Position numbers and translations under genes: made by a program. Shown here piece by piece: positions 1 through 64,000 of a DNA stretch of 64,000 nt. The stretch comes from DHVE2 group archaeon. Lineage in GTDB: Archaea; Thermoplasmatota; Thermoplasmata; Thermoplasmatales; Aciduliprofundaceae. How positions within the stretch are numbered: the stretch's first letter is position 1; each line of letters opens with the position of its first letter. The stretch spans positions 83,907-147,906 of the forward strand of contig JALVVV010000055.1 of the NCBI GenBank assembly GCA_027023265.1, in the 5' to 3' direction. The notes under the pieces are model-generated. The model ran no database searches. It saw nothing but the letters and a program-made list of their open reading frames with translations, and was not told the origin of the DNA.

Positions 1-220
1 GGAGTATTAGCTGGTTTTCAACAGCCTGAGCCAAATCTGGCCTGGCAAGCTTTAAATTGGCCAAGCGCTCGCGAGCATCAGGTTCGAGAATCTGCCTCAA
101 TATATTTTGCTTGGCAATTTCTTCCTCTTTTTTAATATCCTCTTCTTCAGGAGCCTGCTGAGACATTAGTTCCATCATTTTTCTTCGTTTTATCTCCTCA
201 AGCTCCTTGTCTTCACTCAT
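1..220 (-). CDS. PDCD5-family DNA-binding protein (3' end cut by window edge)
   Basis: The reading frame starts at an ATG whose complement is at 218-220 and runs off the left edge, so only about the first 73 residues are visible. The protein begins MSEDKELEEIKRRKM, is rich in Lys and Glu, and continues into ILEPDARERLANLKLARPDLA, the conserved helical core of the PDCD5/TFAR19 family of small archaeal and eukaryotic DNA-binding proteins. It lies 6 nt after the S19e stop codon, so the two are almost certainly co-transcribed; S19e next to a PDCD5 gene is a common archaeal arrangement. Its cellular role in archaea is poorly known. Family assignment is firm; the C-terminus cannot be seen. Confidence 0.9.
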   Translation of the reverse strand, partial: MSEDKELEEIKRRKMMELMSQQAPEEEDIKKEEEIAKQNILRQILEPDARERLANLKLARPDLAQAVENQLIL

Positions 221-226
221 ACTACA

Positions 227-679
227 TCACTTTACATATTTTTCAAGTTCTTTGCGTTCTCCTACGAGGGAGTCCATAACCTTTTTAGCAACTCCATCCA
301 TGAACTTTTGACCTTCGGGGGTTATTACCCTTCCGTTTTTATCCTTCTTAACGTATCCAAGTGCTTCCAGCTGCTGTAGCGCTTTCCTTATCACCGAACG
401 GCTCCCCTTCCTTGCTTTGTACCTTTTTGAGCCTCGGTCCTCTTTTCCTCCATAATGGGCTGCGAGCCTGGACGTACCTATTGGCCCATATACGTATATC
501 TTTCTGAGTACTGATGCCAGGCGAATATACCACCAGTCTTCCTGTTCTGGGCCCCGCTCTTTATGCACGCCGGTGGTGACCCACATAGCCCACTCTGGTG
601 GTGTGATCTCTTTCTCTTTAAGCGCATTTGCGGCCTCGTTAATTAGCTTATCCGGTGGAACATCGTACACGGTGACCAT
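227..679 (-). CDS. rps19e: 30S ribosomal protein S19e
   Basis: This is a small-subunit ribosomal protein shared by archaea and eukaryotes, needed for 40S-type subunit maturation. The 150-residue product has the N-terminal VTVYDVPPDKLI, the PPEWAMWVTTG segment, the central EDWWYIRLASVLRKIY block and the winged-helix-like GSRSVIRKALQQLE region typical of S19e. The open frame extends four codons further to a TTG at 691, but the ATG at 679 gives the usual family N-terminus, and a TATA-like box near 704-716 would put the transcript start just upstream of it. PDCD5 follows at 6 nt. Confidence 0.95.
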   Translation of the reverse strand: MVTVYDVPPDKLINEAANALKEKEITPPEWAMWVTTGVHKERGPEQEDWWYIRLASVLRKIYVYGPIGTSRLAAHYGGKEDRGSKRYKARKGSRSVIRKALQQLEALGYVKKDKNGRVITPEGQKFMDGVAKKVMDSLVGERKELEKYVK

Positions 680-720
680 ATCTATCGCCAACCGCCCTAT
701 ACATTACCTATATAAGAGTT

Positions 721-1170
721 TTACTCCTTCCATGCTTCAATTTTCATGCGGCTCATTGTTTTACCGTTGAACCAGAACTCTCCTTTGAATTTGAGTTTAT
801 CTATGACTAATGGAAGCCAGTATTTATCATCTTCCCACATGTTGCAGTAGGGTATGTTTACTATGTCAAACCATTCGGGTATCGACTCATCGCTTTCCTG
901 CGGCTCTCCGTCCAATTCCGCCCGAAAAACCCATACATGCCAGTCCACATCGCTTACATCGTAGAAGAAAAGCTCACCCACCTGTTTTATATTCTTTATG
1001 TTAGCTCCCATTTCTTCTCTTGCCTCTCTTATGGCGCATTCTTCTGGTGTTTCTCCTTCTTCTAACTTGCCCCCAACCCCGTTCCAGTATCCCATACCAT
1101 GCCCTCTTTTCTTGTAATGAAGCAGGATTTTTCCGTTCTGGATTATATGTACAATTACTGCATCAATCAT
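721..1170 (-). CDS. Nudix hydrolase, MTH1-like (probable oxidised-nucleotide diphosphatase)
   Basis: The 149-residue protein carries a complete Nudix box at residues 34-56 (G34, E40, R48, E49, E52, E53, G55), the Mg-binding catalytic signature. The preceding KKRGHGMGYWNGVGG segment resembles MTH1/NUDT1-type 8-oxo-dGTP pyrophosphatases more than ADP-ribose or CoA hydrolases, so removal of damaged dNTPs is the likely role; this is inference from sequence resemblance. The ATG at 1170 has an AT-rich TATA-like stretch about 26 nt upstream, consistent with a leaderless single-gene transcript. Its right-hand neighbour is divergent. Confidence 0.88.
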   Translation of the reverse strand: MIDAVIVHIIQNGKILLHYKKRGHGMGYWNGVGGKLEEGETPEECAIREAREEMGANIKNIKQVGELFFYDVSDVDWHVWVFRAELDGEPQESDESIPEWFDIVNIPYCNMWEDDKYWLPLVIDKLKFKGEFWFNGKTMSRMKIEAWKE

Positions 1171-1285
1171 AAACAGAACATTGCGAAAAATAAAATAAAT
1201 ATTACCCTCTTCCCTTTGTCGATTTATGTATGCGTAGAAACTGGCACAATATTATTTATATATTTCCAGTGCTCATGGATGGGGC

Positions 1286-1537
1286 ATGGTTCTGGAAATA
1301 ATGGGTTACGTTGCGGGGGCTCTTACAACGGTATCTTTTTTGCCACAGGTATTAAAGGCTTGGAAATCTAAAAGTACAAAAGACGTGTCTCTCAGTATGT
1401 TTGTGCTTTTTACACTGGGTGTTTTTTTGTGGCTGGTTTATGGTATATCATTGGGCGATATGCCTATAATAATTGCAAATCTCATAACGCTGGTACTTGC
1501 ATTGTCTATACTTGTTATGAAATTGAAATATGGTTGA
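1286..1537 (+). CDS. SemiSWEET family sugar transporter (PQ-loop, 3 TM)
   Basis: The 83-residue membrane protein has three predicted transmembrane helices (about 5-23, 37-55, 60-79) and the PQ-loop signature SFLPQVLKAWKSKSTKDVS around P20-Q21, diagnostic of SemiSWEETs. These proteins dimerise to form a single sugar uniporter, equivalent to half of a eukaryotic SWEET. The start is the ATG at 1286, preceded by a purine-rich GGATGGGGC, with AT-rich TATA-like sequence at about 1248-1262. The gene stands alone, divergent from the Nudix gene. The transported sugar cannot be told from sequence. Confidence 0.9.
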   Translation: MVLEIMGYVAGALTTVSFLPQVLKAWKSKSTKDVSLSMFVLFTLGVFLWLVYGISLGDMPIIIANLITLVLALSILVMKLKYG

Positions 1538-1674
1538 TAATCATAATAAGATCGCATAATTTTTTGTTCTGTGTTTTGTCAGTTTGAAATGATTAAGGGG
1601 TTCACCATATATTATCCTATCATATTTGAGAAAGTATTAAATAAAAATTTTGCATGTGAAATGTAGGGATAAGT

Positions 1675-2415
1675 ATGGTTGAGCTGAAATGTCCTAAATG
1701 CGGGGCACCTTTTGAGTATGAGCCAGGAATGCGATTCAAAAAGTGCGATTATTGTGGAACGATGATATACATTGATAAAAGCCAAGTGATGTTTTACTAC
1801 ATAATCCCATTTACCATTGATTCAAAGCAAGCAATTCAGGTATTTAGAAGGTGGGCCTCGGGACCTAAAATGGAAAAAGGCCTGGAAAATTCCCATGTGA
1901 AAAGTGTGAAGGCTATGTACTTCCCGGTGTATCGTTTTGTGCGTGATGTTGATGGAAAAGAAGAAGTTATTGTGAAACCTGCAAAGACCACATTGCTTCC
2001 AGGATTAAGTAATCTGAAGATACCTCCGGGAGATATGAAGATATTTGATTCTTCTTTCAAAGTTGGAAGCGCAGAGGTTATTCAGCCAGACCTCACCATG
2101 GATACTTACCTGAAAAATTTGCCGGGAATTGGGAAAGAGCAGGAAATAGTCTATTTTCCTATATATGAGATAAGATACGAGTTTCAGGGTAAAGAGTACA
2201 GTGTGGTCGTGGATGGTTCGGCAGGGGAGGTTTTCACTTCGTATTATCCTCCAAGGTCATCGGTGCCATACCTCTCTATTGCGATGCTAACATTCTTTTT
2301 AACGGCTGTTGGTGCGGCGGTAGGAACAATGGCTTCGGCTTCAGGGTGGCTCGTAACCCTTGGAGGGTTGTTGGCGGGAATTGGAGGTGGTTATTATATT
2401 GCAAAAAAGTACTGA
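1675..2415 (+). CDS. TFIIB-type zinc-ribbon protein with two C-terminal TM helices (YdjG-like)
   Basis: First gene of a six-gene operon. The 246-residue protein opens with a CxxC...CxxC zinc ribbon (C6, C9, C24, C27), has a globular region of about 170 residues containing KAMYFPVYRF and a VVDGSAGEVFTSYYP strand-turn, and ends with two Gly/Ala-rich transmembrane helices at about 197-218 and 223-243. The N-terminal bulk is therefore probably cytoplasmic. It is a distant relative of the next gene product, which has the same ribbon, core and twin-TM plan. The architecture recalls B. subtilis YdjG, a zinc-ribbon membrane protein encoded beside SPFH protein YdjI. An SD-like AGGGAT precedes the ATG. 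Function is not known. Confidence 0.72.
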   Translation: MVELKCPKCGAPFEYEPGMRFKKCDYCGTMIYIDKSQVMFYYIIPFTIDSKQAIQVFRRWASGPKMEKGLENSHVKSVKAMYFPVYRFVRDVDGKEEVIVKPAKTTLLPGLSNLKIPPGDMKIFDSSFKVGSAEVIQPDLTMDTYLKNLPGIGKEQEIVYFPIYEIRYEFQGKEYSVVVDGSAGEVFTSYYPPRSSVPYLSIAMLTFFLTAVGAAVGTMASASGWLVTLGGLLAGIGGGYYIAKKY

Positions 2416-2424
2416 GGTGGTTTT

Positions 2425-3408
2425 ATGAAACTTACTTTTGGACTTTCATGCCCAAGCTGCGGGGGCCGCGTGGATTTGAAGGAAGGGGACAAGGTGGCTA
2501 TTTGTCCTTACTGCCACACGGTTTCAATTGTGAAGGGAGAGGATGATGTAAAGACCCTGGCTTACAAGATGGTTGTAAGTGAGGGTACTGCAGTGAAAGT
2601 GGCAAAAAAATGGTTCAGAAAAGGTCTTAAAGCGAGGGATTTGAAAAAAGTTGCAAAGATCGTGGAAATTTATCCAGCATACCTTCCTTTTTGGAAGTAC
2701 CATGCAATAGGCCTTGGTATAATTTGCGGGTACAACTACGAAACACGCACAGATGCTAATGGAAATACACATCGGGAGAAAGTGTACAAGGAGAAGCAGA
2801 TAAGAAAGGATTATTTGTGGAATGAAATAGCTTGTGATGCGGGGGATATTGGTATTGAGCATTTAAAAAACACCCGGGGTGAGGTTATACCTTTACCGGA
2901 AGATGTGCCCGTATATGAGGCAACTACTTCCAAGGATGATGCAAAGTCAGAGGGAGAAATTGCCATAAGAAAGTGGATCATGGGTGAAGCTGGAATAGAA
3001 AACGTAACATTTCACAAAGAATTTGTCATACCGAAAGATTTTGTTCTTCTCTACTACCCTGTTTGGATAATCAGGTATGACTACAAGGGAAAAATGTACT
3101 TTCTCACGGTAGATGGAGTGACTGGCAAGGTTCTTTCAGGCAGGGCACCCGGCGATCCAGTTTGGCAAGCTTTGGCAATAGGAACGGGGGCGACTATAGG
3201 CGGGGTACTGACGGGGTTGACACCAGTGGGGATGGAGTACGATTATCGAGTGGGCATAATCTTGTTTTTAACAGGATTGGCCGTGTTTGGCGCCTCATAT
3301 TACTTCTTCAGGTATGGTTCAGAGATAGTTGAAGGTGACCTTCCAAAACCGTACAAATTCATAGGAATTGAAAAGATGAGCTCTTTTGGAAAGGGGGTAT
3401 TGAGATGA
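2425..3408 (+). CDS. Zinc-ribbon membrane protein, paralogue of the preceding gene
   Basis: Second gene of the SPFH operon, 327 residues. It has a zinc ribbon at C9, C12, C27, C30, then a longer core that repeats landmarks of its upstream neighbour: a xxKWFRKGL helix, a PAYLPFWKY strand, YYPVWIIRYDYKGK and TVDGVTGKVLSG. Two hydrophobic segments follow at about 248-268 and 275-297, then a short soluble tail of some 30 residues. A GAGGTGG Shine-Dalgarno sits in the 9-nt gap after the previous stop. The paralogy implies tandem duplication followed by divergence, and possibly a hetero-oligomeric membrane complex; that is inference. Confidence 0.7.
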   Translation: MKLTFGLSCPSCGGRVDLKEGDKVAICPYCHTVSIVKGEDDVKTLAYKMVVSEGTAVKVAKKWFRKGLKARDLKKVAKIVEIYPAYLPFWKYHAIGLGIICGYNYETRTDANGNTHREKVYKEKQIRKDYLWNEIACDAGDIGIEHLKNTRGEVIPLPEDVPVYEATTSKDDAKSEGEIAIRKWIMGEAGIENVTFHKEFVIPKDFVLLYYPVWIIRYDYKGKMYFLTVDGVTGKVLSGRAPGDPVWQALAIGTGATIGGVLTGLTPVGMEYDYRVGIILFLTGLAVFGASYYFFRYGSEIVEGDLPKPYKFIGIEKMSSFGKGVLR

Positions 3409-3992
3409 GTATAAAGCTTGTGCCTCTGAAATGTCCTCATTGCGGTTCGATTTTAAAATCGGACAGGAAAGACCTGCTTTATATGTGCGATAATTGTGGC
3501 ACTTTTGTATACGCGCCTACGGAAACGGTAGTGAATGTGAAAATATTTGATTTTGAAGTTCTTCGTAATTCTAAGAGGTACTACATGCCGGTGCTGACTT
3601 ATGTAACAGATGTGGAGATATACAGTGAGGAGGTGAGAGGTTTCTTTAAGGAACGAGGCATGGGTGGTCGTTGGCTCACATATATTCCTGCTGGTGGTTC
3701 ACTTCCTGCAGAGGTGATTGTAATGCTCAGCAAGATGCTTACATCCAGTCCTCCGCAAGATAGCAAAGAAATAGATAGTTTTAGAGACGCAAGGCCATTG
3801 CCTATGGAAATAACTATCGAGGAGGGTGCAGAACTGGCGGAGTTTGTATTTTTATCTTATGAAGTGGACAGGCCGGGCATACTTCAGGGTATCAACTACA
3901 GTTTTTCAGCTAATTTCAATGGCATAGTTTATATCCCTGTATATTACGACAGAGGTTATATACTTGGGCTGAGGGGCTATGGAGGTAAATAA
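3405..3992 (+). CDS. Zinc-ribbon protein without TM segment, third gene of SPFH operon
   Basis: The 195-residue product starts with another CxxC...CxxC ribbon (C10, C13, C28, C31). The rest looks soluble, with strand-rich blocks such as RYYMPVLTYVTDVEIY and NGIVYIPVYYDRGY that echo the cores of the two upstream proteins, but no hydrophobic helix. Its ATG overlaps the preceding TGA (ATGA), so translation is probably coupled. It may be the soluble partner of the two membrane-bound ribbon proteins. I do not recognise a named family beyond the zinc ribbon. Confidence 0.65.
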   Translation: MSIKLVPLKCPHCGSILKSDRKDLLYMCDNCGTFVYAPTETVVNVKIFDFEVLRNSKRYYMPVLTYVTDVEIYSEEVRGFFKERGMGGRWLTYIPAGGSLPAEVIVMLSKMLTSSPPQDSKEIDSFRDARPLPMEITIEEGAELAEFVFLSYEVDRPGILQGINYSFSANFNGIVYIPVYYDRGYILGLRGYGGK

Positions 3993-3993
3993 C

Positions 3994-4317
3994 ATGGGCG
4001 AAAGTGATAGGGTGTTCTATATTGCGTGGGGCGTAGCGATTGTGCTTATTGGCATAGCGGCTGCGCTGGCGTTAGTTGGCATGTGGGGCTTGGCTATGCT
4101 TGTGCTGTTCGGTGGTGTGGGTGCGGTGTTAATTGCTCTAAATTCCGGAGATAGCATGAAATTTTACGGTGGCATTGCGTTTCTCGTGGTGGGAATATTA
4201 TTATTTGCGGTGTTATCCGGGTTTAACATCGCATACTCTCTCATTATCTTGGTTATAATAGTAGGAGCGCTTGTGATGAGGTACGGATTATCAAAAAGTA
4301 GAGGTGATAGAAAATGA
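3994..4317 (+). CDS. Small membrane protein of SPFH operon (about 4 TM)
   Basis: The 107-residue protein is almost entirely hydrophobic, with about four transmembrane helices and short charged ends (GESDRVF at the N-terminus, SKSRGDRK at the C-terminus). The ATG at 3994 is preferred over the in-frame ATG at 3979 because GGAGGT at 3981-3986 gives a well spaced ribosome binding site and the shorter product no longer overlaps the preceding stop. It lies between soluble zinc-ribbon and coiled-coil genes and is probably the membrane anchor of the same complex. No family recognised. Confidence 0.68.
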   Translation: MGESDRVFYIAWGVAIVLIGIAAALALVGMWGLAMLVLFGGVGAVLIALNSGDSMKFYGGIAFLVVGILLFAVLSGFNIAYSLIILVIIVGALVMRYGLSKSRGDRK

Positions 4318-4832
4318 CCGATTTGAGAGATAAAGTAAAAGACGAGCGTAGTTTTCTAAAGAAGATAGAGTTAGCCATACCGGGGTTTAGAGGATACCGA
4401 AAACGCGAAGACCTGAGGATTGCAGATAGCATGCTTAGAGATTATCTCGCGAGGATACTTGGTGATGTGGAGAGATACGTGAAAGATATTCGTGATACCC
4501 TCTCAGAGGCTATGCTAATCGATGAAATTGATGATGTTGGGAAAATTGTGAATAAAGTAAGCGAAATGGTGAGCGAGGTGCGCCATGCTGAGCAGGGGTA
4601 CATGGGTTTGGTTGGAGATTACAGGGTAAGTGATGAGCAGCTTAACAGGTTGTATGAGTTTGATTATGCCCTTATTGAAGATGCGAATGCTCTCAGAGCT
4701 CTTGTCAAAGGTATATCTTCTCAAGAACTTTCCGCGATGGTACAAATGCTTCCTGAACTAAGTTCAAGGCTAAAAGACTTCGAGTCAAAGTTTAGGAAAA
4801 GACGCGATTACATGCTGGAGGTGTTTTCATGA
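4314..4832 (+). CDS. Helical coiled-coil protein of SPFH operon
   Basis: The 172-residue product is predicted to be almost all alpha-helical, without hydrophobic segments. It begins with a short basic region containing IPGFRGYRKREDLRIADSML, followed by long amphipathic helices with heptad-like spacing and a charged end (LSSRLKDFESKFRKRRDYM). Its start overlaps the preceding stop by ATGA and its own end overlaps the SPFH start, so all are translationally coupled. In the B. subtilis ydj operon a helical PspA protein accompanies the SPFH protein; this gene occupies a similar place but I see no convincing PspA sequence signature. It is best described as a helical partner of unknown family. Confidence 0.65.
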   Translation: MTDLRDKVKDERSFLKKIELAIPGFRGYRKREDLRIADSMLRDYLARILGDVERYVKDIRDTLSEAMLIDEIDDVGKIVNKVSEMVSEVRHAEQGYMGLVGDYRVSDEQLNRLYEFDYALIEDANALRALVKGISSQELSAMVQMLPELSSRLKDFESKFRKRRDYMLEVFS

Positions 4833-6013
4833 TTTTAAGAAGGGAGAAAACGAGAAATTTGGAAGGTGCAGATGCGCGCAACACGTATTTCTGGGTTGAC
4901 CAGTACAAGGGTAATAACGTGATGTGGCGGCTGCCACATAATATACGCTGGAATGATAATGTAGTTGTTAGGGAAGATGAATGGGCAGTTTTCTTCCGCG
5001 ATGGAAAAGCGCTTCACGTTTTTGACCGTCCGGGACGCTATGCGCTCACCACGGAAAACGTTCCTGTACTGGGTACTTTGGTTAAGAAAATAACCGGCGT
5101 GCAGCAAATAGGTGAAATTTATTACCTGCAGAGAAGAGAGCTTCGGGGCAAGTTCGGGACTGCTGAGCCTCTGAGTTTTCGAGACCCGGATTTTGGAGTG
5201 GTTAGAATAAGGGCATTTGGCCAGTTTGCTTACCGTGTTGTGGAGCCGATGGTTTTTATAACGGAATTTGTGGGCACAAAAGGGTTTACTACTAGCAGCG
5301 AGGTTGAGGAGTGGCTTAAAGGCCAAATTGTGATGGACATCAACGACACCGTGGGTGAGCTAAAACTGAAACATAACATGAGCATACTTGATCTCCCTGC
5401 GTACCTTCAGGAGATTGAGCAGATGGTTTTATCTAAGTTAAAAAGCGACACATCCAGGTATGGACTTGAAGTTACCAAGCTTGCAGGTTTGAATCTTAAC
5501 CTACCTGAAGAGGTGCAAGAAGCAATTGATAAGAGGGGTGCCATGGCAGCTCTGGGTGTTAATTATATGCAGTATCAGACTGGTAAGGCAATTGAGGGTA
5601 TTGGCGTTGGCGCATCCCAGGGGGGTGGAGGCTCAGGGATGGCAGAGTTGGGCGCAGGAATGGGCGCGGGAATTGCTATGGCAAATGCTATGGGGCAGGG
5701 TATGCAGACTACTGGGGGTATGCAGCAAGCCGCCCCTCCAGGTCCCCAGGTGAGTATGAAGAAATGTCCCAACTGTGGAAAGATGGTGCCCAGCGACGCT
5801 CAATTTTGTCCGTATTGCGGATACAAATTTGAAGATAAAAAGACGAAAAAATGCGTCAAGTGCGGCCGAGAGATTCCGGCGGATGCAAAATTCTGCCCTT
5901 ACTGCGGTGCACCTCAGCCAGAAAAATCAGGAACGATACACTGCCCTAACTGCGGAAAGGAAATTCCAGCAGACGTGGCGTTTTGCCCGTATTGTGGATA
6001 CAAACTAAAGTAA
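4829..6013 (+). CDS. SPFH-domain protein with three C-terminal zinc ribbons (YdjI-like)
   Basis: Last gene of the operon, 394 residues. Residues about 20-240 form a Band7/SPFH domain of the 'virion core protein' type (EWAVFFRDGKALHVF, VRIRAFGQFAYRV, LPEEVQEAIDKRGAM). A Gly/Ala/Met-rich linker (about 245-308, GAGMGAGIAMANAMGQGM) follows, then three zinc ribbons at about 311-336, 342-365 and 371-394, each CxxC...CPYCG. The same SPFH plus ribbon plan is seen in B. subtilis YdjI, which together with YdjG recruits PspA to stressed membranes. There is no N-terminal TM helix, so membrane association would go through partners. An SD-like GGAGGTG precedes the ATG. Confidence 0.82.
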   Translation: MILRREKTRNLEGADARNTYFWVDQYKGNNVMWRLPHNIRWNDNVVVREDEWAVFFRDGKALHVFDRPGRYALTTENVPVLGTLVKKITGVQQIGEIYYLQRRELRGKFGTAEPLSFRDPDFGVVRIRAFGQFAYRVVEPMVFITEFVGTKGFTTSSEVEEWLKGQIVMDINDTVGELKLKHNMSILDLPAYLQEIEQMVLSKLKSDTSRYGLEVTKLAGLNLNLPEEVQEAIDKRGAMAALGVNYMQYQTGKAIEGIGVGASQGGGGSGMAELGAGMGAGIAMANAMGQGMQTTGGMQQAAPPGPQVSMKKCPNCGKMVPSDAQFCPYCGYKFEDKKTKKCVKCGREIPADAKFCPYCGAPQPEKSGTIHCPNCGKEIPADVAFCPYCGYKLK

Positions 6014-6062
6014 TTTTTATTTTTAAATATGGCATTTATAAATAAAATGGATGTAAAAAGAT

Positions 6063-6467
6063 TCATTCCTTGTCGGGCACGAACTTGTATCCGTACTGTA
6101 TTATTCCAGCCTTTCCATCCTCGGCTATCCTGCGAAATACTGCGTGCACGGGCATGCCAATGTGCACTTCCTCGGGGTCTACATCCACGATTTGCCCCGT
6201 GAGTTTAGGTCCTTCGGGAGTCTCAATTATTGCCATCACATACGGCTTTTGATATTTGTATCCAAGAACGTTCTGATGCACCACGGTGTACGAGTACACT
6301 TTTCCCTTCCCGCTGAGTTGTACCTCTTCCATCTTCCCAACGCTTTCACGGCCGCATTTTGGACAGACGTCTCTCGGCGGGAAATAAATTGTACCGCAAA
6401 CTGGGCAGCGTGTTCCGATTAGAGAGTAACGGTATCTCCTTTCTCTCCAGAAACGAGGTACTACCAA
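6063..6467 (-). CDS. DUF35 OB-fold/zinc-ribbon protein, scaffold of thiolase-HMG-CoA synthase complex
   Basis: The 134-residue protein has a zinc ribbon (C21, C24, C35, C38) followed by an OB-fold (GKVYSYTVVHQNV, GQIVDVDPEEVHIGMPVHAVF). In methanogens and relatives the DUF35 protein bridges acetoacetyl-CoA thiolase and HMG-CoA synthase and channels the intermediate, and the operon order here matches. The start is unusual: the only possible start is TTG at 6467, directly after the thiolase TAA, with GGAGGTG a few bases upstream inside the thiolase end. Convergent with the SPFH operon across a short AT-rich gap (6014-6062). Confidence 0.9.
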   Translation of the reverse strand: MVVPRFWRERRYRYSLIGTRCPVCGTIYFPPRDVCPKCGRESVGKMEEVQLSGKGKVYSYTVVHQNVLGYKYQKPYVMAIIETPEGPKLTGQIVDVDPEEVHIGMPVHAVFRRIAEDGKAGIIQYGYKFVPDKE

Positions 6468-7634
6468 TTACATCACCTCCACTATGTGAATTATGCTGGA
6501 AGTCATAGTTCCACCTACATTATGTGCTAAGCCAACTTTCGCATCGGGCACTTGCCTCTTGCCGGCTTCGTTGCGCAACTGCTTCACAAGTTCCACAACC
6601 TGTCCAACGCCCGTGGCGCCAACGGGATGCCCCTTCGCTTTCAAACCACCGGATACATTGTATGGAAGGTCGCCATCGTAGTATAGTTGCCCTTCTTCTG
6701 CCAGCTTTATTCCTTCACCTTTCTTTGCAAATCCCAAATCTTCAATGCCTAAAAGTGCAATTATGGAAAACGCATCGTGAATTTCCGCAAGGTCAATATC
6801 CTTTGGCTCTTTCTTTGCCATTTTATACGCTTTTTTACCCGCTTCCACGGTAGATTTGGAAACGGTTAGTGATTCTCGCTCATGAAGGGATATGTAATCA
6901 TTTGCAGCAACTGATGCGCTTATCTTTATTGGTGAATCAGTGTATTTTCTTGCAATATCTGCAGAGGCCAGAACTAGGGCAGCTCCTCCATCACTTACTG
7001 GTGAGCAGTTCATCACAGTTAGTGGATCTGCAACCATGGGTGCATTTAAAACCTGATCTACGGTAACTTCTCTCTGGAAATGAGCATCTGGATTCATCGC
7101 ACCGTGCTTGTGTGCAATTACCGGGAGAAGAGCCATCTGTTCTCTCGTGAGTCCGTATTCGTGCATGTAGCGCCGTGCCATCATGGCGCCCAGTGCTGGA
7201 AATGTTGCGCCGAAGAATACTTCCCATTCTCTATCTGCAGCGCCTGCAAGGATATCAGTAACCATGTCTCCGGGAAGGTCAGTCATCTTCTCAACACCAC
7301 CAACCAATACTATATCGTAAAGTCCGGATGCAACGGCCATGTATCCTGCATGAAGTGCAGCTGCACCGCTTGCACATGCCGATTCTATTCTTATTGCGGG
7401 TACATTAAGTTCAGCCAATCCTGCGAAGTCTGCAATTAACGCGCCTACATGGTCCTGACCAACAAAGCTGCCAGCGCTCATGTTACCGCCGAATATGGCC
7501 TGAATATCCTCCGCACTTATATTTGCATCTTCAATCGCTTTCAAGCCGGCTTCTACCGCCAAATTTCTAAGGCTCTTATCCCAGTGCTCTCCATACTTTG
7601 TCTCGCCGGCACCAATTATTGCTACATCTCTCAT
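6468..7634 (-). CDS. Acetyl-CoA C-acetyltransferase (archaeal thiolase)
   Basis: The 388-residue enzyme condenses two acetyl-CoA to acetoacetyl-CoA, the first step of the mevalonate route to archaeal isoprenoid lipids. It has the nucleophile motif ESACASGAAALHAG with C87, the GGLKAKGHPVGATG loop with the catalytic His, and GLAHNVGG near the C-terminus in place of the classical CxG loop, as usual for archaeal/SCP-x-type thiolases. It starts directly after the HMG-CoA synthase stop codon and is followed directly by the DUF35 gene, so the three are one operon and very likely one enzyme complex. Confidence 0.93.
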   Translation of the reverse strand: MRDVAIIGAGETKYGEHWDKSLRNLAVEAGLKAIEDANISAEDIQAIFGGNMSAGSFVGQDHVGALIADFAGLAELNVPAIRIESACASGAAALHAGYMAVASGLYDIVLVGGVEKMTDLPGDMVTDILAGAADREWEVFFGATFPALGAMMARRYMHEYGLTREQMALLPVIAHKHGAMNPDAHFQREVTVDQVLNAPMVADPLTVMNCSPVSDGGAALVLASADIARKYTDSPIKISASVAANDYISLHERESLTVSKSTVEAGKKAYKMAKKEPKDIDLAEIHDAFSIIALLGIEDLGFAKKGEGIKLAEEGQLYYDGDLPYNVSGGLKAKGHPVGATGVGQVVELVKQLRNEAGKRQVPDAKVGLAHNVGGTMTSSIIHIVEVM

Positions 7635-8678
7635 TTAGTCCACCTCCACTATCATTCTCCTGAATTTTAAATACGTGGCGTAGTCTATGTACTTTGCCCT
7701 GTTTACCATATCCATTACCTTGGGAGCAGCTTCTCTGTTAAATGATTCCATGTTATCTGTAATTGTTATGTCAAAAGCGTCGCTACCAGCTCCGCTTCCA
7801 AAGGAAACAGCCATTATTCTATCACCGGGCTTTGCAATATCCAGAACTGCGCTCAATCCAGTGGGCGTTCCCCCGGAGTACGTGTTGCCTATGTAAGGTG
7901 ATATGAGTCCGGGCTTTATCTGCTCGTTTGTGAATCCCAATCTCTTTCCCACGCGGTACGGAAACTTGCCGTTGGGCTGGTGAAATACCACGTAGTTGTA
8001 ATCTTCAGGTTTGGTACCTGCCTCTTCCATGAGCATCTTTGCAGAGGACATCACATGCTTGAAATACGCCGGCTCACCTGTAAATCTCCCTCCGTGCGAA
8101 GGATATCTCTGTCCTTCCCTGCGCCAGAAATCTGGCGTATCCGTAACAAATGAAACAGTATGGTTTATTTCTGCAATTACATTCTCTTTTCCTATAATGT
8201 ATGCTGTGCCTCCCGCAGATGCCGAATAATCCAGAGCATCTCCTGGCTGTCCCTGGGATGTGTCGGTTCCTATTGCGATGCCGTAATCTATCATTCCTGC
8301 TTTTACCATGGAGTAAACATTTTGCATCGCCGCTGTTCCCGCCTTGCAAGCGAACTCCAAATCCGCTGCATGAGCGCGGTATGCACCAACCACTTCTGCT
8401 ATTAACGAGGCTGTAGGTTTAACCGCGTATGGATGCGATTCACTTCCCACAAAAATGGCCCCAATTTTCTCTCCCGGTATGTCTTTTCTCCTTAGCGCGT
8501 TGCGAAGCGCTTCCACTGCTATGGTTGCAGAATCCTCATCGTATCCTGGCACTGATTTTGCTAAAAGTCCAAGGCCTTTTTCAGGATGTTCAGGTTTGTC
8601 TCCCCACATCCTTGCAATCTCCGCAGTTTTTATTCTGTAAATGGGTATATAACTACCATAGGTAACTATACCTATCAT
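7635..8678 (-). CDS. Hydroxymethylglutaryl-CoA synthase
   Basis: The 347-residue enzyme joins acetoacetyl-CoA with acetyl-CoA to give HMG-CoA. The catalytic cysteine C111 lies in [14 protein letters not shown]80 (VGSESHPY) and the FHQPNGKFP histidine complete the triad, and [12 protein letters not shown] is the conserved C-terminal glycine loop. Length matches archaeal HMGS (about 350 residues), shorter than eukaryotic enzymes. It is the first gene of the HMGS-thiolase-DUF35 operon. The downstream reductase is not in the window. Confidence 0.95.
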
Positions 8679-8714
8679 AATCTCACCTTCAATGCCTCAA
8701 AGTTGAACAGCTAT

Positions 8715-9143
8715 TTAGTCTTTACCGTTATTTGATTCGTCAATAGTCGTAGATTTTAAAAAGTATAACTCCTCTACAGATTTTATATGCGGAACTTTTT
8801 TTATAAACACGTCTCTAAACTCGTGATGTATGTGAATGTTGTATCCTTCTAAAAGCCTGTTCAACCTTTCTGTTAGTTCCCAACCTTTTCTATCCCAGTC
8901 CATAAGTAAAATAACTTCTTTGTATTTATTTGCCACCATGTCCGCGAACTCTACAACTGTTCTGCCGGTATTGATTTTCAGTATATCTCCTTTCAAACCG
9001 AGGTTACGCAGAGTTTTTACATCTCGCTCTCCCTCTACAATTATTGGGATTGAGCAATTTAAAGTTTTTAGCTCCTCAATAATCCTATTTAATTTTTCCA
9101 AGTCTTTCTTTGATAATCTCTGCGACTTGTTCAGCTGAAACAC
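8715..9143 (-). CDS. Small Toprim-domain protein
   Basis: The 142-residue protein is essentially one Toprim domain: the glutamate motif IIVEGERD (E37) and the MDWDRKG motif (D82, D84), which bind catalytic Mg2+ in primases, topoisomerases, RNase M5 and OLD nucleases. It is much too short for archaeal DnaG. Small archaeal Toprim proteins of this kind are usually annotated as RNase M5/primase-related; substrate unknown. The GTG at 9143 overlaps the upstream DUF167 gene by 59 nt; a TTG at 9101 would cut this to 17 nt and keep the whole domain, so the start is uncertain. Confidence 0.78.
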   Translation of the reverse strand: MFQLNKSQRLSKKDLEKLNRIIEELKTLNCSIPIIVEGERDVKTLRNLGLKGDILKINTGRTVVEFADMVANKYKEVILLMDWDRKGWELTERLNRLLEGYNIHIHHEFRDVFIKKVPHIKSVEELYFLKSTTIDESNNGKD

Positions 9144-9399
9144 CCCTTATAAAAATTGTTTTATGGGGATTTTTCTCTCCTGAAACAATTGAAACATCTT
9201 CTTGAGGAACGCAAAATAGCGAAGAGAAGTAAGAGATGAGCTCTCTATTTACCTTGAATTTTTCTGGTTTTTCTTTCATGGTAACAATTATTCTTTTTCT
9301 CCATTCGTTGTAGCCTTTGATACCTTCTTTCTTTGAATTTGGGGAAACTTCTATGTCTATCACAACCCCACCTTTCTGTTGTCTTATCCCTTCAATCAT
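9085..9399 (-). CDS. DUF167 (YggU/UPF0235) family protein
   Basis: The 104-residue protein matches the DUF167 fold: VVIDIEVSPNSKKEGIKGYNEWRKRIIVTMKE, then the helix GKANRE-like KFKVNRELISYFSSLF and VSIVSGEKNPHKTIFIRG. The function of this widespread small family is unknown. Its ATG overlaps the end of the methyltransferase gene by 4 nt, and it in turn overlaps the Toprim gene. The chain of overlaps 10585 to 8715 suggests a four-gene operon. Confidence 0.88.
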   Translation of the reverse strand: MIEGIRQQKGGVVIDIEVSPNSKKEGIKGYNEWRKRIIVTMKEKPEKFKVNRELISYFSSLFCVPQEDVSIVSGEKNPHKTIFIRGVSAEQVAEIIKERLGKIK

Positions 9400-10103
9400 A
9401 ATGCTCTCCCCATTACTGCTATAATTCTATCGCTTTCTTCTTTGAATTCTGACATGTCGTAATCTCCGTAAACTTCCAGTATTTCCAGGCCGGCCTCCTT
9501 TGCCTCCTTTTCTAAATCTTCAAGATAAACCGGGTATATTTTTAATGAGGCGTATTTTCTGTGTACGATGTCCTCTATCACTGTGTCATAGAAATAAAGT
9601 ATGTTCCAGTGGTCATCTTCCCAGCGAGGGACAAAGAATCTTGAATAGTAGTTTCCATCCTTTTCAATTGTGTCACCATGATGGACAATTCCTTCTACCA
9701 TCAGGTATGGGTTTAGCAAATCCACAATAATAACCCCTCCCGAGCTCAGGTGCTTTGCAGATGACTTTAGAATTGCAATTCGCTCGTCTTTGGGAAACAT
9801 TAACAGAGAATTTATGCCAATTATTATCAAGCAAAACTCTTCTCCAAGGTCAAAATTTCTTGCGTCTGCTTTAATCAATCGCACATTTCTATCTTTTAAA
9901 TTTTCCTTGGCTTTTGAGAGCATCCTCTCATTTATATCTAATCCGGCACCGTACTCTGGATTTAGGTAGTACAGTATTCTCCCGGTTCCCGTGAACAGTT
10001 CTAAAACTTTTGGACACAGGTGCTTCCTGTAAATAGGTATGTCCTTGGTACTTGAAAAATAGAACAAATCGTAAAAATCCGATTCCACATTGTAGAATTT
10101 CAT
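9396..10103 (-). CDS. Class I SAM-dependent methyltransferase
   Basis: The 235-residue protein has a Rossmann methyltransferase core: motif [16 protein letters not shown], an acidic residue after strand 2 ([10 protein letters not shown]), [12 protein letters not shown] and [12 protein letters not shown] as motifs II-IV. The N-terminus ([19 protein letters not shown]) resembles small-molecule methyltransferases of the UbiE/Methyltransf_11/25 group, but the substrate cannot be assigned. It is translationally coupled to its neighbours through 4-nt overlaps on both sides. Confidence 0.85.
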
Positions 10104-10585
10104 AGTTTATACCCTATCTTTCTTAGAAATTCTTTTCGTTCTTTTTTCTCGTCCTTTCCTTCCACTCCGAGAGGCGAATATCCATCAATTACACCTATTA
10201 TCCCCTTGCCCTGCTCTGTGGAAGCAACAACAACTTGAAGTGGATTGGCACTGGCTGCAAGAATTCGCGTAATCTCCTGGACATTTTTGAGTGTGTTAAG
10301 AACGTTAATCGGGTATGCATCTCTCATTAATATTATGAAAGCATGCCCAGCTCCTATTTTCTCACAGTTATCCACAGCATACTTTATTAACTCATCATCA
10401 GTTCCCTCGTATCTTATCAACCTCGGTCCAGATGCCTCGCAAAAAGCTATTCCAAATTTAATCCCCGGAACACTTGTAACCAATGCCTCGTATATGTCCT
10501 CTGCAGTTTTTATAAAGTGGCTGTATCCCAATATCACGTTTATGTCCTCTCCGGGCTTACTGATGTTTACAACTTCCATGTTCAT
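10100..10585 (-). CDS. Adenosine-specific kinase (DUF355 family)
   Basis: The 161-residue protein matches the compact archaeal family known from the PAE2307 structure and annotated as adenosine-specific kinase: [53 protein letters not shown], and [16 protein letters not shown]. The family is unrelated to ribokinase-type adenosine kinases. First gene of the operon ending in the Toprim gene, and divergent from aglB. ATG at 10585, with a second ATG two codons downstream also possible. Confidence 0.87.
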
Positions 10586-10763
10586 ATGGCGTGATTGTGA
10601 AATACAAAATTAAATTTTTCCTTTCTACGGGTTAATCTTTTTTAATGGGGAATCTAATCTGCACTTATCACTCTGGACATAACTTCCACAGGCGTTTTGT
10701 TGTAATTTATCGTCAATTCGGCGATAAGTTTTTTATAAGAAATGTGATACCGCTACTGTTCTG

Positions 10764-13700
10764 GTGAGCACTATGCGAGGGTATAAAATGAATGAAATAA
10801 ACTGGGAGAAGTTGCGGATTCCCCTGCTGCTAACACTCTTGGTGGCATTTGCTTTCTTCCTGAGAGTGTACTGGGCAGTGGGACCATCTATTGAGTACGG
10901 CTACGCAGTGTCTGGAGGTTCTGATTCGTATTATCACGAGAGAATAATAAATTATATACTCTCCACAGGCCACCAGCTACTTAATGACCCTATGCTCAAC
11001 TATCCTATTGGGATGGATAACCCCAGACCGCCCCTGTTCCACTGGGGAATAGTTATGCTAAGTTTTATTTTCAGGCCGTTTATGAGCGCCTGGGATGCTG
11101 CGGTTCTCAGCTTAATTATATTCCCTGCGATATGGGGTTCCCTGATTCTCATTCCAATATACTTGCTCGGGCGGGAAGCTTACAACAAGAAAGTGGGTAT
11201 TTTAGCGGCGTTTTTCTTTGCCATAATGCCCGGTGCAATTGGTAGAAGCGTGGCTACGCAGGCTGACTGGGATGCCTTTGACCTGTTTTTCATAGCGTGG
11301 ACGTTTTATTTCTTCCTTAAAGCGCTCAAACTTGTCAGGTACAAATACTGGATAAGGGACTGGTTTGACAAGACGCAGGTAAAAGCAGGTCTGAAAGAGT
11401 TTTTCGGTGAAAACAAAGATGCGGTTATTTATTCGGCTCTTTCTGGTGCGGCAATGGGCTCACTGGCTCTTGCATGGAAGGGTTATACTTATGCTCTTAC
11501 AATTTTGGCCATATATCTTTTCGTGCAGGTGTTCATAAACAGGTTCAGAAACAAGTCAAACTTGCACATGGTAGTATTCACAGGTATGTTTATTCTGTTT
11601 AGCTTTGGTATGTCTTTCCCGTGGTATTACATCACAAATAGAATCTCTGAATGGTACGCAATTCCTTTGGTTGTTATTGCAGGTGTGTTTGTAATTGCTC
11701 TGTTTCTTGAAGTTACCGGTAAGTATCCCTGGCCATTCGTATTTTCCGTGGCTGCGGGAATCATTGCTGCGGGTTTGCTGATTATAAATATCTTCCTTCC
11801 GGATATGTGGCAGTTGCTCGTTAGTGGACAGGGGTATTTCGTTAAGAGCAAACTGTACAGTACTATTGCGGAGGCGCAACCTGCGTCGCTGGGATACCTC
11901 GCAATGTCATTCGGGGTGGCCATATTCATACTTGCATTTGGAGGTATTGTCCTACTGCTTCTAAAAATGCGCAAGGATAGAAACGAGTATTACCTGTTCT
12001 TTGTGTTCTACTCAATAATCGCCATATACATGGCTCTTTCTGCTGCGAGGTTCATATTCAATGCAACGGTGCCTTTTGCGCTTATGGGGGCCATAGCAGT
12101 CATATGGCTTGTCGAGGTTCTCAGATTCAGAGAGTCCATGGAAGAATACAGGAAGTACAGTGGAAGTGCCTGGAAGAAGTTAAAATCTACAGTTAAGTTC
12201 TCTCAGATAGCCTTTGTGCTGGTTATTGCGTTTTTGCTTGTTGTTCCCACGGTGTGGAGTGCTGTGGATGCAGGGATACCTTATGAGGATAAAAAGAAGT
12301 TTGACAAGCAGATATATGATATAATGCCATCTTTTATGAGGCCTAATGAAACAACTTATAAAAAATCCTCTCCGTGGTACCTTGGTGCATTTGGCTATTC
12401 TTTACCAAAGCCCGATTATCCATGGGAGCGTGCTTGGAAATGGTTGAGGGAGCAAGATAACAATACTCCTCCTGAATACAGGCCAGGATTTGTTTCGTGG
12501 TGGGATTACGGATTCTCTGCGATACGCCAGGGGCAGCATCCTGCAATTGCCGATAATTTCCAGAATGGTTACCAGATGGCTGCTCAGATAATCACTGCTC
12601 AGAACGAGAGCGAGGTAATATCTTTATTCATAATTCGACTTATGGAAGGTGATTATTACTCGCATAACAAGTCATTTTCTCCGGGAATGCTGGATATCCT
12701 CCATCATTATTTTACAGATGCTGAGGTGAAGCACATCAAGGAGGCATTTAAAGACCCAGAACAGTTCAAGGATACAGTTGTAAATAACCCTGATTATTAT
12801 GGTATTTACGAGAGTGACATATCTGGAAAGAATTTAGAGTATGCATATCTCAAAGGTATGTTTGCTCACAGGCCTGAGAGTAAGCTCATTTCTCTTTACG
12901 ATGCGGTTAGAAATTACACGCATCATGACATCCGTTACTTTGCTGTTGACTATCGTTTGTTTCCGTTCTCCGGTAGGAATACTGGTATATTCTATGCACC
13001 TGCCAAATTGGGTGATAGGCGGGTTCACCAGTATGGGGGCACGGTGGTTCCTTACGATTTCTACGTGCTTAAAGCTGTGGACCAGTACGGAAACGAGTAC
13101 GATTTGAACAAGGTGCCTGCGAAGGTCAGGATTGTGAATTACAAGATTGAGTACAAGCCTATGTTTTACGATAGTATGCTTTATCGAACTTTCATAGGTT
13201 ATTCAGGTAAAGAGGTTGGAGCTGTAGATGGTATTCCGGGAATATCTCCGGGCTTGTATAATTATTACCCCATGCAGGCATGGGATATGGCCCATTTCAA
13301 ACTGGTTTACAGGACAGCATACTGGAATCCGTACAAGGATTATCAGAATCATACAAATGCATGGAAGCCTATCCCAATAGAGCAGGCACTTAAATATGCC
13401 AAGGAGAACAAGGGCGTTGTAGAATTAAATCCTCCGGCATATCAGGTACTACCGAACGATGTGGTAATCGTAAAGTTTTATGAGGGTGCTATAATAGATG
13501 GTACTGTAAAGTTAACTGATGGTGAGCCGCTGAAGCATGTGAGGGTTACTTTGCTGGATGAGTATGGTATTCCTCATGTCTCCGTTTATACCGATTCACA
13601 TGGGCACTTCAGGATTCCAGCTGTTGCGGGAAATTTGACTCTCGTTGTTTCTACAAATGGTGGTTTAAACAAGTTAAAATTGGTTGAAAAGACGATTCTC

Positions 13701-16700
13701 TACCGGGGTACAATAAATGTCTCAGAGGAACAGGCCATGCGCCTAAAGCCAAATTATGTGATTAAAAAGGATATTGTGCTCAAGCCATCTAACTTGGATG
13801 GTGTTGTTTATTTTGATTTAAACCAAAACAACAAATTTGATAATGGAGATGTTCGCATAAAGAGCGGTGTATTCGTGCTTAGAAACGAGACTTATGGATT
13901 CAATAAAACATGCGAGATTGTAAATGGTCTTTATCACATAAACAACATTCCTCCTCACAGATATACTGCTGATTTGATTCTCAATGGAAGATACTTTGCA
14001 GATGCTGCCAATATATCAATTGGAAGCAATCAAAACCTTACCAAGGATATTGGTATTGTGCCCTCCCGGATTCATGGTGAGGTTACTTATTCTAACGGTG
14101 CTCCAGCGTCAAATGCTACTGTGGTTTTGAAAGGGGTATATGCAAGTTATGAAGTGAAGACCGCCAATAATGGTTCATACAGCGTATATGTGGTACCTGA
14201 TAATTACACTGTTTATGCACATATGGGGAATTATGTATCTCACAAGGATACTGTTATTGTTAATTTGTGGAATTATACTACTTCGGAGAATCTGACATTG
14301 AGGCATGCGTTTATAATAAATGGTTTTGTTGAGTATAACGGAGTTCCTGTTTCTCACATCCCAGTAAAAATTACATCAGAGTTGCTTCCTCACAATATTT
14401 ACATTGTAACTACTGATGATGAAGGTCACTTTAATCTAGAGGTTCCTGGTGGGCTATATAGTATATATTCTACCTCGTATGTTGGCACAACTCGTGTGGC
14501 GTATGTTGGCTTTTTGAATCTGGATAGTAACAAAAACCTGGTGCTGCGCATGTCCAAAGGATATAGCGTGAGCGGATATGTCCATGCTCCTAAGAATGTG
14601 AAAAATATCGAGATTGGAATATATGGTAATGGTGTTTTCTACCGCACATTTGTTAATAATACTGGCTATTACGAGGCGTATTTGCCAGAGGGCAGGTATG
14701 TTGTGGGCGTGCTTGGGTTTGGTGAAAAAAGTGCTCCTTATTTTGCAAGGGAGATTATTCATCTGTCTGCTCCTCTAACTGTGAATATTGAACTTCACCG
14801 GGCATACAATGTTACGGGTGTGGTTTATTTTGACAGGAATGGTAATGGGATAGTAGATGAAAACGAAATAATTCGCAATGGTTTGGTGTGTCTTTATGAT
14901 TCCCATGGTATATATGAGATTAGAAATATCCCGCCTGATGGACGATTTGTTCTGCCAACCAATGTGAACTATCATGTTAAAGTAATTCTCTGGGGATATA
15001 GCGTGAAAAATATCGAATATCATGGAAACAGTGTGCATGTGGTAGTCAACTCATCTTTTATTCACGTTACTGGATATTTAAAAACGCAGGGGCATATTAA
15101 TACTATTCCTGTAAATATTCGCTTTATAGAGCATTATGGGAATTATACTCACGTGTATGAAGTCACAGGGGTGACATCCCATTATTCTACATATTTGCCT
15201 CCAGGTAACTATACTGTGGAGTTTTATGGATATAATCGCACATATCGCCTGAACAATTACAGTTTTGTGGTTCCAAGGGGATTTGCTAATTTCTGGTTCA
15301 ATACCAGTTTTATCGCTTATGCGCATATTACCTTGGTGACACAGGGAACTGGAGCCACGTGGTTCTTGCATGGGCACAATTTCACTTCAGGAAAGACTGT
15401 AACCCTGCCAATTAATACGTATACACTGTATGTTTACAACAGAACATCTTCCAATGTACTTTCAATAAGTGTAGAACATAATGACACAATTGAAGTGCCG
15501 GTATATCCTTCGTACTACGTGGGCTTTGATATTACTAATTATACAGAAAGGGCAGAAGTTCATGTGTATGCGGGTAATGTATCTTTAACAGTCTCCGGTT
15601 CTATTAAGTTGCCCGAGGGTTCTTATGATTTTGTGGTCAATGACACTCGCCGTGAGGGTGAAAGCTACTACAATTACTTTGCGGAAAACAGAAGTTTTGT
15701 AAATAGCGACACTGTTGTAGCTTTGCATGTAACTAAGAGAAAAGTAGTCACTCATCTTGTAGGGTATGTTTTGTCTCCACACGGTGCAATTGCAAACTGC
15801 ATAGTGCATTTGCACTCTCTAAATGGCTTTGGTAATTTCACAGTGGTTACTGATTCTAATGGGAAATACACAGTGGATCTTACTCCCGGTAAATACATGA
15901 TATACACCTCATTCATATTTGGCTCCGAGAAATACGCAAACATAAGTTTCGTGGCGTTATATAGAGGTTCAAGGGAATACGACATACATATGGTTCCTGG
16001 GTATTATATTCGGGGAGGCACGTTTTTAAATGGTGTTCCTGTAAGCACTGTGGTTAACTTTGGCTTTAATGGTAGCGTTATCTCGGTGCAGTCTTCAGGA
16101 TATTATTGGGTTATATTGCCTCCTGGAAATTATTCTGTTAGTTCTGAGAAGAGCAGAGAAGAGTACGGGTTAAATGTGGGGTATTCGTTCAACGGTCATT
16201 TGAATTTGACCACTCATGATGTTGACCTTAACATATATCTGGTAAGAGATAGCTATCATCTGGTGACGGGCAAGGTCATTGCTGTTGATGAGCAGGTATC
16301 TCCCAATTCTACTATGGGTGTTACTGTGCTGTTGAAGAATGGCGGTAATTCTCCGGAGAAAGTTAGACTGGAGGGTGTTGGTGAATGGAGTGTTATTGGA
16401 AACCATGTGTTCAAGATGAATCCGGGAGATACCAAGACAGTTTCTCTGAAGGTGCATGTGCCTTACAATGCAAAATATGGAGCAGATAATTTCAAGATTC
16501 GCATTTTGTTCTCACAGTACTCCAGGGATATTATTGTTCATACAAATGTGTCAGAAGTTTTCAGGGCAGAGCTTTCAGAATCTCTTGATGGGTGGAGTAA
16601 CAATTCTCTCGTGTATACTGTTACCATTCACAATGAGGGTAATACTGCCGTGAATTATACCCTTGGCATTTTAAATGCAGAGGAACTTAACGCAAAGGGC

Positions 16701-17030
16701 TGGAAAGTTCACATGGAGATGGACAAGCATGTGGTTAGGTATGTGAATGTCCCTGCGAACGATTATCGTAAAATCAAAGTTATTGCCGTGGCAACTAAAG
16801 AAGTTCCGTCTACTGTGGTGCCTATTACTCTATCAGCGTTTGGTGGCAGGGAGTACATCATACACTTGGCTCTTTATCATCCCGAGGTATCTCAGAATAG
16901 CCTTTATGTTAAGGGTGAGAATGTACAGAACTATTCTGGAATGACCATTGATAATTATACATATGCAGTGTGGATATCGGCGGCTGTTATTGCGATTGTT
17001 ATCTTGTGGATAGGGAGGTATAGGAAATGA
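10764..17030 (+). CDS. aglB: AglB oligosaccharyltransferase with giant Ig-like C-terminal extension
   Basis: This 2,088-residue protein transfers lipid-linked glycans to Asn in N-x-S/T sequons of surface proteins. Residues 1 to about 500 hold some 13 TM helices with the first acidic motif GGSDSYYH (D54) and a second DWDAFD motif near 170; the catalytic WWDYG lies at 579-583. Ordinary AglB is about 600-1000 residues. Here, from about 910 to 1830, there are roughly ten carboxypeptidase-regulatory/PEGA-like beta domains, including two calcium-loop-like DxNxNxxxD segments near 1016 and 1354. NEW3/CARDB-like domains and a final TM anchor follow. The extension is itself rich in sequons. GTG at 10764 lies about 26 nt from a TATA box; ATG at 10788 has a GAGGG SD and is an alternative start. 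Confidence 0.93.
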   Translation: MSTMRGYKMNEINWEKLRIPLLLTLLVAFAFFLRVYWAVGPSIEYGYAVSGGSDSYYHERIINYILSTGHQLLNDPMLNYPIGMDNPRPPLFHWGIVMLSFIFRPFMSAWDAAVLSLIIFPAIWGSLILIPIYLLGREAYNKKVGILAAFFFAIMPGAIGRSVATQADWDAFDLFFIAWTFYFFLKALKLVRYKYWIRDWFDKTQVKAGLKEFFGENKDAVIYSALSGAAMGSLALAWKGYTYALTILAIYLFVQVFINRFRNKSNLHMVVFTGMFILFSFGMSFPWYYITNRISEWYAIPLVVIAGVFVIALFLEVTGKYPWPFVFSVAAGIIAAGLLIINIFLPDMWQLLVSGQGYFVKSKLYSTIAEAQPASLGYLAMSFGVAIFILAFGGIVLLLLKMRKDRNEYYLFFVFYSIIAIYMALSAARFIFNATVPFALMGAIAVIWLVEVLRFRESMEEYRKYSGSAWKKLKSTVKFSQIAFVLVIAFLLVVPTVWSAVDAGIPYEDKKKFDKQIYDIMPSFMRPNETTYKKSSPWYLGAFGYSLPKPDYPWERAWKWLREQDNNTPPEYRPGFVSWWDYGFSAIRQGQHPAIADNFQNGYQMAAQIITAQNESEVISLFIIRLMEGDYYSHNKSFSPGMLDILHHYFTDAEVKHIKEAFKDPEQFKDTVVNNPDYYGIYESDISGKNLEYAYLKGMFAHRPESKLISLYDAVRNYTHHDIRYFAVDYRLFPFSGRNTGIFYAPAKLGDRRVHQYGGTVVPYDFYVLKAVDQYGNEYDLNKVPAKVRIVNYKIEYKPMFYDSMLYRTFIGYSGKEVGAVDGIPGISPGLYNYYPMQAWDMAHFKLVYRTAYWNPYKDYQNHTNAWKPIPIEQALKYAKENKGVVELNPPAYQVLPNDVVIVKFYEGAIIDGTVKLTDGEPLKHVRVTLLDEYGIPHVSVYTDSHGHFRIPAVAGNLTLVVSTNGGLNKLKLVEKTILYRGTINVSEEQAMRLKPNYVIKKDIVLKPSNLDGVVYFDLNQNNKFDNGDVRIKSGVFVLRNETYGFNKTCEIVNGLYHINNIPPHRYTADLILNGRYFADAANISIGSNQNLTKDIGIVPSRIHGEVTYSNGAPASNATVVLKGVYASYEVKTANNGSYSVYVVPDNYTVYAHMGNYVSHKDTVIVNLWNYTTSENLTLRHAFIINGFVEYNGVPVSHIPVKITSELLPHNIYIVTTDDEGHFNLEVPGGLYSIYSTSYVGTTRVAYVGFLNLDSNKNLVLRMSKGYSVSGYVHAPKNVKNIEIGIYGNGVFYRTFVNNTGYYEAYLPEGRYVVGVLGFGEKSAPYFAREIIHLSAPLTVNIELHRAYNVTGVVYFDRNGNGIVDENEIIRNGLVCLYDSHGIYEIRNIPPDGRFVLPTNVNYHVKVILWGYSVKNIEYHGNSVHVVVNSSFIHVTGYLKTQGHINTIPVNIRFIEHYGNYTHVYEVTGVTSHYSTYLPPGNYTVEFYGYNRTYRLNNYSFVVPRGFANFWFNTSFIAYAHITLVTQGTGATWFLHGHNFTSGKTVTLPINTYTLYVYNRTSSNVLSISVEHNDTIEVPVYPSYYVGFDITNYTERAEVHVYAGNVSLTVSGSIKLPEGSYDFVVNDTRREGESYYNYFAENRSFVNSDTVVALHVTKRKVVTHLVGYVLSPHGAIANCIVHLHSLNGFGNFTVVTDSNGKYTVDLTPGKYMIYTSFIFGSEKYANISFVALYRGSREYDIHMVPGYYIRGGTFLNGVPVSTVVNFGFNGSVISVQSSGYYWVILPPGNYSVSSEKSREEYGLNVGYSFNGHLNLTTHDVDLNIYLVRDSYHLVTGKVIAVDEQVSPNSTMGVTVLLKNGGNSPEKVRLEGVGEWSVIGNHVFKMNPGDTKTVSLKVHVPYNAKYGADNFKIRILFSQYSRDIIVHTNVSEVFRAELSESLDGWSNNSLVYTVTIHNEGNTAVNYTLGILNAEELNAKGWKVHMEMDKHVVRYVNVPANDYRKIKVIAVATKEVPSTVVPITLSAFGGREYIIHLALYHPEVSQNSLYVKGENVQNYSGMTIDNYTYAVWISAAVIAIVILWIGRYRK

Positions 17031-17809
17031 GAACGGTAGTTGCTTTTGCAATGTTATTGCTTATCGCTATGCAATTACTATTCGTGGCACCGCAGGTGGA
17101 AGGTGTGTCCTCAGCGGGAATGCACATTGAGGGTCCATCAGTAATTGCAACTAATTCAACGGTTCATTATAGGGTTATTGTCAGTGCTGGCTTTGACAAG
17201 TACATTTGTACCTTGTTGATTGGTGGTGAGAATCTTACCGGCTTGAGCCCCATCAATCAAACTATGCAAGAAAATACAAAGGGAATATTTGATTTCAGGG
17301 TCCATGCACCCAATGTGACTCAGGTTCTTTATCTCAGTTTCAAGGCATATGGTATCATAAATTCCACAGGAAAAATAAAAGTTTACGAGAGGACTTTATA
17401 CGTTGAGGTAAAAAAGGCGTATACGGTGATCGCATCTATTAAGAATACAGAGAATTATACAGTATCAAATGTAACGGTGAATTTTTACATAGACAATCGT
17501 TTTATAGGAAATGTTACTGTGGACAAGATATCTCCAAACTCCACTAAAAAGGTTACATACTATTGGGTTCCCGATGTGGGGGATGGTGTGCACAATTTAA
17601 AAATGACTATTGATGCATCGGGAGTGGTTTTTGGAGGTACTAACGCAAATTCATACGCAAGGACGATTTACATTGGCAAACCACCTAACTATAACTGGGT
17701 TTATTATCTTGGTGTGGCAACTCTAAGTGTTCTTGTGGTTATACTTATATTCCAGCTACTTTTCGGTAAGAAAAGCCACAGGGAGCAATCGCCTAAATGG
17801 AAGAAATGA
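17027..17809 (+). CDS. Membrane-anchored CARDB-like surface protein co-transcribed with aglB
   Basis: The 260-residue protein has a signal peptide (about 1-25, ending near QVEG), two beta-rich extracellular domains with many N-x-S/T sequons, the second resembling CARDB (VIASIKNTENYTVSNVTV ... VTYYWVPDVGDGVHNLKM), and a single TM helix at about 226-246 followed by a short Lys-rich tail. Its ATG overlaps the aglB TGA by 4 nt, so it is translationally coupled to aglB. The same fold occurs at the AglB C-terminus, so the two may pair outside the cell; this is inference. Confidence 0.72.
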   Translation: MRTVVAFAMLLLIAMQLLFVAPQVEGVSSAGMHIEGPSVIATNSTVHYRVIVSAGFDKYICTLLIGGENLTGLSPINQTMQENTKGIFDFRVHAPNVTQVLYLSFKAYGIINSTGKIKVYERTLYVEVKKAYTVIASIKNTENYTVSNVTVNFYIDNRFIGNVTVDKISPNSTKKVTYYWVPDVGDGVHNLKMTIDASGVVFGGTNANSYARTIYIGKPPNYNWVYYLGVATLSVLVVILIFQLLFGKKSHREQSPKWKK

Positions 17810-17810
17810 G

Positions 17811-18335
17811 TTAAATATGCATCTCTGTGAAATATTCTTTGATTTTTTTTATGTGCTCATCTTTTTTGTCAAGAGGAAGTGCGAGATAGCCGGTTAGCTG
17901 GTGATAACTTTTAAACACGTTGATTTGTTTTGCGTCAATGAATCCCAATCCACTGTAAAATTCTTTTGCTTTCTTTGTCAGGGGTTTGGTTATCACGTAT
18001 TCAGGGGTTAGATATATACCCAACAAAAACATTTTGTATCCTATTTTTTCTCCTCGTAGTGATTCACTCGTTTCCTGGGCTCTTAACACATTTGCAACTA
18101 ATGGTAATTCTTCCCAGTGGTCAATATATACAAATGCTATAACTGTTCTATCCTTGACTCCGATTATGAGTAGAGGTCTTGGGAACTTTCTAAGCCACAT
18201 TTTGAATGTTTCTAAATAATCAACTATTCCATATAAATGAAAGAAAGAGAGCTTGCTAACATCAAAAGAATCCAATTCTGCAGCCTCATCTATTAGATAA
18301 TATTTGTAGTTGCTGTCTGAACAAAGTAAAATCAA
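17811..18335 (-). CDS. GNAT-like acetyltransferase-fold protein
   Basis: The 174-residue protein shows an overall GNAT layout: PLLIIGVKDRTVIAFVYID as central strands, YKMFLLGIYLTPEYV before the acetyl-CoA region, and KKAKEFYSGLGFIDA, the classic C-terminal 'xxFYxxxGF' helix-strand of GNATs. The pyrophosphate-binding Q/RxxGxG/A motif is not clear, so activity is uncertain. The frame stays open to GTG 18374 inside the upstream gene, but TTG 18335 has GGGGGA correctly spaced upstream. It follows a hairpin with a T run (18331-18362), so it may be expressed separately from the signalling operon. Confidence 0.6.
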   Translation of the reverse strand: MILLCSDSNYKYYLIDEAAELDSFDVSKLSFFHLYGIVDYLETFKMWLRKFPRPLLIIGVKDRTVIAFVYIDHWEELPLVANVLRAQETSESLRGEKIGYKMFLLGIYLTPEYVITKPLTKKAKEFYSGLGFIDAKQINVFKSYHQLTGYLALPLDKKDEHIKKIKEYFTEMHI

Positions 18336-18362
18336 AAAAATCCCCCACTTTACTGCGTGGGG
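18331..18362 (-). terminator. Hairpin plus T-run at the end of the signalling operon
   Basis: On the minus strand CCCCAC, an 8-nt loop and GTGGGG form a perfect 6-bp G+C-rich stem followed by GA and seven T residues, the layout of an intrinsic terminator. The TAA stop of the upstream gene lies in the loop. Archaeal terminators usually need only a T run, so the hairpin is notable, but its activity is inferred. Confidence 0.5.
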
Positions 18363-18976
18363 TAGACAATCCACACTCCCGCGTTGTTTCTAAGTATCAT
18401 GTTCATCTGCGTCCTTGTGATATTTGCCTTCTCTAATAGTATCGGTAACCATTCTTCCGGCGCGATTTTTTTGGAGCCGTCTGGTGAAACTGTTGCTATA
18501 TGCGCAACATTTACTTTCTTTCCCTCAACGGTAATTTTTTCAGCTGCAGCTTTTCGGTACGTCTGAATTATTATGTCTCCAGTTTCTATTGCCGTGGGCG
18601 TGGTCCTTGAGTTGTAGTATTCAGCAACATCTTTGTGTATTTTTGGAAATTCGCCTATACGCTTGGTGTATTCTTTCCAGCCTCTTAAAAATGGGCTCTC
18701 TACAGTTACCATGCAATATTTTGACACCGCGTTAACTTTTTCAAATGCAGACAGTATGGATTCTCCTTTCACTATTGCTTCCACAAAGCTATCCCAATCT
18801 GTGTATTCCTCTTCCGGCATGCTTCTTGCTAGAGAATACGCCAGACTCATTAAGTAGTTGTTCATTCCTGCGGCTCCCTGCTTATCTGCAATATCCTCTA
18901 AGAACAGATATGTGGCAATATCTACCATTGGATTGTCCAACAGGTCTTCTTTCTCCTCAATTTTTCTCTGTATCAT
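18350..18976 (-). CDS. Unknown protein, second of a paralogous pair in the V4R/KaiC operon
   Basis: The 208-residue protein has an alpha-helical N-terminus (MVDIATYLFLEDIADKQGAAGMNNYLMSLAYSLARSM) and a mixed C-terminal half. Side by side with the preceding gene product it shares the order of features: 'xxMNxxLxxxxxxLAxxM', a 'W.SFxxAxxxG.S' helix, a PRADKQIADEY-like segment (here FPKIHKDVAEYY), 'xKITVEGKKVNVAHIA' and a C-terminal 'ITRTQMNMILRNNAGV'. The helical layout and operon context resemble V4R/heme-NO-binding-type ligand sensors, but the paired cysteines of V4R are absent. No family assigned. Coupled to its neighbour by ATGA. Confidence 0.62.
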   Translation of the reverse strand: MIQRKIEEKEDLLDNPMVDIATYLFLEDIADKQGAAGMNNYLMSLAYSLARSMPEEEYTDWDSFVEAIVKGESILSAFEKVNAVSKYCMVTVESPFLRGWKEYTKRIGEFPKIHKDVAEYYNSRTTPTAIETGDIIIQTYRKAAAEKITVEGKKVNVAHIATVSPDGSKKIAPEEWLPILLEKANITRTQMNMILRNNAGVWIVYPTQ

Positions 18977-19611
18977 TCTTCATTCACCTCCCCCTTCAAG
19001 CGTGCTCCTTTCATTACGAGTGCAAATACACATGCATAATTTCTTAGAAGACTTCTTACATATTCTTTGTTGATCCCTATCTTATTCAGATTTTCCTCGT
19101 CTATCTTTGTATCTCCTGTGAAGCCCCTGTTTGCTAAATGAAGTGCCTCTAAAGGCTGCCCGGCAATTGTTATGTTTTTGGCGACTTCCTCTCTGAACTT
19201 TACATGTATTATGCAGAAATTGCAAACTGCTATATTTCTGTATGTTATGTTGTATTCATCAGCTATTTGCTTATCTGCTCTTGGAAGTTGGCCAACACTG
19301 TATCTGACTCTCAGGATTGTAGGTTCAAAAACGCATTTTTCAAGGGCATATATATATCCAACTACATCACCATCAACGTCGGTAATGGCAAGATCTGTTA
19401 GCGCTGCTACATTACCCTCTATTGAAAACGCGGTTCTTCCCTCGCGCAGAGCTACATTAAACGATGGCCAGCCCATATACGCTTCTTTTCCCATTCTCTT
19501 TGCCAGATTTTCACCAACTCTTATCCAGTACTGTATTGTTCCTTCTACTCCTGCTTTTTCACTCATATCCTGTATGAGTGATACTAATGCTATGTCTAAC
19601 ACATTTTTCAC
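18973..19611 (-). CDS. Unknown protein, first of a paralogous pair in the V4R/KaiC operon
   Basis: The 212-residue protein is the upstream partner of the pair. It has an N-terminal helical part (LVSLIQDMSEKAGVEGTIQYWIRVGENLAKRMG), then GWPSFNVALREGRTAFSIEG and a beta-rich stretch with an isolated CNFC motif in IAVCNFCIIHVKF, followed by ITIAGQPLEALHLANRGFTGD. The CxxC could bind metal or act in redox sensing, but its partner protein lacks it. It starts at an ATG overlapping the coiled-coil gene stop by 4 nt. Function unknown; likely a sensor or adaptor in the same signalling complex. Confidence 0.62.
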   Translation of the reverse strand: MKNVLDIALVSLIQDMSEKAGVEGTIQYWIRVGENLAKRMGKEAYMGWPSFNVALREGRTAFSIEGNVAALTDLAITDVDGDVVGYIYALEKCVFEPTILRVRYSVGQLPRADKQIADEYNITYRNIAVCNFCIIHVKFREEVAKNITIAGQPLEALHLANRGFTGDTKIDEENLNKIGINKEYVRSLLRNYACVFALVMKGARLKGEVNEE

Positions 19612-20888
19612 CTCCTTTTATATTTCCTTCCTTTTCCATATTTTTTCTCTTCCAAAATTTCGTCATTTTTCATCCATTCCAATACCGTGAGAAGTAAATC
19701 TTTTTCGTATCCTGTCATTTTAATTATTTTTGATAAACTTGCGCCGTCTTCACCCACGGCGCTTAGTATTTCTTTTTTAACCTTTGAAACATCATATATT
19801 TTTTCATCTTTTAATATGATATTTCCTTTGCTTACTTCTTCTTCAATGAAATTCTCCACGATTTTTTCTGGATATTGCAAATCATTTTTATCTATCCCCT
19901 CTGGTGGTATATCATTTCTCAGCCTTTCATGAACGTCCTTGTGCAGAAAAAGTATATAGGGGGTTATTGAATCAATAATGCTGTATATTCTCTCAATTTC
20001 ATCTTTTAATGAGGAAATTTCATTGGATAATTTTTCTATCTTTTCAATGTGTTCTCTGCTTTTTTCTTCAATATCCATCTCTATTAATTTTTTTGTTTCA
20101 CTTATATCCTCTCGAAGTGCGTTTTCCATGTACGCCATATTTCCCTGTAAGTTTTTTACACTTCTCTCTATCATCTCAATTCTCAATCTATTCTCAGTTG
20201 TGTTTTCTATTGCGTATTCCTGCCCCTTAGTTCTGAGCAGTGAAGCAAAATTTTTGGGGATGTATCCTGGTAAAAACTCTTTAATGCTGTTTATTATTTC
20301 AATATATGTTAAATGTATTTGTTTCGGAGAGATAAGCTTCTTTTTTATTGCAATTTCTATGTCCCTTGCCTCTATTTTTCCGTTTTTTAACTTGAATAGT
20401 TCCGTGCCGCTTGTTTTAGTTCTCACATTAGTAAGAACATCCTCTATTATTCTCTCAGCATCGTTGGGGCCAACGTATCTTCTTAGGGTAATGATGGCGT
20501 CGTTGAGTGTGTATTGGTACACCAATCTCAATATGCTTGGTGGTATTTTGTTAACATCGATTTCTTCTTCTACACCCATTATTTCCTCTAAATTTTTCAA
20601 CTTTTTTCTAAGTTTTTCGTATTTTAAAAAATATTTATTAAGTGATTCTACAGAATATTTTATGTTTGAACTCTCGTTCTCTAATTTTGTTATGTTTGAC
20701 TTGATCTTTTCTATTTCTCCCCTTATTCCTGCTATCTCGCTGGCATTTAGATTGTACTTTTTATCAATTGCTTCTATCATCTCATCTATTTTTAGCTCGA
20801 GGTCTTTTCTCATCTCGGATAGCATGCTGGTAGTTGCCCTGTTTTTCAACGTTTCCTCTATCTTCTTTAGCTGTTCATCGGTATCCAT
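19608..20888 (-). CDS. Coiled-coil protein with C-terminal winged-helix-like domain
   Basis: The 426-residue protein has long heptad-rich coils at about 1-110 and 225-315, separated by a compact helical region (about 115-225, PPSILRLVYQYTLNDAIITLRRYVGPNDAERI). The last 65 residues (VKKEILSAVGEDGASLSKIIKMTGYEKDLLLTVLEWM, then a basic KKYGKGRKYKRR tail) look like a winged helix-turn-helix. It may link the sensor proteins of this operon to nucleic acid or form a scaffold. It begins 6 nt after the roadblock-like gene and overlaps the next gene by 4 nt. No named family recognised. Confidence 0.68.
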   Translation of the reverse strand: MDTDEQLKKIEETLKNRATTSMLSEMRKDLELKIDEMIEAIDKKYNLNASEIAGIRGEIEKIKSNITKLENESSNIKYSVESLNKYFLKYEKLRKKLKNLEEIMGVEEEIDVNKIPPSILRLVYQYTLNDAIITLRRYVGPNDAERIIEDVLTNVRTKTSGTELFKLKNGKIEARDIEIAIKKKLISPKQIHLTYIEIINSIKEFLPGYIPKNFASLLRTKGQEYAIENTTENRLRIEMIERSVKNLQGNMAYMENALREDISETKKLIEMDIEEKSREHIEKIEKLSNEISSLKDEIERIYSIIDSITPYILFLHKDVHERLRNDIPPEGIDKNDLQYPEKIVENFIEEEVSKGNIILKDEKIYDVSKVKKEILSAVGEDGASLSKIIKMTGYEKDLLLTVLEWMKNDEILEEKKYGKGRKYKRR

Positions 20889-20894
20889 TATTCA

Positions 20895-21680
20895 TCACAC
20901 GAAACTCTTGATGATTCTTTCAACGTCCCTTATCCATTTCTTATAGTACTCATCTGCGAGCATATCTCCTCGAATCTCTTTCACTCTGCTTGCTATTTTA
21001 TCTATAATCATTGGCCACAGGTCGTCGGTCATGTACTGTGGCGCACTGCCTATTTCGTTGAAGGATATTGTCAGTATCTCGTCTACCATACCCAGCCCAA
21101 CGATTCCTTGCAGTTCTTTCTTTAAATATTCCAGAATTTTCTGGTTCTTTCTGTATTGCTTTGTATGTGCGAAGCTCTCCACAAATAGTTGCCTGCTCAA
21201 TTTGTGGAACTCTTTTTGAATGTCTTCTGGGTACCCTTCTATCTCCTTACCGCTCAGGGGTTTGAGCTGGAATATGTGGTTTATTATTATGCTCCATTTG
21301 TGAATGGTTGCCAGCAAGTCGTGAAGCTCTTCGTGTTTAAGTTCTCTGGTTACCATAATAGCCAAAAACGCGGCTTCACCCACTCTTGATATGATAAGGC
21401 TTCCATCCTTGTACGCTTCTACGGAGACGTTCATGCTCTTTCCTTTTAGCTGTGAGCATATTGTATATAGATTTGCTTTGAATGTGTTTAGCAAGTAATA
21501 TTCCTTCATATCCAGTCTCTCTGGTATGATTGAATCGTATATCCTGCCATTTACTCCCAAGAATAGTATGATGTCTATGTTTCCTTCCTCTCTGAGCCTT
21601 GATATTGAGAGGTGAATCAGAGCACGTAGCAGGGTTACATCCCTCGCTTCCAGGGTCTTTTCAAGGTTTTTTTCCTGCAA
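20895..21680 (-). CDS. Roadblock/LC7-like protein of the signalling operon
   Basis: Residues about 20-125 of this 261-residue protein have the alpha-beta pattern of Roadblock/LC7 or longin folds (NIDIILFLGVNGRIYDSIIP, MNVSVEAYKDGSLIISRVGEAAFLAIMV). The remaining 130 residues are helical with charged segments. Roadblock proteins in prokaryotes usually regulate small GTPases or motility complexes; no GTPase is visible here, but a KaiC-like ATPase is encoded just upstream, one base before the start. The start codon is TTG at 21680, with GAGGTGA from the KaiC-like gene end immediately upstream; the next Met would remove much of the domain. Fold assignment is moderate. Confidence 0.62.
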   Translation of the reverse strand: MQEKNLEKTLEARDVTLLRALIHLSISRLREEGNIDIILFLGVNGRIYDSIIPERLDMKEYYLLNTFKANLYTICSQLKGKSMNVSVEAYKDGSLIISRVGEAAFLAIMVTRELKHEELHDLLATIHKWSIIINHIFQLKPLSGKEIEGYPEDIQKEFHKLSRQLFVESFAHTKQYRKNQKILEYLKKELQGIVGLGMVDEILTISFNEIGSAPQYMTDDLWPMIIDKIASRVKEIRGDMLADEYYKKWIRDVERIIKSFV

Positions 21681-21681
21681 T

Positions 21682-22560
21682 TCACCTCACCTTTAAACCG
21701 TACGTATCAAATATTATTTCAATGATCTCTTCAGGCGAATACGGGTAGTTCCACCACTTCTTTATGTTTTCCAGCTTCATTATCACGTTTGGCGGAGCTT
21801 TTAGCATCTTAGCAGTTTCTATTGCATCGTTGAACACCTTGGAGTAGTCTTTTTTCTCACTTTCTTTCACTTCAAGCGGGGTGCTTCTAACGACTATTCC
21901 AGCTCCACGGGCAAATATGAATGGATACACACCCTCTCCGTGTTTTGTCCCTCTCATTTTCAGAATTTGCAGTGTTCTGTTGAATGCACCCCCGACGGGA
22001 TAATAATCCAAGTGTATGACACCGTCGGATAGATATACAGGAGTAAGCACATCTTCCCCGATAGTTTCTCCTGGTTTTGTATGCTCCTCCACAGTGGAGA
22101 CCACAACTCCTAATTTTTTAACAGTGTAAAACAGTTTTCCGATTAGCTCTCTTTGTTGAAGTTTATCGTCTGTAGCCCAGATTACAGGAGTTATTGGATC
22201 TACTACAATTCTCGTTTTTATCAGGTAATCGCTTCTTGCTTTTACCAGGGCGGGCAATTGTTCTTCAATCATTTTCTTAAAATTCTCTCCTTTAAGGTGG
22301 ATGAAGAAAAGACTCTCTTCGTAGTATTTTTCCATATCAAAACCCATTAATGCCGCTTCTTCCATAATTTGCTTTGGCTCTTCTTCGAGGGATATGTACA
22401 GTCCCTGCTCACCATTCTCTATTCCATACATTATGAATTGTATGGCGAAGGTCGTTTTTCCCGTACCGCTTGAACCAACTATCACGTTAGCGGTTTTGTC
22501 TCTAAATCCTCCTTCTATTAATCGGTCTAAACCGTATATCCCAGATGGGAACCTATTCAT
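21682..22560 (-). CDS. KaiC/RadA-superfamily ATPase
   Basis: The 292-residue protein has one RecA-fold ATPase domain of the KaiC/GvpD type: the FPSGIYGLDRLIEGGF entry, Walker A GSSGTGKT (29-36), the EEEP region (59-62) carrying the probable catalytic glutamate, and Walker B ending at D121 (RIVVDPITPVIW). The single domain and length match archaeal KaiC-like signal-transduction ATPases rather than the double-domain cyanobacterial KaiC. The C-terminal 90 residues are helical. Its ATG lies within the last codons of the V4R gene (8-nt overlap). Such ATPases often sit beside sensor modules, as here. Confidence 0.85.
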   Translation of the reverse strand: MNRFPSGIYGLDRLIEGGFRDKTANVIVGSSGTGKTTFAIQFIMYGIENGEQGLYISLEEEPKQIMEEAALMGFDMEKYYEESLFFIHLKGENFKKMIEEQLPALVKARSDYLIKTRIVVDPITPVIWATDDKLQQRELIGKLFYTVKKLGVVVSTVEEHTKPGETIGEDVLTPVYLSDGVIHLDYYPVGGAFNRTLQILKMRGTKHGEGVYPFIFARGAGIVVRSTPLEVKESEKKDYSKVFNDAIETAKMLKAPPNVIMKLENIKKWWNYPYSPEEIIEIIFDTYGLKVR

Positions 22561-23389
22561 TATTTTTCACCTCCTTTTTCATAAATTTTGCTACGAGTTC
22601 TGCAAAACTCTTACTTTTTTCTGTTTCTTCTACTATATTTACCAGATTGCTATCATCTACTTCTTCCACTTCTTGATCTATGGAATGTGAAAATGCCTCC
22701 GCAAAAGATTTTGCAGATGCAGTAACTTCTGAAACTTCCGAAAGCTTTTTCCATGGCCTCTCCACGTTTTCTTCTGCCGAAATCACGCCAATCTCCAAGT
22801 ATTTCTCGCCCAGTATAGTTATTTTACTGTCTTTTACCAATCCGTATCTTTCGAGAGTCATTGCACCCGCTGGATTTTCCTTTATTGCTTCTTCGCTCCC
22901 TTTTTCAATTTCTTTTAATATGCCAACCTCTTCGTTAGTAATCACATATTTCAGCACATCTATCGGATTCATTTTTATTTCAAACTCGCAGTGGTCGCTT
23001 CCCTCATTCACGCATTTTGTCTCATTTACTTCTGAGGAGATTTCCATATCCTTCTCTAAAAACATCTTGATGGCATCAGCAGTTATGTAGCATGTTTTAC
23101 CGTGAGCATCTGAAAACAGAGATGGAATGCGCGAGGAATACACTCCGAATTTCATGCTGTATCTGTCTATGTCTTCGCATCTCAGGTCTCCGAGACCTAT
23201 GTCCTTGAATGCATCCCTTATATATTGGAAAAGTGGAGTTCTCTCACACTGTATTTTGTTCGTGCTTTTTAGCATGACCTTTATTTCTTTGACGGGTACC
23301 TTTGATTTGGCAATTATTGCACTTATTGCAGCCTCCATCTTTGTTAGCTCACCGAACACGTATATTATCTTAGCTATGCTCTTACCCAT
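22553..23389 (-). CDS. V4R-domain sensor protein
   Basis: The 278-residue protein has a V4R (4-vinyl reductase-like) ligand-binding domain at about 1-145, ending in the diagnostic TKCVNEGSDHCEFEI with C126 and C134. V4R domains bind small hydrophobic molecules or metal ions and regulate partners such as AAA+ or KaiC-type ATPases. After it come a helical linker, a winged-helix-like segment (about 155-210, LERYGLVKDSKITILGEKYLEIG) and an acidic tail of 50 residues (EEVDDSNLVNIVEETEKS). The gene overlaps the upstream PH-like gene by 16 nt and the KaiC-like gene by 8 nt, so strict co-expression is likely. Confidence 0.8.
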   Translation of the reverse strand: MGKSIAKIIYVFGELTKMEAAISAIIAKSKVPVKEIKVMLKSTNKIQCERTPLFQYIRDAFKDIGLGDLRCEDIDRYSMKFGVYSSRIPSLFSDAHGKTCYITADAIKMFLEKDMEISSEVNETKCVNEGSDHCEFEIKMNPIDVLKYVITNEEVGILKEIEKGSEEAIKENPAGAMTLERYGLVKDSKITILGEKYLEIGVISAEENVERPWKKLSEVSEVTASAKSFAEAFSHSIDQEVEEVDDSNLVNIVEETEKSKSFAELVAKFMKKEVKNNE

Positions 23390-23661
23390 GATTCTCCCTC
23401 TATGTAGTGATAAAGAGCTTTTAACATATATATATTACTCGATTTTAGATTCAAATATACTCTTGAATGTAGTTTCATTGCTATGCTGTTATTTGAAACA
23501 TGTATTATCTCTTTTATATCTTCTTTCTTTATGGAGAACCATCGTTTGTTTGACTTTATAAAAATAGAATCATTGCCAACCCATAATGTTCCATTTCCTC
23601 TTGCATTCCATCTGTTGTATCTGACCAAATACGTTATCTTTGCTGTTTTAAATGCATACAT
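23374..23661 (-). CDS. Small PH-like-fold protein, first gene of the signalling operon
   Basis: The 95-residue basic protein has a predicted all-beta body plus C-terminal helix: GNGTLWVGNDSIFIKS, RWFSIKKEDIKEIIHV, NSIAMKLHSRVYLNLKS and MLKALYHYI. This pattern resembles the PH-like N-terminal domain of the archaeal taxis adaptor CheF or GRAM-like domains; the similarity is by pattern only. It has a TATA-like box at 23683-23695, about 26 nt upstream of the ATG, so the operon mRNA is probably leaderless. Confidence 0.6.
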   Translation of the reverse strand: MYAFKTAKITYLVRYNRWNARGNGTLWVGNDSIFIKSNKRWFSIKKEDIKEIIHVSNNSIAMKLHSRVYLNLKSSNIYMLKALYHYIEGESWVRA

Positions 23662-23682
23662 CTAATAACACATACGTTTCTT

Positions 23683-23695
23683 CCTATATAAACAT
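23683..23695 (-). promoter_or_regulatory. TATA-like promoter of the V4R/KaiC operon
   Basis: The minus strand reads ATGTTTATATAGG, with TTTATATA centred about 27 nt upstream of the first start codon at 23661. That spacing is the archaeal TATA-to-transcript-start distance and implies a leaderless mRNA. Confidence 0.6.
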
Positions 23696-23721
23696 TTCTT
23701 GCATTTTTTCACCAGTAATTT

Positions 23722-23786
23722 TATGGTGTAATTTGTAATTGTAGAGGCCAGCATTTTTAGTTTTTTGTATGGTGTATTTTGTAATT
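23722..23786. repeat. Two near-identical 19-bp direct repeats upstream of the signalling operon
   Basis: TATGGTGTAATTTGTAATT at 23722-23740 and TATGGTGTATTTTGTAATT at 23768-23786 differ at a single base and are 46 bp apart start to start, about four and a half DNA turns. They lie about 30 and 75 bp upstream of the TATA box of the operon starting at 23661; the second copy reaches the stop codon of the winged-helix gene. Position suggests activator binding sites. Confidence 0.7.
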
Positions 23787-24213
23787 AAACTCGTATCTCT
23801 ATGGTTTCAATCTCTCCCAGAGCCACTTTTTCCTTACCGTATCTGACAACGTTGAGTATCTGAAATTCCCCCATGGCGTATATGTCATCGTACACGTTTT
23901 TGTAATCTCTTCTTGTTTTTCTTGCAATTTCTTTTATTGAAGCAGGTCCGTTTTTATTTAGGAACTCTATAATTTCAAACCTCTTTGCTGAGAGTGATGT
24001 AAATACTTTCTTGTCTTCCACTATTACCGTTTCCTCTATGCCATTGTCCATGGCCATGTAAAACATATAGGCTTCACCTATCTCCGGTTGAGAGCATTTT
24101 TTTATTTGCAAGAGTTTCTTTACTTTTTCTATTCTGCCGAATTTTCTACGGATGGACTTTTTTAGAATTTCCATGTCAGCTTTTCTGTACTTTCTGATAA
24201 TTTTCATCTCCAT
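23785..24213 (-). CDS. Winged-helix DNA-binding protein, TumA/HVO_A0114-like
   Basis: The 142-residue basic protein has a helical N-terminal half and a C-terminal winged helix-turn-helix (about 78-130): LSAKRFEIIEFLNKNGPASIKEIARKTRRDYKNVYDDI, a MarR/HVO_A0114-type pattern, followed by a wing and short beta tail. It lies 15 nt after a TumE-like (DUF6516) gene, the same pairing as in TumE/TumA toxin-antitoxin-like modules, where this protein would be the DNA-binding antitoxin or regulator. The order here is toxin-like gene first. It could also be an ordinary regulator. Confidence 0.65.
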   Translation of the reverse strand: MEMKIIRKYRKADMEILKKSIRRKFGRIEKVKKLLQIKKCSQPEIGEAYMFYMAMDNGIEETVIVEDKKVFTSLSAKRFEIIEFLNKNGPASIKEIARKTRRDYKNVYDDIYAMGEFQILNVVRYGKEKVALGEIETIEIRV

Positions 24214-24228
24214 TTGAACACCTTTGGG

Positions 24229-24525
24229 TTATATGTTATCTATCTCCATAGCGATGATATTTCTCCTGAATGTCTTTATTATGCTTAGAAGATTGTCAAA
24301 ACTCCTTTTTGGAAATTCTTTTGTTCTTACATAGTTCCCATTTTCATCGTAAATATCCATGTGCTCTATTCCATCTAAATTATCCCATCTGACAAGTGTT
24401 ATCCACTTTCTACCCTTTCTTATTTTATATGAATAGAGATAATTTTTCAGTTTATCGTTTTCGTAGAATTCCATTGATACTGCCATTTCACTTTTTGAAA
24501 TGATGTATTTCGTTATTTTCAACAT
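24229..24525 (-). CDS. TumE-like (DUF6516) small protein, putative toxin partner
   Basis: The 98-residue protein has the layout of the DUF6516/TumE family: an N-terminal strand pair, a basic YSYKIRKGRKWITLVRWDNLDGIEHMDIYD core with WDN and H residues, and a C-terminal RSFDNLLSIIKTFRRNI helix. The open frame extends to 24555, but ATG 24525 has GGGGTG upstream and removes the overlap with the deacetylase gene. In other organisms such proteins are encoded with HVO_A0114/TumA-type DNA-binding proteins, as here. Assignment is by motif pattern; toxicity is untested. Confidence 0.58.
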   Translation of the reverse strand: MLKITKYIISKSEMAVSMEFYENDKLKNYLYSYKIRKGRKWITLVRWDNLDGIEHMDIYDENGNYVRTKEFPKRSFDNLLSIIKTFRRNIIAMEIDNI

Positions 24526-24529
24526 CCCA

Positions 24530-25573
24530 TCACCCCATATCAAAATAATCGCCAAATATAAATTTTAATTTTTCCACAATTTCTTCTACTTTTTTTCTAA
24601 CTTTTTCCCCGGAGACTATTCGATCACTTATGCAGTATTTTTCTTCCGGAGTGTTTCCTGTTACCAGGTAGGATACCATTGCCTTGGCAATTTCCCGGTT
24701 TTTCGAGGTGTATCCCCCTTCCTGTATTAGTACAAACATCTTTTTATACTTTTGAATTTTTTTTAATATGTTCACGTATCCCTTTACTGACAAATCCAGG
24801 CCGATGTTTTTATCGGACCTATGCGCGTCGAAGCCGTTTTCTCCTATGATGAAATCCGGATTGTACTCTTTTATCACGGGATCGATTATTTCATTGAATA
24901 TTATCTCGTACTCTGGGTCACCTGCTCCTTTTGGAAGTGGAATGTTTATTGTGTATCCTGTGCCCTCTCCTCTTCCTATCTGGTGTATGAATCCTTCATG
25001 AGGATAAAAGTCCCTGGGGTCTCTGTGAATTGAGATTAAAAGTACATTTTTTGAGGGATAGAAAATCTTCATTGTGCCGTTGGCCGCATGTGCGTCCCAG
25101 TCGATTATGGCTACTCTCCTTAATCCCCTTTCCATCACGTGCATTGCTGTTATGGCCGCGTTGTTTAGCAGGCAGTATCCCCCGTACATATCGGAGCTTG
25201 CATGGTGTCCCGGGGGCCTTACAAGGGCATACGAGTAATCGTAATCTGCATTTACAACGTAATCTGCGGCTTCTATGCTCGCTTCTGCAGCTATTAAGGC
25301 AGCCATATATGAGTAGTTGTTGAGGTAGGTGCTATCTCCTAAATAAGTGGGCCCACGCATAGACATTCTTTCGAGAAATTCCAGGTACTGGGGTGTATGA
25401 ACTGTTAGGATATCATCTATGTTCGCCGGTTCTCTAACGTCTTGAAATGCTATTTTTCCAGACATTGTGTTTTTCAGATATTTATATACATCACTGATCC
25501 TTTCTGGTGATTCCGGGCTTCCCTTCATATTGTGGTAAACGTGTGTTGGATTGTACACGACCACCATGCTCAT
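24530..25573 (-). CDS. Histone deacetylase-superfamily amidohydrolase (AcuC/HDAC-like)
   Basis: The 347-residue protein shows all HDAC landmarks: the SPERI entry loop, GPTYLGDSTY, RPPGHHA with the charge-relay His pair, the zinc ligands in VAIIDWDAHAANG, and the C-terminal glycine-rich QEGGY. In prokaryotes such enzymes deacetylate proteins or small acetylated amines. The ATG at 25573 overlaps the preceding stop (ATGA) and has GGTGGGA as SD, so it is chosen over the longer frame from 25603. It belongs to an operon running from the RuvC-like gene to the TumA-like gene. The real substrate is not evident. Confidence 0.88.
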   Translation of the reverse strand: MSMVVVYNPTHVYHNMKGSPESPERISDVYKYLKNTMSGKIAFQDVREPANIDDILTVHTPQYLEFLERMSMRGPTYLGDSTYLNNYSYMAALIAAEASIEAADYVVNADYDYSYALVRPPGHHASSDMYGGYCLLNNAAITAMHVMERGLRRVAIIDWDAHAANGTMKIFYPSKNVLLISIHRDPRDFYPHEGFIHQIGRGEGTGYTINIPLPKGAGDPEYEIIFNEIIDPVIKEYNPDFIIGENGFDAHRSDKNIGLDLSVKGYVNILKKIQKYKKMFVLIQEGGYTSKNREIAKAMVSYLVTGNTPEEKYCISDRIVSGEKVRKKVEEIVEKLKFIFGDYFDMG

Positions 25574-25899
25574 AGTCCCACCTTTTTTACGTACTCCATC
25601 CACCTTTTTTTATCATCAATTTCGCTGGATGCCCGGTAATCTTTCAGAAACATGACGCATCTTCTTAATATAAGCGCTTTTTCCACCAGGCACTCTGGCA
25701 CGTCGTTCATTTCTCTTATTTTTTTTCTAATTTCTTCGTACAGAGCAGAGTACTTTGCAAGCATCTTCTCCTTATTTCCCTGTGTGATATCTTCTTTAAT
25801 GTGGTATTTCACATCCTCAATTTCTATTTCTTCGGGAATTTCAACGGTTACAACATTTGACAAATCGTCAATTTTTTTAAGTGCTTCTTCTTTTTTCAT
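25570..25899 (-). CDS. Unknown small helical protein
   Basis: The 109-residue charged protein is predicted mostly helical after a short strand (NVVTVEIPEEIEIEDVKYHI). It has two cysteines (C76 region in VPECLVEKALILRRCVMF) not arranged as a metal site. It overlaps both neighbours by 4 nt (RuvC-like upstream, deacetylase downstream), so it is certainly expressed with them. I do not recognise a family. Confidence 0.62.
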   Translation of the reverse strand: MKKEEALKKIDDLSNVVTVEIPEEIEIEDVKYHIKEDITQGNKEKMLAKYSALYEEIRKKIREMNDVPECLVEKALILRRCVMFLKDYRASSEIDDKKRWMEYVKKVGL

Positions 25900-26609
25900 T
25901 TATGCACCCTTGTTATTTTTATTGCTTCGTTTAAACTTATTTCACCCATAGCAACTTTTTTTGCAAGTTCTCTGCTAATCGTTATCCGCCCTTCGCTCTC
26001 TATTCTGCTCTTTCTTTGGATATCTCGTAAATATCCTTCTCTAATGATGGTGTTTATTTTTCCGTGTATCCTCTTTCCCCTCGAAAAAGCAATGTTTTTA
26101 GCTGCTTCAGGGTCCCTGTTTGTTATGGTTGTAGTTGTATTTTTTTCATTTACCAGTTCTATGTCATATGAATCAACAAGAGAATTTACAATTTTGTTTC
26201 TATTCACTATGTCTCCGTTTCCAACTCTAATGGTGATTTTTGCCGGACTGTATCCTTTATTTATATTATCTATTGTTTTTCTTACACTTGCCGTGTTGCT
26301 CAATTGCATCTTTTCCACTACATATCCGTCCCCGACAACAGCTATTCCCGGCTTTGGACCGGGGTCAATGCCCACAATTATTCTTTGAAATCTTTTTCTT
26401 CCGTATTTGTAAGGTATTACTCTCCTGAGCGCTGTTTCCTCGTCATGAATAACAATCGCCGGAAAACTACGTTCTACATCACTTAAAATCGGCCCATTGA
26501 AATCTATGGTACGATTTGTAATTATAAATTCAATTCCCCTGTTTTTTAGGGTATTCATAACCCTGAATTCCAGTCTTTTGTCTTCAAACATCAGTCCAAC
26601 CTTCACCAC
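25896..26609 (-). CDS. RNase H-like/RuvC-like archaeal protein
   Basis: The 237-residue protein has a central RIIVGIDPGPKPGIAVVGDGYVVEKM segment, the first strand pair and catalytic Asp of RNase H-fold nucleases of the RuvC/YqgF type, then a 'xKITIRVGNGDxxNRxKIVNSL' strand and 'YDIELVNEKNTTTT' before a RDPEAAKNIAFSRG helix where other acidic residues could complete the site. An N-terminal domain of some 75 residues looks like a response-fold (LEFRVMNTLKNRGIEFIITN). The C-terminus has a short helix-turn-helix-like part (ISRELAKKVAMGEISLNEAIKI). Start is GTG at 26609 with a TATA-like box about 26 nt upstream. Nuclease activity is inference. Confidence 0.7.
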   Translation of the reverse strand: MVKVGLMFEDKRLEFRVMNTLKNRGIEFIITNRTIDFNGPILSDVERSFPAIVIHDEETALRRVIPYKYGRKRFQRIIVGIDPGPKPGIAVVGDGYVVEKMQLSNTASVRKTIDNINKGYSPAKITIRVGNGDIVNRNKIVNSLVDSYDIELVNEKNTTTTITNRDPEAAKNIAFSRGKRIHGKINTIIREGYLRDIQRKSRIESEGRITISRELAKKVAMGEISLNEAIKITRVHK

Positions 26610-26815
26610 CCAAAAATATGTCTTTTCAATATTTATATTTAGCGGTTAAATGATGAGCACCGATATTCTTCGTTTTTCTGCATTCTCTTTTTGTTTTTCC
26701 TCAAATTTGCAGGATGTTGGAGGCAATATAGCGTAATGCTACTCTTGCGAAGAAAACATAATATACTACGGCTCAATAAACGAACATAATTTCGACAATA
26801 GTCACGGGTGGTACC
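26610..26815. other. Divergent intergenic promoter region
   Basis: These 206 bases separate the divergent RuvC-like and carboxyltransferase genes. AT-rich TATA-like sequence lies at about 26625-26640 for the minus strand and ATAATATACTA at about 26758-26768 for the plus strand. I see no gene or RNA structure in the middle. Confidence 0.5.
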
Positions 26816-28342
26816 ATGCTTGATGAGATGAGAAAAAAGGCTATGTTGGGTGGTGGAAAAGACAGAATAAGGAAGCAGCATGAGAAGGGTAAGTTAACTG
26901 CAAGGGAGAGATTAGAAAAACTTCTTGACGAAGGTACATTTGTGGAAATAGGCGTGTTTGGGCAGTCACGTGCTACTGATTTTGGTATGGATAAAAAAAG
27001 GTATTTTGGAGATGGAGTGGTTACAGGATACGGTACCATAAACGGGCGCCTTGTTTTTGTTTATGCGCAGGATTTTACCGTTTTGGGAGGTTCTCTTGGA
27101 GAGCTTCAAGCTGAAAAGATTGCTCGTGTGCAGGACCTTGCGATGAAAAATGGGGCGCCACTTATTGGAATAAATGATTCCGGGGGTGCACGTATACAGG
27201 AGGGTGTTGATTCGCTTAAGGGATACGGTGAAATCTTTTACAGAAACACCATGGCAAGCGGAGTGGTGCCGCAGATTGCGGTGATAATGGGTCCGAGTGC
27301 TGGAGGAGCGGTGTACTCCCCTGCGATAATGGATTTTGTAGTGATGGTGGATAAAACATCGCATATGTTTATAACTGGTCCTCAGGTTATAAAATCAGTA
27401 ACTGGCGAGGATATTGATTTTGAGGGGCTTGGTGGTGCCATGGTTCATAATTCTAAGAGCGGCAACGCACATCTAATCGCCAAGAGCGATGAAGAAGCAC
27501 TGTTTCTTGTTAGAAAGCTTTTAGAGTATTTGCCCCAAAATAACGTAGAAGACCCGCCGTTGGTGGACACAGGAGATGTTCCCGACAGAATGGATTATCA
27601 TCTGGATAGCATAATTCCTGAAGACCCAAAAAAATCATACAATGTGTATGATGTAATATCTACTGTTTTCGATAAAAATTCTTTCTTTGAGATACATCCT
27701 CTATTTGCGAGAAACATAGTTGTTGGTTTTGCAAGGTTGAATGGAAAGAGCGTTGGGGTTGTGGCTAATCAGCCAGCGGTGTATGCAGGTGTTTTGGATA
27801 TAGATGCCAGTGATAAAGCCGCTCGTTTTGTCAGGTTCTGTGACTCTTTTAATATCCCTGTGATAACCCTGGTTGATGTTCCCGGGTACATGCCCGGTGT
27901 TTCGCAGGAACATGGTGGAATTATAAGACACGGTGCAAAATTGCTCTACGCGTACAGCGAGGCAACGGTTCCTAAGATTACTGTAATCATGCGCAAGGCG
28001 TATGGTGGTGCATATATTGCCATGGGTTCAAAGCATCTCCGTGCAGATGTGGTTTATGCGTGGCCCAACGCGGAGATTGCCGTCATGGGTCCGGAAGGTG
28101 CGGTGAACATAGTTTTCCGGAGAGAGATTGCTAACAGCGATGACCCTGAAACACGGCGCGTAGAATTGATTAAAGAGTATCGCGATAAGTTTGCCAATCC
28201 GTATGTTGCCGCTTCCAGATTATACGTGGACGATGTGATATATCCGCATGAGACGAGAGTTAGATTGATTCAGGCTCTGAACATGCTGGAGAACAAAAGA
28301 GAAGATAGACCTATGAAAAAGCACGGAAATATTCCTTTATGA
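26816..28342 (+). CDS. mmdA: Acyl-CoA carboxyltransferase subunit (methylmalonyl-CoA decarboxylase alpha / propionyl-CoA carboxylase beta)
   Basis: The 508-residue protein is a biotin-dependent carboxyltransferase with duplicated crotonase folds: N-domain GINDSGGARIQEGVDSLKGYG and GPSAGGAVYSPAIMDF, C-domain DVPGYMPGVSQEHGGIIRHGAKLLYAYSEATVPK and RKAYGGAYIAM. Such subunits occur both in propionyl-CoA carboxylase and in sodium-pumping methylmalonyl-CoA decarboxylase. A small delta-like protein and a biotin carrier follow, but neither a biotin carboxylase nor the membrane beta subunit is in the window, so the direction of the reaction stays open. SD-like GGGTGGT precedes the ATG. Confidence 0.92.
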   Translation: MLDEMRKKAMLGGGKDRIRKQHEKGKLTARERLEKLLDEGTFVEIGVFGQSRATDFGMDKKRYFGDGVVTGYGTINGRLVFVYAQDFTVLGGSLGELQAEKIARVQDLAMKNGAPLIGINDSGGARIQEGVDSLKGYGEIFYRNTMASGVVPQIAVIMGPSAGGAVYSPAIMDFVVMVDKTSHMFITGPQVIKSVTGEDIDFEGLGGAMVHNSKSGNAHLIAKSDEEALFLVRKLLEYLPQNNVEDPPLVDTGDVPDRMDYHLDSIIPEDPKKSYNVYDVISTVFDKNSFFEIHPLFARNIVVGFARLNGKSVGVVANQPAVYAGVLDIDASDKAARFVRFCDSFNIPVITLVDVPGYMPGVSQEHGGIIRHGAKLLYAYSEATVPKITVIMRKAYGGAYIAMGSKHLRADVVYAWPNAEIAVMGPEGAVNIVFRREIANSDDPETRRVELIKEYRDKFANPYVAASRLYVDDVIYPHETRVRLIQALNMLENKREDRPMKKHGNIPL

Positions 28343-28437
28343 GGGGTGTTTATGTTTCCTTATTTTTTGTCAAGTGGATTTTTTGAGGGGGATAACTTTA
28401 ATAAACCAGGATTTCATGGTCAAAGGAGGTATGTTGC

Positions 28438-28590
28438 ATGAGCAAAATTAAAACTGATGTTTCCCCGGAGGAGCTGGCTGCGATAACGGCAGCTTTGCAC
28501 CAGTATCTAAAGGGAAAGGCGTTTAGAATAATTTCCGTAAAACCATCTCCTTGGAAGTATTATGGAAGGATAATGAGTATGAGGCGATGA
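28438..28590 (+). CDS. mmdD: 50-residue delta/OadG-like subunit of the biotin-dependent complex
   Basis: A short frame starts at ATG 28438, nine bases after a strong GGAGGT Shine-Dalgarno (about 28424-28429), and ends at TGA 28590 overlapping the next start as ATGA. Its 50 residues run VSPEELAAITAALHQYLKG, then FRIISVKPSPWKYYGR. This matches the conserved end of MmdD/OadG-type small subunits ('aaisaalaaYl ... SPWK.aGR') but lacks the N-terminal membrane helix. Placement between carboxyltransferase and biotin carrier, coupling and SD all support a real gene that is easily missed because of its size. Confidence 0.75.
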   Translation: MSKIKTDVSPEELAAITAALHQYLKGKAFRIISVKPSPWKYYGRIMSMRR

Positions 28591-28961
28591 GAATGCGAAA
28601 GTTTAGAGTGGTTGTTAATGGAAAAGAGTATGTAGTGGAAGTGGAGGAAATTGGTTACTCTGCAAACGCAGATGGGGAAAATATTCGCACAGAACAGGTA
28701 TCTACCAATAAAATTGAGGGTTCTGTATCTCATCCTGCTAAATCTTCAGATGGCGAAGTGCTTGCGCCCATGCCCGGAAAGATAGTATCTTTGATGGTCA
28801 ACAAGGGCGATTCTGTTAAAGAGGGACAAGTGGTTGCTATCTTGGAAGCCATGAAAATGGAAAATGAAATTCAGGCACCAAAGGGTGGAGTTGTGGTTGA
28901 TGTCAGGGTTTCTAAAGGCGCAAACGTGAATCGCGGGGATGTTTTGTTGGTTATAGAATGA
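28587..28961 (+). CDS. mmdC: Biotin carboxyl carrier protein (gamma subunit)
   Basis: The 124-residue protein starts with a small strand domain (RKFRVVVNGKEYVVEV), has a flexible linker and ends with a biotinyl domain: VLAPMPGKIVSLMVNKGDSV and the biotinylation motif LEAMKMENE, with the acceptor Lys at about residue 90. It carries CO2 as carboxybiotin between active sites. ATG 28587 overlaps the delta-like stop codon and is preferred over the in-frame ATG 28551, which would overlap that gene by 40 nt. Confidence 0.93.
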   Translation: MRMRKFRVVVNGKEYVVEVEEIGYSANADGENIRTEQVSTNKIEGSVSHPAKSSDGEVLAPMPGKIVSLMVNKGDSVKEGQVVAILEAMKMENEIQAPKGGVVVDVRVSKGANVNRGDVLLVIE

Positions 28962-29068
28962 GTTTTAATTGATTATTTTTCTATATCTTCTCTCCACGGT
29001 ATCTATTACGGGCATCGTGTTTACACTTATTTGGTAAAGATTATAATGATGCCCATTATTACAGAATT

Positions 29069-29692
29069 ATGAAAATTCTTGCCCTTGCAGACATACATGG
29101 ACGCGAAGATGTTGGCTACATGGCTCAGGAGCTTTACGGAATTCACGATTTTGATTTGGTGGTTATTGCAGGGGATATTACCAATTTTGGGCCAGGGGTG
29201 ATTGCGGAACATATTTTAGATGCAATGCCCACCGCTGTGATGGCCGTGCCAGGTAACTGTGATCCAGTTGATGTTGTTAATGCAATAGATACCAGTGGGG
29301 CAATAAACCTTCATTTCAGGAGCAAGGACTTCCGCGGTTATACTTTTGCAGGGGTGGGGGGAGTCAATTCAGGTTTTAACATGGGCATTACTTTTTTGGA
29401 TGAAGATGCACAAAAATTTTTGAGTGGTTTTAAAAAAGGTATTTTTGTGGTTCATCAGCCACCTTACGGCATTTTTGACAGGGTATCGGGTGGCAGGCAC
29501 GTTGGAAGTCGGGGGATAATGAAAGCGGTGAAATTAGCTAATCCGGAGTTAGTTATAAGCGGTCATGTGCATGAGGATAGGGGGTATGCTAAATTCGGGA
29601 ATACTATTTTTGTAAATCCCGGACCTGCGCGAGATGGATACGCGGCGTTAATTGATTTGAAGAGTAAAACTGTGAATATGCTCGAAAGATAA
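29069..29692 (+). CDS. Calcineurin-like metallophosphoesterase (YfcE/Icc type)
   Basis: The 207-residue protein has the five metal-binding blocks of the family: ADIHGRED (D8, H10), IAGDITNFG, VPGNCDP (in place of GNHD), VVHQPPYG and SGHVHEDRG, plus NPGPARDG near the end. Length and compactness fit the archaeal MJ0936/YfcE-like phosphodiesterases, which hydrolyse model phosphodiesters; the natural substrate is unknown. It is probably monocistronic, with 52 nt to the next gene. Confidence 0.88.
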   Translation: MKILALADIHGREDVGYMAQELYGIHDFDLVVIAGDITNFGPGVIAEHILDAMPTAVMAVPGNCDPVDVVNAIDTSGAINLHFRSKDFRGYTFAGVGGVNSGFNMGITFLDEDAQKFLSGFKKGIFVVHQPPYGIFDRVSGGRHVGSRGIMKAVKLANPELVISGHVHEDRGYAKFGNTIFVNPGPARDGYAALIDLKSKTVNMLER

Positions 29693-29744
29693 TAAGCAAA
29701 AATTTCATATTCTATGAAAAATATACCCCTTTGGAGGTATACAT

Positions 29745-30530
29745 ATGAGCGGTGAGGATATTGGTGACCTTAGCATGTTAGATCAGGTGCAGTCTATTTT
29801 AGCTAAAGTTAAGCAAGAAGCAGAGGAATTAAAGAAGCGTAAGGCGGAATTGGAGAAGATGGAAGAGGATTTGAAACACAAGGAAGAAGCTTTAACTGAG
29901 AGAGAGAAAGAGTTAAATGAAAAGGAGAAGTCATTAGATAAAAAAAGTGCTGAACTGGAAGAGTACTCCAAGAGCATTGGGAAAAAGGAGAGTGAGTTAA
30001 ACGCTAAGATGGAGGAACTGAACAGGAGGATTTCCGCTTTAACTGCTGCTGAGGCCACCTTGAAGGAGTACGAAGAGGGCATAAAGGGTCTTAAGCAAAG
30101 TATGGAAGAAAAGATGAAAGCTCTGCAAGATTTTGAAAAGTATGTGAAAGATACTATTGATTCTGTAGTTCAAAAAGAGCAGGAGGTTATTGGGCAGGGT
30201 TTGAATGTTGCCGAGTTGGAGAGTTCTCTTACCGAGTTGAAGGATAAAATGTTCAAATCTATTCAAGCACTTAACGGTGAAATAACAGTTAGTCCTCAAG
30301 AGGTTACTTCCGAGAATAAAGTAGAAGAGAAGGCTGCTAAAAAAGAAGAGCAAAAGGGATCCAAGGAGGAGAAGAAGGAAAGCGATAAGCAGGAAAATCA
30401 GTATGAAGTCGTGGTAGTGGATGGTGAGGAGTTTATAAAATGTCCACAGTGTGGTACGCTGAACTCCAAGGATGCTATAATGTGCTATAACTGCGGGTAT
30501 GTATTCAAGCCTGAGGAACTTGGAGAGTAG
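29745..30530 (+). CDS. Coiled-coil protein with C-terminal zinc ribbon
   Basis: The 261-residue protein is a long charged coiled coil (about 8-175, repeats of K/E with Leu heptads, LEKMEEDLKHKEEALTERE), followed by a Lys/Glu-rich linker (about 190-225) and a C-terminal zinc ribbon with C233, C236, C247, C250 (IKCPQCGTLNSKDAIMCYNCGYVF). A GGAGGT SD is well placed before the ATG. Such proteins may be structural or chromatin/RNA-associated, but I cannot assign a function. The ribbon resembles those ending the SPFH protein at 4829-6013. Confidence 0.72.
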   Translation: MSGEDIGDLSMLDQVQSILAKVKQEAEELKKRKAELEKMEEDLKHKEEALTEREKELNEKEKSLDKKSAELEEYSKSIGKKESELNAKMEELNRRISALTAAEATLKEYEEGIKGLKQSMEEKMKALQDFEKYVKDTIDSVVQKEQEVIGQGLNVAELESSLTELKDKMFKSIQALNGEITVSPQEVTSENKVEEKAAKKEEQKGSKEEKKESDKQENQYEVVVVDGEEFIKCPQCGTLNSKDAIMCYNCGYVFKPEELGE

Positions 30531-30569
30531 TTTCAAAAACTATTTTATCTTTCATTTTATTTCCCACCG

Positions 30570-31739
30570 GTGAAAAGACAGAGCCTGTATTTTGCTATAC
30601 TTTTGCTCCCGCTGCTTGGAGGAGTTGCTTCTAAGCTACTTAGGGTTATAATTGCATTCTCACTAAGGTCAGTTGGTGTCTCTGTATTTGATATCACTTT
30701 GCTTTCCTCCTCGTTTATGCTGTCCCGCGCTTTGTTTTCCCCTATCATGGGTAGGTGGGCAGACAGGGGATTTAAAAGGCATCTCATAATTGCAATGGGC
30801 TTTGCTGGGTTGCTTATCGATTCGCAGCTTTATTTCCATGTGTCTTATTATGGTATACTTACCTTGAGGGTTTTGGACGGTATCTTCAGCGCCATGGTTT
30901 GGCCTACCATGCAGGCAATAGTCCATTTTTCTTCTCCGAGTAAATTAAAAGCTAGAATTATGAGTATGTATTTTATAATGGGGTCTGTTGGCATGTCTCT
31001 TGGTTATGTTATTTATTCTTACCTGGTGGGTGATATTTTTTACGGATTGATTTTAATAGCTATGGTTTATTCTGTGGAGATATCTATGGTGTATTTTGTA
31101 AAAGATGTTGATAACCCTTTTTCTGACACGGGTAAGAAATCACACAGGAGTACGGTAAAGAAAAGAAATATTAATGTTCCTTTGTTAGGTATGACTTTTA
31201 TGTTTGGTATGTATCTTTCACTTGGGAACGAGGTGCTGCTTTTTTATCTTGCGGAAAATATGGGATTTGGGAAAGTAGATGCCACAAGATTGTTATTTTT
31301 TGGAGTGATAGTGGCCATGTTGGGAAGCATACTTTTCGGGCATATAGCAGATAAAAAGGGATTTTTAAAATCTCTGTTATTTCTCGGAATTATCACTCCT
31401 GTATCTGCTCTTTTAATATCTTTTAATTCTGTTTACCTTGTTGTAGCAGGTGTTTTCCTGTTTTTTATTTCTGGTAGAGGATTCACTCCCATTTCAAGAA
31501 GTTTTACAGCCAGTTTTGGAAAAGACGTGGGCACTTCTTTGGGATTTGTAAACCTTGCCTCTAATTTTGGGTCAATGACCGGGCCACTGTTGGGTGGATA
31601 CCTTATGGATTTTTTTGGAGCTAAAAAGTTTTATTTTTTGAACATGGCTGCCATTGCCTATTTGATAATAGGAACGGGAGTTGCGCTAAGTGTTATGGTA
31701 TTTTCCCGTTCCCAAGCTCATGTAATCTCTCAGACATAA
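30570..31739 (+). CDS. Major facilitator superfamily transporter
   Basis: The 389-residue protein has about 12 hydrophobic helices and the MFS loop 2-3 motif in GRWADRGFKRHL, with a weaker repeat in the second half (FGHIADKKGFLKSL). A central basic loop (TGKKSHRSTVKKRN) separates the two six-helix halves. Substrate cannot be predicted; drug-efflux or metabolite permeases share this plan. The start is GTG at 30570. Its last 47 bases overlap the convergent phosphopantothenate synthesis gene. Confidence 0.82.
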   Translation: MKRQSLYFAILLLPLLGGVASKLLRVIIAFSLRSVGVSVFDITLLSSSFMLSRALFSPIMGRWADRGFKRHLIIAMGFAGLLIDSQLYFHVSYYGILTLRVLDGIFSAMVWPTMQAIVHFSSPSKLKARIMSMYFIMGSVGMSLGYVIYSYLVGDIFYGLILIAMVYSVEISMVYFVKDVDNPFSDTGKKSHRSTVKKRNINVPLLGMTFMFGMYLSLGNEVLLFYLAENMGFGKVDATRLLFFGVIVAMLGSILFGHIADKKGFLKSLLFLGIITPVSALLISFNSVYLVVAGVFLFFISGRGFTPISRSFTASFGKDVGTSLGFVNLASNFGSMTGPLLGGYLMDFFGAKKFYFLNMAAIAYLIIGTGVALSVMVFSRSQAHVISQT

Positions 31740-32448
31740 AGGAAAGCGCATCTTCTATAATCTTGTTATTTTTGTAATTTTGGAGTGTTTCTTTAGCTGT
31801 TTCTTTATTCATGTCTGCTAGCTTAATCATATTCTTTAAAGCTCTCGTTAGCTCGTCCACTATCGTTATGTTTGCAGTAGTTGCAGTTCTTGACATGGGA
31901 TTTAAATCTATTGTAATCACGTATTTTCCCATTTCTCTGAGTGCTTTAGTTCTATCTCCATCCTCGAGGGGGATGAGGATAGTATCAGCAGAATATATGC
32001 CTTCATAAGTGCACAGTGCTCTGGCGTGATCCAGTCCTCTTATTCTTGCGTCAGGCTTCTCACCCAATATTTCTAAACCTCTTTCTCTGAACAAATCCAC
32101 AATCTTTTTTATTCTTTCCTCTGTGCGATAAAATAAGTTAGCTTCCACTTTCATGTTCAGCCTCTTTGCAAGTTCTATTACCTCGTCTGCTGCCAGAGCG
32201 GCGACGTTTCCGTTTACTGAAAAAACAGGATTTTCAGAGAGCAATAGTTTAGCAACAGCAGCCCTCTCTGCTACCAGTGCAAACTCGTTGGTCTTTTCTC
32301 CAAGAATGTAGTCAAATGCCTCTCCTCTGCCATGGGCAATTAGCCCTGCATGAGCAACTATACCTGCTTTAAAACCATCTATTATTTTTTCTCTTTTTAT
32401 AAGTGATTCGTATCTTGGGTGTGTTTTTGGAATTTTAAAACTTGTCAT
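31693..32448 (-). CDS. 4-phosphopantoate--beta-alanine ligase (archaeal phosphopantothenate synthetase)
   Basis: The 251-residue protein belongs to the archaeal family that makes 4'-phosphopantothenate from 4-phosphopantoate and beta-alanine using ATP, replacing bacterial PanC plus pantothenate kinase in CoA synthesis. Markers are HPRYESLIKREKI, GLIAHGRGEAFDYILGE, SVNGNVAALAADEV, and the C-terminal DLNPMSRTATTANITIVDE. Length is typical. It follows the RecJ-like gene by 12 nt. The C-terminal end runs antiparallel into the MFS gene, a 47-nt tail-to-tail overlap. Confidence 0.92.
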   Translation of the reverse strand: MTSFKIPKTHPRYESLIKREKIIDGFKAGIVAHAGLIAHGRGEAFDYILGEKTNEFALVAERAAVAKLLLSENPVFSVNGNVAALAADEVIELAKRLNMKVEANLFYRTEERIKKIVDLFRERGLEILGEKPDARIRGLDHARALCTYEGIYSADTILIPLEDGDRTKALREMGKYVITIDLNPMSRTATTANITIVDELTRALKNMIKLADMNKETAKETLQNYKNNKIIEDALSFMSERLHELGNGKIP

Positions 32449-32460
32449 GGTGGTGCTAAT

Positions 32461-33741
32461 CTACTTTGAAGATATACATTTTTCTATTTCTTTATCCACG
32501 ATCTCTAAAAATTGTTTCTCAGAATCAATCGGTATATTTGCGCCTGCAGCCACATTATGTCCGCCACCTCTTCCTCCAACAACGTTGGCAGCCTTGTTCA
32601 TTATCTTTCCTATGTTTACCTTATCAGACATGCTTCTGTGCAACCTTGCAGAGATGCTTATGGTATCCACATCAATATGAAGCGCAAGAGTTGCCTTTGA
32701 CGGATTTAAGAGATATATTGTTGCTATTGATGACACTGTGCTTGCTAAATATGAGGATTTTGTGTAAAAGTACTGTATGTATTTAGTCTCTTTCAAATTG
32801 TCCAGCATGTTGTACATCTCCTCTATAACTTCTGCTCGGTAGTCTTTTCTGAGGATTTCCATCCTTTCCTTATTTTCCTGTTCCCCAAGTATGTATGCCA
32901 TAGCAATGCTTTGATTATCCGTCCTGCACGCTGCATCTATTAATTCGGTAAGGTACCTTATGCTTCCTCCAAATTTAAAGTCCAGGTCAACTATGTACTT
33001 GCCTGCCTCTGGGATTTTGCTGTGCTTGACTAAATTAAGGGACAAGTAAGAACCAAGCCTGACTTTTTCCTCATCAGTTAAATCGGTTATATTTTTTCCA
33101 GGGTCTATTCCAAGCATATTTAGTGATTTTTTTACACCCTCTCTGTTTCCCGACAATCCTACGTAAAATGGTTCCACTGAGTAAAATAGGGCATCTCCTA
33201 TGTTACCAAAAAGAGTCATATCGAATTGGGGCTCAATCTTTATCTTGTTTATGATCTCTTTATTCAAGCCCACAGGGCCAATATTTTGAAGGTACTGTTT
33301 GTCTCCAAGTATTCCTGCAAGGAAGCAGTGGGCGTACTCTTCATTGTCTGCTAAAAGATATGCCATGGTTGTGGCAGTTGCCTCAATTGCACCATCGTAT
33401 CCGAACAGATGCGGATTTATGTGAATAACCTTATCTGAGTCCCCCGGTGGCTGATGATGGTCCAAAATTATTACTTTTCCATCTAACTCATTTATGAGCG
33501 CAGACCCCATATCTGTGATTATGACATATTCCTCATTTTTTACAATTTTCAGAATTTCGTCCCTGTTCATGTTTCTAAAGAAGCTTATGTGAAACTTTTT
33601 TCCTTTTTCTTGGAGATATAACGCAACTATTCCCGCTGAACATACACCATCTACGTCATAATGTGTTAAAATACGAAAAAAGTCCCCCTCCTCTATGAGT
33701 TTTCTTGCTTTATCAAGGCGATTATCTAATGTGTCCATCAC
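32461..33741 (-). CDS. DHH-family RecJ-like nuclease/phosphoesterase
   Basis: The 426-residue protein has the DHH motifs [35 protein letters not shown] and a C-terminal DHHA1 domain ending [15 protein letters not shown]. This is the archaeal RecJ-homologue family; members include the GINS-associated nuclease that joins the archaeal replicative helicase and RNA-processing relatives. Co-transcription with ribosomal protein S15 (4-nt overlap) is a conserved archaeal arrangement. Which RecJ paralogue this is cannot be settled from the window alone. Confidence 0.88.
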
Positions 33742-34193
33742 CTCACCAGTAGCTCAGCGTCTTTTATGCTGTATTTCCAATCGGCAGGTAACTTGCCTAC
33801 TTTCTTGTAATATTTCATTAGTCTCCTTATTTTGGATTCCACAAGCTGCAACCCTCTCTTGTTTCCCAAATCTTTTGGGTGCGCTTGAAGATGGTTGTTA
33901 ATCCTGACTGCCTTTCTCATAAGCGCCATGAGATCTTCCGGTATTTGAGGTGCCAAATCATTCTCTTTCAATATGTCGCCGATGCTCTTTCCAGTTACTA
34001 ACTTTACATCTGGAACCCCGTACTGGTCTCTAAGTATAGTTCCAATCATAGCCTGACTGTGCCCTTCCTTTGCCAGCTCTACTACTTTGGACAATACCTC
34101 CTCACTGCTCATGGGCACCCAATCGGGCTTTTCCACACGAAATGGCTTGTTTGAACCTGACTGACCTTTTCTCCTGGCGTGAATCCTTCCCAT
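33738..34193 (-). CDS. rps15: 30S ribosomal protein S15
   Basis: The 151-residue archaeal/eukaryotic S15 (uS15, eukaryotic S13) has the long N-terminal extension [14 protein letters not shown] and [18 protein letters not shown], then the 16S-binding helical bundle ([39 protein letters not shown]). It heads an operon with the RecJ-like nuclease and phosphopantothenate synthetase. A TATA-like AT-rich region lies upstream at about 34250-34270. Confidence 0.96.
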
Positions 34194-34323
34194 ATTAAGT
34201 CACCTGTTTTCGCTTAATAACATCACATACTTAAAACTTATCGCTCTTTACTCTTTAAATATGGCTTTTCTATATTTAATTATTCACGAAAATTTTAAAT
34301 AGCCCCATAACCATGTATTACTT

Positions 34324-36819
34324 ATGAGGATGATTGTGGGCGTGATTGTGGTTGTAGTGTTGCTGGCTGCAGGGTTGGCAGTAATCAGTGGCAATGGAAT
34401 TTATAAGACACAGGATACATCTTCTAAATCTATAACTTATTGGACAGGTCAGATAACAGTTCATATTGGGAAATTCAAATGCGACCCTTCATTGGATCTT
34501 ATCGGTGATCCCGATCCCTATTTTGTTGTTTTCATAAACGATAAGGAAATAAAAAGTAAGGTCTGGAATAACCAGCACGAAATTGATGCCAACTGGAATG
34601 CGACAGCTACCATCACCACAAGGGATCCTGCGGTGTGGATTGAGATATCCGCATGGGATAAAGATTCTGGTTTATATGGAAGAGACGACCTTATTGATAT
34701 AGACCCCACTGATGGTTTTAGTCTTGATTTGATTTACAACCTGCAAACGCATACTTGGGCTGGTGATGTATCGGGAAACAATGCTTCTGGAAACAGACCG
34801 TATGATTGGGGTGATATATGGTTCGACATAACAAGTACTCCTGAGTCAAAATCGGTAAGTAATGTTCAGCTGCCGTTTTCGGGATATGGAAGAATAAATC
34901 CCCAGGTGGATGATTCTACTAAGAGCTCAACTCCAAATTACAAGATTTATAATTTCAAAGTGGAGGCACATAAGACAATAAGTGTGACTATGCAGCCAAA
35001 TCCCAATGCAGACTATGCACTTTATCTTTACGGCCCGGATAATAAAGAGGTTGCCTACTCAGATATGGGGGGAAAAGGTGTTGTGGAGAGAATATATACT
35101 ACTGCAAAGACTTCTGGAATTTACACTTTGAAGGTAGTTGATGTTAGCGGGTATGGCGCTTATTCTCTCAATATTAACACTAAAGCTGTGAATACGCTGG
35201 ATGCACGTTTGCTGAAAATAGGTATGGAAAAAGATATATATGTTTTGAGCAGGGACTGGGCAAATATAAATATAAGGGCAATGGGATATTACATGTCTTT
35301 TTTGATATACAATCCTACTTCCGTTTCTGGAGTGGTGCACATTCACTTCTTCAACGTGGATCCTGATTATTTGGTTACTAACTTTGAAAATGAGACAACT
35401 CGGGGTAAATATTCTCTAACCATAGACCTTCACCTGAACGCATCTCAGGCAAAGACTGTGGATGTGCAGCCATGGTACGTTCCTTCAGATAATTTCTGGG
35501 TTTTCGCTATGGGCGATAACCGGCCTGGATGCGGAATCTATGATCATCCATATAACCAAGGACCTGAATTCACTACTTTTATGTATTACTATACCAACGT
35601 TATTCGCACGCCGATTGGATGGGATGATGGTGATCTGGTAGCTGGTTTTGGTGGTGCGCTTGTTACGGAGTGGAAGGGTATATCCGTGGACGCCATGGAT
35701 TATGTGTATGATATGGAATACAACAGGTTTTATATGCTGTCAGGAACTCATGATGTGTTCTTTTTCACCACCGTGGGTAACCACGATGTGACTCGCCATC
35801 CAGACCAGCCTGAGCATGCTGGCGAGCACATATACGAGGAGTATTTGGGGAACTTGTATTATTCATTTAACTATTCAAATACTCATTTTGTATTCCCGGA
35901 TGATTATCAAGATGGGTTCTGGCACCATGGTAACTGGTCATTTGGAAAAGGTGAAACACCCTGGTGGTATGGTTCAGATGGAACTTATAACTATGGTGGC
36001 TATATTTACGGTAAGCAGCTTGTGTGGTTGAAGCACGATTTAGCGGCTTCTCAGAGTTATACTCATCGTGTAGTTGTTATGCATATGCCCATAATTCCGC
36101 CTCCAAGCAGGCAGGATAACTTGAATGATGGATTTAGTAACTATACGGATAGATCTGTCGTTATGAATATATTCAAAGATTACAGAGTTGACTATTTGGT
36201 GGTTGCACATATTCACAATTACACTTACTATTATACCAACTACGATGATGGAAAAGTGACATCTTCTATGACTCCGCAGGGTCAGTACAGTATATTCACA
36301 CTACTCACAGGTGGTGCTGGTGCCCACAATGCATATCAGGACTGGGGAGTTCCTGCTATAGAAGGGAGCTACCATTTTGTGTTGATCCACATAGATGGGG
36401 GTAGTATAACGTACCACGTTTACAAGTATGAAAATCTCACGGACAGTAACGGGAACCCACTTACCTCTGTGGTTTACGAGGGTGCCAATGACGGTTCTGA
36501 AACTGATGCGTGGGGTGTTGTACACAACAACGCCATCTACAATTTCCCGTATATACGTATGAAATTCTATATGAGTCCAGACAAGAGCGATTACGTGGCT
36601 TATTCCAAAGAATTGGGAACTTTCCAGCATGTTTACGAGCACAAGTTTAAGGACTATACGGTGGTTTACGTGGATACCTCAGCACCAGCGCATATGGACA
36701 ATGAGGTTCATGTGTACTCCGCATCTTCTTCCCCAGCGACTCCCGAGTTTTCTTCCATGGCTTTGCCTTTGTTGGTAATACTGGTCATCATAGTTGCGGC
36801 AGCGTTTAGAAGGAAATAA
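34324..36819 (+). CDS. Secreted metallophosphoesterase with C2-like and PPC domains and PEF-CTERM-like tail
   Basis: The 831-residue protein has an N-terminal signal/anchor (about 1-25), a C2-like calcium domain (about 40-180, with DPDPYFVVFI and DKDSG...RDDLIDID loops), a PPC-like beta domain (about 185-290), and a calcineurin-type phosphoesterase domain (about 385-690) with AMGDNRPG, VGNHDVT (near 485), VMHMPI and AHIHNY. At the C-terminus TPEF (about 805-808) is followed by a hydrophobic helix and RRK, the plan of PEF-CTERM archaeosortase substrates. TATA-like TTTTAAATA lies about 30 nt before the ATG. The substrate is unknown; action is on the cell surface or outside. Confidence 0.82.
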   Translation: MRMIVGVIVVVVLLAAGLAVISGNGIYKTQDTSSKSITYWTGQITVHIGKFKCDPSLDLIGDPDPYFVVFINDKEIKSKVWNNQHEIDANWNATATITTRDPAVWIEISAWDKDSGLYGRDDLIDIDPTDGFSLDLIYNLQTHTWAGDVSGNNASGNRPYDWGDIWFDITSTPESKSVSNVQLPFSGYGRINPQVDDSTKSSTPNYKIYNFKVEAHKTISVTMQPNPNADYALYLYGPDNKEVAYSDMGGKGVVERIYTTAKTSGIYTLKVVDVSGYGAYSLNINTKAVNTLDARLLKIGMEKDIYVLSRDWANINIRAMGYYMSFLIYNPTSVSGVVHIHFFNVDPDYLVTNFENETTRGKYSLTIDLHLNASQAKTVDVQPWYVPSDNFWVFAMGDNRPGCGIYDHPYNQGPEFTTFMYYYTNVIRTPIGWDDGDLVAGFGGALVTEWKGISVDAMDYVYDMEYNRFYMLSGTHDVFFFTTVGNHDVTRHPDQPEHAGEHIYEEYLGNLYYSFNYSNTHFVFPDDYQDGFWHHGNWSFGKGETPWWYGSDGTYNYGGYIYGKQLVWLKHDLAASQSYTHRVVVMHMPIIPPPSRQDNLNDGFSNYTDRSVVMNIFKDYRVDYLVVAHIHNYTYYYTNYDDGKVTSSMTPQGQYSIFTLLTGGAGAHNAYQDWGVPAIEGSYHFVLIHIDGGSITYHVYKYENLTDSNGNPLTSVVYEGANDGSETDAWGVVHNNAIYNFPYIRMKFYMSPDKSDYVAYSKELGTFQHVYEHKFKDYTVVYVDTSAPAHMDNEVHVYSASSSPATPEFSSMALPLLVILVIIVAAAFRRK

Positions 36820-36862
36820 CAAGTCCCAAACTTTTAATTAGTAATCTTTTCTTTACCTTTTT

Positions 36863-37327
36863 ATGAGGCCTTCATGGGACGAATACTTTATGCGTCTTGC
36901 GTATCTTGTTTCTACCCGTTCTACATGTACTCGCCGGCATGTGGGTGCGGTTATTGTTAAAGATAAAAGAGTTCTAACCACTGGGTATAATGGGCCACCT
37001 AAAGGATTGATGCATTGCGACAAGACGGGTTGTTTGCGAGAAAATTTGAAAATTCCAAGCGGAGAGCGTCACGAACTTTGCCGTGGTTTACATGCAGAGC
37101 AAAATGCGATAATCCAGGCTGCGGTATATGGTGTGTCAATAAAGGATGCTACCATTTACGTTACCAATCATCCCTGCGTGGTATGTGCCAAGATGATTAT
37201 AAATGCGCAAATTAAGGAGATTGTATATTCAGAGGGTTATCCTGATGACCTTGCAAAGTTGATGTTGATGGAGAGCGGTATTAAGGTAAGAAGGTACCAG
37301 CTCCCAGAGTTGCGAGAAGAACAATGA
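36863..37327 (+). CDS. dCMP deaminase
   Basis: The 154-residue enzyme has the zinc deaminase motifs HAE (H77, E79) and PCVVC (C105, C108), an [22 protein letters not shown]-terminus, and the extra zinc-site region CDKTGCLRE typical of ComEB/dCMP deaminases rather than cytidine deaminases. It turns dCMP into dUMP for thymidylate synthesis. An AT-rich TATA-like stretch precedes the ATG at about 26 nt. The last 47 bases overlap the convergent gene. Confidence 0.93.
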
Positions 37328-37739
37328 TGCCCGCAATCATAACACCGGATAAAATCATAAGGAATGCTCTTTTTACTTCGAATCCAAATAAATATGCTAT
37401 TAGGCTGCCTGTCCATGCACCTGTACCTGGCAGGGGTATTGCCACGAAGATAATTAGTGATAGGTACTCCCATCTTTTTACGCTGTCTTCTGATTTTCTT
37501 CGCGTTCTTTCAAATATCCAGTCCATCTTTTTTGCTATCTTTGGATATTTTATAAGGTATTTTTCAATATCCTCTAAAAATAAGAGAAAAAAAGGAACAG
37601 GAATCATATTTCCTACAATTGCAGCTATCAGGACATATAATGGGTTCAGGCCAAATTGCAGAATACCTATTGGTATGGCCCCCCGTAGTTCTATGAATGG
37701 TAACATGGATATCAAAAGTACATATAGGTAATGTATCAT
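37281..37739 (-). CDS. COG2426-family membrane protein (putative small multidrug export protein)
   Basis: The 152-residue protein has four to five TM helices and the family markers [14 protein letters not shown] near the N-terminus and [21 protein letters not shown] in the second half; the two halves share the E-x-R-G-A-I-P/P-L-P-G-T-G re-entrant loop pattern of DedA-like proteins. The common name 'small multidrug export protein' rests on weak evidence. It follows uridine phosphorylase with a 4-nt overlap and converges with the dCMP deaminase gene. Confidence 0.85.
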
Positions 37740-38566
37740 TGCTTCACCAGTCCTGGATGAAAATATTTTTTGCCCCTTATTTTCTTTTCTTCATCCCACT
37801 CATGGAGTATACGAACCGCTTCGTTGGCTACTTTCGCCACCGGGTCTTGGGGGACCACTTCGAACTCATCCTTAATCCTGTTCGCAAATACAATGGCTAC
37901 ACTTCCTGCTCTCAATCCGTATAAATTGGAGATTGTGAACAACGCTGCAGATTCCATCTCAAAGTTAAGAACTTTAGCTTTTTTCAGGTCGTGTAATATG
38001 TTTTCTGAGAATGACTGCGTGTATCCGTTTAGTCCGTGCCTGCTCTGGCCTAAATAGAATGAATCTGTGCTGGCTGTTGTGCCGACATGGTACCGCAATC
38101 CTGAATTCTCAGCTGCTTCTATCAGAGCGAGTATTACTTCGTAGTGAGCACTTGCAGGATATTCAACTCGCACATATTCTTTGCTTGTACCTTCTAATCT
38201 TACCGCCGAAGATGATATTATTAAATCGCCTATTTCAATATCCTCCTGAATTGCTCCCGTCGATCCCACTCTTATGAACGTATCTGCACCAATTCTCGCA
38301 AGCTCTTCTAAAGCAATTGCAGTGGAAGGTGATCCAATTCCCGTTGATGTTGCAGATATGTTTACTCCTTTATATGTGCCGGTGTGCGTTCTGTATTCCC
38401 TGTGATAAGCAACTTCCTTTTTGTTATCCCAGTATGCAGATATTACCGGCACTCTATCTGGGTCGCCGGGCATTAGCACGTATCTTGCAACGTCTCCTAT
38501 CTTGCACTGTATATGGTATTGCAGTCCTTTCTCCCCCTCAACGTAGTCTGCCGATTTCAATTTCAT
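37736..38566 (-). CDS. udp: Uridine phosphorylase family nucleoside phosphorylase
   Basis: The 276-residue protein has PNP/UDP-family motifs: YVLMPGDPDRVPVISAYWD, VSATSTGIGSPSTAIALEEL, GADTFIRVGSTGAI and NFEMESAALFTISNLYGLRAGSV. It reversibly splits uridine into uracil and ribose 1-phosphate; the FEME-S segment and length support uridine over purine phosphorylase. The open frame reaches 38611, but ATG 38566 fits the family N-terminus and has AAATATTTTG about 26 nt upstream. The 78-bp gap to queA is a shared divergent promoter. Confidence 0.88.
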   Translation of the reverse strand: MKLKSADYVEGEKGLQYHIQCKIGDVARYVLMPGDPDRVPVISAYWDNKKEVAYHREYRTHTGTYKGVNISATSTGIGSPSTAIALEELARIGADTFIRVGSTGAIQEDIEIGDLIISSSAVRLEGTSKEYVRVEYPASAHYEVILALIEAAENSGLRYHVGTTASTDSFYLGQSRHGLNGYTQSFSENILHDLKKAKVLNFEMESAALFTISNLYGLRAGSVAIVFANRIKDEFEVVPQDPVAKVANEAVRILHEWDEEKKIRGKKYFHPGLVKQ

Positions 38567-38644
38567 AACCCTAAAATGTTCCTGAATTACAAAATATTTG
38601 CGATGAGTCAATTAGTAAGTTTAATCTATATGAGAGAAATTAAG

Positions 38645-39649
38645 ATGATTATGTATTCTTTGAGCAATTACGATTTCAAACTTCCTGAAGAGCTGATTGC
38701 ACAGGAGCCTGTTGAGCCCAGGGACCACGCGAAACTCATGGTACTCTCCGATAAGATAGAGCACCGTCATTTTTATGATTTGCCGGAGTATCTTAATAAG
38801 GGGGATGTTCTAATTCTCAACGATACCCGTGTTATTAAGGCGAGAGTTAAGGGAATAAAGGTTACAGGCGGAAAGGTTGAAATTCTTATTCTTGAGAAAA
38901 TAGGTGAAAATTTTTACAGGTGTTTGGTTAAGGGTAAGAAGATAAAAGTCGGAACAGAATTGCTATTCGAAGGTGTTAAGGGGAAAGTGATATCTAAAAA
39001 CGAAGGTATATGTGATATAGAGTTCTCCGGAGATATAATAGATATTGCACGTGAGAGGGGAGAGGTGCCCTTACCTCCGTATATAAAAAACCCTCCAAAG
39101 GATGCCGAGAATAAGTACCAGACCGTTTTTGCTAAAAGAGAAGGTGCAGTGGCTGCACCAACCGCTGGTTTGCATTTCACCCCAGGGCTTCTTGAGAAAA
39201 TACGTGAAAAAGGTGTTAAAATAGGATACATAACCCTTCACGTTAGCTATGGGACTTTTAAACCTGTAAAAGCTTTAGATATTAGGGCGCATAGAGTTGA
39301 CGAAGAGTATTACGAAATATCAGAGGGAGTTGCCGAGATGATTAATAATCGTTCGGGTAGATTATTTGCAGTTGGAACTACTGTGATGAGAACTCTTGAG
39401 AGTTCTTCCAAAGATGGAAAGATTATCCCTTCCAGGGGGTACACGGATATATTTATTTATCCCGGATATCGTTTTAAATCAGGAGTGGATGCGCTCATAA
39501 CTAATTTTCACGTGCCAAAATCGTCTTTGATATTACTAGTTACCGCTTTTGGGGGTTATGAACGTGTGATGAATGCCTATAAAATTGCCATATCCATGAA
39601 ATATCGTTTTTTCAGCTTTGGTGATGCCATGCTCCTATTCAAAATGTAG
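38645..39649 (+). CDS. queA: S-adenosylmethionine:tRNA ribosyltransferase-isomerase (QueA)
   Basis: The 334-residue protein is a full-length QueA: YDFKLPEELIAQEPVEPRDHA, LNKGDVLILNDTRVIKAR, EVPLPPYI, the signature GAVAAPTAGLHFTPGLL and GYTDIFIYPGYRFKSGVDALITNFHVPKSSLILLV. QueA adds the epoxycyclopentane ring to preQ1 in tRNA, a step of bacterial queuosine synthesis; archaea normally make archaeosine instead. No other queuosine gene is in the window. The start is ATG 38645 or 38651; longer upstream in-frame ATGs do not match the family. Bacterial origin is likely. Confidence 0.93.
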   Translation: MIMYSLSNYDFKLPEELIAQEPVEPRDHAKLMVLSDKIEHRHFYDLPEYLNKGDVLILNDTRVIKARVKGIKVTGGKVEILILEKIGENFYRCLVKGKKIKVGTELLFEGVKGKVISKNEGICDIEFSGDIIDIARERGEVPLPPYIKNPPKDAENKYQTVFAKREGAVAAPTAGLHFTPGLLEKIREKGVKIGYITLHVSYGTFKPVKALDIRAHRVDEEYYEISEGVAEMINNRSGRLFAVGTTVMRTLESSSKDGKIIPSRGYTDIFIYPGYRFKSGVDALITNFHVPKSSLILLVTAFGGYERVMNAYKIAISMKYRFFSFGDAMLLFKM

Positions 39650-39698
39650 CAATAAAAACTACAAAAATTTTTTACTATATAGATAAATTCTCTGACCC

Positions 39699-40895
39699 AT
39701 GTCAAGAAATGTTGTTGTTGAAGAAATAAATTTCACACCTGTCAGTGATAGGGAGATTGAAATTGTTGAGCGTAAGGGTATTGGGCATCCAGATAGTGTT
39801 GCGGACGGGATTGCCGAAAGCATAAGCAGAGAGCTATCAAGGTATTATATGAAGCACTATGGTAGAATTTTGCACCACAATACTGATCAGGCTGAAATAG
39901 TTGGTGGTCAGGCGAAACCATCTTTTGGTGGTGGCCAGGTTTTAGAGCCGGTGTATATTCTTCTTTCAGGGCGGGCTACTACCCATGTGGATGGTGAAAG
40001 GATACCGTATAGGACCATTGCCAAGAAAGCGGCTACTGAATTTTTGAAAAAGCATTACAGGAATCTGGATATTGAGGAGGATGTTATTATTCATACTATG
40101 ATTGGGCAGGGTTCAGTGGACCTTAAAGGACTTTACGACACTCAGAAATATTTGGCAAACGACACTTCTTTTGGTGTGGGTTACGCGCCCATGAGTGATT
40201 TAGAGAAAGTGGTTTACAATACGGAAAAATATTTGAATGGTGACCTAAAAACGAGATTTCCGGAAATAGGAGAGGATATCAAGGTGATGGGATATAGAAA
40301 TGGAGATAAGATGGATATAACTATTGCAGCAGCCTTTGTGGGTAGGCATACTCCTGATGCTGATCATTATATGAGTGTTAAGGAGGAGCTCCATTCTGTA
40401 TTAACTGATTATGCTGCTAAATTTACAGATAAAGAAGTAAGGTATTTCATTAACACTGGAGATATTCCTAATGAGAAGATATACTATTTGACGGTAACTG
40501 GATTGAGTATGGAGAACGGAGATGATGGTTCAGTAGGTCGTGGTAATAGGGTTAATGGGCTTATTACGCCTTACAGACCTATGAGTATGGAGGCTGCTGC
40601 CGGAAAGAACCCGGTTACGCATGTTGGAAAACTGTACAACTTACTTGCTTTCAAGATTGCGGAAGATGTTGTGAAAGAAGCAGGTGGCGATGTTGCAGAA
40701 ACGCATGTGCGCATTGTGTCTCAAATAGGCAAGCCAATTGATGAGCCGCAGGTAGCAAGTGTGCAGATAATTCCTGCAAAGGGTGCAAATGTTAGCAAGT
40801 ACTTCAAGGAATTTGAAAGCATTGCGGATGAGTGGCTTTCAAACATAAATAAAGTCACGGAGATGATTTTGAACGACGAGATAGATGTATTCTAA
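39699..40895 (+). CDS. mat: Archaeal S-adenosylmethionine synthetase
   Basis: The 398-residue enzyme makes S-adenosylmethionine from ATP and methionine. It matches the archaeal MAT class, which is very different from bacterial Met[110 protein letters not shown] about 26 nt before the ATG suggests a leaderless message. The QueA enzyme encoded just upstream consumes SAM. Confidence 0.96.
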
Positions 40896-40907
40896 TTTTT
40901 CTTAATT

Positions 40908-41339
40908 TTATATCATTTTCCACATGACGTAGGCTGCTTCTCCGTTGGTGTAGTACTTTTCTAACAAGGATATTATCTGAAATCCATGATTTATGTAAAA
41001 TTCTATAGCTCTTTTGTTGGAAACTCTTACTTCTAAGCTTATCGACTTCAATCCCTCTGTTTTGCACTGTATCGTAAATCTCTTTAACAGGGCGGAACCC
41101 ACACCTTTGCCTCTGATTTTTTTATCTACCGCCAGCATTAAAATCCTCGCACTTCCGTTATACTTTGTGCCTGCTATAAATCCTATTATCTCTGATGTCA
41201 CAGCTACCCAAAATCCCGTGGGCCATGAATGGTATATGTCTAAAAAAAGCTCTAAAGAGTACTTTTCGGTTAGGCTTTCATAGGATATTCTGAAAACATC
41301 ATATACGTCTTCTTCTCTAAATTCTCTAATTAAGAACAT
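40908..41339 (-). CDS. GNAT-family N-acetyltransferase (RimI-like)
   Basis: The 143-residue protein has the GNAT acetyl-CoA motif KKIRGKGVGSALLKRF (Q/RxxGxG/A), a preceding LMLAVD strand, and the C-terminal RAIEFYINHGFQII helix-strand. It resembles RimI/Ard1-type N-terminal protein acetyltransferases. ATG 41339 (MFLIREF) is chosen over an in-frame codon at 41360 because it fits the GNAT N-terminus and shortens the overlap with hutI to 14 nt. Second gene of a pair with hutI; convergent with mat. Confidence 0.87.
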   Translation of the reverse strand: MFLIREFREEDVYDVFRISYESLTEKYSLELFLDIYHSWPTGFWVAVTSEIIGFIAGTKYNGSARILMLAVDKKIRGKGVGSALLKRFTIQCKTEGLKSISLEVRVSNKRAIEFYINHGFQIISLLEKYYTNGEAAYVMWKMI

Positions 41340-42546
41340 TTTTCTCACGGGTATACACAATCTTCCCTTTTTTGATTACCTGTAAAACCAAATTCACGCC
41401 GAAATGGTATCCTATTTGCTGATAATTCTTAGCGTCCATTACAATTATGTCTGCTTGCTTTCCTGTCTCTATAGACCCTATCTCTTTTTCCAAACCTATG
41501 GCTGCGGCTGCGTTTATAGTGCTTGCAGTTATTGCCTCTTCTGGAAGCATTCGCATCTGTGTTATTGCAAGAGAAATGACCATTTGCATGCTCTCAGTGT
41601 ATGCATTTGGATTCAAATCCGTGGCAAGCGCAACTGGTATTCCGTATTCTATGAATTTCTTCGCCCTTGCGTACTCTTTGCTTAGGAGCATGTAGGGTGT
41701 TGCCGGTAGAAATACGGCAATTATTTTGCTTTTTGCCAATTCTTCTATGTTCTCCTCGCTTGTTTTTACAAGATGATCCGCGCTTATGGCTCCTACCTCT
41801 ACGGCAATGCGGGAGCAACCTATATCCTCTATTTCATCAGCATGGATCTTGGGTATTAGCCCGTATCTTTTCCCTGTGTTTAGGTATTCCCGCGATTCTT
41901 CGCAATCAAAAACCCCTTTCTCGCAGAATATATCTATGAATTTTGCATGTGTGGCAATTTGCGGTATTACCTTTTTTAAATACTCTATGTACTCACCAGA
42001 GTGGCGGAACTCCGGGGGAACTGCATGCGCGCCAAGGAATGTGGGAACTAAATCAATGGAATGCTCTATCTCGTTAATCACCTCTAACATTTTTTTCTCG
42101 CTCTCGAAGTTCAGACCGTACCCTGTCTTTGCTTCTGCGGTAGTTGTACCATTTTTTAGCATATAGTCTAACCTGTTTTTTACTTCTTTTATTAGTTCTC
42201 CTTTGCTTGCTTCTCTTGTTGTTTTTACCGTTCTCAGTATTCCACCACCCATTTTCAAGATGTCAAGGTAACTCTTTCCCTGCAATTTCATGTACAACTC
42301 ATTTTCCCGGGTTCCCGCAAATACTAAGTGTGTATGTGGATCCACAAACCCCGGCATTACCACGTGCCCAGATGCATCTATCTCCATTTCTGCAGAATTT
42401 TTAAGCTCGTTGGTTGTTCCCACTTCCACTATTCTATCTCCTTCAATTAGTACAGCTCCATTTTCCAAAATGTCAAGGTCGTAGTTGTCTTTGCGAATTC
42501 CACCTTTTAATGTGAGTAGCTGCGACGCATTTTTTATCAGTAGCAT
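41326..42546 (-). CDS. hutI: Imidazolonepropionase
   Basis: The 406-residue amidohydrolase hydrolyses imidazolone-5-propionate to formiminoglutamate, the third step of histidine degradation. It has the metal motif GFVDPHTHLVFAGTRENEL, TTAEAKTGYGLN, FLGAHAVPPEF, KIHADEIEDIGC and VALATDLNPNAYTESMQ, and all match HutI closely. HutH and HutU are not in the window, so either they are encoded elsewhere or only part of the pathway exists. A GNAT gene overlaps its end. Start ATG at 42546, followed by MLLIKNASQLLTL. Confidence 0.92.
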   Translation of the reverse strand: MLLIKNASQLLTLKGGIRKDNYDLDILENGAVLIEGDRIVEVGTTNELKNSAEMEIDASGHVVMPGFVDPHTHLVFAGTRENELYMKLQGKSYLDILKMGGGILRTVKTTREASKGELIKEVKNRLDYMLKNGTTTAEAKTGYGLNFESEKKMLEVINEIEHSIDLVPTFLGAHAVPPEFRHSGEYIEYLKKVIPQIATHAKFIDIFCEKGVFDCEESREYLNTGKRYGLIPKIHADEIEDIGCSRIAVEVGAISADHLVKTSEENIEELAKSKIIAVFLPATPYMLLSKEYARAKKFIEYGIPVALATDLNPNAYTESMQMVISLAITQMRMLPEEAITASTINAAAAIGLEKEIGSIETGKQADIIVMDAKNYQQIGYHFGVNLVLQVIKKGKIVYTREKNVLN

Positions 42547-42662
42547 ATATGGGGAAATGAAACGGGCATATAAAAATATGAGTGAATATATTTTCGGAAA
42601 CGAAACGTCTTATTTGGTCTTAAATGCTATCTTTTCTTCTGAGCATATCCTATTTTGTGTAC

Positions 42663-44453
42663 CTATTGCGATTTCTCTTTAATTTTCTCGTTTATTTTTT
42701 CCCTTAACTTCTCGCTTACCAGCTTACCGTCAACTTTGCCTCTCAGCTCCTTCATTGCCAGTCCCATGAGGGGTTTAAATGCGGCAGTTCCTCGCTCAAT
42801 AATAAGAGTTTCTTTTTCGTTTACTATTTTTTCAATTATTTCGTTCAGGTTTATACTGGTGTCGTATTCTGATATTATTTTTTCTATCTTCTCCCCGTTA
42901 CATGCTCTCAAAACGATGTCATCTACTGCCTCCTTTGCAAATTTTCCATCGTGAAGTGCTTTAAATATGGTGTCATAATCAATCTCTTCGCAGCCGTTGG
43001 TAATTGCCCTGGCAACTATCGTAGGGTAGCCGTATTTTTTCACTATTCTTTCAAACACATCATCCATATCCTCACGAACGATAGTATATGCATCTTGTTT
43101 GCTAATTCCCATATTTAGCAACTCATTTACCCGCTCTTCTGGCATTTTTGGCAGGTTTTGTCTTATTTTTTCAATGTATTCTTCTGTTATTCTTATGGGT
43201 GGGATGTCTGTTTCAGGGTACATTCTATCTGCACCGGGAAGCGGCCTAAGATATTGTGTGGTTCCATCATCCTTTGGTGCACGGGTTTCTCCAGGCACAC
43301 CATTCATTGCCATTTTTGCTCTCTCTTTTACTCTCTCAAGTGCCATTTTTCCTTTATTTTCAGGGGCTGCTATGATTACAAAAGAGTCTTTATCTTCCAA
43401 TTTCAGTATTTTATTAATTTTTTCAACTTCTTCCTCGCTTACACCGTATCCGGGCAATTCGTCACCGTGAAAAAGTCCTTTTATTCCAATAACTTTAACC
43501 ACTCCTGCTAATTCCCTACCAAGTCTGAATTCTTTGTTTTTTAGCACTCCTTTGAATCCCCTCAATGCGATTCCCAGTACTCTGCCCCCCCTTTTTATTT
43601 CTTTGGCAATGATTTTACTGTTAGTGTTCATAAATACATCCGTTAGGTCATATATTTTATCATCAACTTTAGCGTATCTTCTTTTAAGGATTTCCGCAAC
43701 ATTCTTGAGCATTTCCTGCCTGTTTTCCTCTTCAGCGACCCATTTGGGAATCATGTTTAACTTTGACGCACCCTTTATTTCAACCCTTCCTTGCCCTGTA
43801 GATATGTTTATATCTTGGCGAATTGTTCCTGCCCCCCTTCTAACTTTTTTAGTTGCTCTCAATATCATACCTATCTTTTCGGCAACTTCTTTCACTTCTT
43901 CTCCATTTTTCATGTCTGGGGCCGTGGATATTTCTATAAGTGGTATTCCAAGTCTGTCCAATCTATATACTACTAATTCTCCCTCCTCTTTAATTTTTCT
44001 TGCCGCTTCTTCTTCAAGACAAATTGTTGGTATATTAACCCTACCAAAGGATGTGTCTATGTATCCGTTAACTCCTATAAGGGCTGTTCTCTGAAATCCG
44101 GAGGTATTGGAACCATCGATAACTATCTTTCTCATTACGTGGATTTCATCCACAATATTTGCATTTAGCATAAGTGCCACTTTGATAGCAATTTCCAAAG
44201 CTTCTTTATTAAGTTCGTGAGGGGGTTCTTCATCAAGTTCTACGAGGCAGGAATTATCTGTGATTTCATATTTGAATTTTCTATTTTTTATACTTTCCTG
44301 GAGTGCTGCTTTATCTATTTCTCCCATCTCGCTCTGGGTGGGTCTCAGAATTCTGGTTACTTCCCCTATCACATTATCGCTTAACTTGGAGTCGCAGTTG
44401 CAGAATAGCTTTTTTGTGTTGAGTTGCTGATGTATTTCAAGACCACATTTCAT
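42663..44453 (-). CDS. gatE: Glutamyl-tRNA(Gln) amidotransferase subunit E
   Basis: The 596-residue protein is the tRNA-binding and kinase subunit of archaeal GatDE, which turns Glu-tRNA(Gln) into Gln-tRNA(Gln). It has the GatB/E cradle (KCGLEIHQQLNT, DNSCLVELDEEPPHE, QRTALIGVNGYIDTSFG, IPLIEISTAPDM, RRGAGTIRQDINIS), the GatE-specific AspRS-like insert (about 280-400) and a C-terminal YqeY-like tail (KEKIEKII...FKPLMGLAMKEL). Its start overlaps the gatD stop by 4 nt. GatE occurs only in archaea. Confidence 0.97.
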   Translation of the reverse strand: MKCGLEIHQQLNTKKLFCNCDSKLSDNVIGEVTRILRPTQSEMGEIDKAALQESIKNRKFKYEITDNSCLVELDEEPPHELNKEALEIAIKVALMLNANIVDEIHVMRKIVIDGSNTSGFQRTALIGVNGYIDTSFGRVNIPTICLEEEAARKIKEEGELVVYRLDRLGIPLIEISTAPDMKNGEEVKEVAEKIGMILRATKKVRRGAGTIRQDINISTGQGRVEIKGASKLNMIPKWVAEEENRQEMLKNVAEILKRRYAKVDDKIYDLTDVFMNTNSKIIAKEIKRGGRVLGIALRGFKGVLKNKEFRLGRELAGVVKVIGIKGLFHGDELPGYGVSEEEVEKINKILKLEDKDSFVIIAAPENKGKMALERVKERAKMAMNGVPGETRAPKDDGTTQYLRPLPGADRMYPETDIPPIRITEEYIEKIRQNLPKMPEERVNELLNMGISKQDAYTIVREDMDDVFERIVKKYGYPTIVARAITNGCEEIDYDTIFKALHDGKFAKEAVDDIVLRACNGEKIEKIISEYDTSINLNEIIEKIVNEKETLIIERGTAAFKPLMGLAMKELRGKVDGKLVSEKLREKINEKIKEKSQ

Positions 44454-45694
44454 AGTAAAAACCTCCTATCTTCCATTTCGCCTCTTATATTCTTTTTAAG
44501 CATATTTTTTGCATCTTCAAAGTTGTAATTACCGAGAAGCCACATTAATTTCACGTATGCAACTTCTGGCAGCATGTCACCGAGTTCAATGACCCCTGCA
44601 TATTTCAACTCTCTTCCCGTCGAGTATACGTTCATGTTAACGGAGCCATATATGCACTGCGATGTCATCCCTATTATTTTTCCATCTTTCACCATGCTTT
44701 TTATAGAGTTTACAAATTCTGAGGACACGTGCCCAAGCCCCGTGCCCATTATTATTGCACCGTGCATTTTTTCCAATATTCCTTCAAATATCTCAATTGG
44801 CATACCGGGGTAGTAGTATAGAAGTGCCACTCTTTCGTCCATCTTATCGTGTAGTTCTGTGTTTTCATCAGTTTTTTTGTATTCTTTGAAAAATCTAATG
44901 CCCCCATTCAGGTCTATCTCTCCTAAAGGTTTAGAATTTACACTCTGAAAGGCATCTCTACGAGAAGTGTGCATTTTTCTCACTCTCGTCCCTCTGTGAA
45001 TGTAACATTTATCATCGCTGCTTCCAGCATGCATGACCACGACCACCTCGCCTATATCCTTTTTGGCAACTCTCACTGACGCGTGTAAATTTATGTACGC
45101 ATCGCTGCTGGGCCTATCGCTACTTCTCTGGGAGCCTACTAGGACAACAGGTACTGATAATTTTTCAAACATAAATGAAAGCGCAGAAGCGGTGTAACTC
45201 ATTGTGTCGGTTCCATGTGGAATAACTATTCCATCAGATTTTTCAGCTGCTTTTTTCACGGCCCTTGCAAGTTTAATCCACATTTCTGGTTTCATATTCT
45301 CGCTTAGTGTGTTAAATAAAACCTCACTTTGGATGTTTGCCTCATCAGATATCTCAGGCATTGTAAAAAGAAAGTCCTCAGCGGTGAGGGCAGGGTGTAC
45401 CGCTCCAGTGCTGTAGTCTATGTAGCTTGCTATGGTCCCACCTGTGCCTATTATTGAAATTGTGGGCAAATCTTTTGAGTATTCTAATTTAACCGCTTTT
45501 TCTGTTTTAATTTTTCTCTCTTTCTTTTTTATCAATTTTACCTCTTTTGGAATTAGTCCTACATTGTATCCGTTTTCCAGCTTTATTATAACTATTTCAT
45601 CTTTGCTGAATTTGGGTTTTGGAAGAAGCACTCCCTTAAACGTGCCTTTATCGGTAATTACTTCCACGTAATCTCCTTCTTCTATGTTATCCAT
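44450..45694 (-). CDS. gatD: Glutamyl-tRNA(Gln) amidotransferase subunit D
   Basis: The 414-residue subunit is the asparaginase-like glutaminase that supplies ammonia to GatE. After an N-terminal SH3-like domain (about 1-75, GDYVEVITDKGTFKGVLLP) come the asparaginase motifs IIGTGGTIASYIDYSTGAVHP with the nucleophilic Thr, VIPHGTDTMSYTASALSFMF, and VGSQRSSDRPSSDAYINL. The pair gatD-gatE is translationally coupled. Length and domain order are typical for archaeal GatD. Confidence 0.97.
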   Translation of the reverse strand: MDNIEEGDYVEVITDKGTFKGVLLPKPKFSKDEIVIIKLENGYNVGLIPKEVKLIKKKERKIKTEKAVKLEYSKDLPTISIIGTGGTIASYIDYSTGAVHPALTAEDFLFTMPEISDEANIQSEVLFNTLSENMKPEMWIKLARAVKKAAEKSDGIVIPHGTDTMSYTASALSFMFEKLSVPVVLVGSQRSSDRPSSDAYINLHASVRVAKKDIGEVVVVMHAGSSDDKCYIHRGTRVRKMHTSRRDAFQSVNSKPLGEIDLNGGIRFFKEYKKTDENTELHDKMDERVALLYYYPGMPIEIFEGILEKMHGAIIMGTGLGHVSSEFVNSIKSMVKDGKIIGMTSQCIYGSVNMNVYSTGRELKYAGVIELGDMLPEVAYVKLMWLLGNYNFEDAKNMLKKNIRGEMEDRRFLL

Positions 45695-45770
45695 AAATGG
45701 ACATTGTGTACCTGTATTTATCCCTTTTTTCTAATATCTCTCTGTGCACTCCGTTACTCTTGTGAAAGAA

Positions 45771-45790
45771 AAGTATTTAAATATAAAGTG
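45771..45790 (+). promoter_or_regulatory. Strong archaeal BRE/TATA promoter of the surface-protein gene
   Basis: GAAAAGTATTTAAATATAAAG has a purine-rich BRE-like start followed by TTTAAATATA. It would place the transcript start near 45806 and give a short leader holding the GGAGGG Shine-Dalgarno in front of the ATG at 45829. Confidence 0.6.
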
Positions 45791-45828
45791 GTTTTCCCTC
45801 ACCAGCATAAAAACGGAGGGAATATACC

Positions 45829-48800
45829 ATGAGCGCAAAAATGAATAGGAAGGCGGAAGTGCTCGCAGCGATTGCAATAGTGCTATTTAGTGCACTATTG
45901 GCAGCAGGGACTACACAAGCATTAGAACCTCAGAAAGGTACGGTAGATTTTGTACTTCTTTATAAGGATGTAGAGACTAACGATAGTTATTATCTTAGTG
46001 ATGTGGGTGCATACCTTTACGATATGAATGGTGCTTTGAAGGGTGCAACCAACTCCTCATCAAATGGTATTGTGGAGTTTAATAATGTTGTTTATGGAAA
46101 TTATGTTGTTCGTGTTAACAGTGTGAAGAAAGGGAACTATGTGTACGGGTCTGCCTATGACATTATTCATTTCGATAAAAACGGAGTTACAAGAATTGCA
46201 AATGGTGCTGATTTTACAAATATTACAGTAAACAGGTATCCTTTAACACATAAGTTGAACATTACTCTCGAGAAAAACGGACTTCCAGCAACGGGTAAGG
46301 TTGTACTTTCCGCTCACGGTTGTACTTTTGCAACAGATTATGTTTACGGGAATGCAACTTTCAACGTCACAGAGGGAATGGTAACTATTGAAGTGGTTTA
46401 CAACGATGGTGGAGTTGAGAAAGATTATTACAGGTATGTGGATATTAGTAAGGAAACGAAGCAAGCCAATGTAACAGTAAATTTGGATAACTATGTAAGG
46501 GTTCTTGGAACTGTGAGGTATGCTGGAAAGATTGTTAACACTACAACACACGTTGTCATACTAAATAAGACTACAGGTGATGTTTGGAAGATACTGACCT
46601 TCAATGGGGGATCATTCAGTTTCTATTTGCCCTCTTTGAACTACGTTCTGGCAATTACTGCGGATGGATACAGTGTGGAAACAGTTCAACCAAGCACATC
46701 AATACTTGATGTTAAGGTTGTACCTGTGACTAATAATGTGAATGTCAAGGCAAAGTTATCTGATAATTTGCAGTGGGTAAATGTTACGTATGTGGAGGAG
46801 ATATCTAATAAGTCTGTAATTACGTCCCTACCCTACAGTAATGCAGGTATCTTGTATTACCAGATGAAACTCCTTGGATGGGACAATAGCGATCTTCTTA
46901 ATTATCTGAAGAGCAGGTACTTAACCTATACTAGCCACTTTATATCTGTGGACAACAATATTTATCAGTTAAAGGGTGCGGTTTCCTTTGCTCCTTCATC
47001 ATCAACTCAGGTGAACTTGGACGCCGGTTTCACGGTAACCTTGAGTGCCTCTTATTATAACGGGGATGTAAGCAAGAATAAGCTTTTGAGTGACGGCTCA
47101 ATAAATGTGGAGTTGTATGCTCATGAAAACGGAATTTCTGGTGCCAATATGAAATACACATATGAGCTTTACATTCCATCCTATTTAGAAAGGAGCAATG
47201 ATGTTTCTGGTGCAGATGTTTCTGGATATGTTGGTGAGGTGGCTATATCTAATGTAAAGACTTCTCCAGTGGATATTGTTCTTAAAATGAGGAAGAGCCC
47301 GGAGATACGCCTTGATGCTGAGCATTTTGTAGTTGGCTGGAGCCACATGAGTGACGTTAATCACGTGGTTAATCAGTCTGCAGATAACTATACCATTGTT
47401 GTTCCTACTCACGAGCAGGTGTGGTTCAATGCATCTAAAATGGTGTATGATGTTGTTCTTGGCAAGACTGACCCTGCAAATACTACCTACACGTGGAAGG
47501 TGGATAATGTTGAAAAGCTGAGTGGTAAGGGAAAGTACAATTTCACAATGGAGTTTACCAAGGCCAAGAAATATACGGTGACTGTTCGTGCTGAGGATGT
47601 TGGAGGTAATGTAAATGAGACAAATATTACTGTAATCGCGGATGGTTATTGGCCAACTGTTAATATAACTCTAAAAGACCCAGAAGGTAAAGTTATAGCT
47701 ACTTTCAAGACGGATGTACATAGCTTGGCACGTATTGATTATAATATATCCGGTACCCTTGGACATGCATGGCGCAATTCTACCACATATGTTGTGAAAG
47801 TTGGTACACCATTGGTGATAAATCAATCTGAGGAAATTTTGTTCAATGCCAAAGCCTCTTACGATACTTTCGATGGTTCCAATGAAACTGGCTTGCCTGT
47901 GATAGTGGTTTGGAATTTCAACGGCAACATGAGCACAGGAGCAAACAGGAGCTACGCTTTTGATATGCCTACTCGTCATGGACCGTATTATGTAAATGTG
48001 ACGTTGAAGGATTCCGTTAACAATACGGTGATAATCTCTTTCCCCGTGAAAGTAAAGGATATAACCAAACCAGTGGTAAGGCTTAACTTTACCGTGGCAG
48101 GTAAGAATGTCAATGAGGTAAAGGAGAATCAAAATATTACTTTAGATGCAACGGGTAGTTATGATCCCCAGAACGGAACAATCGCCAAGTATGTTTGGAC
48201 AATCAAAGACAGCAGCTACAAGGTTATAAACATTACTGATGGGATATATAGTGTGGTTAATGGCAGCTTTGCAAGTAATAAAGTTACATTGAAGTTCCAC
48301 AAGTACGGGACATATTACATAATACTCAATGTCACAGATGCGAGTGGTAATTATAACGTGGTAAACAGAACACTAAGAGTTACCCCTGTACGTCCTGACC
48401 TGGCAATAAATACGGTTAACATAAAGGGTGACAGAGTTGAAGGCGCTACACTTACTTTTGAGGTAAACGTGTCAAACAATGGAAATGCCATTGCCAAGAA
48501 GTACTTTGTGGCTTTATATGTGAATGGTAAGGTTGTGGCCAATAAGACTTTTGAGGATTTGAAGAATGGCAGCTATGCAATAAGAACCATAACATGGACT
48601 CCTGGTTCTCCTGGAAACTATACAGTGACGGTTAAGGTTTACTGCGCTGACGAGCCAAGCAGCTACCTTAGCGATAATGTAAAGAAGGAAACAGTGAAGA
48701 TTGAGCAGGCACCGTGGAAATTGCCTGCCATAATAGGTGGCAGCATTGCAATAATCATAATTGCTGGATATATTGCCTGGAGATACATGGAAAAGAAGAA

Positions 48801-48864
48801 CGAGAAAAAGAAGTTCAAGAAAGGCGGAAACAAGAAAGGAGGTAAAAGCGAGAAAAAAGAATGA
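45829..48864 (+). CDS. Large secreted surface protein with PKD-like and CARDB domains and C-terminal anchor
   Basis: The 1,011-residue protein has a signal peptide (about 1-32, ending TTQALEP), N-terminal beta domains similar to carboxypeptidase-regulatory folds (about 40-300), two or three PKD-like domains (about 500-860, with ILFNAKASYDTFDG and ITLDATGSYDPQNGT), a CARDB domain (about 865-960), one TM helix (about 966-986) and a Lys/Gly-rich cytoplasmic tail. It has dozens of N-x-S/T sequons, so it is a likely AglB substrate. A strong promoter and GGAGGG SD suggest high expression. It could be a major S-layer or cell-surface component; this is inference. Confidence 0.75.
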   Translation: MSAKMNRKAEVLAAIAIVLFSALLAAGTTQALEPQKGTVDFVLLYKDVETNDSYYLSDVGAYLYDMNGALKGATNSSSNGIVEFNNVVYGNYVVRVNSVKKGNYVYGSAYDIIHFDKNGVTRIANGADFTNITVNRYPLTHKLNITLEKNGLPATGKVVLSAHGCTFATDYVYGNATFNVTEGMVTIEVVYNDGGVEKDYYRYVDISKETKQANVTVNLDNYVRVLGTVRYAGKIVNTTTHVVILNKTTGDVWKILTFNGGSFSFYLPSLNYVLAITADGYSVETVQPSTSILDVKVVPVTNNVNVKAKLSDNLQWVNVTYVEEISNKSVITSLPYSNAGILYYQMKLLGWDNSDLLNYLKSRYLTYTSHFISVDNNIYQLKGAVSFAPSSSTQVNLDAGFTVTLSASYYNGDVSKNKLLSDGSINVELYAHENGISGANMKYTYELYIPSYLERSNDVSGADVSGYVGEVAISNVKTSPVDIVLKMRKSPEIRLDAEHFVVGWSHMSDVNHVVNQSADNYTIVVPTHEQVWFNASKMVYDVVLGKTDPANTTYTWKVDNVEKLSGKGKYNFTMEFTKAKKYTVTVRAEDVGGNVNETNITVIADGYWPTVNITLKDPEGKVIATFKTDVHSLARIDYNISGTLGHAWRNSTTYVVKVGTPLVINQSEEILFNAKASYDTFDGSNETGLPVIVVWNFNGNMSTGANRSYAFDMPTRHGPYYVNVTLKDSVNNTVIISFPVKVKDITKPVVRLNFTVAGKNVNEVKENQNITLDATGSYDPQNGTIAKYVWTIKDSSYKVINITDGIYSVVNGSFASNKVTLKFHKYGTYYIILNVTDASGNYNVVNRTLRVTPVRPDLAINTVNIKGDRVEGATLTFEVNVSNNGNAIAKKYFVALYVNGKVVANKTFEDLKNGSYAIRTITWTPGSPGNYTVTVKVYCADEPSSYLSDNVKKETVKIEQAPWKLPAIIGGSIAIIIIAGYIAWRYMEKKNEKKKFKKGGNKKGGKSEKKE

Positions 48865-48879
48865 TTTATTTCTTTTTAT

Positions 48880-50547
48880 TTACATTTTTTGAAGTCTTGA
48901 TATGCCTAAGTTATTCATCACGTGTTCCATAACTTTTGTAAATGCTTTTACCAGTGCTATCCTTGCGTTTTTTGTATTTAAATCGCTGGATAATACCGGG
49001 CAATCTCTATAAAACTGATTGAACTGTGTGGCTAATGAATAGGCATATTTGGCCATTATATATGGACTTAGTTTTTCTACAGATTCTCTCACTACTGTGG
49101 GATATTCTGCTAACAGTTTAAGTAGTTTGATTTCGTTTGGATGAGTTAGCTTTTCGTGGTTGTATTCTCCGCACCATTCTGTTTTGCTTAGTATGCTAAT
49201 TGCTCTTGCATAGGTGTACATTATAAACGGAGCACTTTCTCCATCAAAACTGAGGGCTCTATCCCATTTAAACACGATTTTTTTCTCCTCTTGCACGTTT
49301 AGTATGGAGTATCTAATGGCAGATGTTGCTACAGCCATCGCAATATTATTTTCCTCGTTAGTATCATACCCTCTGTCTTTTATGATTTCCATGGCTTTTT
49401 TGAATCCTTCATCTATTAAATCATCAAGATAAACGGCGTTTCCTCTTCTTGTACTCATTTTTCCATCTGGCAAGCTTACGAAAGAATAGAACAGAGCTTT
49501 CATATCTATAGCTGGATCTAATAATTTCAGCACTTCTCTTAACGCGTTGAAGTGGAGTTTGTGGTCCTCGCCCATAACATCAATTATCTTTTTTGTTTTT
49601 TTTGCTTTTTCTAAATGGTACGCGATATCTCTGAGAAAATAGAGGGTGGTTCCATCTTGCCTATAAAGATAAAACTTATCTTTTTGTAATTTTACATTTA
49701 ATTTTTTAAAATCTATGTAGTAAGCACCGTTTTCCTCAGAAAGGTATTCTTTCAATTTACTTACAATTTCTCTCGTATGTGGTATCAGTGTGGATTCCCA
49801 TACGTACTTATCTATCTCTACATTTATTCTTCTTAATGTTTCTGAGATTCCACTTAAAACACAACCTATTTCTTTTTTTGCTAATTCTCTAAGCTCTGGC
49901 TCACCGGCTTCGTAATTTTTCATAGTTTCTCTTATTTCCTTTTCTACGATTTTATCTTCTTTTGCCATTTTTGATGCCCTCTGATAATACCTCACAAGTT
50001 TGTGGTCGCATTTTGTATCATTCTCTTGTTCATTCTCGTTTCTCAAATTTTTTATTCCCCAGAGTAAGGTAGCTACCTGCAGGCCTGCATCATTTACAAA
50101 GTACTGTGTTTCTACTTCAAATCCATACTCTTTGAGTATCCTTGCCATGGTATCCCCGATTATCGGGTTTCTTGCTCTACCCACATGGAGTGGCCCGGTA
50201 GGATTTGCACTAGTGTGTTCTACTACTACTTTGCCTTTCTTATCAAATTGAAAAATCTTTTCATCAAGAGTATTTTTTAATACAATCTCTGACAATTTTT
50301 TTTGATTTATATGAAAATTCAGGTATGGCCCAACTGCTTCGATTTTATCAAAGTATTCATTTTTTTCAATTTTGTTAGCTATATCTCTCGCAATTTCCGC
50401 GGGGTTTTTTCTGTATTTTTTTGCAAGGAAAAAGCATGGAAGTGTGAAATCTCCGAAACCCTCCTTTGCTCTCTCTACTTCTTTGCTGATTCCAAATTTC
50501 ATAAGAAGCTCGTTTGCCTGCTCTTTAAAGATGCTCATAATGTCCAT
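48880..50547 (-). CDS. argS: Arginyl-tRNA synthetase
   Basis: The 555-residue class I synthetase has the N-terminal Add1 domain (KEGFGDFTLPCFFLAKKYRKNP), the HIGH-like motif ANPTGPLHVGRARN, QYFVNDAGLQVATL, and the KMSKS-like GKMSTRRGNAVYLDDLI. The anticodon-binding DALR domain ends it (ATQFNQFYRDCPVL). The frame extends to a TTG at 50562, but ATG 50547 lies about 26 nt from an AT-rich TATA-like stretch, and ATG 50538 is a further candidate. It converges with the surface-protein gene across only 15 nt. Confidence 0.95.
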   Translation of the reverse strand: MDIMSIFKEQANELLMKFGISKEVERAKEGFGDFTLPCFFLAKKYRKNPAEIARDIANKIEKNEYFDKIEAVGPYLNFHINQKKLSEIVLKNTLDEKIFQFDKKGKVVVEHTSANPTGPLHVGRARNPIIGDTMARILKEYGFEVETQYFVNDAGLQVATLLWGIKNLRNENEQENDTKCDHKLVRYYQRASKMAKEDKIVEKEIRETMKNYEAGEPELRELAKKEIGCVLSGISETLRRINVEIDKYVWESTLIPHTREIVSKLKEYLSEENGAYYIDFKKLNVKLQKDKFYLYRQDGTTLYFLRDIAYHLEKAKKTKKIIDVMGEDHKLHFNALREVLKLLDPAIDMKALFYSFVSLPDGKMSTRRGNAVYLDDLIDEGFKKAMEIIKDRGYDTNEENNIAMAVATSAIRYSILNVQEEKKIVFKWDRALSFDGESAPFIMYTYARAISILSKTEWCGEYNHEKLTHPNEIKLLKLLAEYPTVVRESVEKLSPYIMAKYAYSLATQFNQFYRDCPVLSSDLNTKNARIALVKAFTKVMEHVMNNLGISRLQKM

Positions 50548-50604
50548 AATGTAGCAATACAATTCTCTAAAAATAACTTTTGCAAAAATGGGGAGAGGGA
50601 TATC

Positions 50605-52179
50605 CTATATTACTTCTATTCCATATTTGATTCTTAATTTTTCATAGTCTTTTCTTAGCTCTTTTACTGCTTCTGGCAGATGATTCAGAATATCCATTGC
50701 TGTCATACCATCTTCTCCAATTTTTTGAGACGCAAGGTCTCCTGCAAGGCCATGTAGAAATACTCCCGTTAAAACAGCATCTTTTATGGTTAATCCAAGC
50801 CCGAACATTGCTGCAATAGTGCCTGTGAGTACATCTCCACTTCCTGCCGTGGCCATTCCTGAGTTTCCGGACATGTTGATGTATGTTTTCCCATCTGGGA
50901 AAGCAATCACGGTTCTTGCCCCTTTAAGAACAACTGTGCAGTTGTAATTTTTTGAAAAATTGTTTGCGATAGTAATCCTATCCTTTACTATCTCTTTAAC
51001 GGTTATTCCTGTCAATCGAGACATTTCTCCGGGATGCGGTGTGATGATAGTAGGTTTTTCTCTCGTTTTTATTAGTTCTGGCTCATTAGCGATTGCTGTG
51101 AGCGCATCTCCGTCAATGAGAAGTGGCTTATCTATGATTTTAGTGAGCTCACGCATTAGATTTTGAGTTTTTTCATTTAAAGATGTGCCCGGACCTATAA
51201 CAACAAAATCAACCTTATTTGATAGTGCTTTTATTGTGTCCAAAGAGGGTGTATCTATACTTCCTTCGGGAGTTTCAGGTATTGGGTGATACACAATTTC
51301 ACGTCCTTCAGTACTAATAAATGGAACCACGGATTCAGGTGCAGCAAGCCGCGCGTATCCGCCTCCGCTCTTCAAAAAGGACATGGCAGATAAATAGGGT
51401 GCTCCATAGTAGCCCCGAGCTCCTGAGACAAACAGAGCAGAACCGAATGTACCTTTATGCCCATCTTTTTTTCTTTTGGGAGGGACTACTGGCTCATTTA
51501 GGAAAATATTAATTTCGTTTCTTTCGTAGTTTTCAGGAGGAAAAGATATGTGACTTACGTATATCCTTCCATTATGCTCTGCTCCGGGATATAGTATGTT
51601 TCCTAATTTTGGAAGTCCAAATGTAACTGTATAATCAGCGAAAATGGCGGTACCCATGACTTCACCAGAATCTCCAGCTATTCCTGAAGGTATGTCTATT
51701 GAAAACACCATCTTTGCAGAGTTATTAATGAGATTTATTGCCCCTGCGTATTTTCCTTCCACATTGCGAGATATTCCGGTGCCCAGGATACCGTCGATTA
51801 CCGCGTCAGCGGACTCCACAGCCATGCGCACCATGGCATTATCACCTATAAATTGCTCAATCACAATCCCGATATTTTTTATTATATCGTAGTTCATCTT
51901 AGCAGAGCCACTGTATTTCTCAGGTGAGCTCATCGTGTATATCTTTATGTTTGCACCGCTTGAAAAAAGCTTTCGTGCAACTACCAGGGCATCCCCTCCG
52001 TTGTTTCCCGGTCCAGAAAAAATCACAAAATTTTTTCCTTTAACAGTGCCAAAATGCTTTAAAATTGCAAAGTACACTGCATTACCTGCGTTTTCCATCA
52101 GCAGTTTGTCTTCTATACCATATTTCTCCATGGCTCTTTTGTCCATCTCTCTCATTTGCTTTACGGTGCTAACTCTCAT
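50605..52179 (-). CDS. nnr: Bifunctional NAD(P)H-hydrate epimerase / ADP-dependent dehydratase
   Basis: The 524-residue enzyme repairs hydrated NADH and NADPH. The N-terminal YjeF_N epimerase domain (about 1-215) has FSGPGNNGGDALVVARKL and DAVIDGILGTGISRNVEG. The C-terminal ribokinase-like dehydratase domain (about 225-510) has KGTFGSALFVSGARGYYGAPYLSAM, TPHPGEMSRLTG and the catalytic NSGMATAGSGDVLTGTIAA. The fused arrangement is common in archaea and bacteria. It starts 4 nt after the purD stop, so it belongs to the scpB-purD-nnr transcription unit. Confidence 0.95.
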   Translation of the reverse strand: MRVSTVKQMREMDKRAMEKYGIEDKLLMENAGNAVYFAILKHFGTVKGKNFVIFSGPGNNGGDALVVARKLFSSGANIKIYTMSSPEKYSGSAKMNYDIIKNIGIVIEQFIGDNAMVRMAVESADAVIDGILGTGISRNVEGKYAGAINLINNSAKMVFSIDIPSGIAGDSGEVMGTAIFADYTVTFGLPKLGNILYPGAEHNGRIYVSHISFPPENYERNEINIFLNEPVVPPKRKKDGHKGTFGSALFVSGARGYYGAPYLSAMSFLKSGGGYARLAAPESVVPFISTEGREIVYHPIPETPEGSIDTPSLDTIKALSNKVDFVVIGPGTSLNEKTQNLMRELTKIIDKPLLIDGDALTAIANEPELIKTREKPTIITPHPGEMSRLTGITVKEIVKDRITIANNFSKNYNCTVVLKGARTVIAFPDGKTYINMSGNSGMATAGSGDVLTGTIAAMFGLGLTIKDAVLTGVFLHGLAGDLASQKIGEDGMTAMDILNHLPEAVKELRKDYEKLRIKYGIEVI

Positions 52180-52183
52180 ACGC

Positions 52184-53530
52184 TTACACCCTGCGCTTTA
52201 TTTTAATGGCATTCATTCTTTCAACTTTCTTTTTAATCATATCCGCCTTTGCGATGTCATGCCTTGCGTATATCCTACCGGATACATGGGATAATGCACG
52301 TTCTGCAATCTGCTCTGCGAGATTCAAATTCTTGCCCAATCCCACCACTGCAAGTGATCGGGAGGTTGTGGTGTATATCCTTCCATTTTCATCGTTTACA
52401 GAGGCATAGTATATAATAGCACCCTCCTGTTCAATCTTTCTCTCGTTCACACTTATCTCCGTGCCTTTGTTCACGTTCGAGGTGCCGTATCCTGCAGGTA
52501 CTATATATTTTACAACCGTTGCTAAATCTTTGAAGAGCACTTTTTCTCTCAAATGGCCCTCTATTATTTCCCAGGAGATATCAAGGAGGTTAGTGTCCAG
52601 TATTGAGAGCACGTTCATTGCTTCTGGGTCCCCAAATCTGCAGTTAATCTCTATTACTTTGGGACCTTCCGCAGTGAGCATAAACTGCCCGTATAGCACA
52701 CCTTTGTATGTTCTACCTTCCCTGCGCATAGCAGCTATTATGTCTTCCAGAATCTTCATGGCCTTGGCGTAATCCTTTTCGTCCATAAATGGAAGCAGAT
52801 GGTTTTCCATGCTGTATGACCCCATACCTCCTGTGTTTGGTCCTTTGTCTCCTTCATATGCCCTTTTGAAATCCTGCACCAGAGGCATTCCTTTGATGTT
52901 TCGTCCGTCTGTGAACACCTGAAGGGTGAACTCCTCACCGGTCAATTTTTCTTCTATTATTACTTTTCTTTCTCCACCTATGTTTTCCTCAATCACCTTT
53001 TTGGCATACTTTATACCTTCTTCTTTTGTTTTGAAGTGGTCACCCATCACCCATACCCCTTTTCCCCCAGTAACTCCCACGGGCTTTACTACAAAGGGTT
53101 TTTTGTAATCTATCAGGAACTTTTCTACCTTATTTGAATCGGTAAACACGTAATAATCAACCAATCCCTCTATGCCATGTTTTTTCATAAGGTCTCTCAT
53201 AAATTCCTTTGAACCCTCGATTATTGCAGCGTTTTTCTTTGGGCCAACTACCGGGATTCCAGACTCCTCCAGCATATCCGCCATTCCGTTAATAAGAGGC
53301 GCTTCTGGTCCTATAAACGCAAAATCCACTTTCTTAAACTTCACCCAGTCAAGATTCTTGACATAACTCACGGAGTTGTGGTCCCCTATTATGTACTCTT
53401 CGGCAAGTCTCGCAATACCCGGGTTTTTGTTTTTCATAATGGCATATATCTTTGCTCCGCTTTTTTTAAGAGCGTTGGCAATGGCATGTTCTCTTCCTCC
53501 CGCGCCAATAAGCAGAACTTTATTCATCAT
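52184..53530 (-). CDS. purD: Phosphoribosylamine--glycine ligase
   Basis: The 448-residue ATP-grasp enzyme makes glycinamide ribonucleotide in purine synthesis. It has the N-terminal GAGGREHAIANAL, IGPEAPLINGMADMLEESGIPVVGP, the ATP-grasp VKPVGVTGGKGVWV, EEKLTGEEFTLQVFTDGR, KRAYEGDKGPNTGGMGSY and INCRFGDPEAMNVLS. Length is typical. Its start lies inside the last codons of scpB (11-nt overlap), so the two genes are coupled although functionally unrelated. Confidence 0.96.
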   Translation of the reverse strand: MMNKVLLIGAGGREHAIANALKKSGAKIYAIMKNKNPGIARLAEEYIIGDHNSVSYVKNLDWVKFKKVDFAFIGPEAPLINGMADMLEESGIPVVGPKKNAAIIEGSKEFMRDLMKKHGIEGLVDYYVFTDSNKVEKFLIDYKKPFVVKPVGVTGGKGVWVMGDHFKTKEEGIKYAKKVIEENIGGERKVIIEEKLTGEEFTLQVFTDGRNIKGMPLVQDFKRAYEGDKGPNTGGMGSYSMENHLLPFMDEKDYAKAMKILEDIIAAMRREGRTYKGVLYGQFMLTAEGPKVIEINCRFGDPEAMNVLSILDTNLLDISWEIIEGHLREKVLFKDLATVVKYIVPAGYGTSNVNKGTEISVNERKIEQEGAIIYYASVNDENGRIYTTTSRSLAVVGLGKNLNLAEQIAERALSHVSGRIYARHDIAKADMIKKKVERMNAIKIKRRV

Positions 53531-54032
53531 TTACACCTCCTGCAGAGCTTTCAAAGAATTTTTTAATCTCTTCTGGTTTGGAAGCGTCTATACCAAAATA
53601 CTCGTTAAATCTTTTTGTGGTTCTCAAAATTTCCGTTCTCCCAGATTTTTTACCGTAAATAAAGTTTCTCTTTTTCAGTTCTTCCACGTGAGCATACACT
53701 TTGGTTCCCAATATTTCCCTAAGCTTTCTTTTAGATATTGGCTGATAATAGGCAATTACCGCCAGGGTTTTCAGCAGGTCGTCGGGCATCTCTTTTTTAC
53801 CCACTTTGTAGCCGTATTCGACGTATTCATCTTTTAGTTGCATAACGTACTTGTTTCCGAGCCTTACAATTTCTATTGCTCCATCTGTATTCTCATACGT
53901 GTTTCTCAATCTTTTCATGGCTTTGCTCACTTCTTCCACGGGCAAATCGACTATTCTGGCGATTTCTCCAACTCTCATTGGCTTGTCCACCGAGAAAAGA
54001 ACTGCTTCAACCCTTTTCATAGCCTCGTCCAT
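53520..54032 (-). CDS. scpB: Segregation and condensation protein B
   Basis: The 170-residue protein has the two winged-helix domains of ScpB: MKRVEAVLFSVDKPMRVGEIARIVDLPVEEVSKAMKRL and DDLLKTLAVIAYYQPISKRKLREILGTKVYAHVEELKKRNFI. With ScpA and Smc it forms the prokaryotic condensin-like complex acting on chromosomes. ScpA is not in the window. The overlap with purD by 11 nt implies co-transcription. ATG at 54032. Confidence 0.92.
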   Translation of the reverse strand: MDEAMKRVEAVLFSVDKPMRVGEIARIVDLPVEEVSKAMKRLRNTYENTDGAIEIVRLGNKYVMQLKDEYVEYGYKVGKKEMPDDLLKTLAVIAYYQPISKRKLREILGTKVYAHVEELKKRNFIYGKKSGRTEILRTTKRFNEYFGIDASKPEEIKKFFESSAGGVNDE

Positions 54033-54193
54033 GCTCCCCCATGCTCTTCGGGGATAATAAATTACTCCATCTATTTTTACATCTGTTCCTTTTTCCCATA
54101 TACTTTAGTAAAATACGGATTTATGACGGTGTTGTTAATGAACTAAGTTTTAATTGCATATTAATTTTATATCTCAGTTGCATATCTCCTAAT

Positions 54194-55207
54194 ATGCGCG
54201 TTGTTATCCTTGCACATGAAAAATTTACCCGGATGGGCGGAAAAACTGCGAGGGGCGTGTATTTTTACTCACCCAACGAAATAGTGGGCATAATCGATAG
54301 AACATTGGGCGGAAGATATGCGGATGAATTTTTCCCCGGCCGCAGGCACGTGAGGATATACTCCAGCATTCAGGAGATAAAAGATGACTACGATGCTCTC
54401 ATAATCGGCGTTGCACCAATCGGGGGAAAATTGCCGGATACGTGGAGAAATGAGATAAAATACGCTTTGGAGCATGGAAAGAAAATAATCTCCGGGCTCC
54501 ATGATTTTCTGAGCGAGGATAGTGAGTTTAAAAAAATATCCGAGAGGAGTGGGGCGGAGATATGGGACGTGCGCAAACCACCAGAAAATCTTAGAGTGGC
54601 CGACGGCTCAGGAAGGAGAGTTAATTCCATTTTAGTTGCGGGAACTGATTGCAGCGTGGGAAAGATGCTCACAGCGGTTGAGCTGACAAGTGAGGCAAGG
54701 AAGAGGAGTGTAAATGCGGGCTTCGTGGCCACGGGGCAGACGGGAATAATGATAGGCGCCGATGCAGGTTATGTGATTGACCGCATACCCGGCGATTTCA
54801 TGGCTGGAGCCGTGGAAGAACTCGTGGTTAATGTGGCCAAAAATAAAGAAATAGTTTTCGTGGAGGGCCAGGGGGCGTTGACTCATCCAGCATACAGCGG
54901 AGTCACGCTTGCGATTCTGCATGGCTCCTATCCAAAGAAGATAATTCTGGCACATGACCCAAAGAGGGAGGAGCATCACGATTATCCAGGATTCAAGATT
55001 CCCGATTTAGCGTGGCAAATAGAAACATATGAGCGCTTAGCAGAGAACGTATCTGGGGGAAAGGTTGTGGGCATCGCGGTGGACGGCGAGAAAATGAGCG
55101 ATGAAGAATACGAAAAATATAAAGTGCGGGTCGAGGAAGAATTAGGTATGCCCGTGGTGGACGTTCTGCGGGAAGGAGCTGCAAGGCTTTTTGATGTGCT
55201 ATATTGA
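54194..55207 (+). CDS. DUF1611-family P-loop protein (DgcN-like)
   Basis: The 337-residue protein has a DUF1611 fold: an N-terminal Rossmann-like half (VVILAHEKF, GVYFYSPNEIVGIIDRTLGG, DALIIGVAPIGGKLP) and a C-terminal P-loop half with AGTDCSVGKMLTAVELT, GFVATGQTGIMIG, FVEGQGALTHPAYSGVTLAILHG and an HxxxREEHHDYP-like segment. Some family members act as D-glutamate N-acetyltransferases paired with a dipeptide epimerase; that partner is not adjacent here. The ATG at 54194 is chosen over the longer frame because it matches the family start. Confidence 0.87.
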   Translation: MRVVILAHEKFTRMGGKTARGVYFYSPNEIVGIIDRTLGGRYADEFFPGRRHVRIYSSIQEIKDDYDALIIGVAPIGGKLPDTWRNEIKYALEHGKKIISGLHDFLSEDSEFKKISERSGAEIWDVRKPPENLRVADGSGRRVNSILVAGTDCSVGKMLTAVELTSEARKRSVNAGFVATGQTGIMIGADAGYVIDRIPGDFMAGAVEELVVNVAKNKEIVFVEGQGALTHPAYSGVTLAILHGSYPKKIILAHDPKREEHHDYPGFKIPDLAWQIETYERLAENVSGGKVVGIAVDGEKMSDEEYEKYKVRVEEELGMPVVDVLREGAARLFDVLY

Positions 55208-55237
55208 TGTGCTATTTTGATGTGCTATTTTGATGTG
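55193..55237 (+). repeat. 13-bp tandem repeat across the DUF1611 stop codon
   Basis: GATGTGCTATATT (55193-55205) is followed by two perfect copies of GATGTGCTATTTT (55206-55218, 55219-55231) and a decayed fourth unit (GATGTGTCATATG). The first unit holds the last codons, and the stop TGA spans units one and two. This points to replication slippage at the 3' end. Confidence 0.85.
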
Positions 55238-55262
55238 TCATATGAAAATTTTATGAGTTAAA

Positions 55263-55272
55263 TTTTTATATT
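55263..55272 (+). promoter_or_regulatory. TATA-like box of the first DUF2378-like gene
   Basis: TTTTTATATT lies about 25 nt upstream of the ATG at 55292, consistent with a leaderless transcript. Confidence 0.5.
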
Positions 55273-55291
55273 CTTTTTAATTACCTTTTAT

Positions 55292-55813
55292 ATGGTTGCT
55301 GAGAAAATGGCGAAAGGTGCAGTGTTAAACGGTTATTTGAAATTTATAAAGAAGAAGTGGGGTATTGATGGGCTGCAAGCGGCAGCTAAGTATGCGGGAA
55401 TAGAAGAAAATCCGAAGGATGGAGAGTGGATTCCCGCGGAGATGGCCACCAGTGCACTCACGTGGATAATGGAAAATAAAGGAGAGAAATACGTTGTAGA
55501 AGCAGGTAGGTATGCAACCACTGATTTGGGTGTTTTTACATACATAGTTGCCTCGTTTATGAGTGTTGAAAAGTTCATAAAACGAGCCAGAGACACATAT
55601 AAAACTCTATTCAATTACGGGGATTTTGTAATAGAGGAGGGTAATAATAAAGCAATCATAACTATAAAAAACGCAAAGCATCCGGAACCCTCGTGTCTCG
55701 CGTGGGAAGGTGCACTCCAAGGTATATTGGAAATTACTAAAAATAGGGGCAAGGTCACTCCCGTTGAACCCGATAACGAAGAAGATTGCAAGTATGTGGT
55801 GGAATGGTATTGA
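55292..55813 (+). CDS. DUF2378/heme-NO-binding-like sensor protein 1
   Basis: The 173-residue protein resembles TIGR02265/DUF2378 proteins, known chiefly from myxobacteria, and heme-NO-binding-like folds: KGAVLNGYLKFIKKKWGIDGLQAAAKYAG, then WIPAEMATSALTWIMENKG, ARDTYKTLFNYGDFVIEEGNNKAIITIKNA and SCLAWEGALQGILEITKNRG. No axial haem histidine is evident, so the ligand is unknown. A similar but divergent copy follows. Relation to the V4R proteins at 18-23 kb is suggested by the general helical sensor layout, not shown. Independent promoter. Confidence 0.68.
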   Translation: MVAEKMAKGAVLNGYLKFIKKKWGIDGLQAAAKYAGIEENPKDGEWIPAEMATSALTWIMENKGEKYVVEAGRYATTDLGVFTYIVASFMSVEKFIKRARDTYKTLFNYGDFVIEEGNNKAIITIKNAKHPEPSCLAWEGALQGILEITKNRGKVTPVEPDNEEDCKYVVEWY

Positions 55814-55902
55814 TGAAATTTTTCTTCACTTTTTCAATTTTTATAATCTCTATGGATACTAACAGAGAAATCCTTATACCTCTTTAACTGACTCAAATAT
55901 CT

Positions 55903-56472
55903 ATGATTGGCGGGGGCATGAGTAAAGGTGGAATTTACATAACGAGAGTTGAGTATGTAAAAGAAAAATATGGAACGGAAGGACTGAACTTGCTTTTAGA
56001 TAAAATGAAAGAGTATGGTTTTGAGGGCAAATTGGATGAAACATCCATAAAAGTGGCAGAGTGGTATCCTCAGAAGTACAACATCCTGTTTTTGAAAGCA
56101 TTCAAAGAATTGTTCGGAATGAATGCATTTAGAAGATTGGCAAGAGAATCTCCAAGAGCCACTGCAGATATTGTTGGTTTGTTGTTAAAATGGCCATCGA
56201 ATCCTGAGGAGCTCGTAAAAATGGCAAATGATTACTGGCACGTTTTTTATAATTTTGGAAGATTGGATGGGAAAATGATTCACGGTGGAAAAGCGGAGAT
56301 TCATGGTTACGAAATATCTGAAGAACCTATTTTCTGCGAGTTTCTAACTTATTATTTTAAGGGTCTTGTGGAATTAATCGTGAACTCTCCCGTGAAAATT
56401 GAACATGCAAAGTGTGTGCGCCGCGGCGCAGACCACGAGGTCTGGGTGATTGAATGGGGCCAGGGGAAATAG
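55903..56472 (+). CDS. DUF2378/heme-NO-binding-like sensor protein 2
   Basis: The 189-residue protein has the same outline as the preceding gene product: SKGGIYITRVEYVKEKYGTEGLNLLLDKMKEYG, VAEWYPQKYNILFLKAFKELFG, MANDYWHVFYNFGRLDGKMIHGGKAEI and a last block with a CEFLTYYFKGLVELI helix and an AKCVRRGADHEVWVIEW strand. The latter is close to the usual family ending. ATG 55903 (leaderless, TTATACC about 26 nt upstream) and ATG 55918 (after GGCGGGGGC) are both possible starts. It ends with TAG directly abutting the nreA stop (TAGCTA). Confidence 0.68.
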   Translation: MIGGGMSKGGIYITRVEYVKEKYGTEGLNLLLDKMKEYGFEGKLDETSIKVAEWYPQKYNILFLKAFKELFGMNAFRRLARESPRATADIVGLLLKWPSNPEELVKMANDYWHVFYNFGRLDGKMIHGGKAEIHGYEISEEPIFCEFLTYYFKGLVELIVNSPVKIEHAKCVRRGADHEVWVIEWGQGK

Positions 56473-57666
56473 CTAAATCTGGAAATCAAAGAGTGTTTTT
56501 TGATGCTTAAATCCATATATTATTCTGCTCCTGTTTTTCCACTCCCCTATCTTTACTTTTTTGCTTATGTATTCAATTGCGGAATCAATATCATCAAATT
56601 TTTTGGGAGAGCCGAACATTGCATGGCGTACGGTCTCTCTTATTACCCATACACCTAAAGGCAGTTTGTAATCTGGTGTAATTTCTCTATAAATTATTAC
56701 CCTCGCCTGTCTTCTTATTGATTCTAAATGTTCTGCCACAGCCAGTCTTGCAGCGTAATATGCGCCTGTGATGTTTTCTGCGTAATTTTTTCTCCCTGTA
56801 TATGGCTCGTAGTCCTCTCCGATTACTGTATCCCGTGGAGAATACAATGAGCCTTTTAACCATGACTCAAGCATTTCAAACTCCCATGCTCCTGGAATGA
56901 GAAGTATATGAAAATCGTTGCCCATGAACGAATTTGAATAGTACTGGATTTCGTTTATGCTTTTGTAATTTCTTATCTTTTTAAGTAAATATTTTCCTAT
57001 GGCGTCGTCCACTGCGGTGATGCTCCATCTCGTGGGGACAAGTTTTTTATCGAATCCTAAAACTCCCGCTGACAGGATTCTTTGAATGTAATCGACGCTT
57101 AGTCCGTAGTTGTAAAGCTCGATTATCACCTTGTTCGCCTTCAGGCGCTCTTCCACCACACTATCCACTTTTCTGGGGATTGCAGGGTTATCCACCACGT
57201 CCACCCTACGCGGAATTATCAGGGGGCCGGTGGGATGGAAAAAGGTGTCCAGCGAAGGAGACATCCTTATTTTTTCCACTTTTACCTCTGTGTCCAAAGG
57301 CTTAATGGACATTGAAATCTCCTGAGTTGCGTCTATTATCTTCCCGTAGGGTTTTTTCACGTTCACCTTGATGGACGCTCTCAGGAGAGAGGATGTATTT
57401 TTCATAACGAAATTCAAATCCTTCCCATAGAGATTTGAGGTGTCCGATATCGCTGATGACTCTTCGCTCTGGGAAACAAGGGGTCCTGCGAGCACGTTTG
57501 GATATCCAAACCTTCCCACGAATATGGAAGGCGGTGAAAGTCCAAAAATATCGTTCGGGTTAATTTTCAGGCGGGGCATGTAGTTCTTTGCGGCTTCTAA
57601 AATAGGGCATTTTGGCAATCCGCACCAAAGGCGACCCTTGCACCTCACGCATAACTCGCCAAACAC
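56473..57666 (-). CDS. nreA: NreA-family DNA repair protein with PCNA-interaction motif
   Basis: The 397-residue protein belongs to the archaeal NreA/NreB family, found important for resistance to DNA crosslinking in Haloferax. It has a Cys cluster near the N-terminus (C6, C9, C15, C20), the GPLVSQSEESSAISDTSNLYG and IPRRVDVVDNPAIPRKVDSVVEE blocks, PTRWSITAVDDAIG and TGAYYAARLAVAEHL. The C-terminus ends QKTLFDF (Q389, L392, F395), a degenerate PIP box for binding the sliding clamp PCNA. The start codon is GTG. Confidence 0.9.
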   Translation of the reverse strand: MFGELCVRCKGRLWCGLPKCPILEAAKNYMPRLKINPNDIFGLSPPSIFVGRFGYPNVLAGPLVSQSEESSAISDTSNLYGKDLNFVMKNTSSLLRASIKVNVKKPYGKIIDATQEISMSIKPLDTEVKVEKIRMSPSLDTFFHPTGPLIIPRRVDVVDNPAIPRKVDSVVEERLKANKVIIELYNYGLSVDYIQRILSAGVLGFDKKLVPTRWSITAVDDAIGKYLLKKIRNYKSINEIQYYSNSFMGNDFHILLIPGAWEFEMLESWLKGSLYSPRDTVIGEDYEPYTGRKNYAENITGAYYAARLAVAEHLESIRRQARVIIYREITPDYKLPLGVWVIRETVRHAMFGSPKKFDDIDSAIEYISKKVKIGEWKNRSRIIYGFKHQKTLFDFQI

Positions 57667-57716
57667 GCGTAACTAATGTTTTTTACAATTTAAATCTTTG
57701 TGAATATTTCTAAAAG

Positions 57717-57802
57717 CGCCGGGGGGGAGATTCGAACTCCCGCTCCCAATACAGGGAACCAGCTCTCAAGGCTGGCGCCTTAGTCCGCTTGGCTACCCCG
57801 GC
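57717..57802 (-). tRNA. tRNA-Ser (anticodon UGA)
   Basis: The minus strand folds into a type II tRNA: acceptor GCCGGGG pairs with CCCCGGC, with discriminator G at 57717. The anticodon stem CCAGC/GCTGG holds the loop CTTGAGA, giving anticodon TGA. A long variable arm (CCC...GGG) and T stem GGGAG/CTCCC with loop TTCGAAT follow. The long variable arm, G73 and UGA anticodon agree on serine. CCA is not encoded. No intron is visible. Confidence 0.95.
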
Positions 57803-57885
57803 TCTCGTGGGTATCGTAAAATAGGATTTAAGTTTTTCAGTTGATGACCTGCTAAAAAATTTTCAATAAAAAATAGAAGATAGGT

Positions 57886-59256
57886 TTAGTAGATTCCCTG
57901 GTCAATCATGGAATCTGCAACCTTCACGAACGCGCCAATGTTTGAACCCAGAAGCAAGTTCTTACCATCGCCGTACTTCTCTGCGTACTTCTTACCTGTG
58001 GCGAATATGTTCCTCATAATGTTGTGGAGCTTGTTATCTACCTCTTCAGCGCTCCAGTACGTGAACTGCGCATTCTGGCTCATTTCGAGGCCGCTTACAG
58101 CCACGCCACCGGCATTGGCAGCCTTTGCAGGTCCGAATATGATGCCATTGTCAAAGTAGTGGTTTATAGCGTCCAGCGTGTCTGGCATGTTTGCGCCTTC
58201 CACGACGGCAACAAGACCTGCATTCGTGAGGAGCTTTGCATCTTCCAGAGTTATCTCGTTCTGGGTTGCGCACGGGAATGCAACGTGTACTTCGCCAGCC
58301 TCCTTAGCGGCAACTTCCCATGCCTTCTTTCCTGCGAACCATGGCAGGTCGAACTTCTCAGCCACTTCCTGCAAGCGACCGTGCTTGATTGCTTTTGTTT
58401 CGTACACTGCGTTCCATATCTCATCGTTAAGTCCGTCAGGCAGGTACATGGTGCCTTTTGAGTCTGATAGTGTGAGGACTTTGCCACCCATTTCTGTAAC
58501 CTTCTTGGATGCGAACTGTGCCACGTTTCCGCTTCCAGAAATTGCAACGTTGTATCCCTTCAGGTCGTCCTTGCCTTTGAAGTGCTTGAGCATTTCAAGC
58601 AGGTAGTAAGTTGCGCCGTATCCTGTGGCTTCTGGTCTTATGAGTGAGCCTCCCCAGTTGAGACCCTTTCCTGTGAGAACTCCTTCCCATCTGTCCACTA
58701 TTTTCTTGTATGCTCCAAACAGATATCCAATTTCTCGACCGCCTACACCTATATCTCCAGCAGGAATATCGGTGTTGGGTCCGATGTGCCTGTAAAGCTC
58801 CATCATGAAGCTTTCGCAGAAGCGGCGAACTTCCGCATCGCTTTTACCGTGAGGATCAAAATCTGAACCGCCCTTGCCGCCTCCCATGGGTATGCCGGTA
58901 AGAGCATTCTTGAAAATCTGCTCAAATCCCAAGAACTTCAGGGTTCCCAGAGTGACTGTTGGATGGAATCTCAAACCGCCCTTGTATGGGCCTATTGCAC
59001 TGTTAAATTCTACGCGATATCCCTTGTTCACATGTATTTCGCCGTTGTCGTCTTCCCATGTGACCCGGAACATAATCACGCGCTCTGGCTCGGTAATTCT
59101 CTCCAGAATCTTGTGTTTCTGGTACTTTGGCTCTTTTTCAAGCACGGGTATCAAAGTATTTAGCACTTCTGTCATTGCCTGGTGAAACTCTGGCTCTGCT
59201 GGATTCTTCGCCTTTACGTGCTCTATTACGCTCTCTACATATTCTTTTGCATTCAT
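57886..59256 (-). CDS. gdhA: Glutamate dehydrogenase, bacterial-type
   Basis: The 456-residue enzyme interconverts glutamate and 2-oxoglutarate plus ammonia. Motifs are NSAIGPYKGGLRFHPTVTLGTLKFLGFEQIFKNALT, the catalytic GGGKGGSDFDPHGKSDAEVRRFCESFM, DIPAGDIGVGGREIGYLFG and the Rossmann VAISGSGNVAQFASKKV. Length and the FDPxGKSDxEVxRF block match the S50I-type GDH of bacteria and fungi more than the roughly 420-residue archaeal enzymes, so transfer is likely. A strong GGAGGT SD precedes the ATG. Confidence 0.95.
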   Translation of the reverse strand: MNAKEYVESVIEHVKAKNPAEPEFHQAMTEVLNTLIPVLEKEPKYQKHKILERITEPERVIMFRVTWEDDNGEIHVNKGYRVEFNSAIGPYKGGLRFHPTVTLGTLKFLGFEQIFKNALTGIPMGGGKGGSDFDPHGKSDAEVRRFCESFMMELYRHIGPNTDIPAGDIGVGGREIGYLFGAYKKIVDRWEGVLTGKGLNWGGSLIRPEATGYGATYYLLEMLKHFKGKDDLKGYNVAISGSGNVAQFASKKVTEMGGKVLTLSDSKGTMYLPDGLNDEIWNAVYETKAIKHGRLQEVAEKFDLPWFAGKKAWEVAAKEAGEVHVAFPCATQNEITLEDAKLLTNAGLVAVVEGANMPDTLDAINHYFDNGIIFGPAKAANAGGVAVSGLEMSQNAQFTYWSAEEVDNKLHNIMRNIFATGKKYAEKYGDGKNLLLGSNIGAFVKVADSMIDQGIY

Positions 59257-59396
59257 ATTTATACCTCCTTTTGCCTAATAGGCGATGGGGAAATAGCATG
59301 AGAGCATATTAATCTTTGCTGGATTATTTCTACTTTGAGAAATTTGAAATTCTGCATTCGGGAAAATATCTATATATTTAATGTGGATTAAGGAAC

Positions 59397-59639
59397 GTGC
59401 GAGAATTAACGCTCTGTTTGAGCATGCCACCTGAAAAATCCCAGCGAGTTAAGCGCGCTTTAAGTGTGGAGGGTAACAGGGAGATTCCCAGAACGGAAGT
59501 TAGCATGACTCTCGATGATTGCTTTCGCTTGCATATTCGGGCTAAAGATACCCACGCTCTCCGTGCGGCGGTAAATTCGTATATTAGGTGGCTTAGTTTG
59601 GCACTTGATGTGGAAGAGGTGATCGATAATGGCAGTTAG
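59397..59639 (+). CDS. pcc1: KEOPS complex subunit Pcc1
   Basis: The 80-residue protein has the Pcc1 pattern: PPEKSQRVKRALSVEG, the central EVSMTLDDCFRLHIRAKDTHALRAAVNSYIRWL and a short end. Pcc1 is the dimerising subunit of KEOPS, which makes the universal t6A37 modification in tRNA. GTG 59397 lies about 26 nt from a TATATATTTAA box and may be leaderless; ATG 59424 is an alternative start. It overlaps the prefoldin gene by 11 nt, an order often conserved in archaea. Confidence 0.85.
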   Translation: MRELTLCLSMPPEKSQRVKRALSVEGNREIPRTEVSMTLDDCFRLHIRAKDTHALRAAVNSYIRWLSLALDVEEVIDNGS

Positions 59640-59988
59640 TTTGACTCCGTATCTTAAAGAAAAACTTGAGCAGGCGCAGAAACTGCAGGGCGAGTTGGAA
59701 TCTATCGTTGCTCAGAGGTATCAGCTTGAGGTATCTCTGAAAGAGACTGAAAAAAGCTTGAAGGAGTTGGATAGTCTTCCTGACGATGCACAGATATACA
59801 AAAGTGTCGGGACAATCTTGGTAAAAGCGAAGAGCAAGGCGGATATAAAGAAAGAGTTAGAGGAAAAGAAAGAACTTTTAGAGTTGAGGATGAAAACAGT
59901 AGAGAAGCAGCAGAAATTGCTCGAGGATAGACTAAAAGAGATACAGGAAGAGTTTTCGAGGTACGGGGGAGGTGCCCAATCCGCCTGA
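59629..59988 (+). CDS. pfdB: Prefoldin beta subunit
   Basis: The 119-residue protein has two long coiled-coil helices flanking a beta-hairpin, as in prefoldin beta: LEQAQKLQGELESIVAQRYQLEVSLKETEKSLKELDSLPDDAQIYKSVGTILVKA, then DIKKELEEKKELLELRMKTVEKQQKLLEDRLKEIQEEF. Six subunits (two alpha, four beta) make the jellyfish-shaped chaperone that hands unfolded proteins to the thermosome. Coupled to pcc1 by overlap. Confidence 0.95.
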   Translation: MAVSLTPYLKEKLEQAQKLQGELESIVAQRYQLEVSLKETEKSLKELDSLPDDAQIYKSVGTILVKAKSKADIKKELEEKKELLELRMKTVEKQQKLLEDRLKEIQEEFSRYGGGAQSA

Positions 59989-59990
59989 TA

Positions 59991-60836
59991 TTGATGCATA
60001 AAAATGCGGATATGGACGCCCTCGGTTCCGCTTATTATCTTTCCACAATTTTTGGGGATTCTGAGATAGCTTCTGATGGCATGGACCGCTTTGCCTCTTA
60101 TCTTTCTAAAAAGTACAACATAGAGGTACTTTCTGATGTTGATCCTTCTGCCTATTCGGAGATAATTGCTGTGGATACTGCAAGCAGGGAGCAGCTTGGA
60201 AAATTCAGGGATGTTCGTCTTGATGCAATTTACGACCATCATGCGAGCAATGATATTCTTGCTGAGCGCAGGATTGTTAAGGACAGCTACCCATCTTGCT
60301 CGGAGATGCTTTACGACATGTATGGAATGGTGGAAGATAATATAGCACACTTGCTTTTGGCAGGGGGGATAATTTCGGATACCGATTGGTTCAGACATGC
60401 AAATACCCGAACTTTTCGGATATTTTCAAGGATTTTGGAAGATGCAAAAATGGAATTTTCAGATATTTCCAGCATATTTGAATTTCCTTACAATCAGAGC
60501 GAGAAAATAGCGATTCTTAAGGGTATGCAAAGAATGAAATTCAGGACAAAGGGCAGTAAGATAATATGTGCCACGGTGGTTGGTGCCCATGAAAGCTCTT
60601 TTGCCATGCTAATGTCTAGCTTGGTGGATGTGGTTTTTGTAGGTTCTCAGAGAAAGGATACCGTTCGGGTTACCTCGAGGAGCAAGGAGTTAAACCTTCT
60701 GGATGTCCTCGGTGAAGTTGCCACGGATTTTGATTGCAGCTACGGTGGTCACAAAAACGCCGCAGGAATGCAATGCACTGGTGATGTGGAGGCAATTTTA
60801 AATGCCCTTGTAAAATCGGCAGAAAAAAAGTTATGA
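59991..60836 (+). CDS. DHH-family phosphoesterase (NrnA-like)
   Basis: The 281-residue protein has DHH motifs HKNADMDALGSAYYL, IAVDTAS, YDHHASND, GGIISDTDWFRHAN and the C-terminal DHHA1 YGGHKNAAGM. It resembles NrnA-type phosphodiesterases that degrade short RNA oligomers or dephosphorylate pAp. The start is uncertain: the first strand normally preceding HKNADxD requires codons upstream of the ATG at 59994 (IRLILMHKNA). TTG 59991 or CTG 59985 may start it, with GGGAGGTG (59967-59974) inside the prefoldin gene as SD. Last gene of the pcc1-pfdB operon. Confidence 0.85.
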   Translation: MMHKNADMDALGSAYYLSTIFGDSEIASDGMDRFASYLSKKYNIEVLSDVDPSAYSEIIAVDTASREQLGKFRDVRLDAIYDHHASNDILAERRIVKDSYPSCSEMLYDMYGMVEDNIAHLLLAGGIISDTDWFRHANTRTFRIFSRILEDAKMEFSDISSIFEFPYNQSEKIAILKGMQRMKFRTKGSKIICATVVGAHESSFAMLMSSLVDVVFVGSQRKDTVRVTSRSKELNLLDVLGEVATDFDCSYGGHKNAAGMQCTGDVEAILNALVKSAEKKL

Positions 60837-61439
60837 TTTAATTATCTTTGCATCCAAAACTATGGCTTTATCTTCCGTGAGCAGCACTGGATTCAGGTCT
60901 ATTCCCTCTATATCGGGGTTTTCTTCTACCAGTTTTGAAATCGATGTAAGGAGCGATATAATGGCCTCACGGTTTACTTTTTTTCCTCTGTATCCTTCAA
61001 GTATCTTTTTTCCACGTATATCCTGAATCATGTCCTCGGCGTCTCTTCTATTTATGGGTATGACTCTGAAAGTTACGTCCCTGTAAACTTCGGTGTATAT
61101 GCCTCCAAGTCCAAACATTATTGCGTGGCCGAAGGTAGGGTCTTTAATAACACCAATAATCGTTTCCACGTTTCCATTTACCATCTCTTCAAATAGCACC
61201 GGAGTGGAAAATTTTCCGTTGATTTTTTCGAATGCCTCCCGTGCCTCTTCCAGAGTTGTTATGTTGAGAATCACTCCTCCCACGTCGCTTTTGTGCAGAA
61301 TGTTATCGCTTAGAACTTTTGCTACTATTGGGTAATTTAGATTCATGTTTTTCAGGTCATCTATGGAACTTGCCACGTAACCGTTCGGGACGTCAACACC
61401 GTATTTTTTAAGCATTAATTTCGCTTCGTACTCATTCAT
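60831..61439 (-). CDS. acdB: ADP-forming acyl-CoA synthetase, ATP-grasp (beta) subunit
   Basis: The 202-residue subunit holds the ATP-grasp part: AKLMLKKYGVDVPNGYVASS, VAKVLSDNILHKSDVGGVIL, GVIKDPTFGHAIMFGLGGIYTEVYRDVTFRV and IDLNPVLL. With the alpha subunit it converts acetyl-CoA (or other acyl-CoA), ADP and phosphate to acid, ATP and CoA, the main energy-yielding step in peptide-fermenting archaea. The ATG at 61439 overlaps the alpha stop by 8 nt; the longer frame to 61466 is less likely. Confidence 0.92.
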   Translation of the reverse strand: MNEYEAKLMLKKYGVDVPNGYVASSIDDLKNMNLNYPIVAKVLSDNILHKSDVGGVILNITTLEEAREAFEKINGKFSTPVLFEEMVNGNVETIIGVIKDPTFGHAIMFGLGGIYTEVYRDVTFRVIPINRRDAEDMIQDIRGKKILEGYRGKKVNREAIISLLTSISKLVEENPDIEGIDLNPVLLTEDKAIVLDAKIIKS

Positions 61440-62835
61440 TTTCCCACCTCTCAATGTATTTTCCACGTATGCGAAGCACTTTAATCGCCTTTACAGCTCT
61501 TTCTATGCTCATGTAAACGGGAACCTTGTTTTCTTCAAATTTAGCTGCCATTTTCATGGCGAAATCGCTACCGATGCTTCCTACAACAATGGGCTTGCTC
61601 CCGTTTCTATGCCACTTGGTTATTATATCCACAAGTTTCTCGCTAATAAGTGGTGTTTGAAATAGTGCGTAAACAAGTATCGCATCCACGTTAGGGTCCG
61701 ATTGTAACGCTTCCAGAACCCCGTCGTAATCATCGTCGCTAGCCTGTGCGGTCATGTCTATCGGGTTTTCCACTGAGGCAAAGGGAACAACTTCCTCTTT
61801 AATCGTTCTCTTAGTTTTCTCGTCCAATGATGCCATTTTCATGCCAATTCCATGCTCTTCGCTCTCTATGTAGTCTGTCGTCACAACCCCAACCCCCCCT
61901 GCGGAGGTTACCACTGCGATTCTATCACCCATTATTGGTTTCCCATACGCAAGGGCCCGGGCATAATCTACCAGCTCAACTTCATCGTAGGCACGGATAA
62001 CTCCCACCTGCTTGAACGCCCCGTCTGCAACTGCATCGTTTCCTCCAAGTGCTCCCGTGTGCAGGCTTGCTGCTTTGCCTCCTCGTGAAGTTCTCCCGGC
62101 TTTTAGAACAACCACGGGCTTTTTTCTTGTGACTCGGGATGCTATTTTCATGAACTCTTTTCCATCTTTGAAGCTTTCTATGTACATTATTATTGCCCGG
62201 CTCATATCATCTTTTCCAAAGTACTCTAAAAGTTCATTTTCGTTTACATCTACCCGGTTTCCCAGGTTTATAAATGCCGAAAACCCAACATTGTACATCG
62301 ACACGGAATCCATCGTCAAGAGGCCCAGCGCCCCGCTTTGGGTAACGAATGCAATGTCCCCATTGCCGGGAAAACGTGAGCGTTCAGGAACCACAAGAGC
62401 GGTATTTACCCCGGTGGATGGTATGTATATTCCCACAGTATTTGGTCCAATTATTCTCGCATCGTGCTCTCTTGCTTTTTCCAGCATGTATTTTTCCATT
62501 TCTTTGCCTTTTTTTCCTGTCTCCCCAAATCCGCCCGCGATGGGAATTATGAACTTTGCCTTTTTAGCCACATCTTCAAATACCTTGACTGTGAGCTCGG
62601 CGGGTAATGTTATCACTGCCAGGTCCACCTCTGGCAAATCTTCAACGTTTTTATATACTCTGTATCCCAGTATCTCGCCGCCTTTTGGATTTACCGGGTA
62701 TACTTTGCCTTTGAAATTGTGAGATACCAGATTTTTCAGCACTACATAACCTATCTTTGTGGGATTATGAGACGCTCCAACGACTGCGATGCTTTTTGGA
62801 TTCACCAACCTGGAGAACATAATGGGTAAATACAT
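61432..62835 (-). CDS. acdA: ADP-forming acyl-CoA synthetase, CoA-binding (alpha) subunit
   Basis: The 467-residue subunit contains the CoA-binding Rossmann domain (SIAVVGASHNPTKIGYVVLKNL), two succinyl-CoA-ligase-like domains, the IGPNTVGIYIPSTGVNTA block, and the conserved phosphohistidine region GRTSRGGKAASLHTGALGGNDAV. It is co-transcribed with the beta subunit. ATG 62835 and ATG 62820 (MFSRLVNPKSIAV) are both possible starts; the second is closer to the usual family N-terminus. Substrate range (acetyl, branched, aryl) cannot be told. Confidence 0.93.
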   Translation of the reverse strand: MYLPIMFSRLVNPKSIAVVGASHNPTKIGYVVLKNLVSHNFKGKVYPVNPKGGEILGYRVYKNVEDLPEVDLAVITLPAELTVKVFEDVAKKAKFIIPIAGGFGETGKKGKEMEKYMLEKAREHDARIIGPNTVGIYIPSTGVNTALVVPERSRFPGNGDIAFVTQSGALGLLTMDSVSMYNVGFSAFINLGNRVDVNENELLEYFGKDDMSRAIIMYIESFKDGKEFMKIASRVTRKKPVVVLKAGRTSRGGKAASLHTGALGGNDAVADGAFKQVGVIRAYDEVELVDYARALAYGKPIMGDRIAVVTSAGGVGVVTTDYIESEEHGIGMKMASLDEKTKRTIKEEVVPFASVENPIDMTAQASDDDYDGVLEALQSDPNVDAILVYALFQTPLISEKLVDIITKWHRNGSKPIVVGSIGSDFAMKMAAKFEENKVPVYMSIERAVKAIKVLRIRGKYIERWENE

Positions 62836-62842
62836 TATCCGA

Positions 62843-64000
62843 TTAAATGCCTTCGCTCGTGTAAATGGCTTTTCCGTCCACGTACGTGGCCATCACGTTT
62901 CTATCGTCACCCAAAAACATAAGCTCAGAGAGTATTTCATCGGTGCTCATTGTAATGTCAGAAACTTTTAGCACCACGAAATCTCCCTGTTTTCCTGGTT
63001 CCAGTGAGCCTGTATAATCATCGATTCCCAAAACCCTCGCACCGCCAGAAGTTAAGAGATTGAAAGCGGTTCTTGGTGTTATGGGGTTTGCATAATATGC
63101 ATCTCTTAATACGGGCATCAGGTTCATAAATGGCCCAGCTGCCACGTCTGTTCCTATCCCTATGTCTATTCTTTTTTTCATCAGTTCAGAAATTGGCATG
63201 TTTCCACTGTGCAGGAAAAAATTTGACGATGGACAGTGTGCTATTTTTGCATTTCTTTTTGCTATTAAATCCATTTCCTTCGGGGTTAGATGTACCCCGT
63301 GAGCGAGTACAGTTCTTTTTGTTAGTACCCCTGCAGAGTCATACACTTCTGCATAATTCTTGCCGTACATCTTTTTTACGAGTTCAATCTCCTCGTGTTG
63401 CTCTGAAATATGGGTCTGAATCCTTAAATTCAATTTCCTGGCAGTACTTGCGGTTTCCTTCATCATTTCCATACTGCACGCCGGTGCAAATCGCAAAGTG
63501 AGCACATACGCTGCCCTTTTTCCATCCAGACGATTAACCATGATTTTCATACTTTTTTTTGCATCTCTAACCGTGGTTTTGAGTTCTTCTGGCACGTTCG
63601 TATCCATCAATGTTTGTCCCATGAACGTTCTAATTCCTATCCTTTTTGCCTCTTCAAAAGCTATTTCCGTGCTTTCTATATTTGGTGGGCCGAAAACCAT
63701 TGCTGAGGTGGTTCCATTTTTTGCCAGTTCGTAAAAGAATTTAGCGGAATTCTTTTTAGCGTAATTCTCATCTAAAAATTTTATTTCCTCGGGGAATACG
63801 TATTTTTCCAGCCATTCTAAAAGCGAAGTGCTCCATTTACCCCTTATATTTACCTGAGGAAGGTGAATGTGAGTGTCTATAAACCCGGGCATTATTATGA
63901 AGTCCTCATAATTAATTATTTCGCATTCTGGCTTTTCTTCTGTTATTTTTTTAATTTTTCCGTTGGATATGATTAGATATCCATTAATGTCTATTATTTC
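62843..64000 (-). CDS. guaD: Guanine deaminase (5' end cut by window edge)
   Basis: The amidohydrolase has PGFIDTHIHLPQVNIRGKWSTSLLEWLEKYVFP, typical for GuaD, then TPRFAP-like TLRFAPACS, QTHISEQHEE, LAHGVHLTPKEMDLIA, HCPSSNFFLHSG and GIGTDVAAG. These give the zinc ligands and match guanine deaminases, which turn guanine to xanthine; related SAH/MTA deaminases are the main alternative. The frame continues without stop to 64000 (GYLIISNGKIKKIT just before the edge), so the ATG inside the motif at 63892 is not the start. It lies 7 nt upstream of the acd genes. Confidence 0.85.
   Translation of the reverse strand, partial: EIIDINGYLIISNGKIKKITEEKPECEIINYEDFIIMPGFIDTHIHLPQVNIRGKWSTSLLEWLEKYVFPEEIKFLDENYAKKNSAKFFYELAKNGTTSAMVFGPPNIESTEIAFEEAKRIGIRTFMGQTLMDTNVPEELKTTVRDAKKSMKIMVNRLDGKRAAYVLTLRFAPACSMEMMKETASTARKLNLRIQTHISEQHEEIELVKKMYGKNYAEVYDSAGVLTKRTVLAHGVHLTPKEMDLIAKRNAKIAHCPSSNFFLHSGNMPISELMKKRIDIGIGTDVAAGPFMNLMPVLRDAYYANPITPRTAFNLLTSGGARVLGIDDYTGSLEPGKQGDFVVLKVSDITMSTDEILSELMFLGDDRNVMATYVDGKAIYTSEGI

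Follow-up and report, generated by a model that had tools for sequence, protein, structure and literature searches.

Archaeal KaiC-like ATPases are reportedly signalling hubs, a view set out in 2017 by Makarova, Galperin and Koonin. GvpD, another KaiC-like protein, regulates gas vesicle genes. Similar to the archaeal hubs, the operon described here, found in a 64,000-nucleotide stretch of archaeal DNA (the window), joins a KaiC-family ATPase to partners of the sensor, adaptor and HTH types, and its KaiC ATPase is conservedly associated with sensor and HTH proteins, the association by which a hub is recognized. The main differences are that the operon is a fixed system of at least eight genes and that it includes a predicted V4R/Bet3-fold pair (A and B), a roadblock protein, a GNAT acetyltransferase and an HDAC; this comparison, and the search in which no published description of the system was found, did not extend to the 2017 KaiC-hub list. 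The 2017 work on archaeal KaiC hubs is cited in PMC5847659.

The components are also reminiscent of two other groups of proteins. The TRAPP core and the TRAPPC3 and roadblock proteins of Asgard archaea (PMC2253512, PMC10933270) offer a paralogous Bet3-fold pair and a roadblock-type partner, comparable to A/B with their predicted fold and to g4, whereas the operon has no longin pair or GTPase, has a KaiC ATPase, and shares neither the sequence family nor the glycine-pair motif. The V4R sensors PoxR, MopR, DmpR and MsvR resemble g2 of the operon, with its V4R domain, three conserved cysteines and winged helix, and the predicted fold of g6; unlike in these sensors, the V4R-type folds of the operon are putative subunits of a larger ATPase complex, and A and B have no Pfam V4R match.

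The operon almost certainly represents one functional unit. We give about even weight to the reading that it encodes a sensory or regulatory hub centred on KaiC, with a V4R/Bet3 sensor core and output through acetylation and winged helices. A more far-reaching reading, possible but on the doubtful side, is that A and B are a new family forming the core of an undescribed, heteromeric, KaiC-driven machine of the Bet3 fold with a dedicated acetyltransferase-deacetylase switch, a kind of system different from TRAPP, archaella and the KaiC hubs described so far. The system unites predicted folds of eukaryotic trafficking complexes (Bet3-like, roadblock) with a KaiC ATPase and reversible acetylation. 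Being compact, it allows the role of archaeal KaiC ATPases, and the way in which Bet3-type pairs functioned in prokaryotes, to be tested.

Layout and conservation of the operon

The original prediction placed seven tightly joined genes at 18350-23661, and seven ORFs are found there; four of the joins are overlaps (16, 8, 4 and 4 nt) and two are gaps (1 and 6 nt). These ORFs and all other features described below lie on the minus strand. The predicted span proved too short, as an eighth gene, g8, is located at 17811..18344, and the conserved block also extends upstream to an operator-like element, a winged-helix/DUF7718 pair and an HDAC gene. A hairpin, CCCCACGCAGTAAAGTGGGG, followed by a T run (18343..18362), spans the g7 stop; g8 starts at a TTG past this hairpin, with an alternative GTG at 18374. 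g8 is present 3′ of g7 in every sufficiently long locus except L070, which holds a solitary g7-like match.

The same gene order is observed at more than 40 loci of uncultured Thermoplasmatota, and since it is kept in dozens of genomes, the arrangement is not due to chance. Neither an unconserved neighbourhood nor a set of housekeeping functions was found, and of the new archaeal sensing complex that had been proposed, a conserved, apparently undescribed multi-protein system stands; its sensing role is one that we infer. In a sample of 390 genomes, an identical set of 13 genomes from eight families, and no other, contains the A/B pair, the roadblock gene and the KaiC orthologs (scores over 500 bits); these genes are inherited all or none. 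In one lineage (G114), the cluster is divided over two loci, with g1-g8 all retained. The system is present in about 3% of the sampled genomes of the phylum, and relatives with complete genomes exist that do not have it.

The A/B pair and its constraint

The final two of the seven genes encode A (g6, 212 aa, 18973..19611) and B (g7, 208 aa, 18350..18976), which had been described as a paralogous unknown pair. Their paralogy is clear (BLASTP 2e-18; hhalign probability 100). As for "unknown", the pair has no Pfam family, but its fold can now be predicted to be V4R/Bet3-like from the AlphaFold model of g6 (pLDDT 90, pTM 0.87). A Foldseek search with this model matches TRAPPC3 (6aq3, E 6e-4, probability 0.99), BcsD/CesD and PoxR, and all matches to rank 31 belong to the V4R/Bet3 superfamily, with a low TM score by query, 0.36-0.42, for the best. 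The fold of g7 is assigned by homology only. None of the 46 A and 34 B members matches a Pfam V4R or TRAPP profile, and profile comparison by hhalign gives no link of A/B to g2; a tie to V4R at the sequence level was dropped for want of Pfam or hhalign support. Glycine pairs with three-residue spacing are a feature associated with the V4R/Bet3 superfamily (PMC2253512), and such pairs are not seen in the aligned A and B sequences.

There is considerable variability in the conservation of the operon proteins. Mean pairwise identity is 81% for g6, 72% for the KaiC protein g3 and 67% for g7, and lies at 31-48% for g5, g2, g8 and g4. Across the same genome pairs, g6 is 73-83% identical and the ribosomal protein uS12 72-79%. 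Four-fold sites are only about 30% alike even where protein identity is 95%, and synonymous sites are saturated, which rules out recent horizontal transfer as the source of the high identity. A viral or mobile origin was likewise ruled out, as no relatives are present in IMG/VR. Over 26 deep loci, g6 is invariant at 52% of all positions and at 41% of the charged ones; in g4 and g8, the share of charged positions that are invariant is 4-11%. By these comparisons, A, B and KaiC are under extreme purifying selection while the other parts vary. Constraint at the level of uS12 outside the core information machinery, in a system of such narrow distribution, is rarely seen and suggests that the function is both specific and demanding. 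Such constraint is atypical of a signalling protein, and is equally compatible with a structural assembly.

An alternative, which we consider unlikely, is that A and B co-assemble as a polymer, coat or shell, as in BcsD filaments, with KaiC remodelling it, g5 determining the spacing and the GNAT/HDAC pair controlling assembly. The ribosomal-protein-like invariance of g6 would fit such an assembly, as would the presence of BcsD and the BcsH-BcsD "beads-on-a-string" filament among the fold matches of g6 and the architecture of g5 (366-741 aa in relatives), in which a coiled coil of varying length surrounds a fixed globular middle. The V4R regulator, the several winged helices and the single conserved operator suggest regulation instead.

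The ATPase and its predicted partners

The gene g3 (21682..22560) encodes a single-domain KaiC-family ATPase of 292 aa with a conserved C-terminal extension. The KaiC profile PF06745 matches with an E value of 2e-47 (161.7 bits, cut-off 26.6), in agreement with the KaiC-like ATPase that had been called, and the Walker A, catalytic EE and KMRGT motifs are conserved in 21 orthologs. It is not a circadian clock KaiC, having one domain rather than two and scoring 132 versus 408 and 83 versus 546 bits with the equivalogs, nor is it ArlH (55 bits, cut-off 215). Both GvpD and g3 are KaiC-type P-loop proteins associated, in the case of g3 putatively, with gene regulation; they differ in that g3 matches KaiC far better (its GvpD score is 16.4 bits) and in that gas vesicle genes were not noticed in the loci.

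The protein encoded by g4 (261 aa, 20895..21680) comprises an MglB-like roadblock domain and a helical C-terminal domain. No match to the Pfam roadblock profile is observed; the roadblock-like call is borne out by the predicted fold (pLDDT 85), with Foldseek matches to MglB (6izw, E 1.2e-5, TM by target 0.69) and an Asgard roadblock protein (9jue, 1.3e-5). MglB shares the fold of the N-terminal domain, whereas g4 has the extra helical domain and the operon no MglA-type GTPase. The association of KaiC with roadblock proteins recurs: a further ATPase gene, of the KaiC/GvpD type, is paired with a roadblock gene at five loci (the Pfam test was made on one of each).

The PH-like protein g1 (95 aa, 23374..23661) is, in most relatives, a protein of about 175 aa with an added winged helix. 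Its PH-like designation holds, on weak profile matches: PH_SLA1 at 0.0056, and GRAM and POB3-PH in relatives. The g2 protein (278 aa, 22553..23389) contains a V4R domain, a winged helix and C-terminal SFAE motifs. The V4R domain, as predicted, is recognized by PF02830, narrowly in the window copy (31.3 bits, cut-off 31) and in 27 of 28 orthologs; Cys100, Cys126 and Cys134 of this domain are invariant, and the winged-helix matches fall at residues 153-210. The predicted coiled-coil/winged-helix protein, g5 (426 aa, 19608..20888), is a scaffold in which a coiled coil, the conserved globular middle, a second coiled coil and a winged helix follow one another; the description holds from visible repeats and, for the C-terminal winged helix, weak matches.

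The predicted Bet3-like fold of g6, the roadblock fold of g4 and the PH-like g1 would also suit a TRAPP/Ragulator-like membrane adaptor acting on a small GTPase encoded elsewhere, and TRAPPC3 and roadblock proteins do exist in Asgard archaea (PMC10933270). We regard this role as very improbable: a GTPase is not recognized among the recurrent operon neighbours, the ATPase is a KaiC, and a roadblock takes the place of a longin. The conserved cluster contains no second longin-like gene, g4 being a roadblock protein by fold. In kind, g1, g3 and g5 resemble CheF, ArlH and ArlCDE (PMC9126983), as expected of a chemotaxis or archaellum switch module. This role is barely credible and largely refuted, as archaellin is missing from seven of the 13 operon-bearing genomes and g3 falls far short of the ArlH cut-off. 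CheF is nearly absent: it occurs in a single operon-bearing genome, no g1 member matches CheF (PF04283), and a genome search found it only in G005:C14 and G013, in neither case at the operon.

In the KaiC-centred hub that we prefer, A and B would pair as a Bet3-like heterodimer and, with the V4R domain of g2, detect either a redox state or a ligand that is small and hydrophobic. Through its roadblock domain, g4 would connect this dimer to the KaiC ring, the variable-length coiled coil of g5 and the PH-like g1 would dock the complex, and ATP hydrolysis by KaiC would flip it between states. The GNAT and HDAC enzymes could set or reset the switch through lysine acetylation, and DNA may be contacted by the winged helices in g1, g2 and g5 or in the neighbour g0, at least at the operon's own operator.

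Acetylation genes and the operator-like element

The eighth gene, g8, is predicted to encode a GNAT-fold acetyltransferase. Acetyltransf_1 is matched by 26 of 33 orthologs (best 2e-7), with the window copy below threshold, and nearly all PDB profile matches are to GNAT proteins. The associated HDAC-family deacetylase (24530..25603; PF00850, 273.6 bits, cut-off 27.9) carries the GHH, DWDAH and FDAH catalytic motifs. Some HDAC is found in 186 of the 390 genomes, so that bare presence is weak evidence and a clade test is needed. The window HDAC belongs to a clade with bootstrap 100 whose members come exclusively from operon-bearing genomes; no member was found in G380, and the gene is non-adjacent at about half of the loci. 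Judged from these profiles and the tree, the GNAT gene and the dedicated HDAC clade are part of the system. As in AcuA/AcuC and comparable GNAT-HDAC pairs, one cluster has both an acetyltransferase and a deacetylase of the HDAC family associated with it; here, in contrast, the partner is a putative KaiC complex, and acetyl-CoA synthetase was not noticed near the operon. The output, which the original prediction left unclear, is narrowed to winged helices in g1 (in most lineages), g2 and g5 and to this reversible-acetylation pair.

Two further neighbours, each associated at 24 loci, lie between the HDAC and the operon: an HVO_A0114-type winged-helix protein, g0 (23785..24213; 55.3 bits, cut-off 27.6), and its DUF7718 partner (24229..24555; 29.2 bits, cut-off 25). 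Upstream of the promoter is a rigid, operator-like element of 63 bp (23723..23786), composed of two direct repeats, TTAC-N7-ACCATA, at 23769-23786 and 23723-23740, with CTGG at a fixed position between them (23748-23751). The copies in the window have no mismatch, with 0.4 expected at three or fewer mismatches. The element aligns across 27 loci with spacings of 16/17 and 8/9, and is present in 16 of 19 operon-positive genomes and none of 21 negative ones, with one control match in 40 genomes. A strict tie to an adjacent g0 is not supported, as L038, L049, L050 and L054 have the operator but no g0 next to it.

The winged helices in g1, g2, g5 and g0 and the presence of HDAC and GNAT enzymes could alternatively indicate a chromosome complex, in which DNA is bound by the winged helices and organized or segregated by the coiled coil and KaiC, with a chromatin protein as the substrate of GNAT/HDAC. 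This is improbable, given that the operator-like element occurs essentially once per operon-bearing genome, so that no genome-wide site of that type is seen, that complete relatives do without the system, and that, g1 aside, the window proteins are not basic.

A TATA box-like sequence, TTTATATA (23685..23692), lies 24-31 nt 5′ of the g1 ATG, and similar boxes are seen in relatives; g1 is likely to have a leaderless start. Sigma-70-type promoters were not in excess in a scan for them, in keeping with the archaeal origin of the DNA. A second operator-like site is observed in G346:C32, probably by chance.

Gene order and inheritance of the cluster

The seven reading frames proposed to form an operon at 18350-23661 are present on the minus strand, in a 1.64-Mb assembly. 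Four of their joins are overlaps (16, 8, 4 and 4 nt) and two are gaps (1 and 6 nt). The extent of the operon is revised by an eighth gene (17811-18344) that follows directly. In transcription order, the cluster encodes a PH-like protein (g1), a protein with a V4R domain and a winged helix (g2), KaiC (g3), a roadblock protein (g4), a coiled-coil protein (g5), the paralogous pair A and B (g6 and g7), and a GNAT protein (g8). The protein encoded at 10764-17030 (2088 aa) is STT3/AglB-like and has a long tail in which carboxypeptidase-regulatory-like domains are repeated; in several lineages, its gene and the operon converge.

A search of GTDB species genomes with an A/B profile matched 47 loci, with titles naming Thermoplasmatota, Euryarchaeota or archaeal MAGs, the sole exception being one contig binned as a cyanobacterium. 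The neighbourhood, whose conservation the original prediction had named as a check, is kept in relatives: the order g2-g3-g4-g5-g6-g7-g8 repeats in all loci with enough flank, except in genome G114, which is related to the window only at the phylum level. There, the cluster is divided between two loci with all eight components retained, one carrying an extra PH-like gene and g1 through g5, and the other g6, g7, g8 and an HDAC fusion. The extra PH-like protein (L101:11920-12477, 186 aa), encoded upstream of g1, has no Pfam family. One locus, L070, is a lone g7-like match with nothing else of the cluster. The exceptional contig (L053:1-10966, binned as Leptolyngbyaceae) carries the end of g5 followed by g6, g7 and g8; near 2.7 kb its GC content shifts sharply from 0.42 to about 0.50 and its genes turn bacterial-looking, and it is probably chimeric.

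Among 390 sampled genomes of Thermoplasmatota, A/B, the KaiC ortholog (>500 bits; the next best KaiC scores ~240 bits) and the roadblock gene occur in an identical set of 13, which span eight families and are not phylogenetically independent, and in none of the others. Within the same family and order, genomes that are complete lack all three. Comparison shows the cluster to be one co-inherited unit, and shows its pattern of constraint, its folds, its partners in acetylation and an operator-like element private to it.

Folds and sequence constraint

Structure prediction was confined to g6 and g4, and the fold of g7 was assigned by homology. Down to rank 31, Foldseek matches of the g6 AlphaFold model (pLDDT 90, pTM 0.87) in the PDB comprise TRAPPC3/Bet3 and CesD/BcsD along with three V4R sensors, PoxR, MopR and DmpR, all of which belong to a single fold superfamily (PMC2253512, PMC10933270). 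The best match has an E-value of 6e-4 and a probability of 0.99. TM-scores are low, and sequence profiles, a glycine-pair motif and hhalign gave no support for membership of g6 and g7 in the V4R/Bet3 superfamily. A TRAPP-like adaptor is one possible alternative reading.

The domain calls originally made for g2 through g5 hold. Of 28 g2 orthologs, 27 have the V4R domain, in which three cysteines are invariant, and a winged helix follows it; a cluster of three conserved cysteines has been reported in PoxR and MopR (PMC5847659). The C terminus of g2 (gene at 22553-23389) carries repeated short SFAE motifs, kept in orthologs, that may be docking peptides. g3 has one KaiC domain, and its active-site motifs are conserved. 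Residues 14-137 of g4 are predicted to adopt a roadblock fold (MglB match, E 1e-5), accompanied by a helical domain, and g5 has a conserved middle flanked by coiled coils, and one or two winged helices. Conservation is weak in g1, a PH-like protein with an additional winged helix in most lineages.

Mean pairwise identity over 31 loci is 81% for g6, 72% for KaiC and 67% for g7, and 31-48% for g5, g2, g8 and g4. Measured over matching pairs of genomes, identity is 73-83% for g6 and 72-79% for ribosomal protein uS12, and in 26 deep loci 52% of all g6 positions and 41% of its charged positions are invariant. A, B and KaiC therefore form the constrained core, the remaining parts being looser. Four-fold degenerate sites are only ~30% alike even at 95% protein identity, which indicates purifying selection and rules out recent transfer as the source of the high identity. 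The strongest rival to a sensing role, that A/B form a polymer or coat, draws on this ribosomal-protein-like constraint and on the BcsD-type fold matches.

Acetylation partners and the operator-like element

g8 is a GNAT-superfamily protein: 26 of 33 orthologs match, and its PDB profile matches are all GNAT proteins but one entry, named only as a transcriptional regulator. An HDAC gene adjoins the cluster in 16 distinct loci, including one (L067:12056-13783) in which an HDAC domain fused to an unassigned ~240-aa N-terminal region lies directly after g8. An HDAC of some kind is present in 13/13 operon-bearing genomes, yet also in 186/390 of all those sampled, and the clade tree is therefore the decisive test. 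In this tree, one clade with support of 100 unites all cluster-adjacent HDACs, four of which repeat loci already counted, with two others that lie away from the cluster in genomes bearing the operon (G281, G346). It includes none of 20 HDACs from operon-negative genomes, drawn non-randomly from high-scoring matches. Genome G380 has two HDACs, neither within this clade.

Between g0, an upstream HVO_A0114-type winged-helix gene, and g1 lies a rigid element composed of TTAC-N7-ACCATA, 16 or 17 nt, CTGG, 8 or 9 nt, and a second repeat copy. It is present once in each of 27 loci, including those with differing or oppositely oriented upstream genes. When whole genomes were searched with the pattern, it was detected in 16/19 operon-bearing genomes and 0/21 others; the reversed control pattern gave one match, and an extra match in G346 is probably due to chance. 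In the window, a TATA box is located downstream of the element, 24-31 nt before the start codon. Candidate binders of this putative operator are g0 and any of the winged helices in g1, g2 and g5. An isolated near-copy of the half-site, with 2 mismatches, is observed at 31086-31103. At 23785-24555, a weakly TumE toxin-like DUF7718 protein is paired with the HVO_A0114-type winged helix; the pair is kept beside the operon, in divergent orientation in L047, L063-L065 and L069, and is possibly toxin-antitoxin-like or regulatory.

A proposed KaiC-centred hub

We infer that the cluster encodes a hub centred on KaiC. A ligand or redox state would be sensed by A/B and g2, which g4 would connect to the KaiC ATPase; g5 and g1 would dock the complex, GNAT and HDAC would set its state, and the winged helices would act on DNA. 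A chromosome-associated complex is a possible alternative. An archaellum role was rejected. The predicted new archaeal sensing complex stands as a co-inherited unit with a putative sensing role; open-literature searches returned no account of it, and work on archaeal KaiC hubs (2017) may mention it. The KaiC-centred cluster belongs with the proposed archaeal KaiC hubs as a variant, with a fair chance of being new in kind.

The KaiC-roadblock link also recurs independently. In five loci (L042, L049, L050, L054, L055), a gene for a 511-aa KaiC/GvpD-type ATPase adjoins a true roadblock (PF03259) gene; this second pair is encoded downstream of g8, on the opposite strand. A related KaiC subfamily, scoring about 240 bits against the g3 profile, is encoded in G114 (L102:4970-6852 and L103:631-2309) alongside double winged-helix regulators, and similar KaiCs are observed in operon-less genomes.
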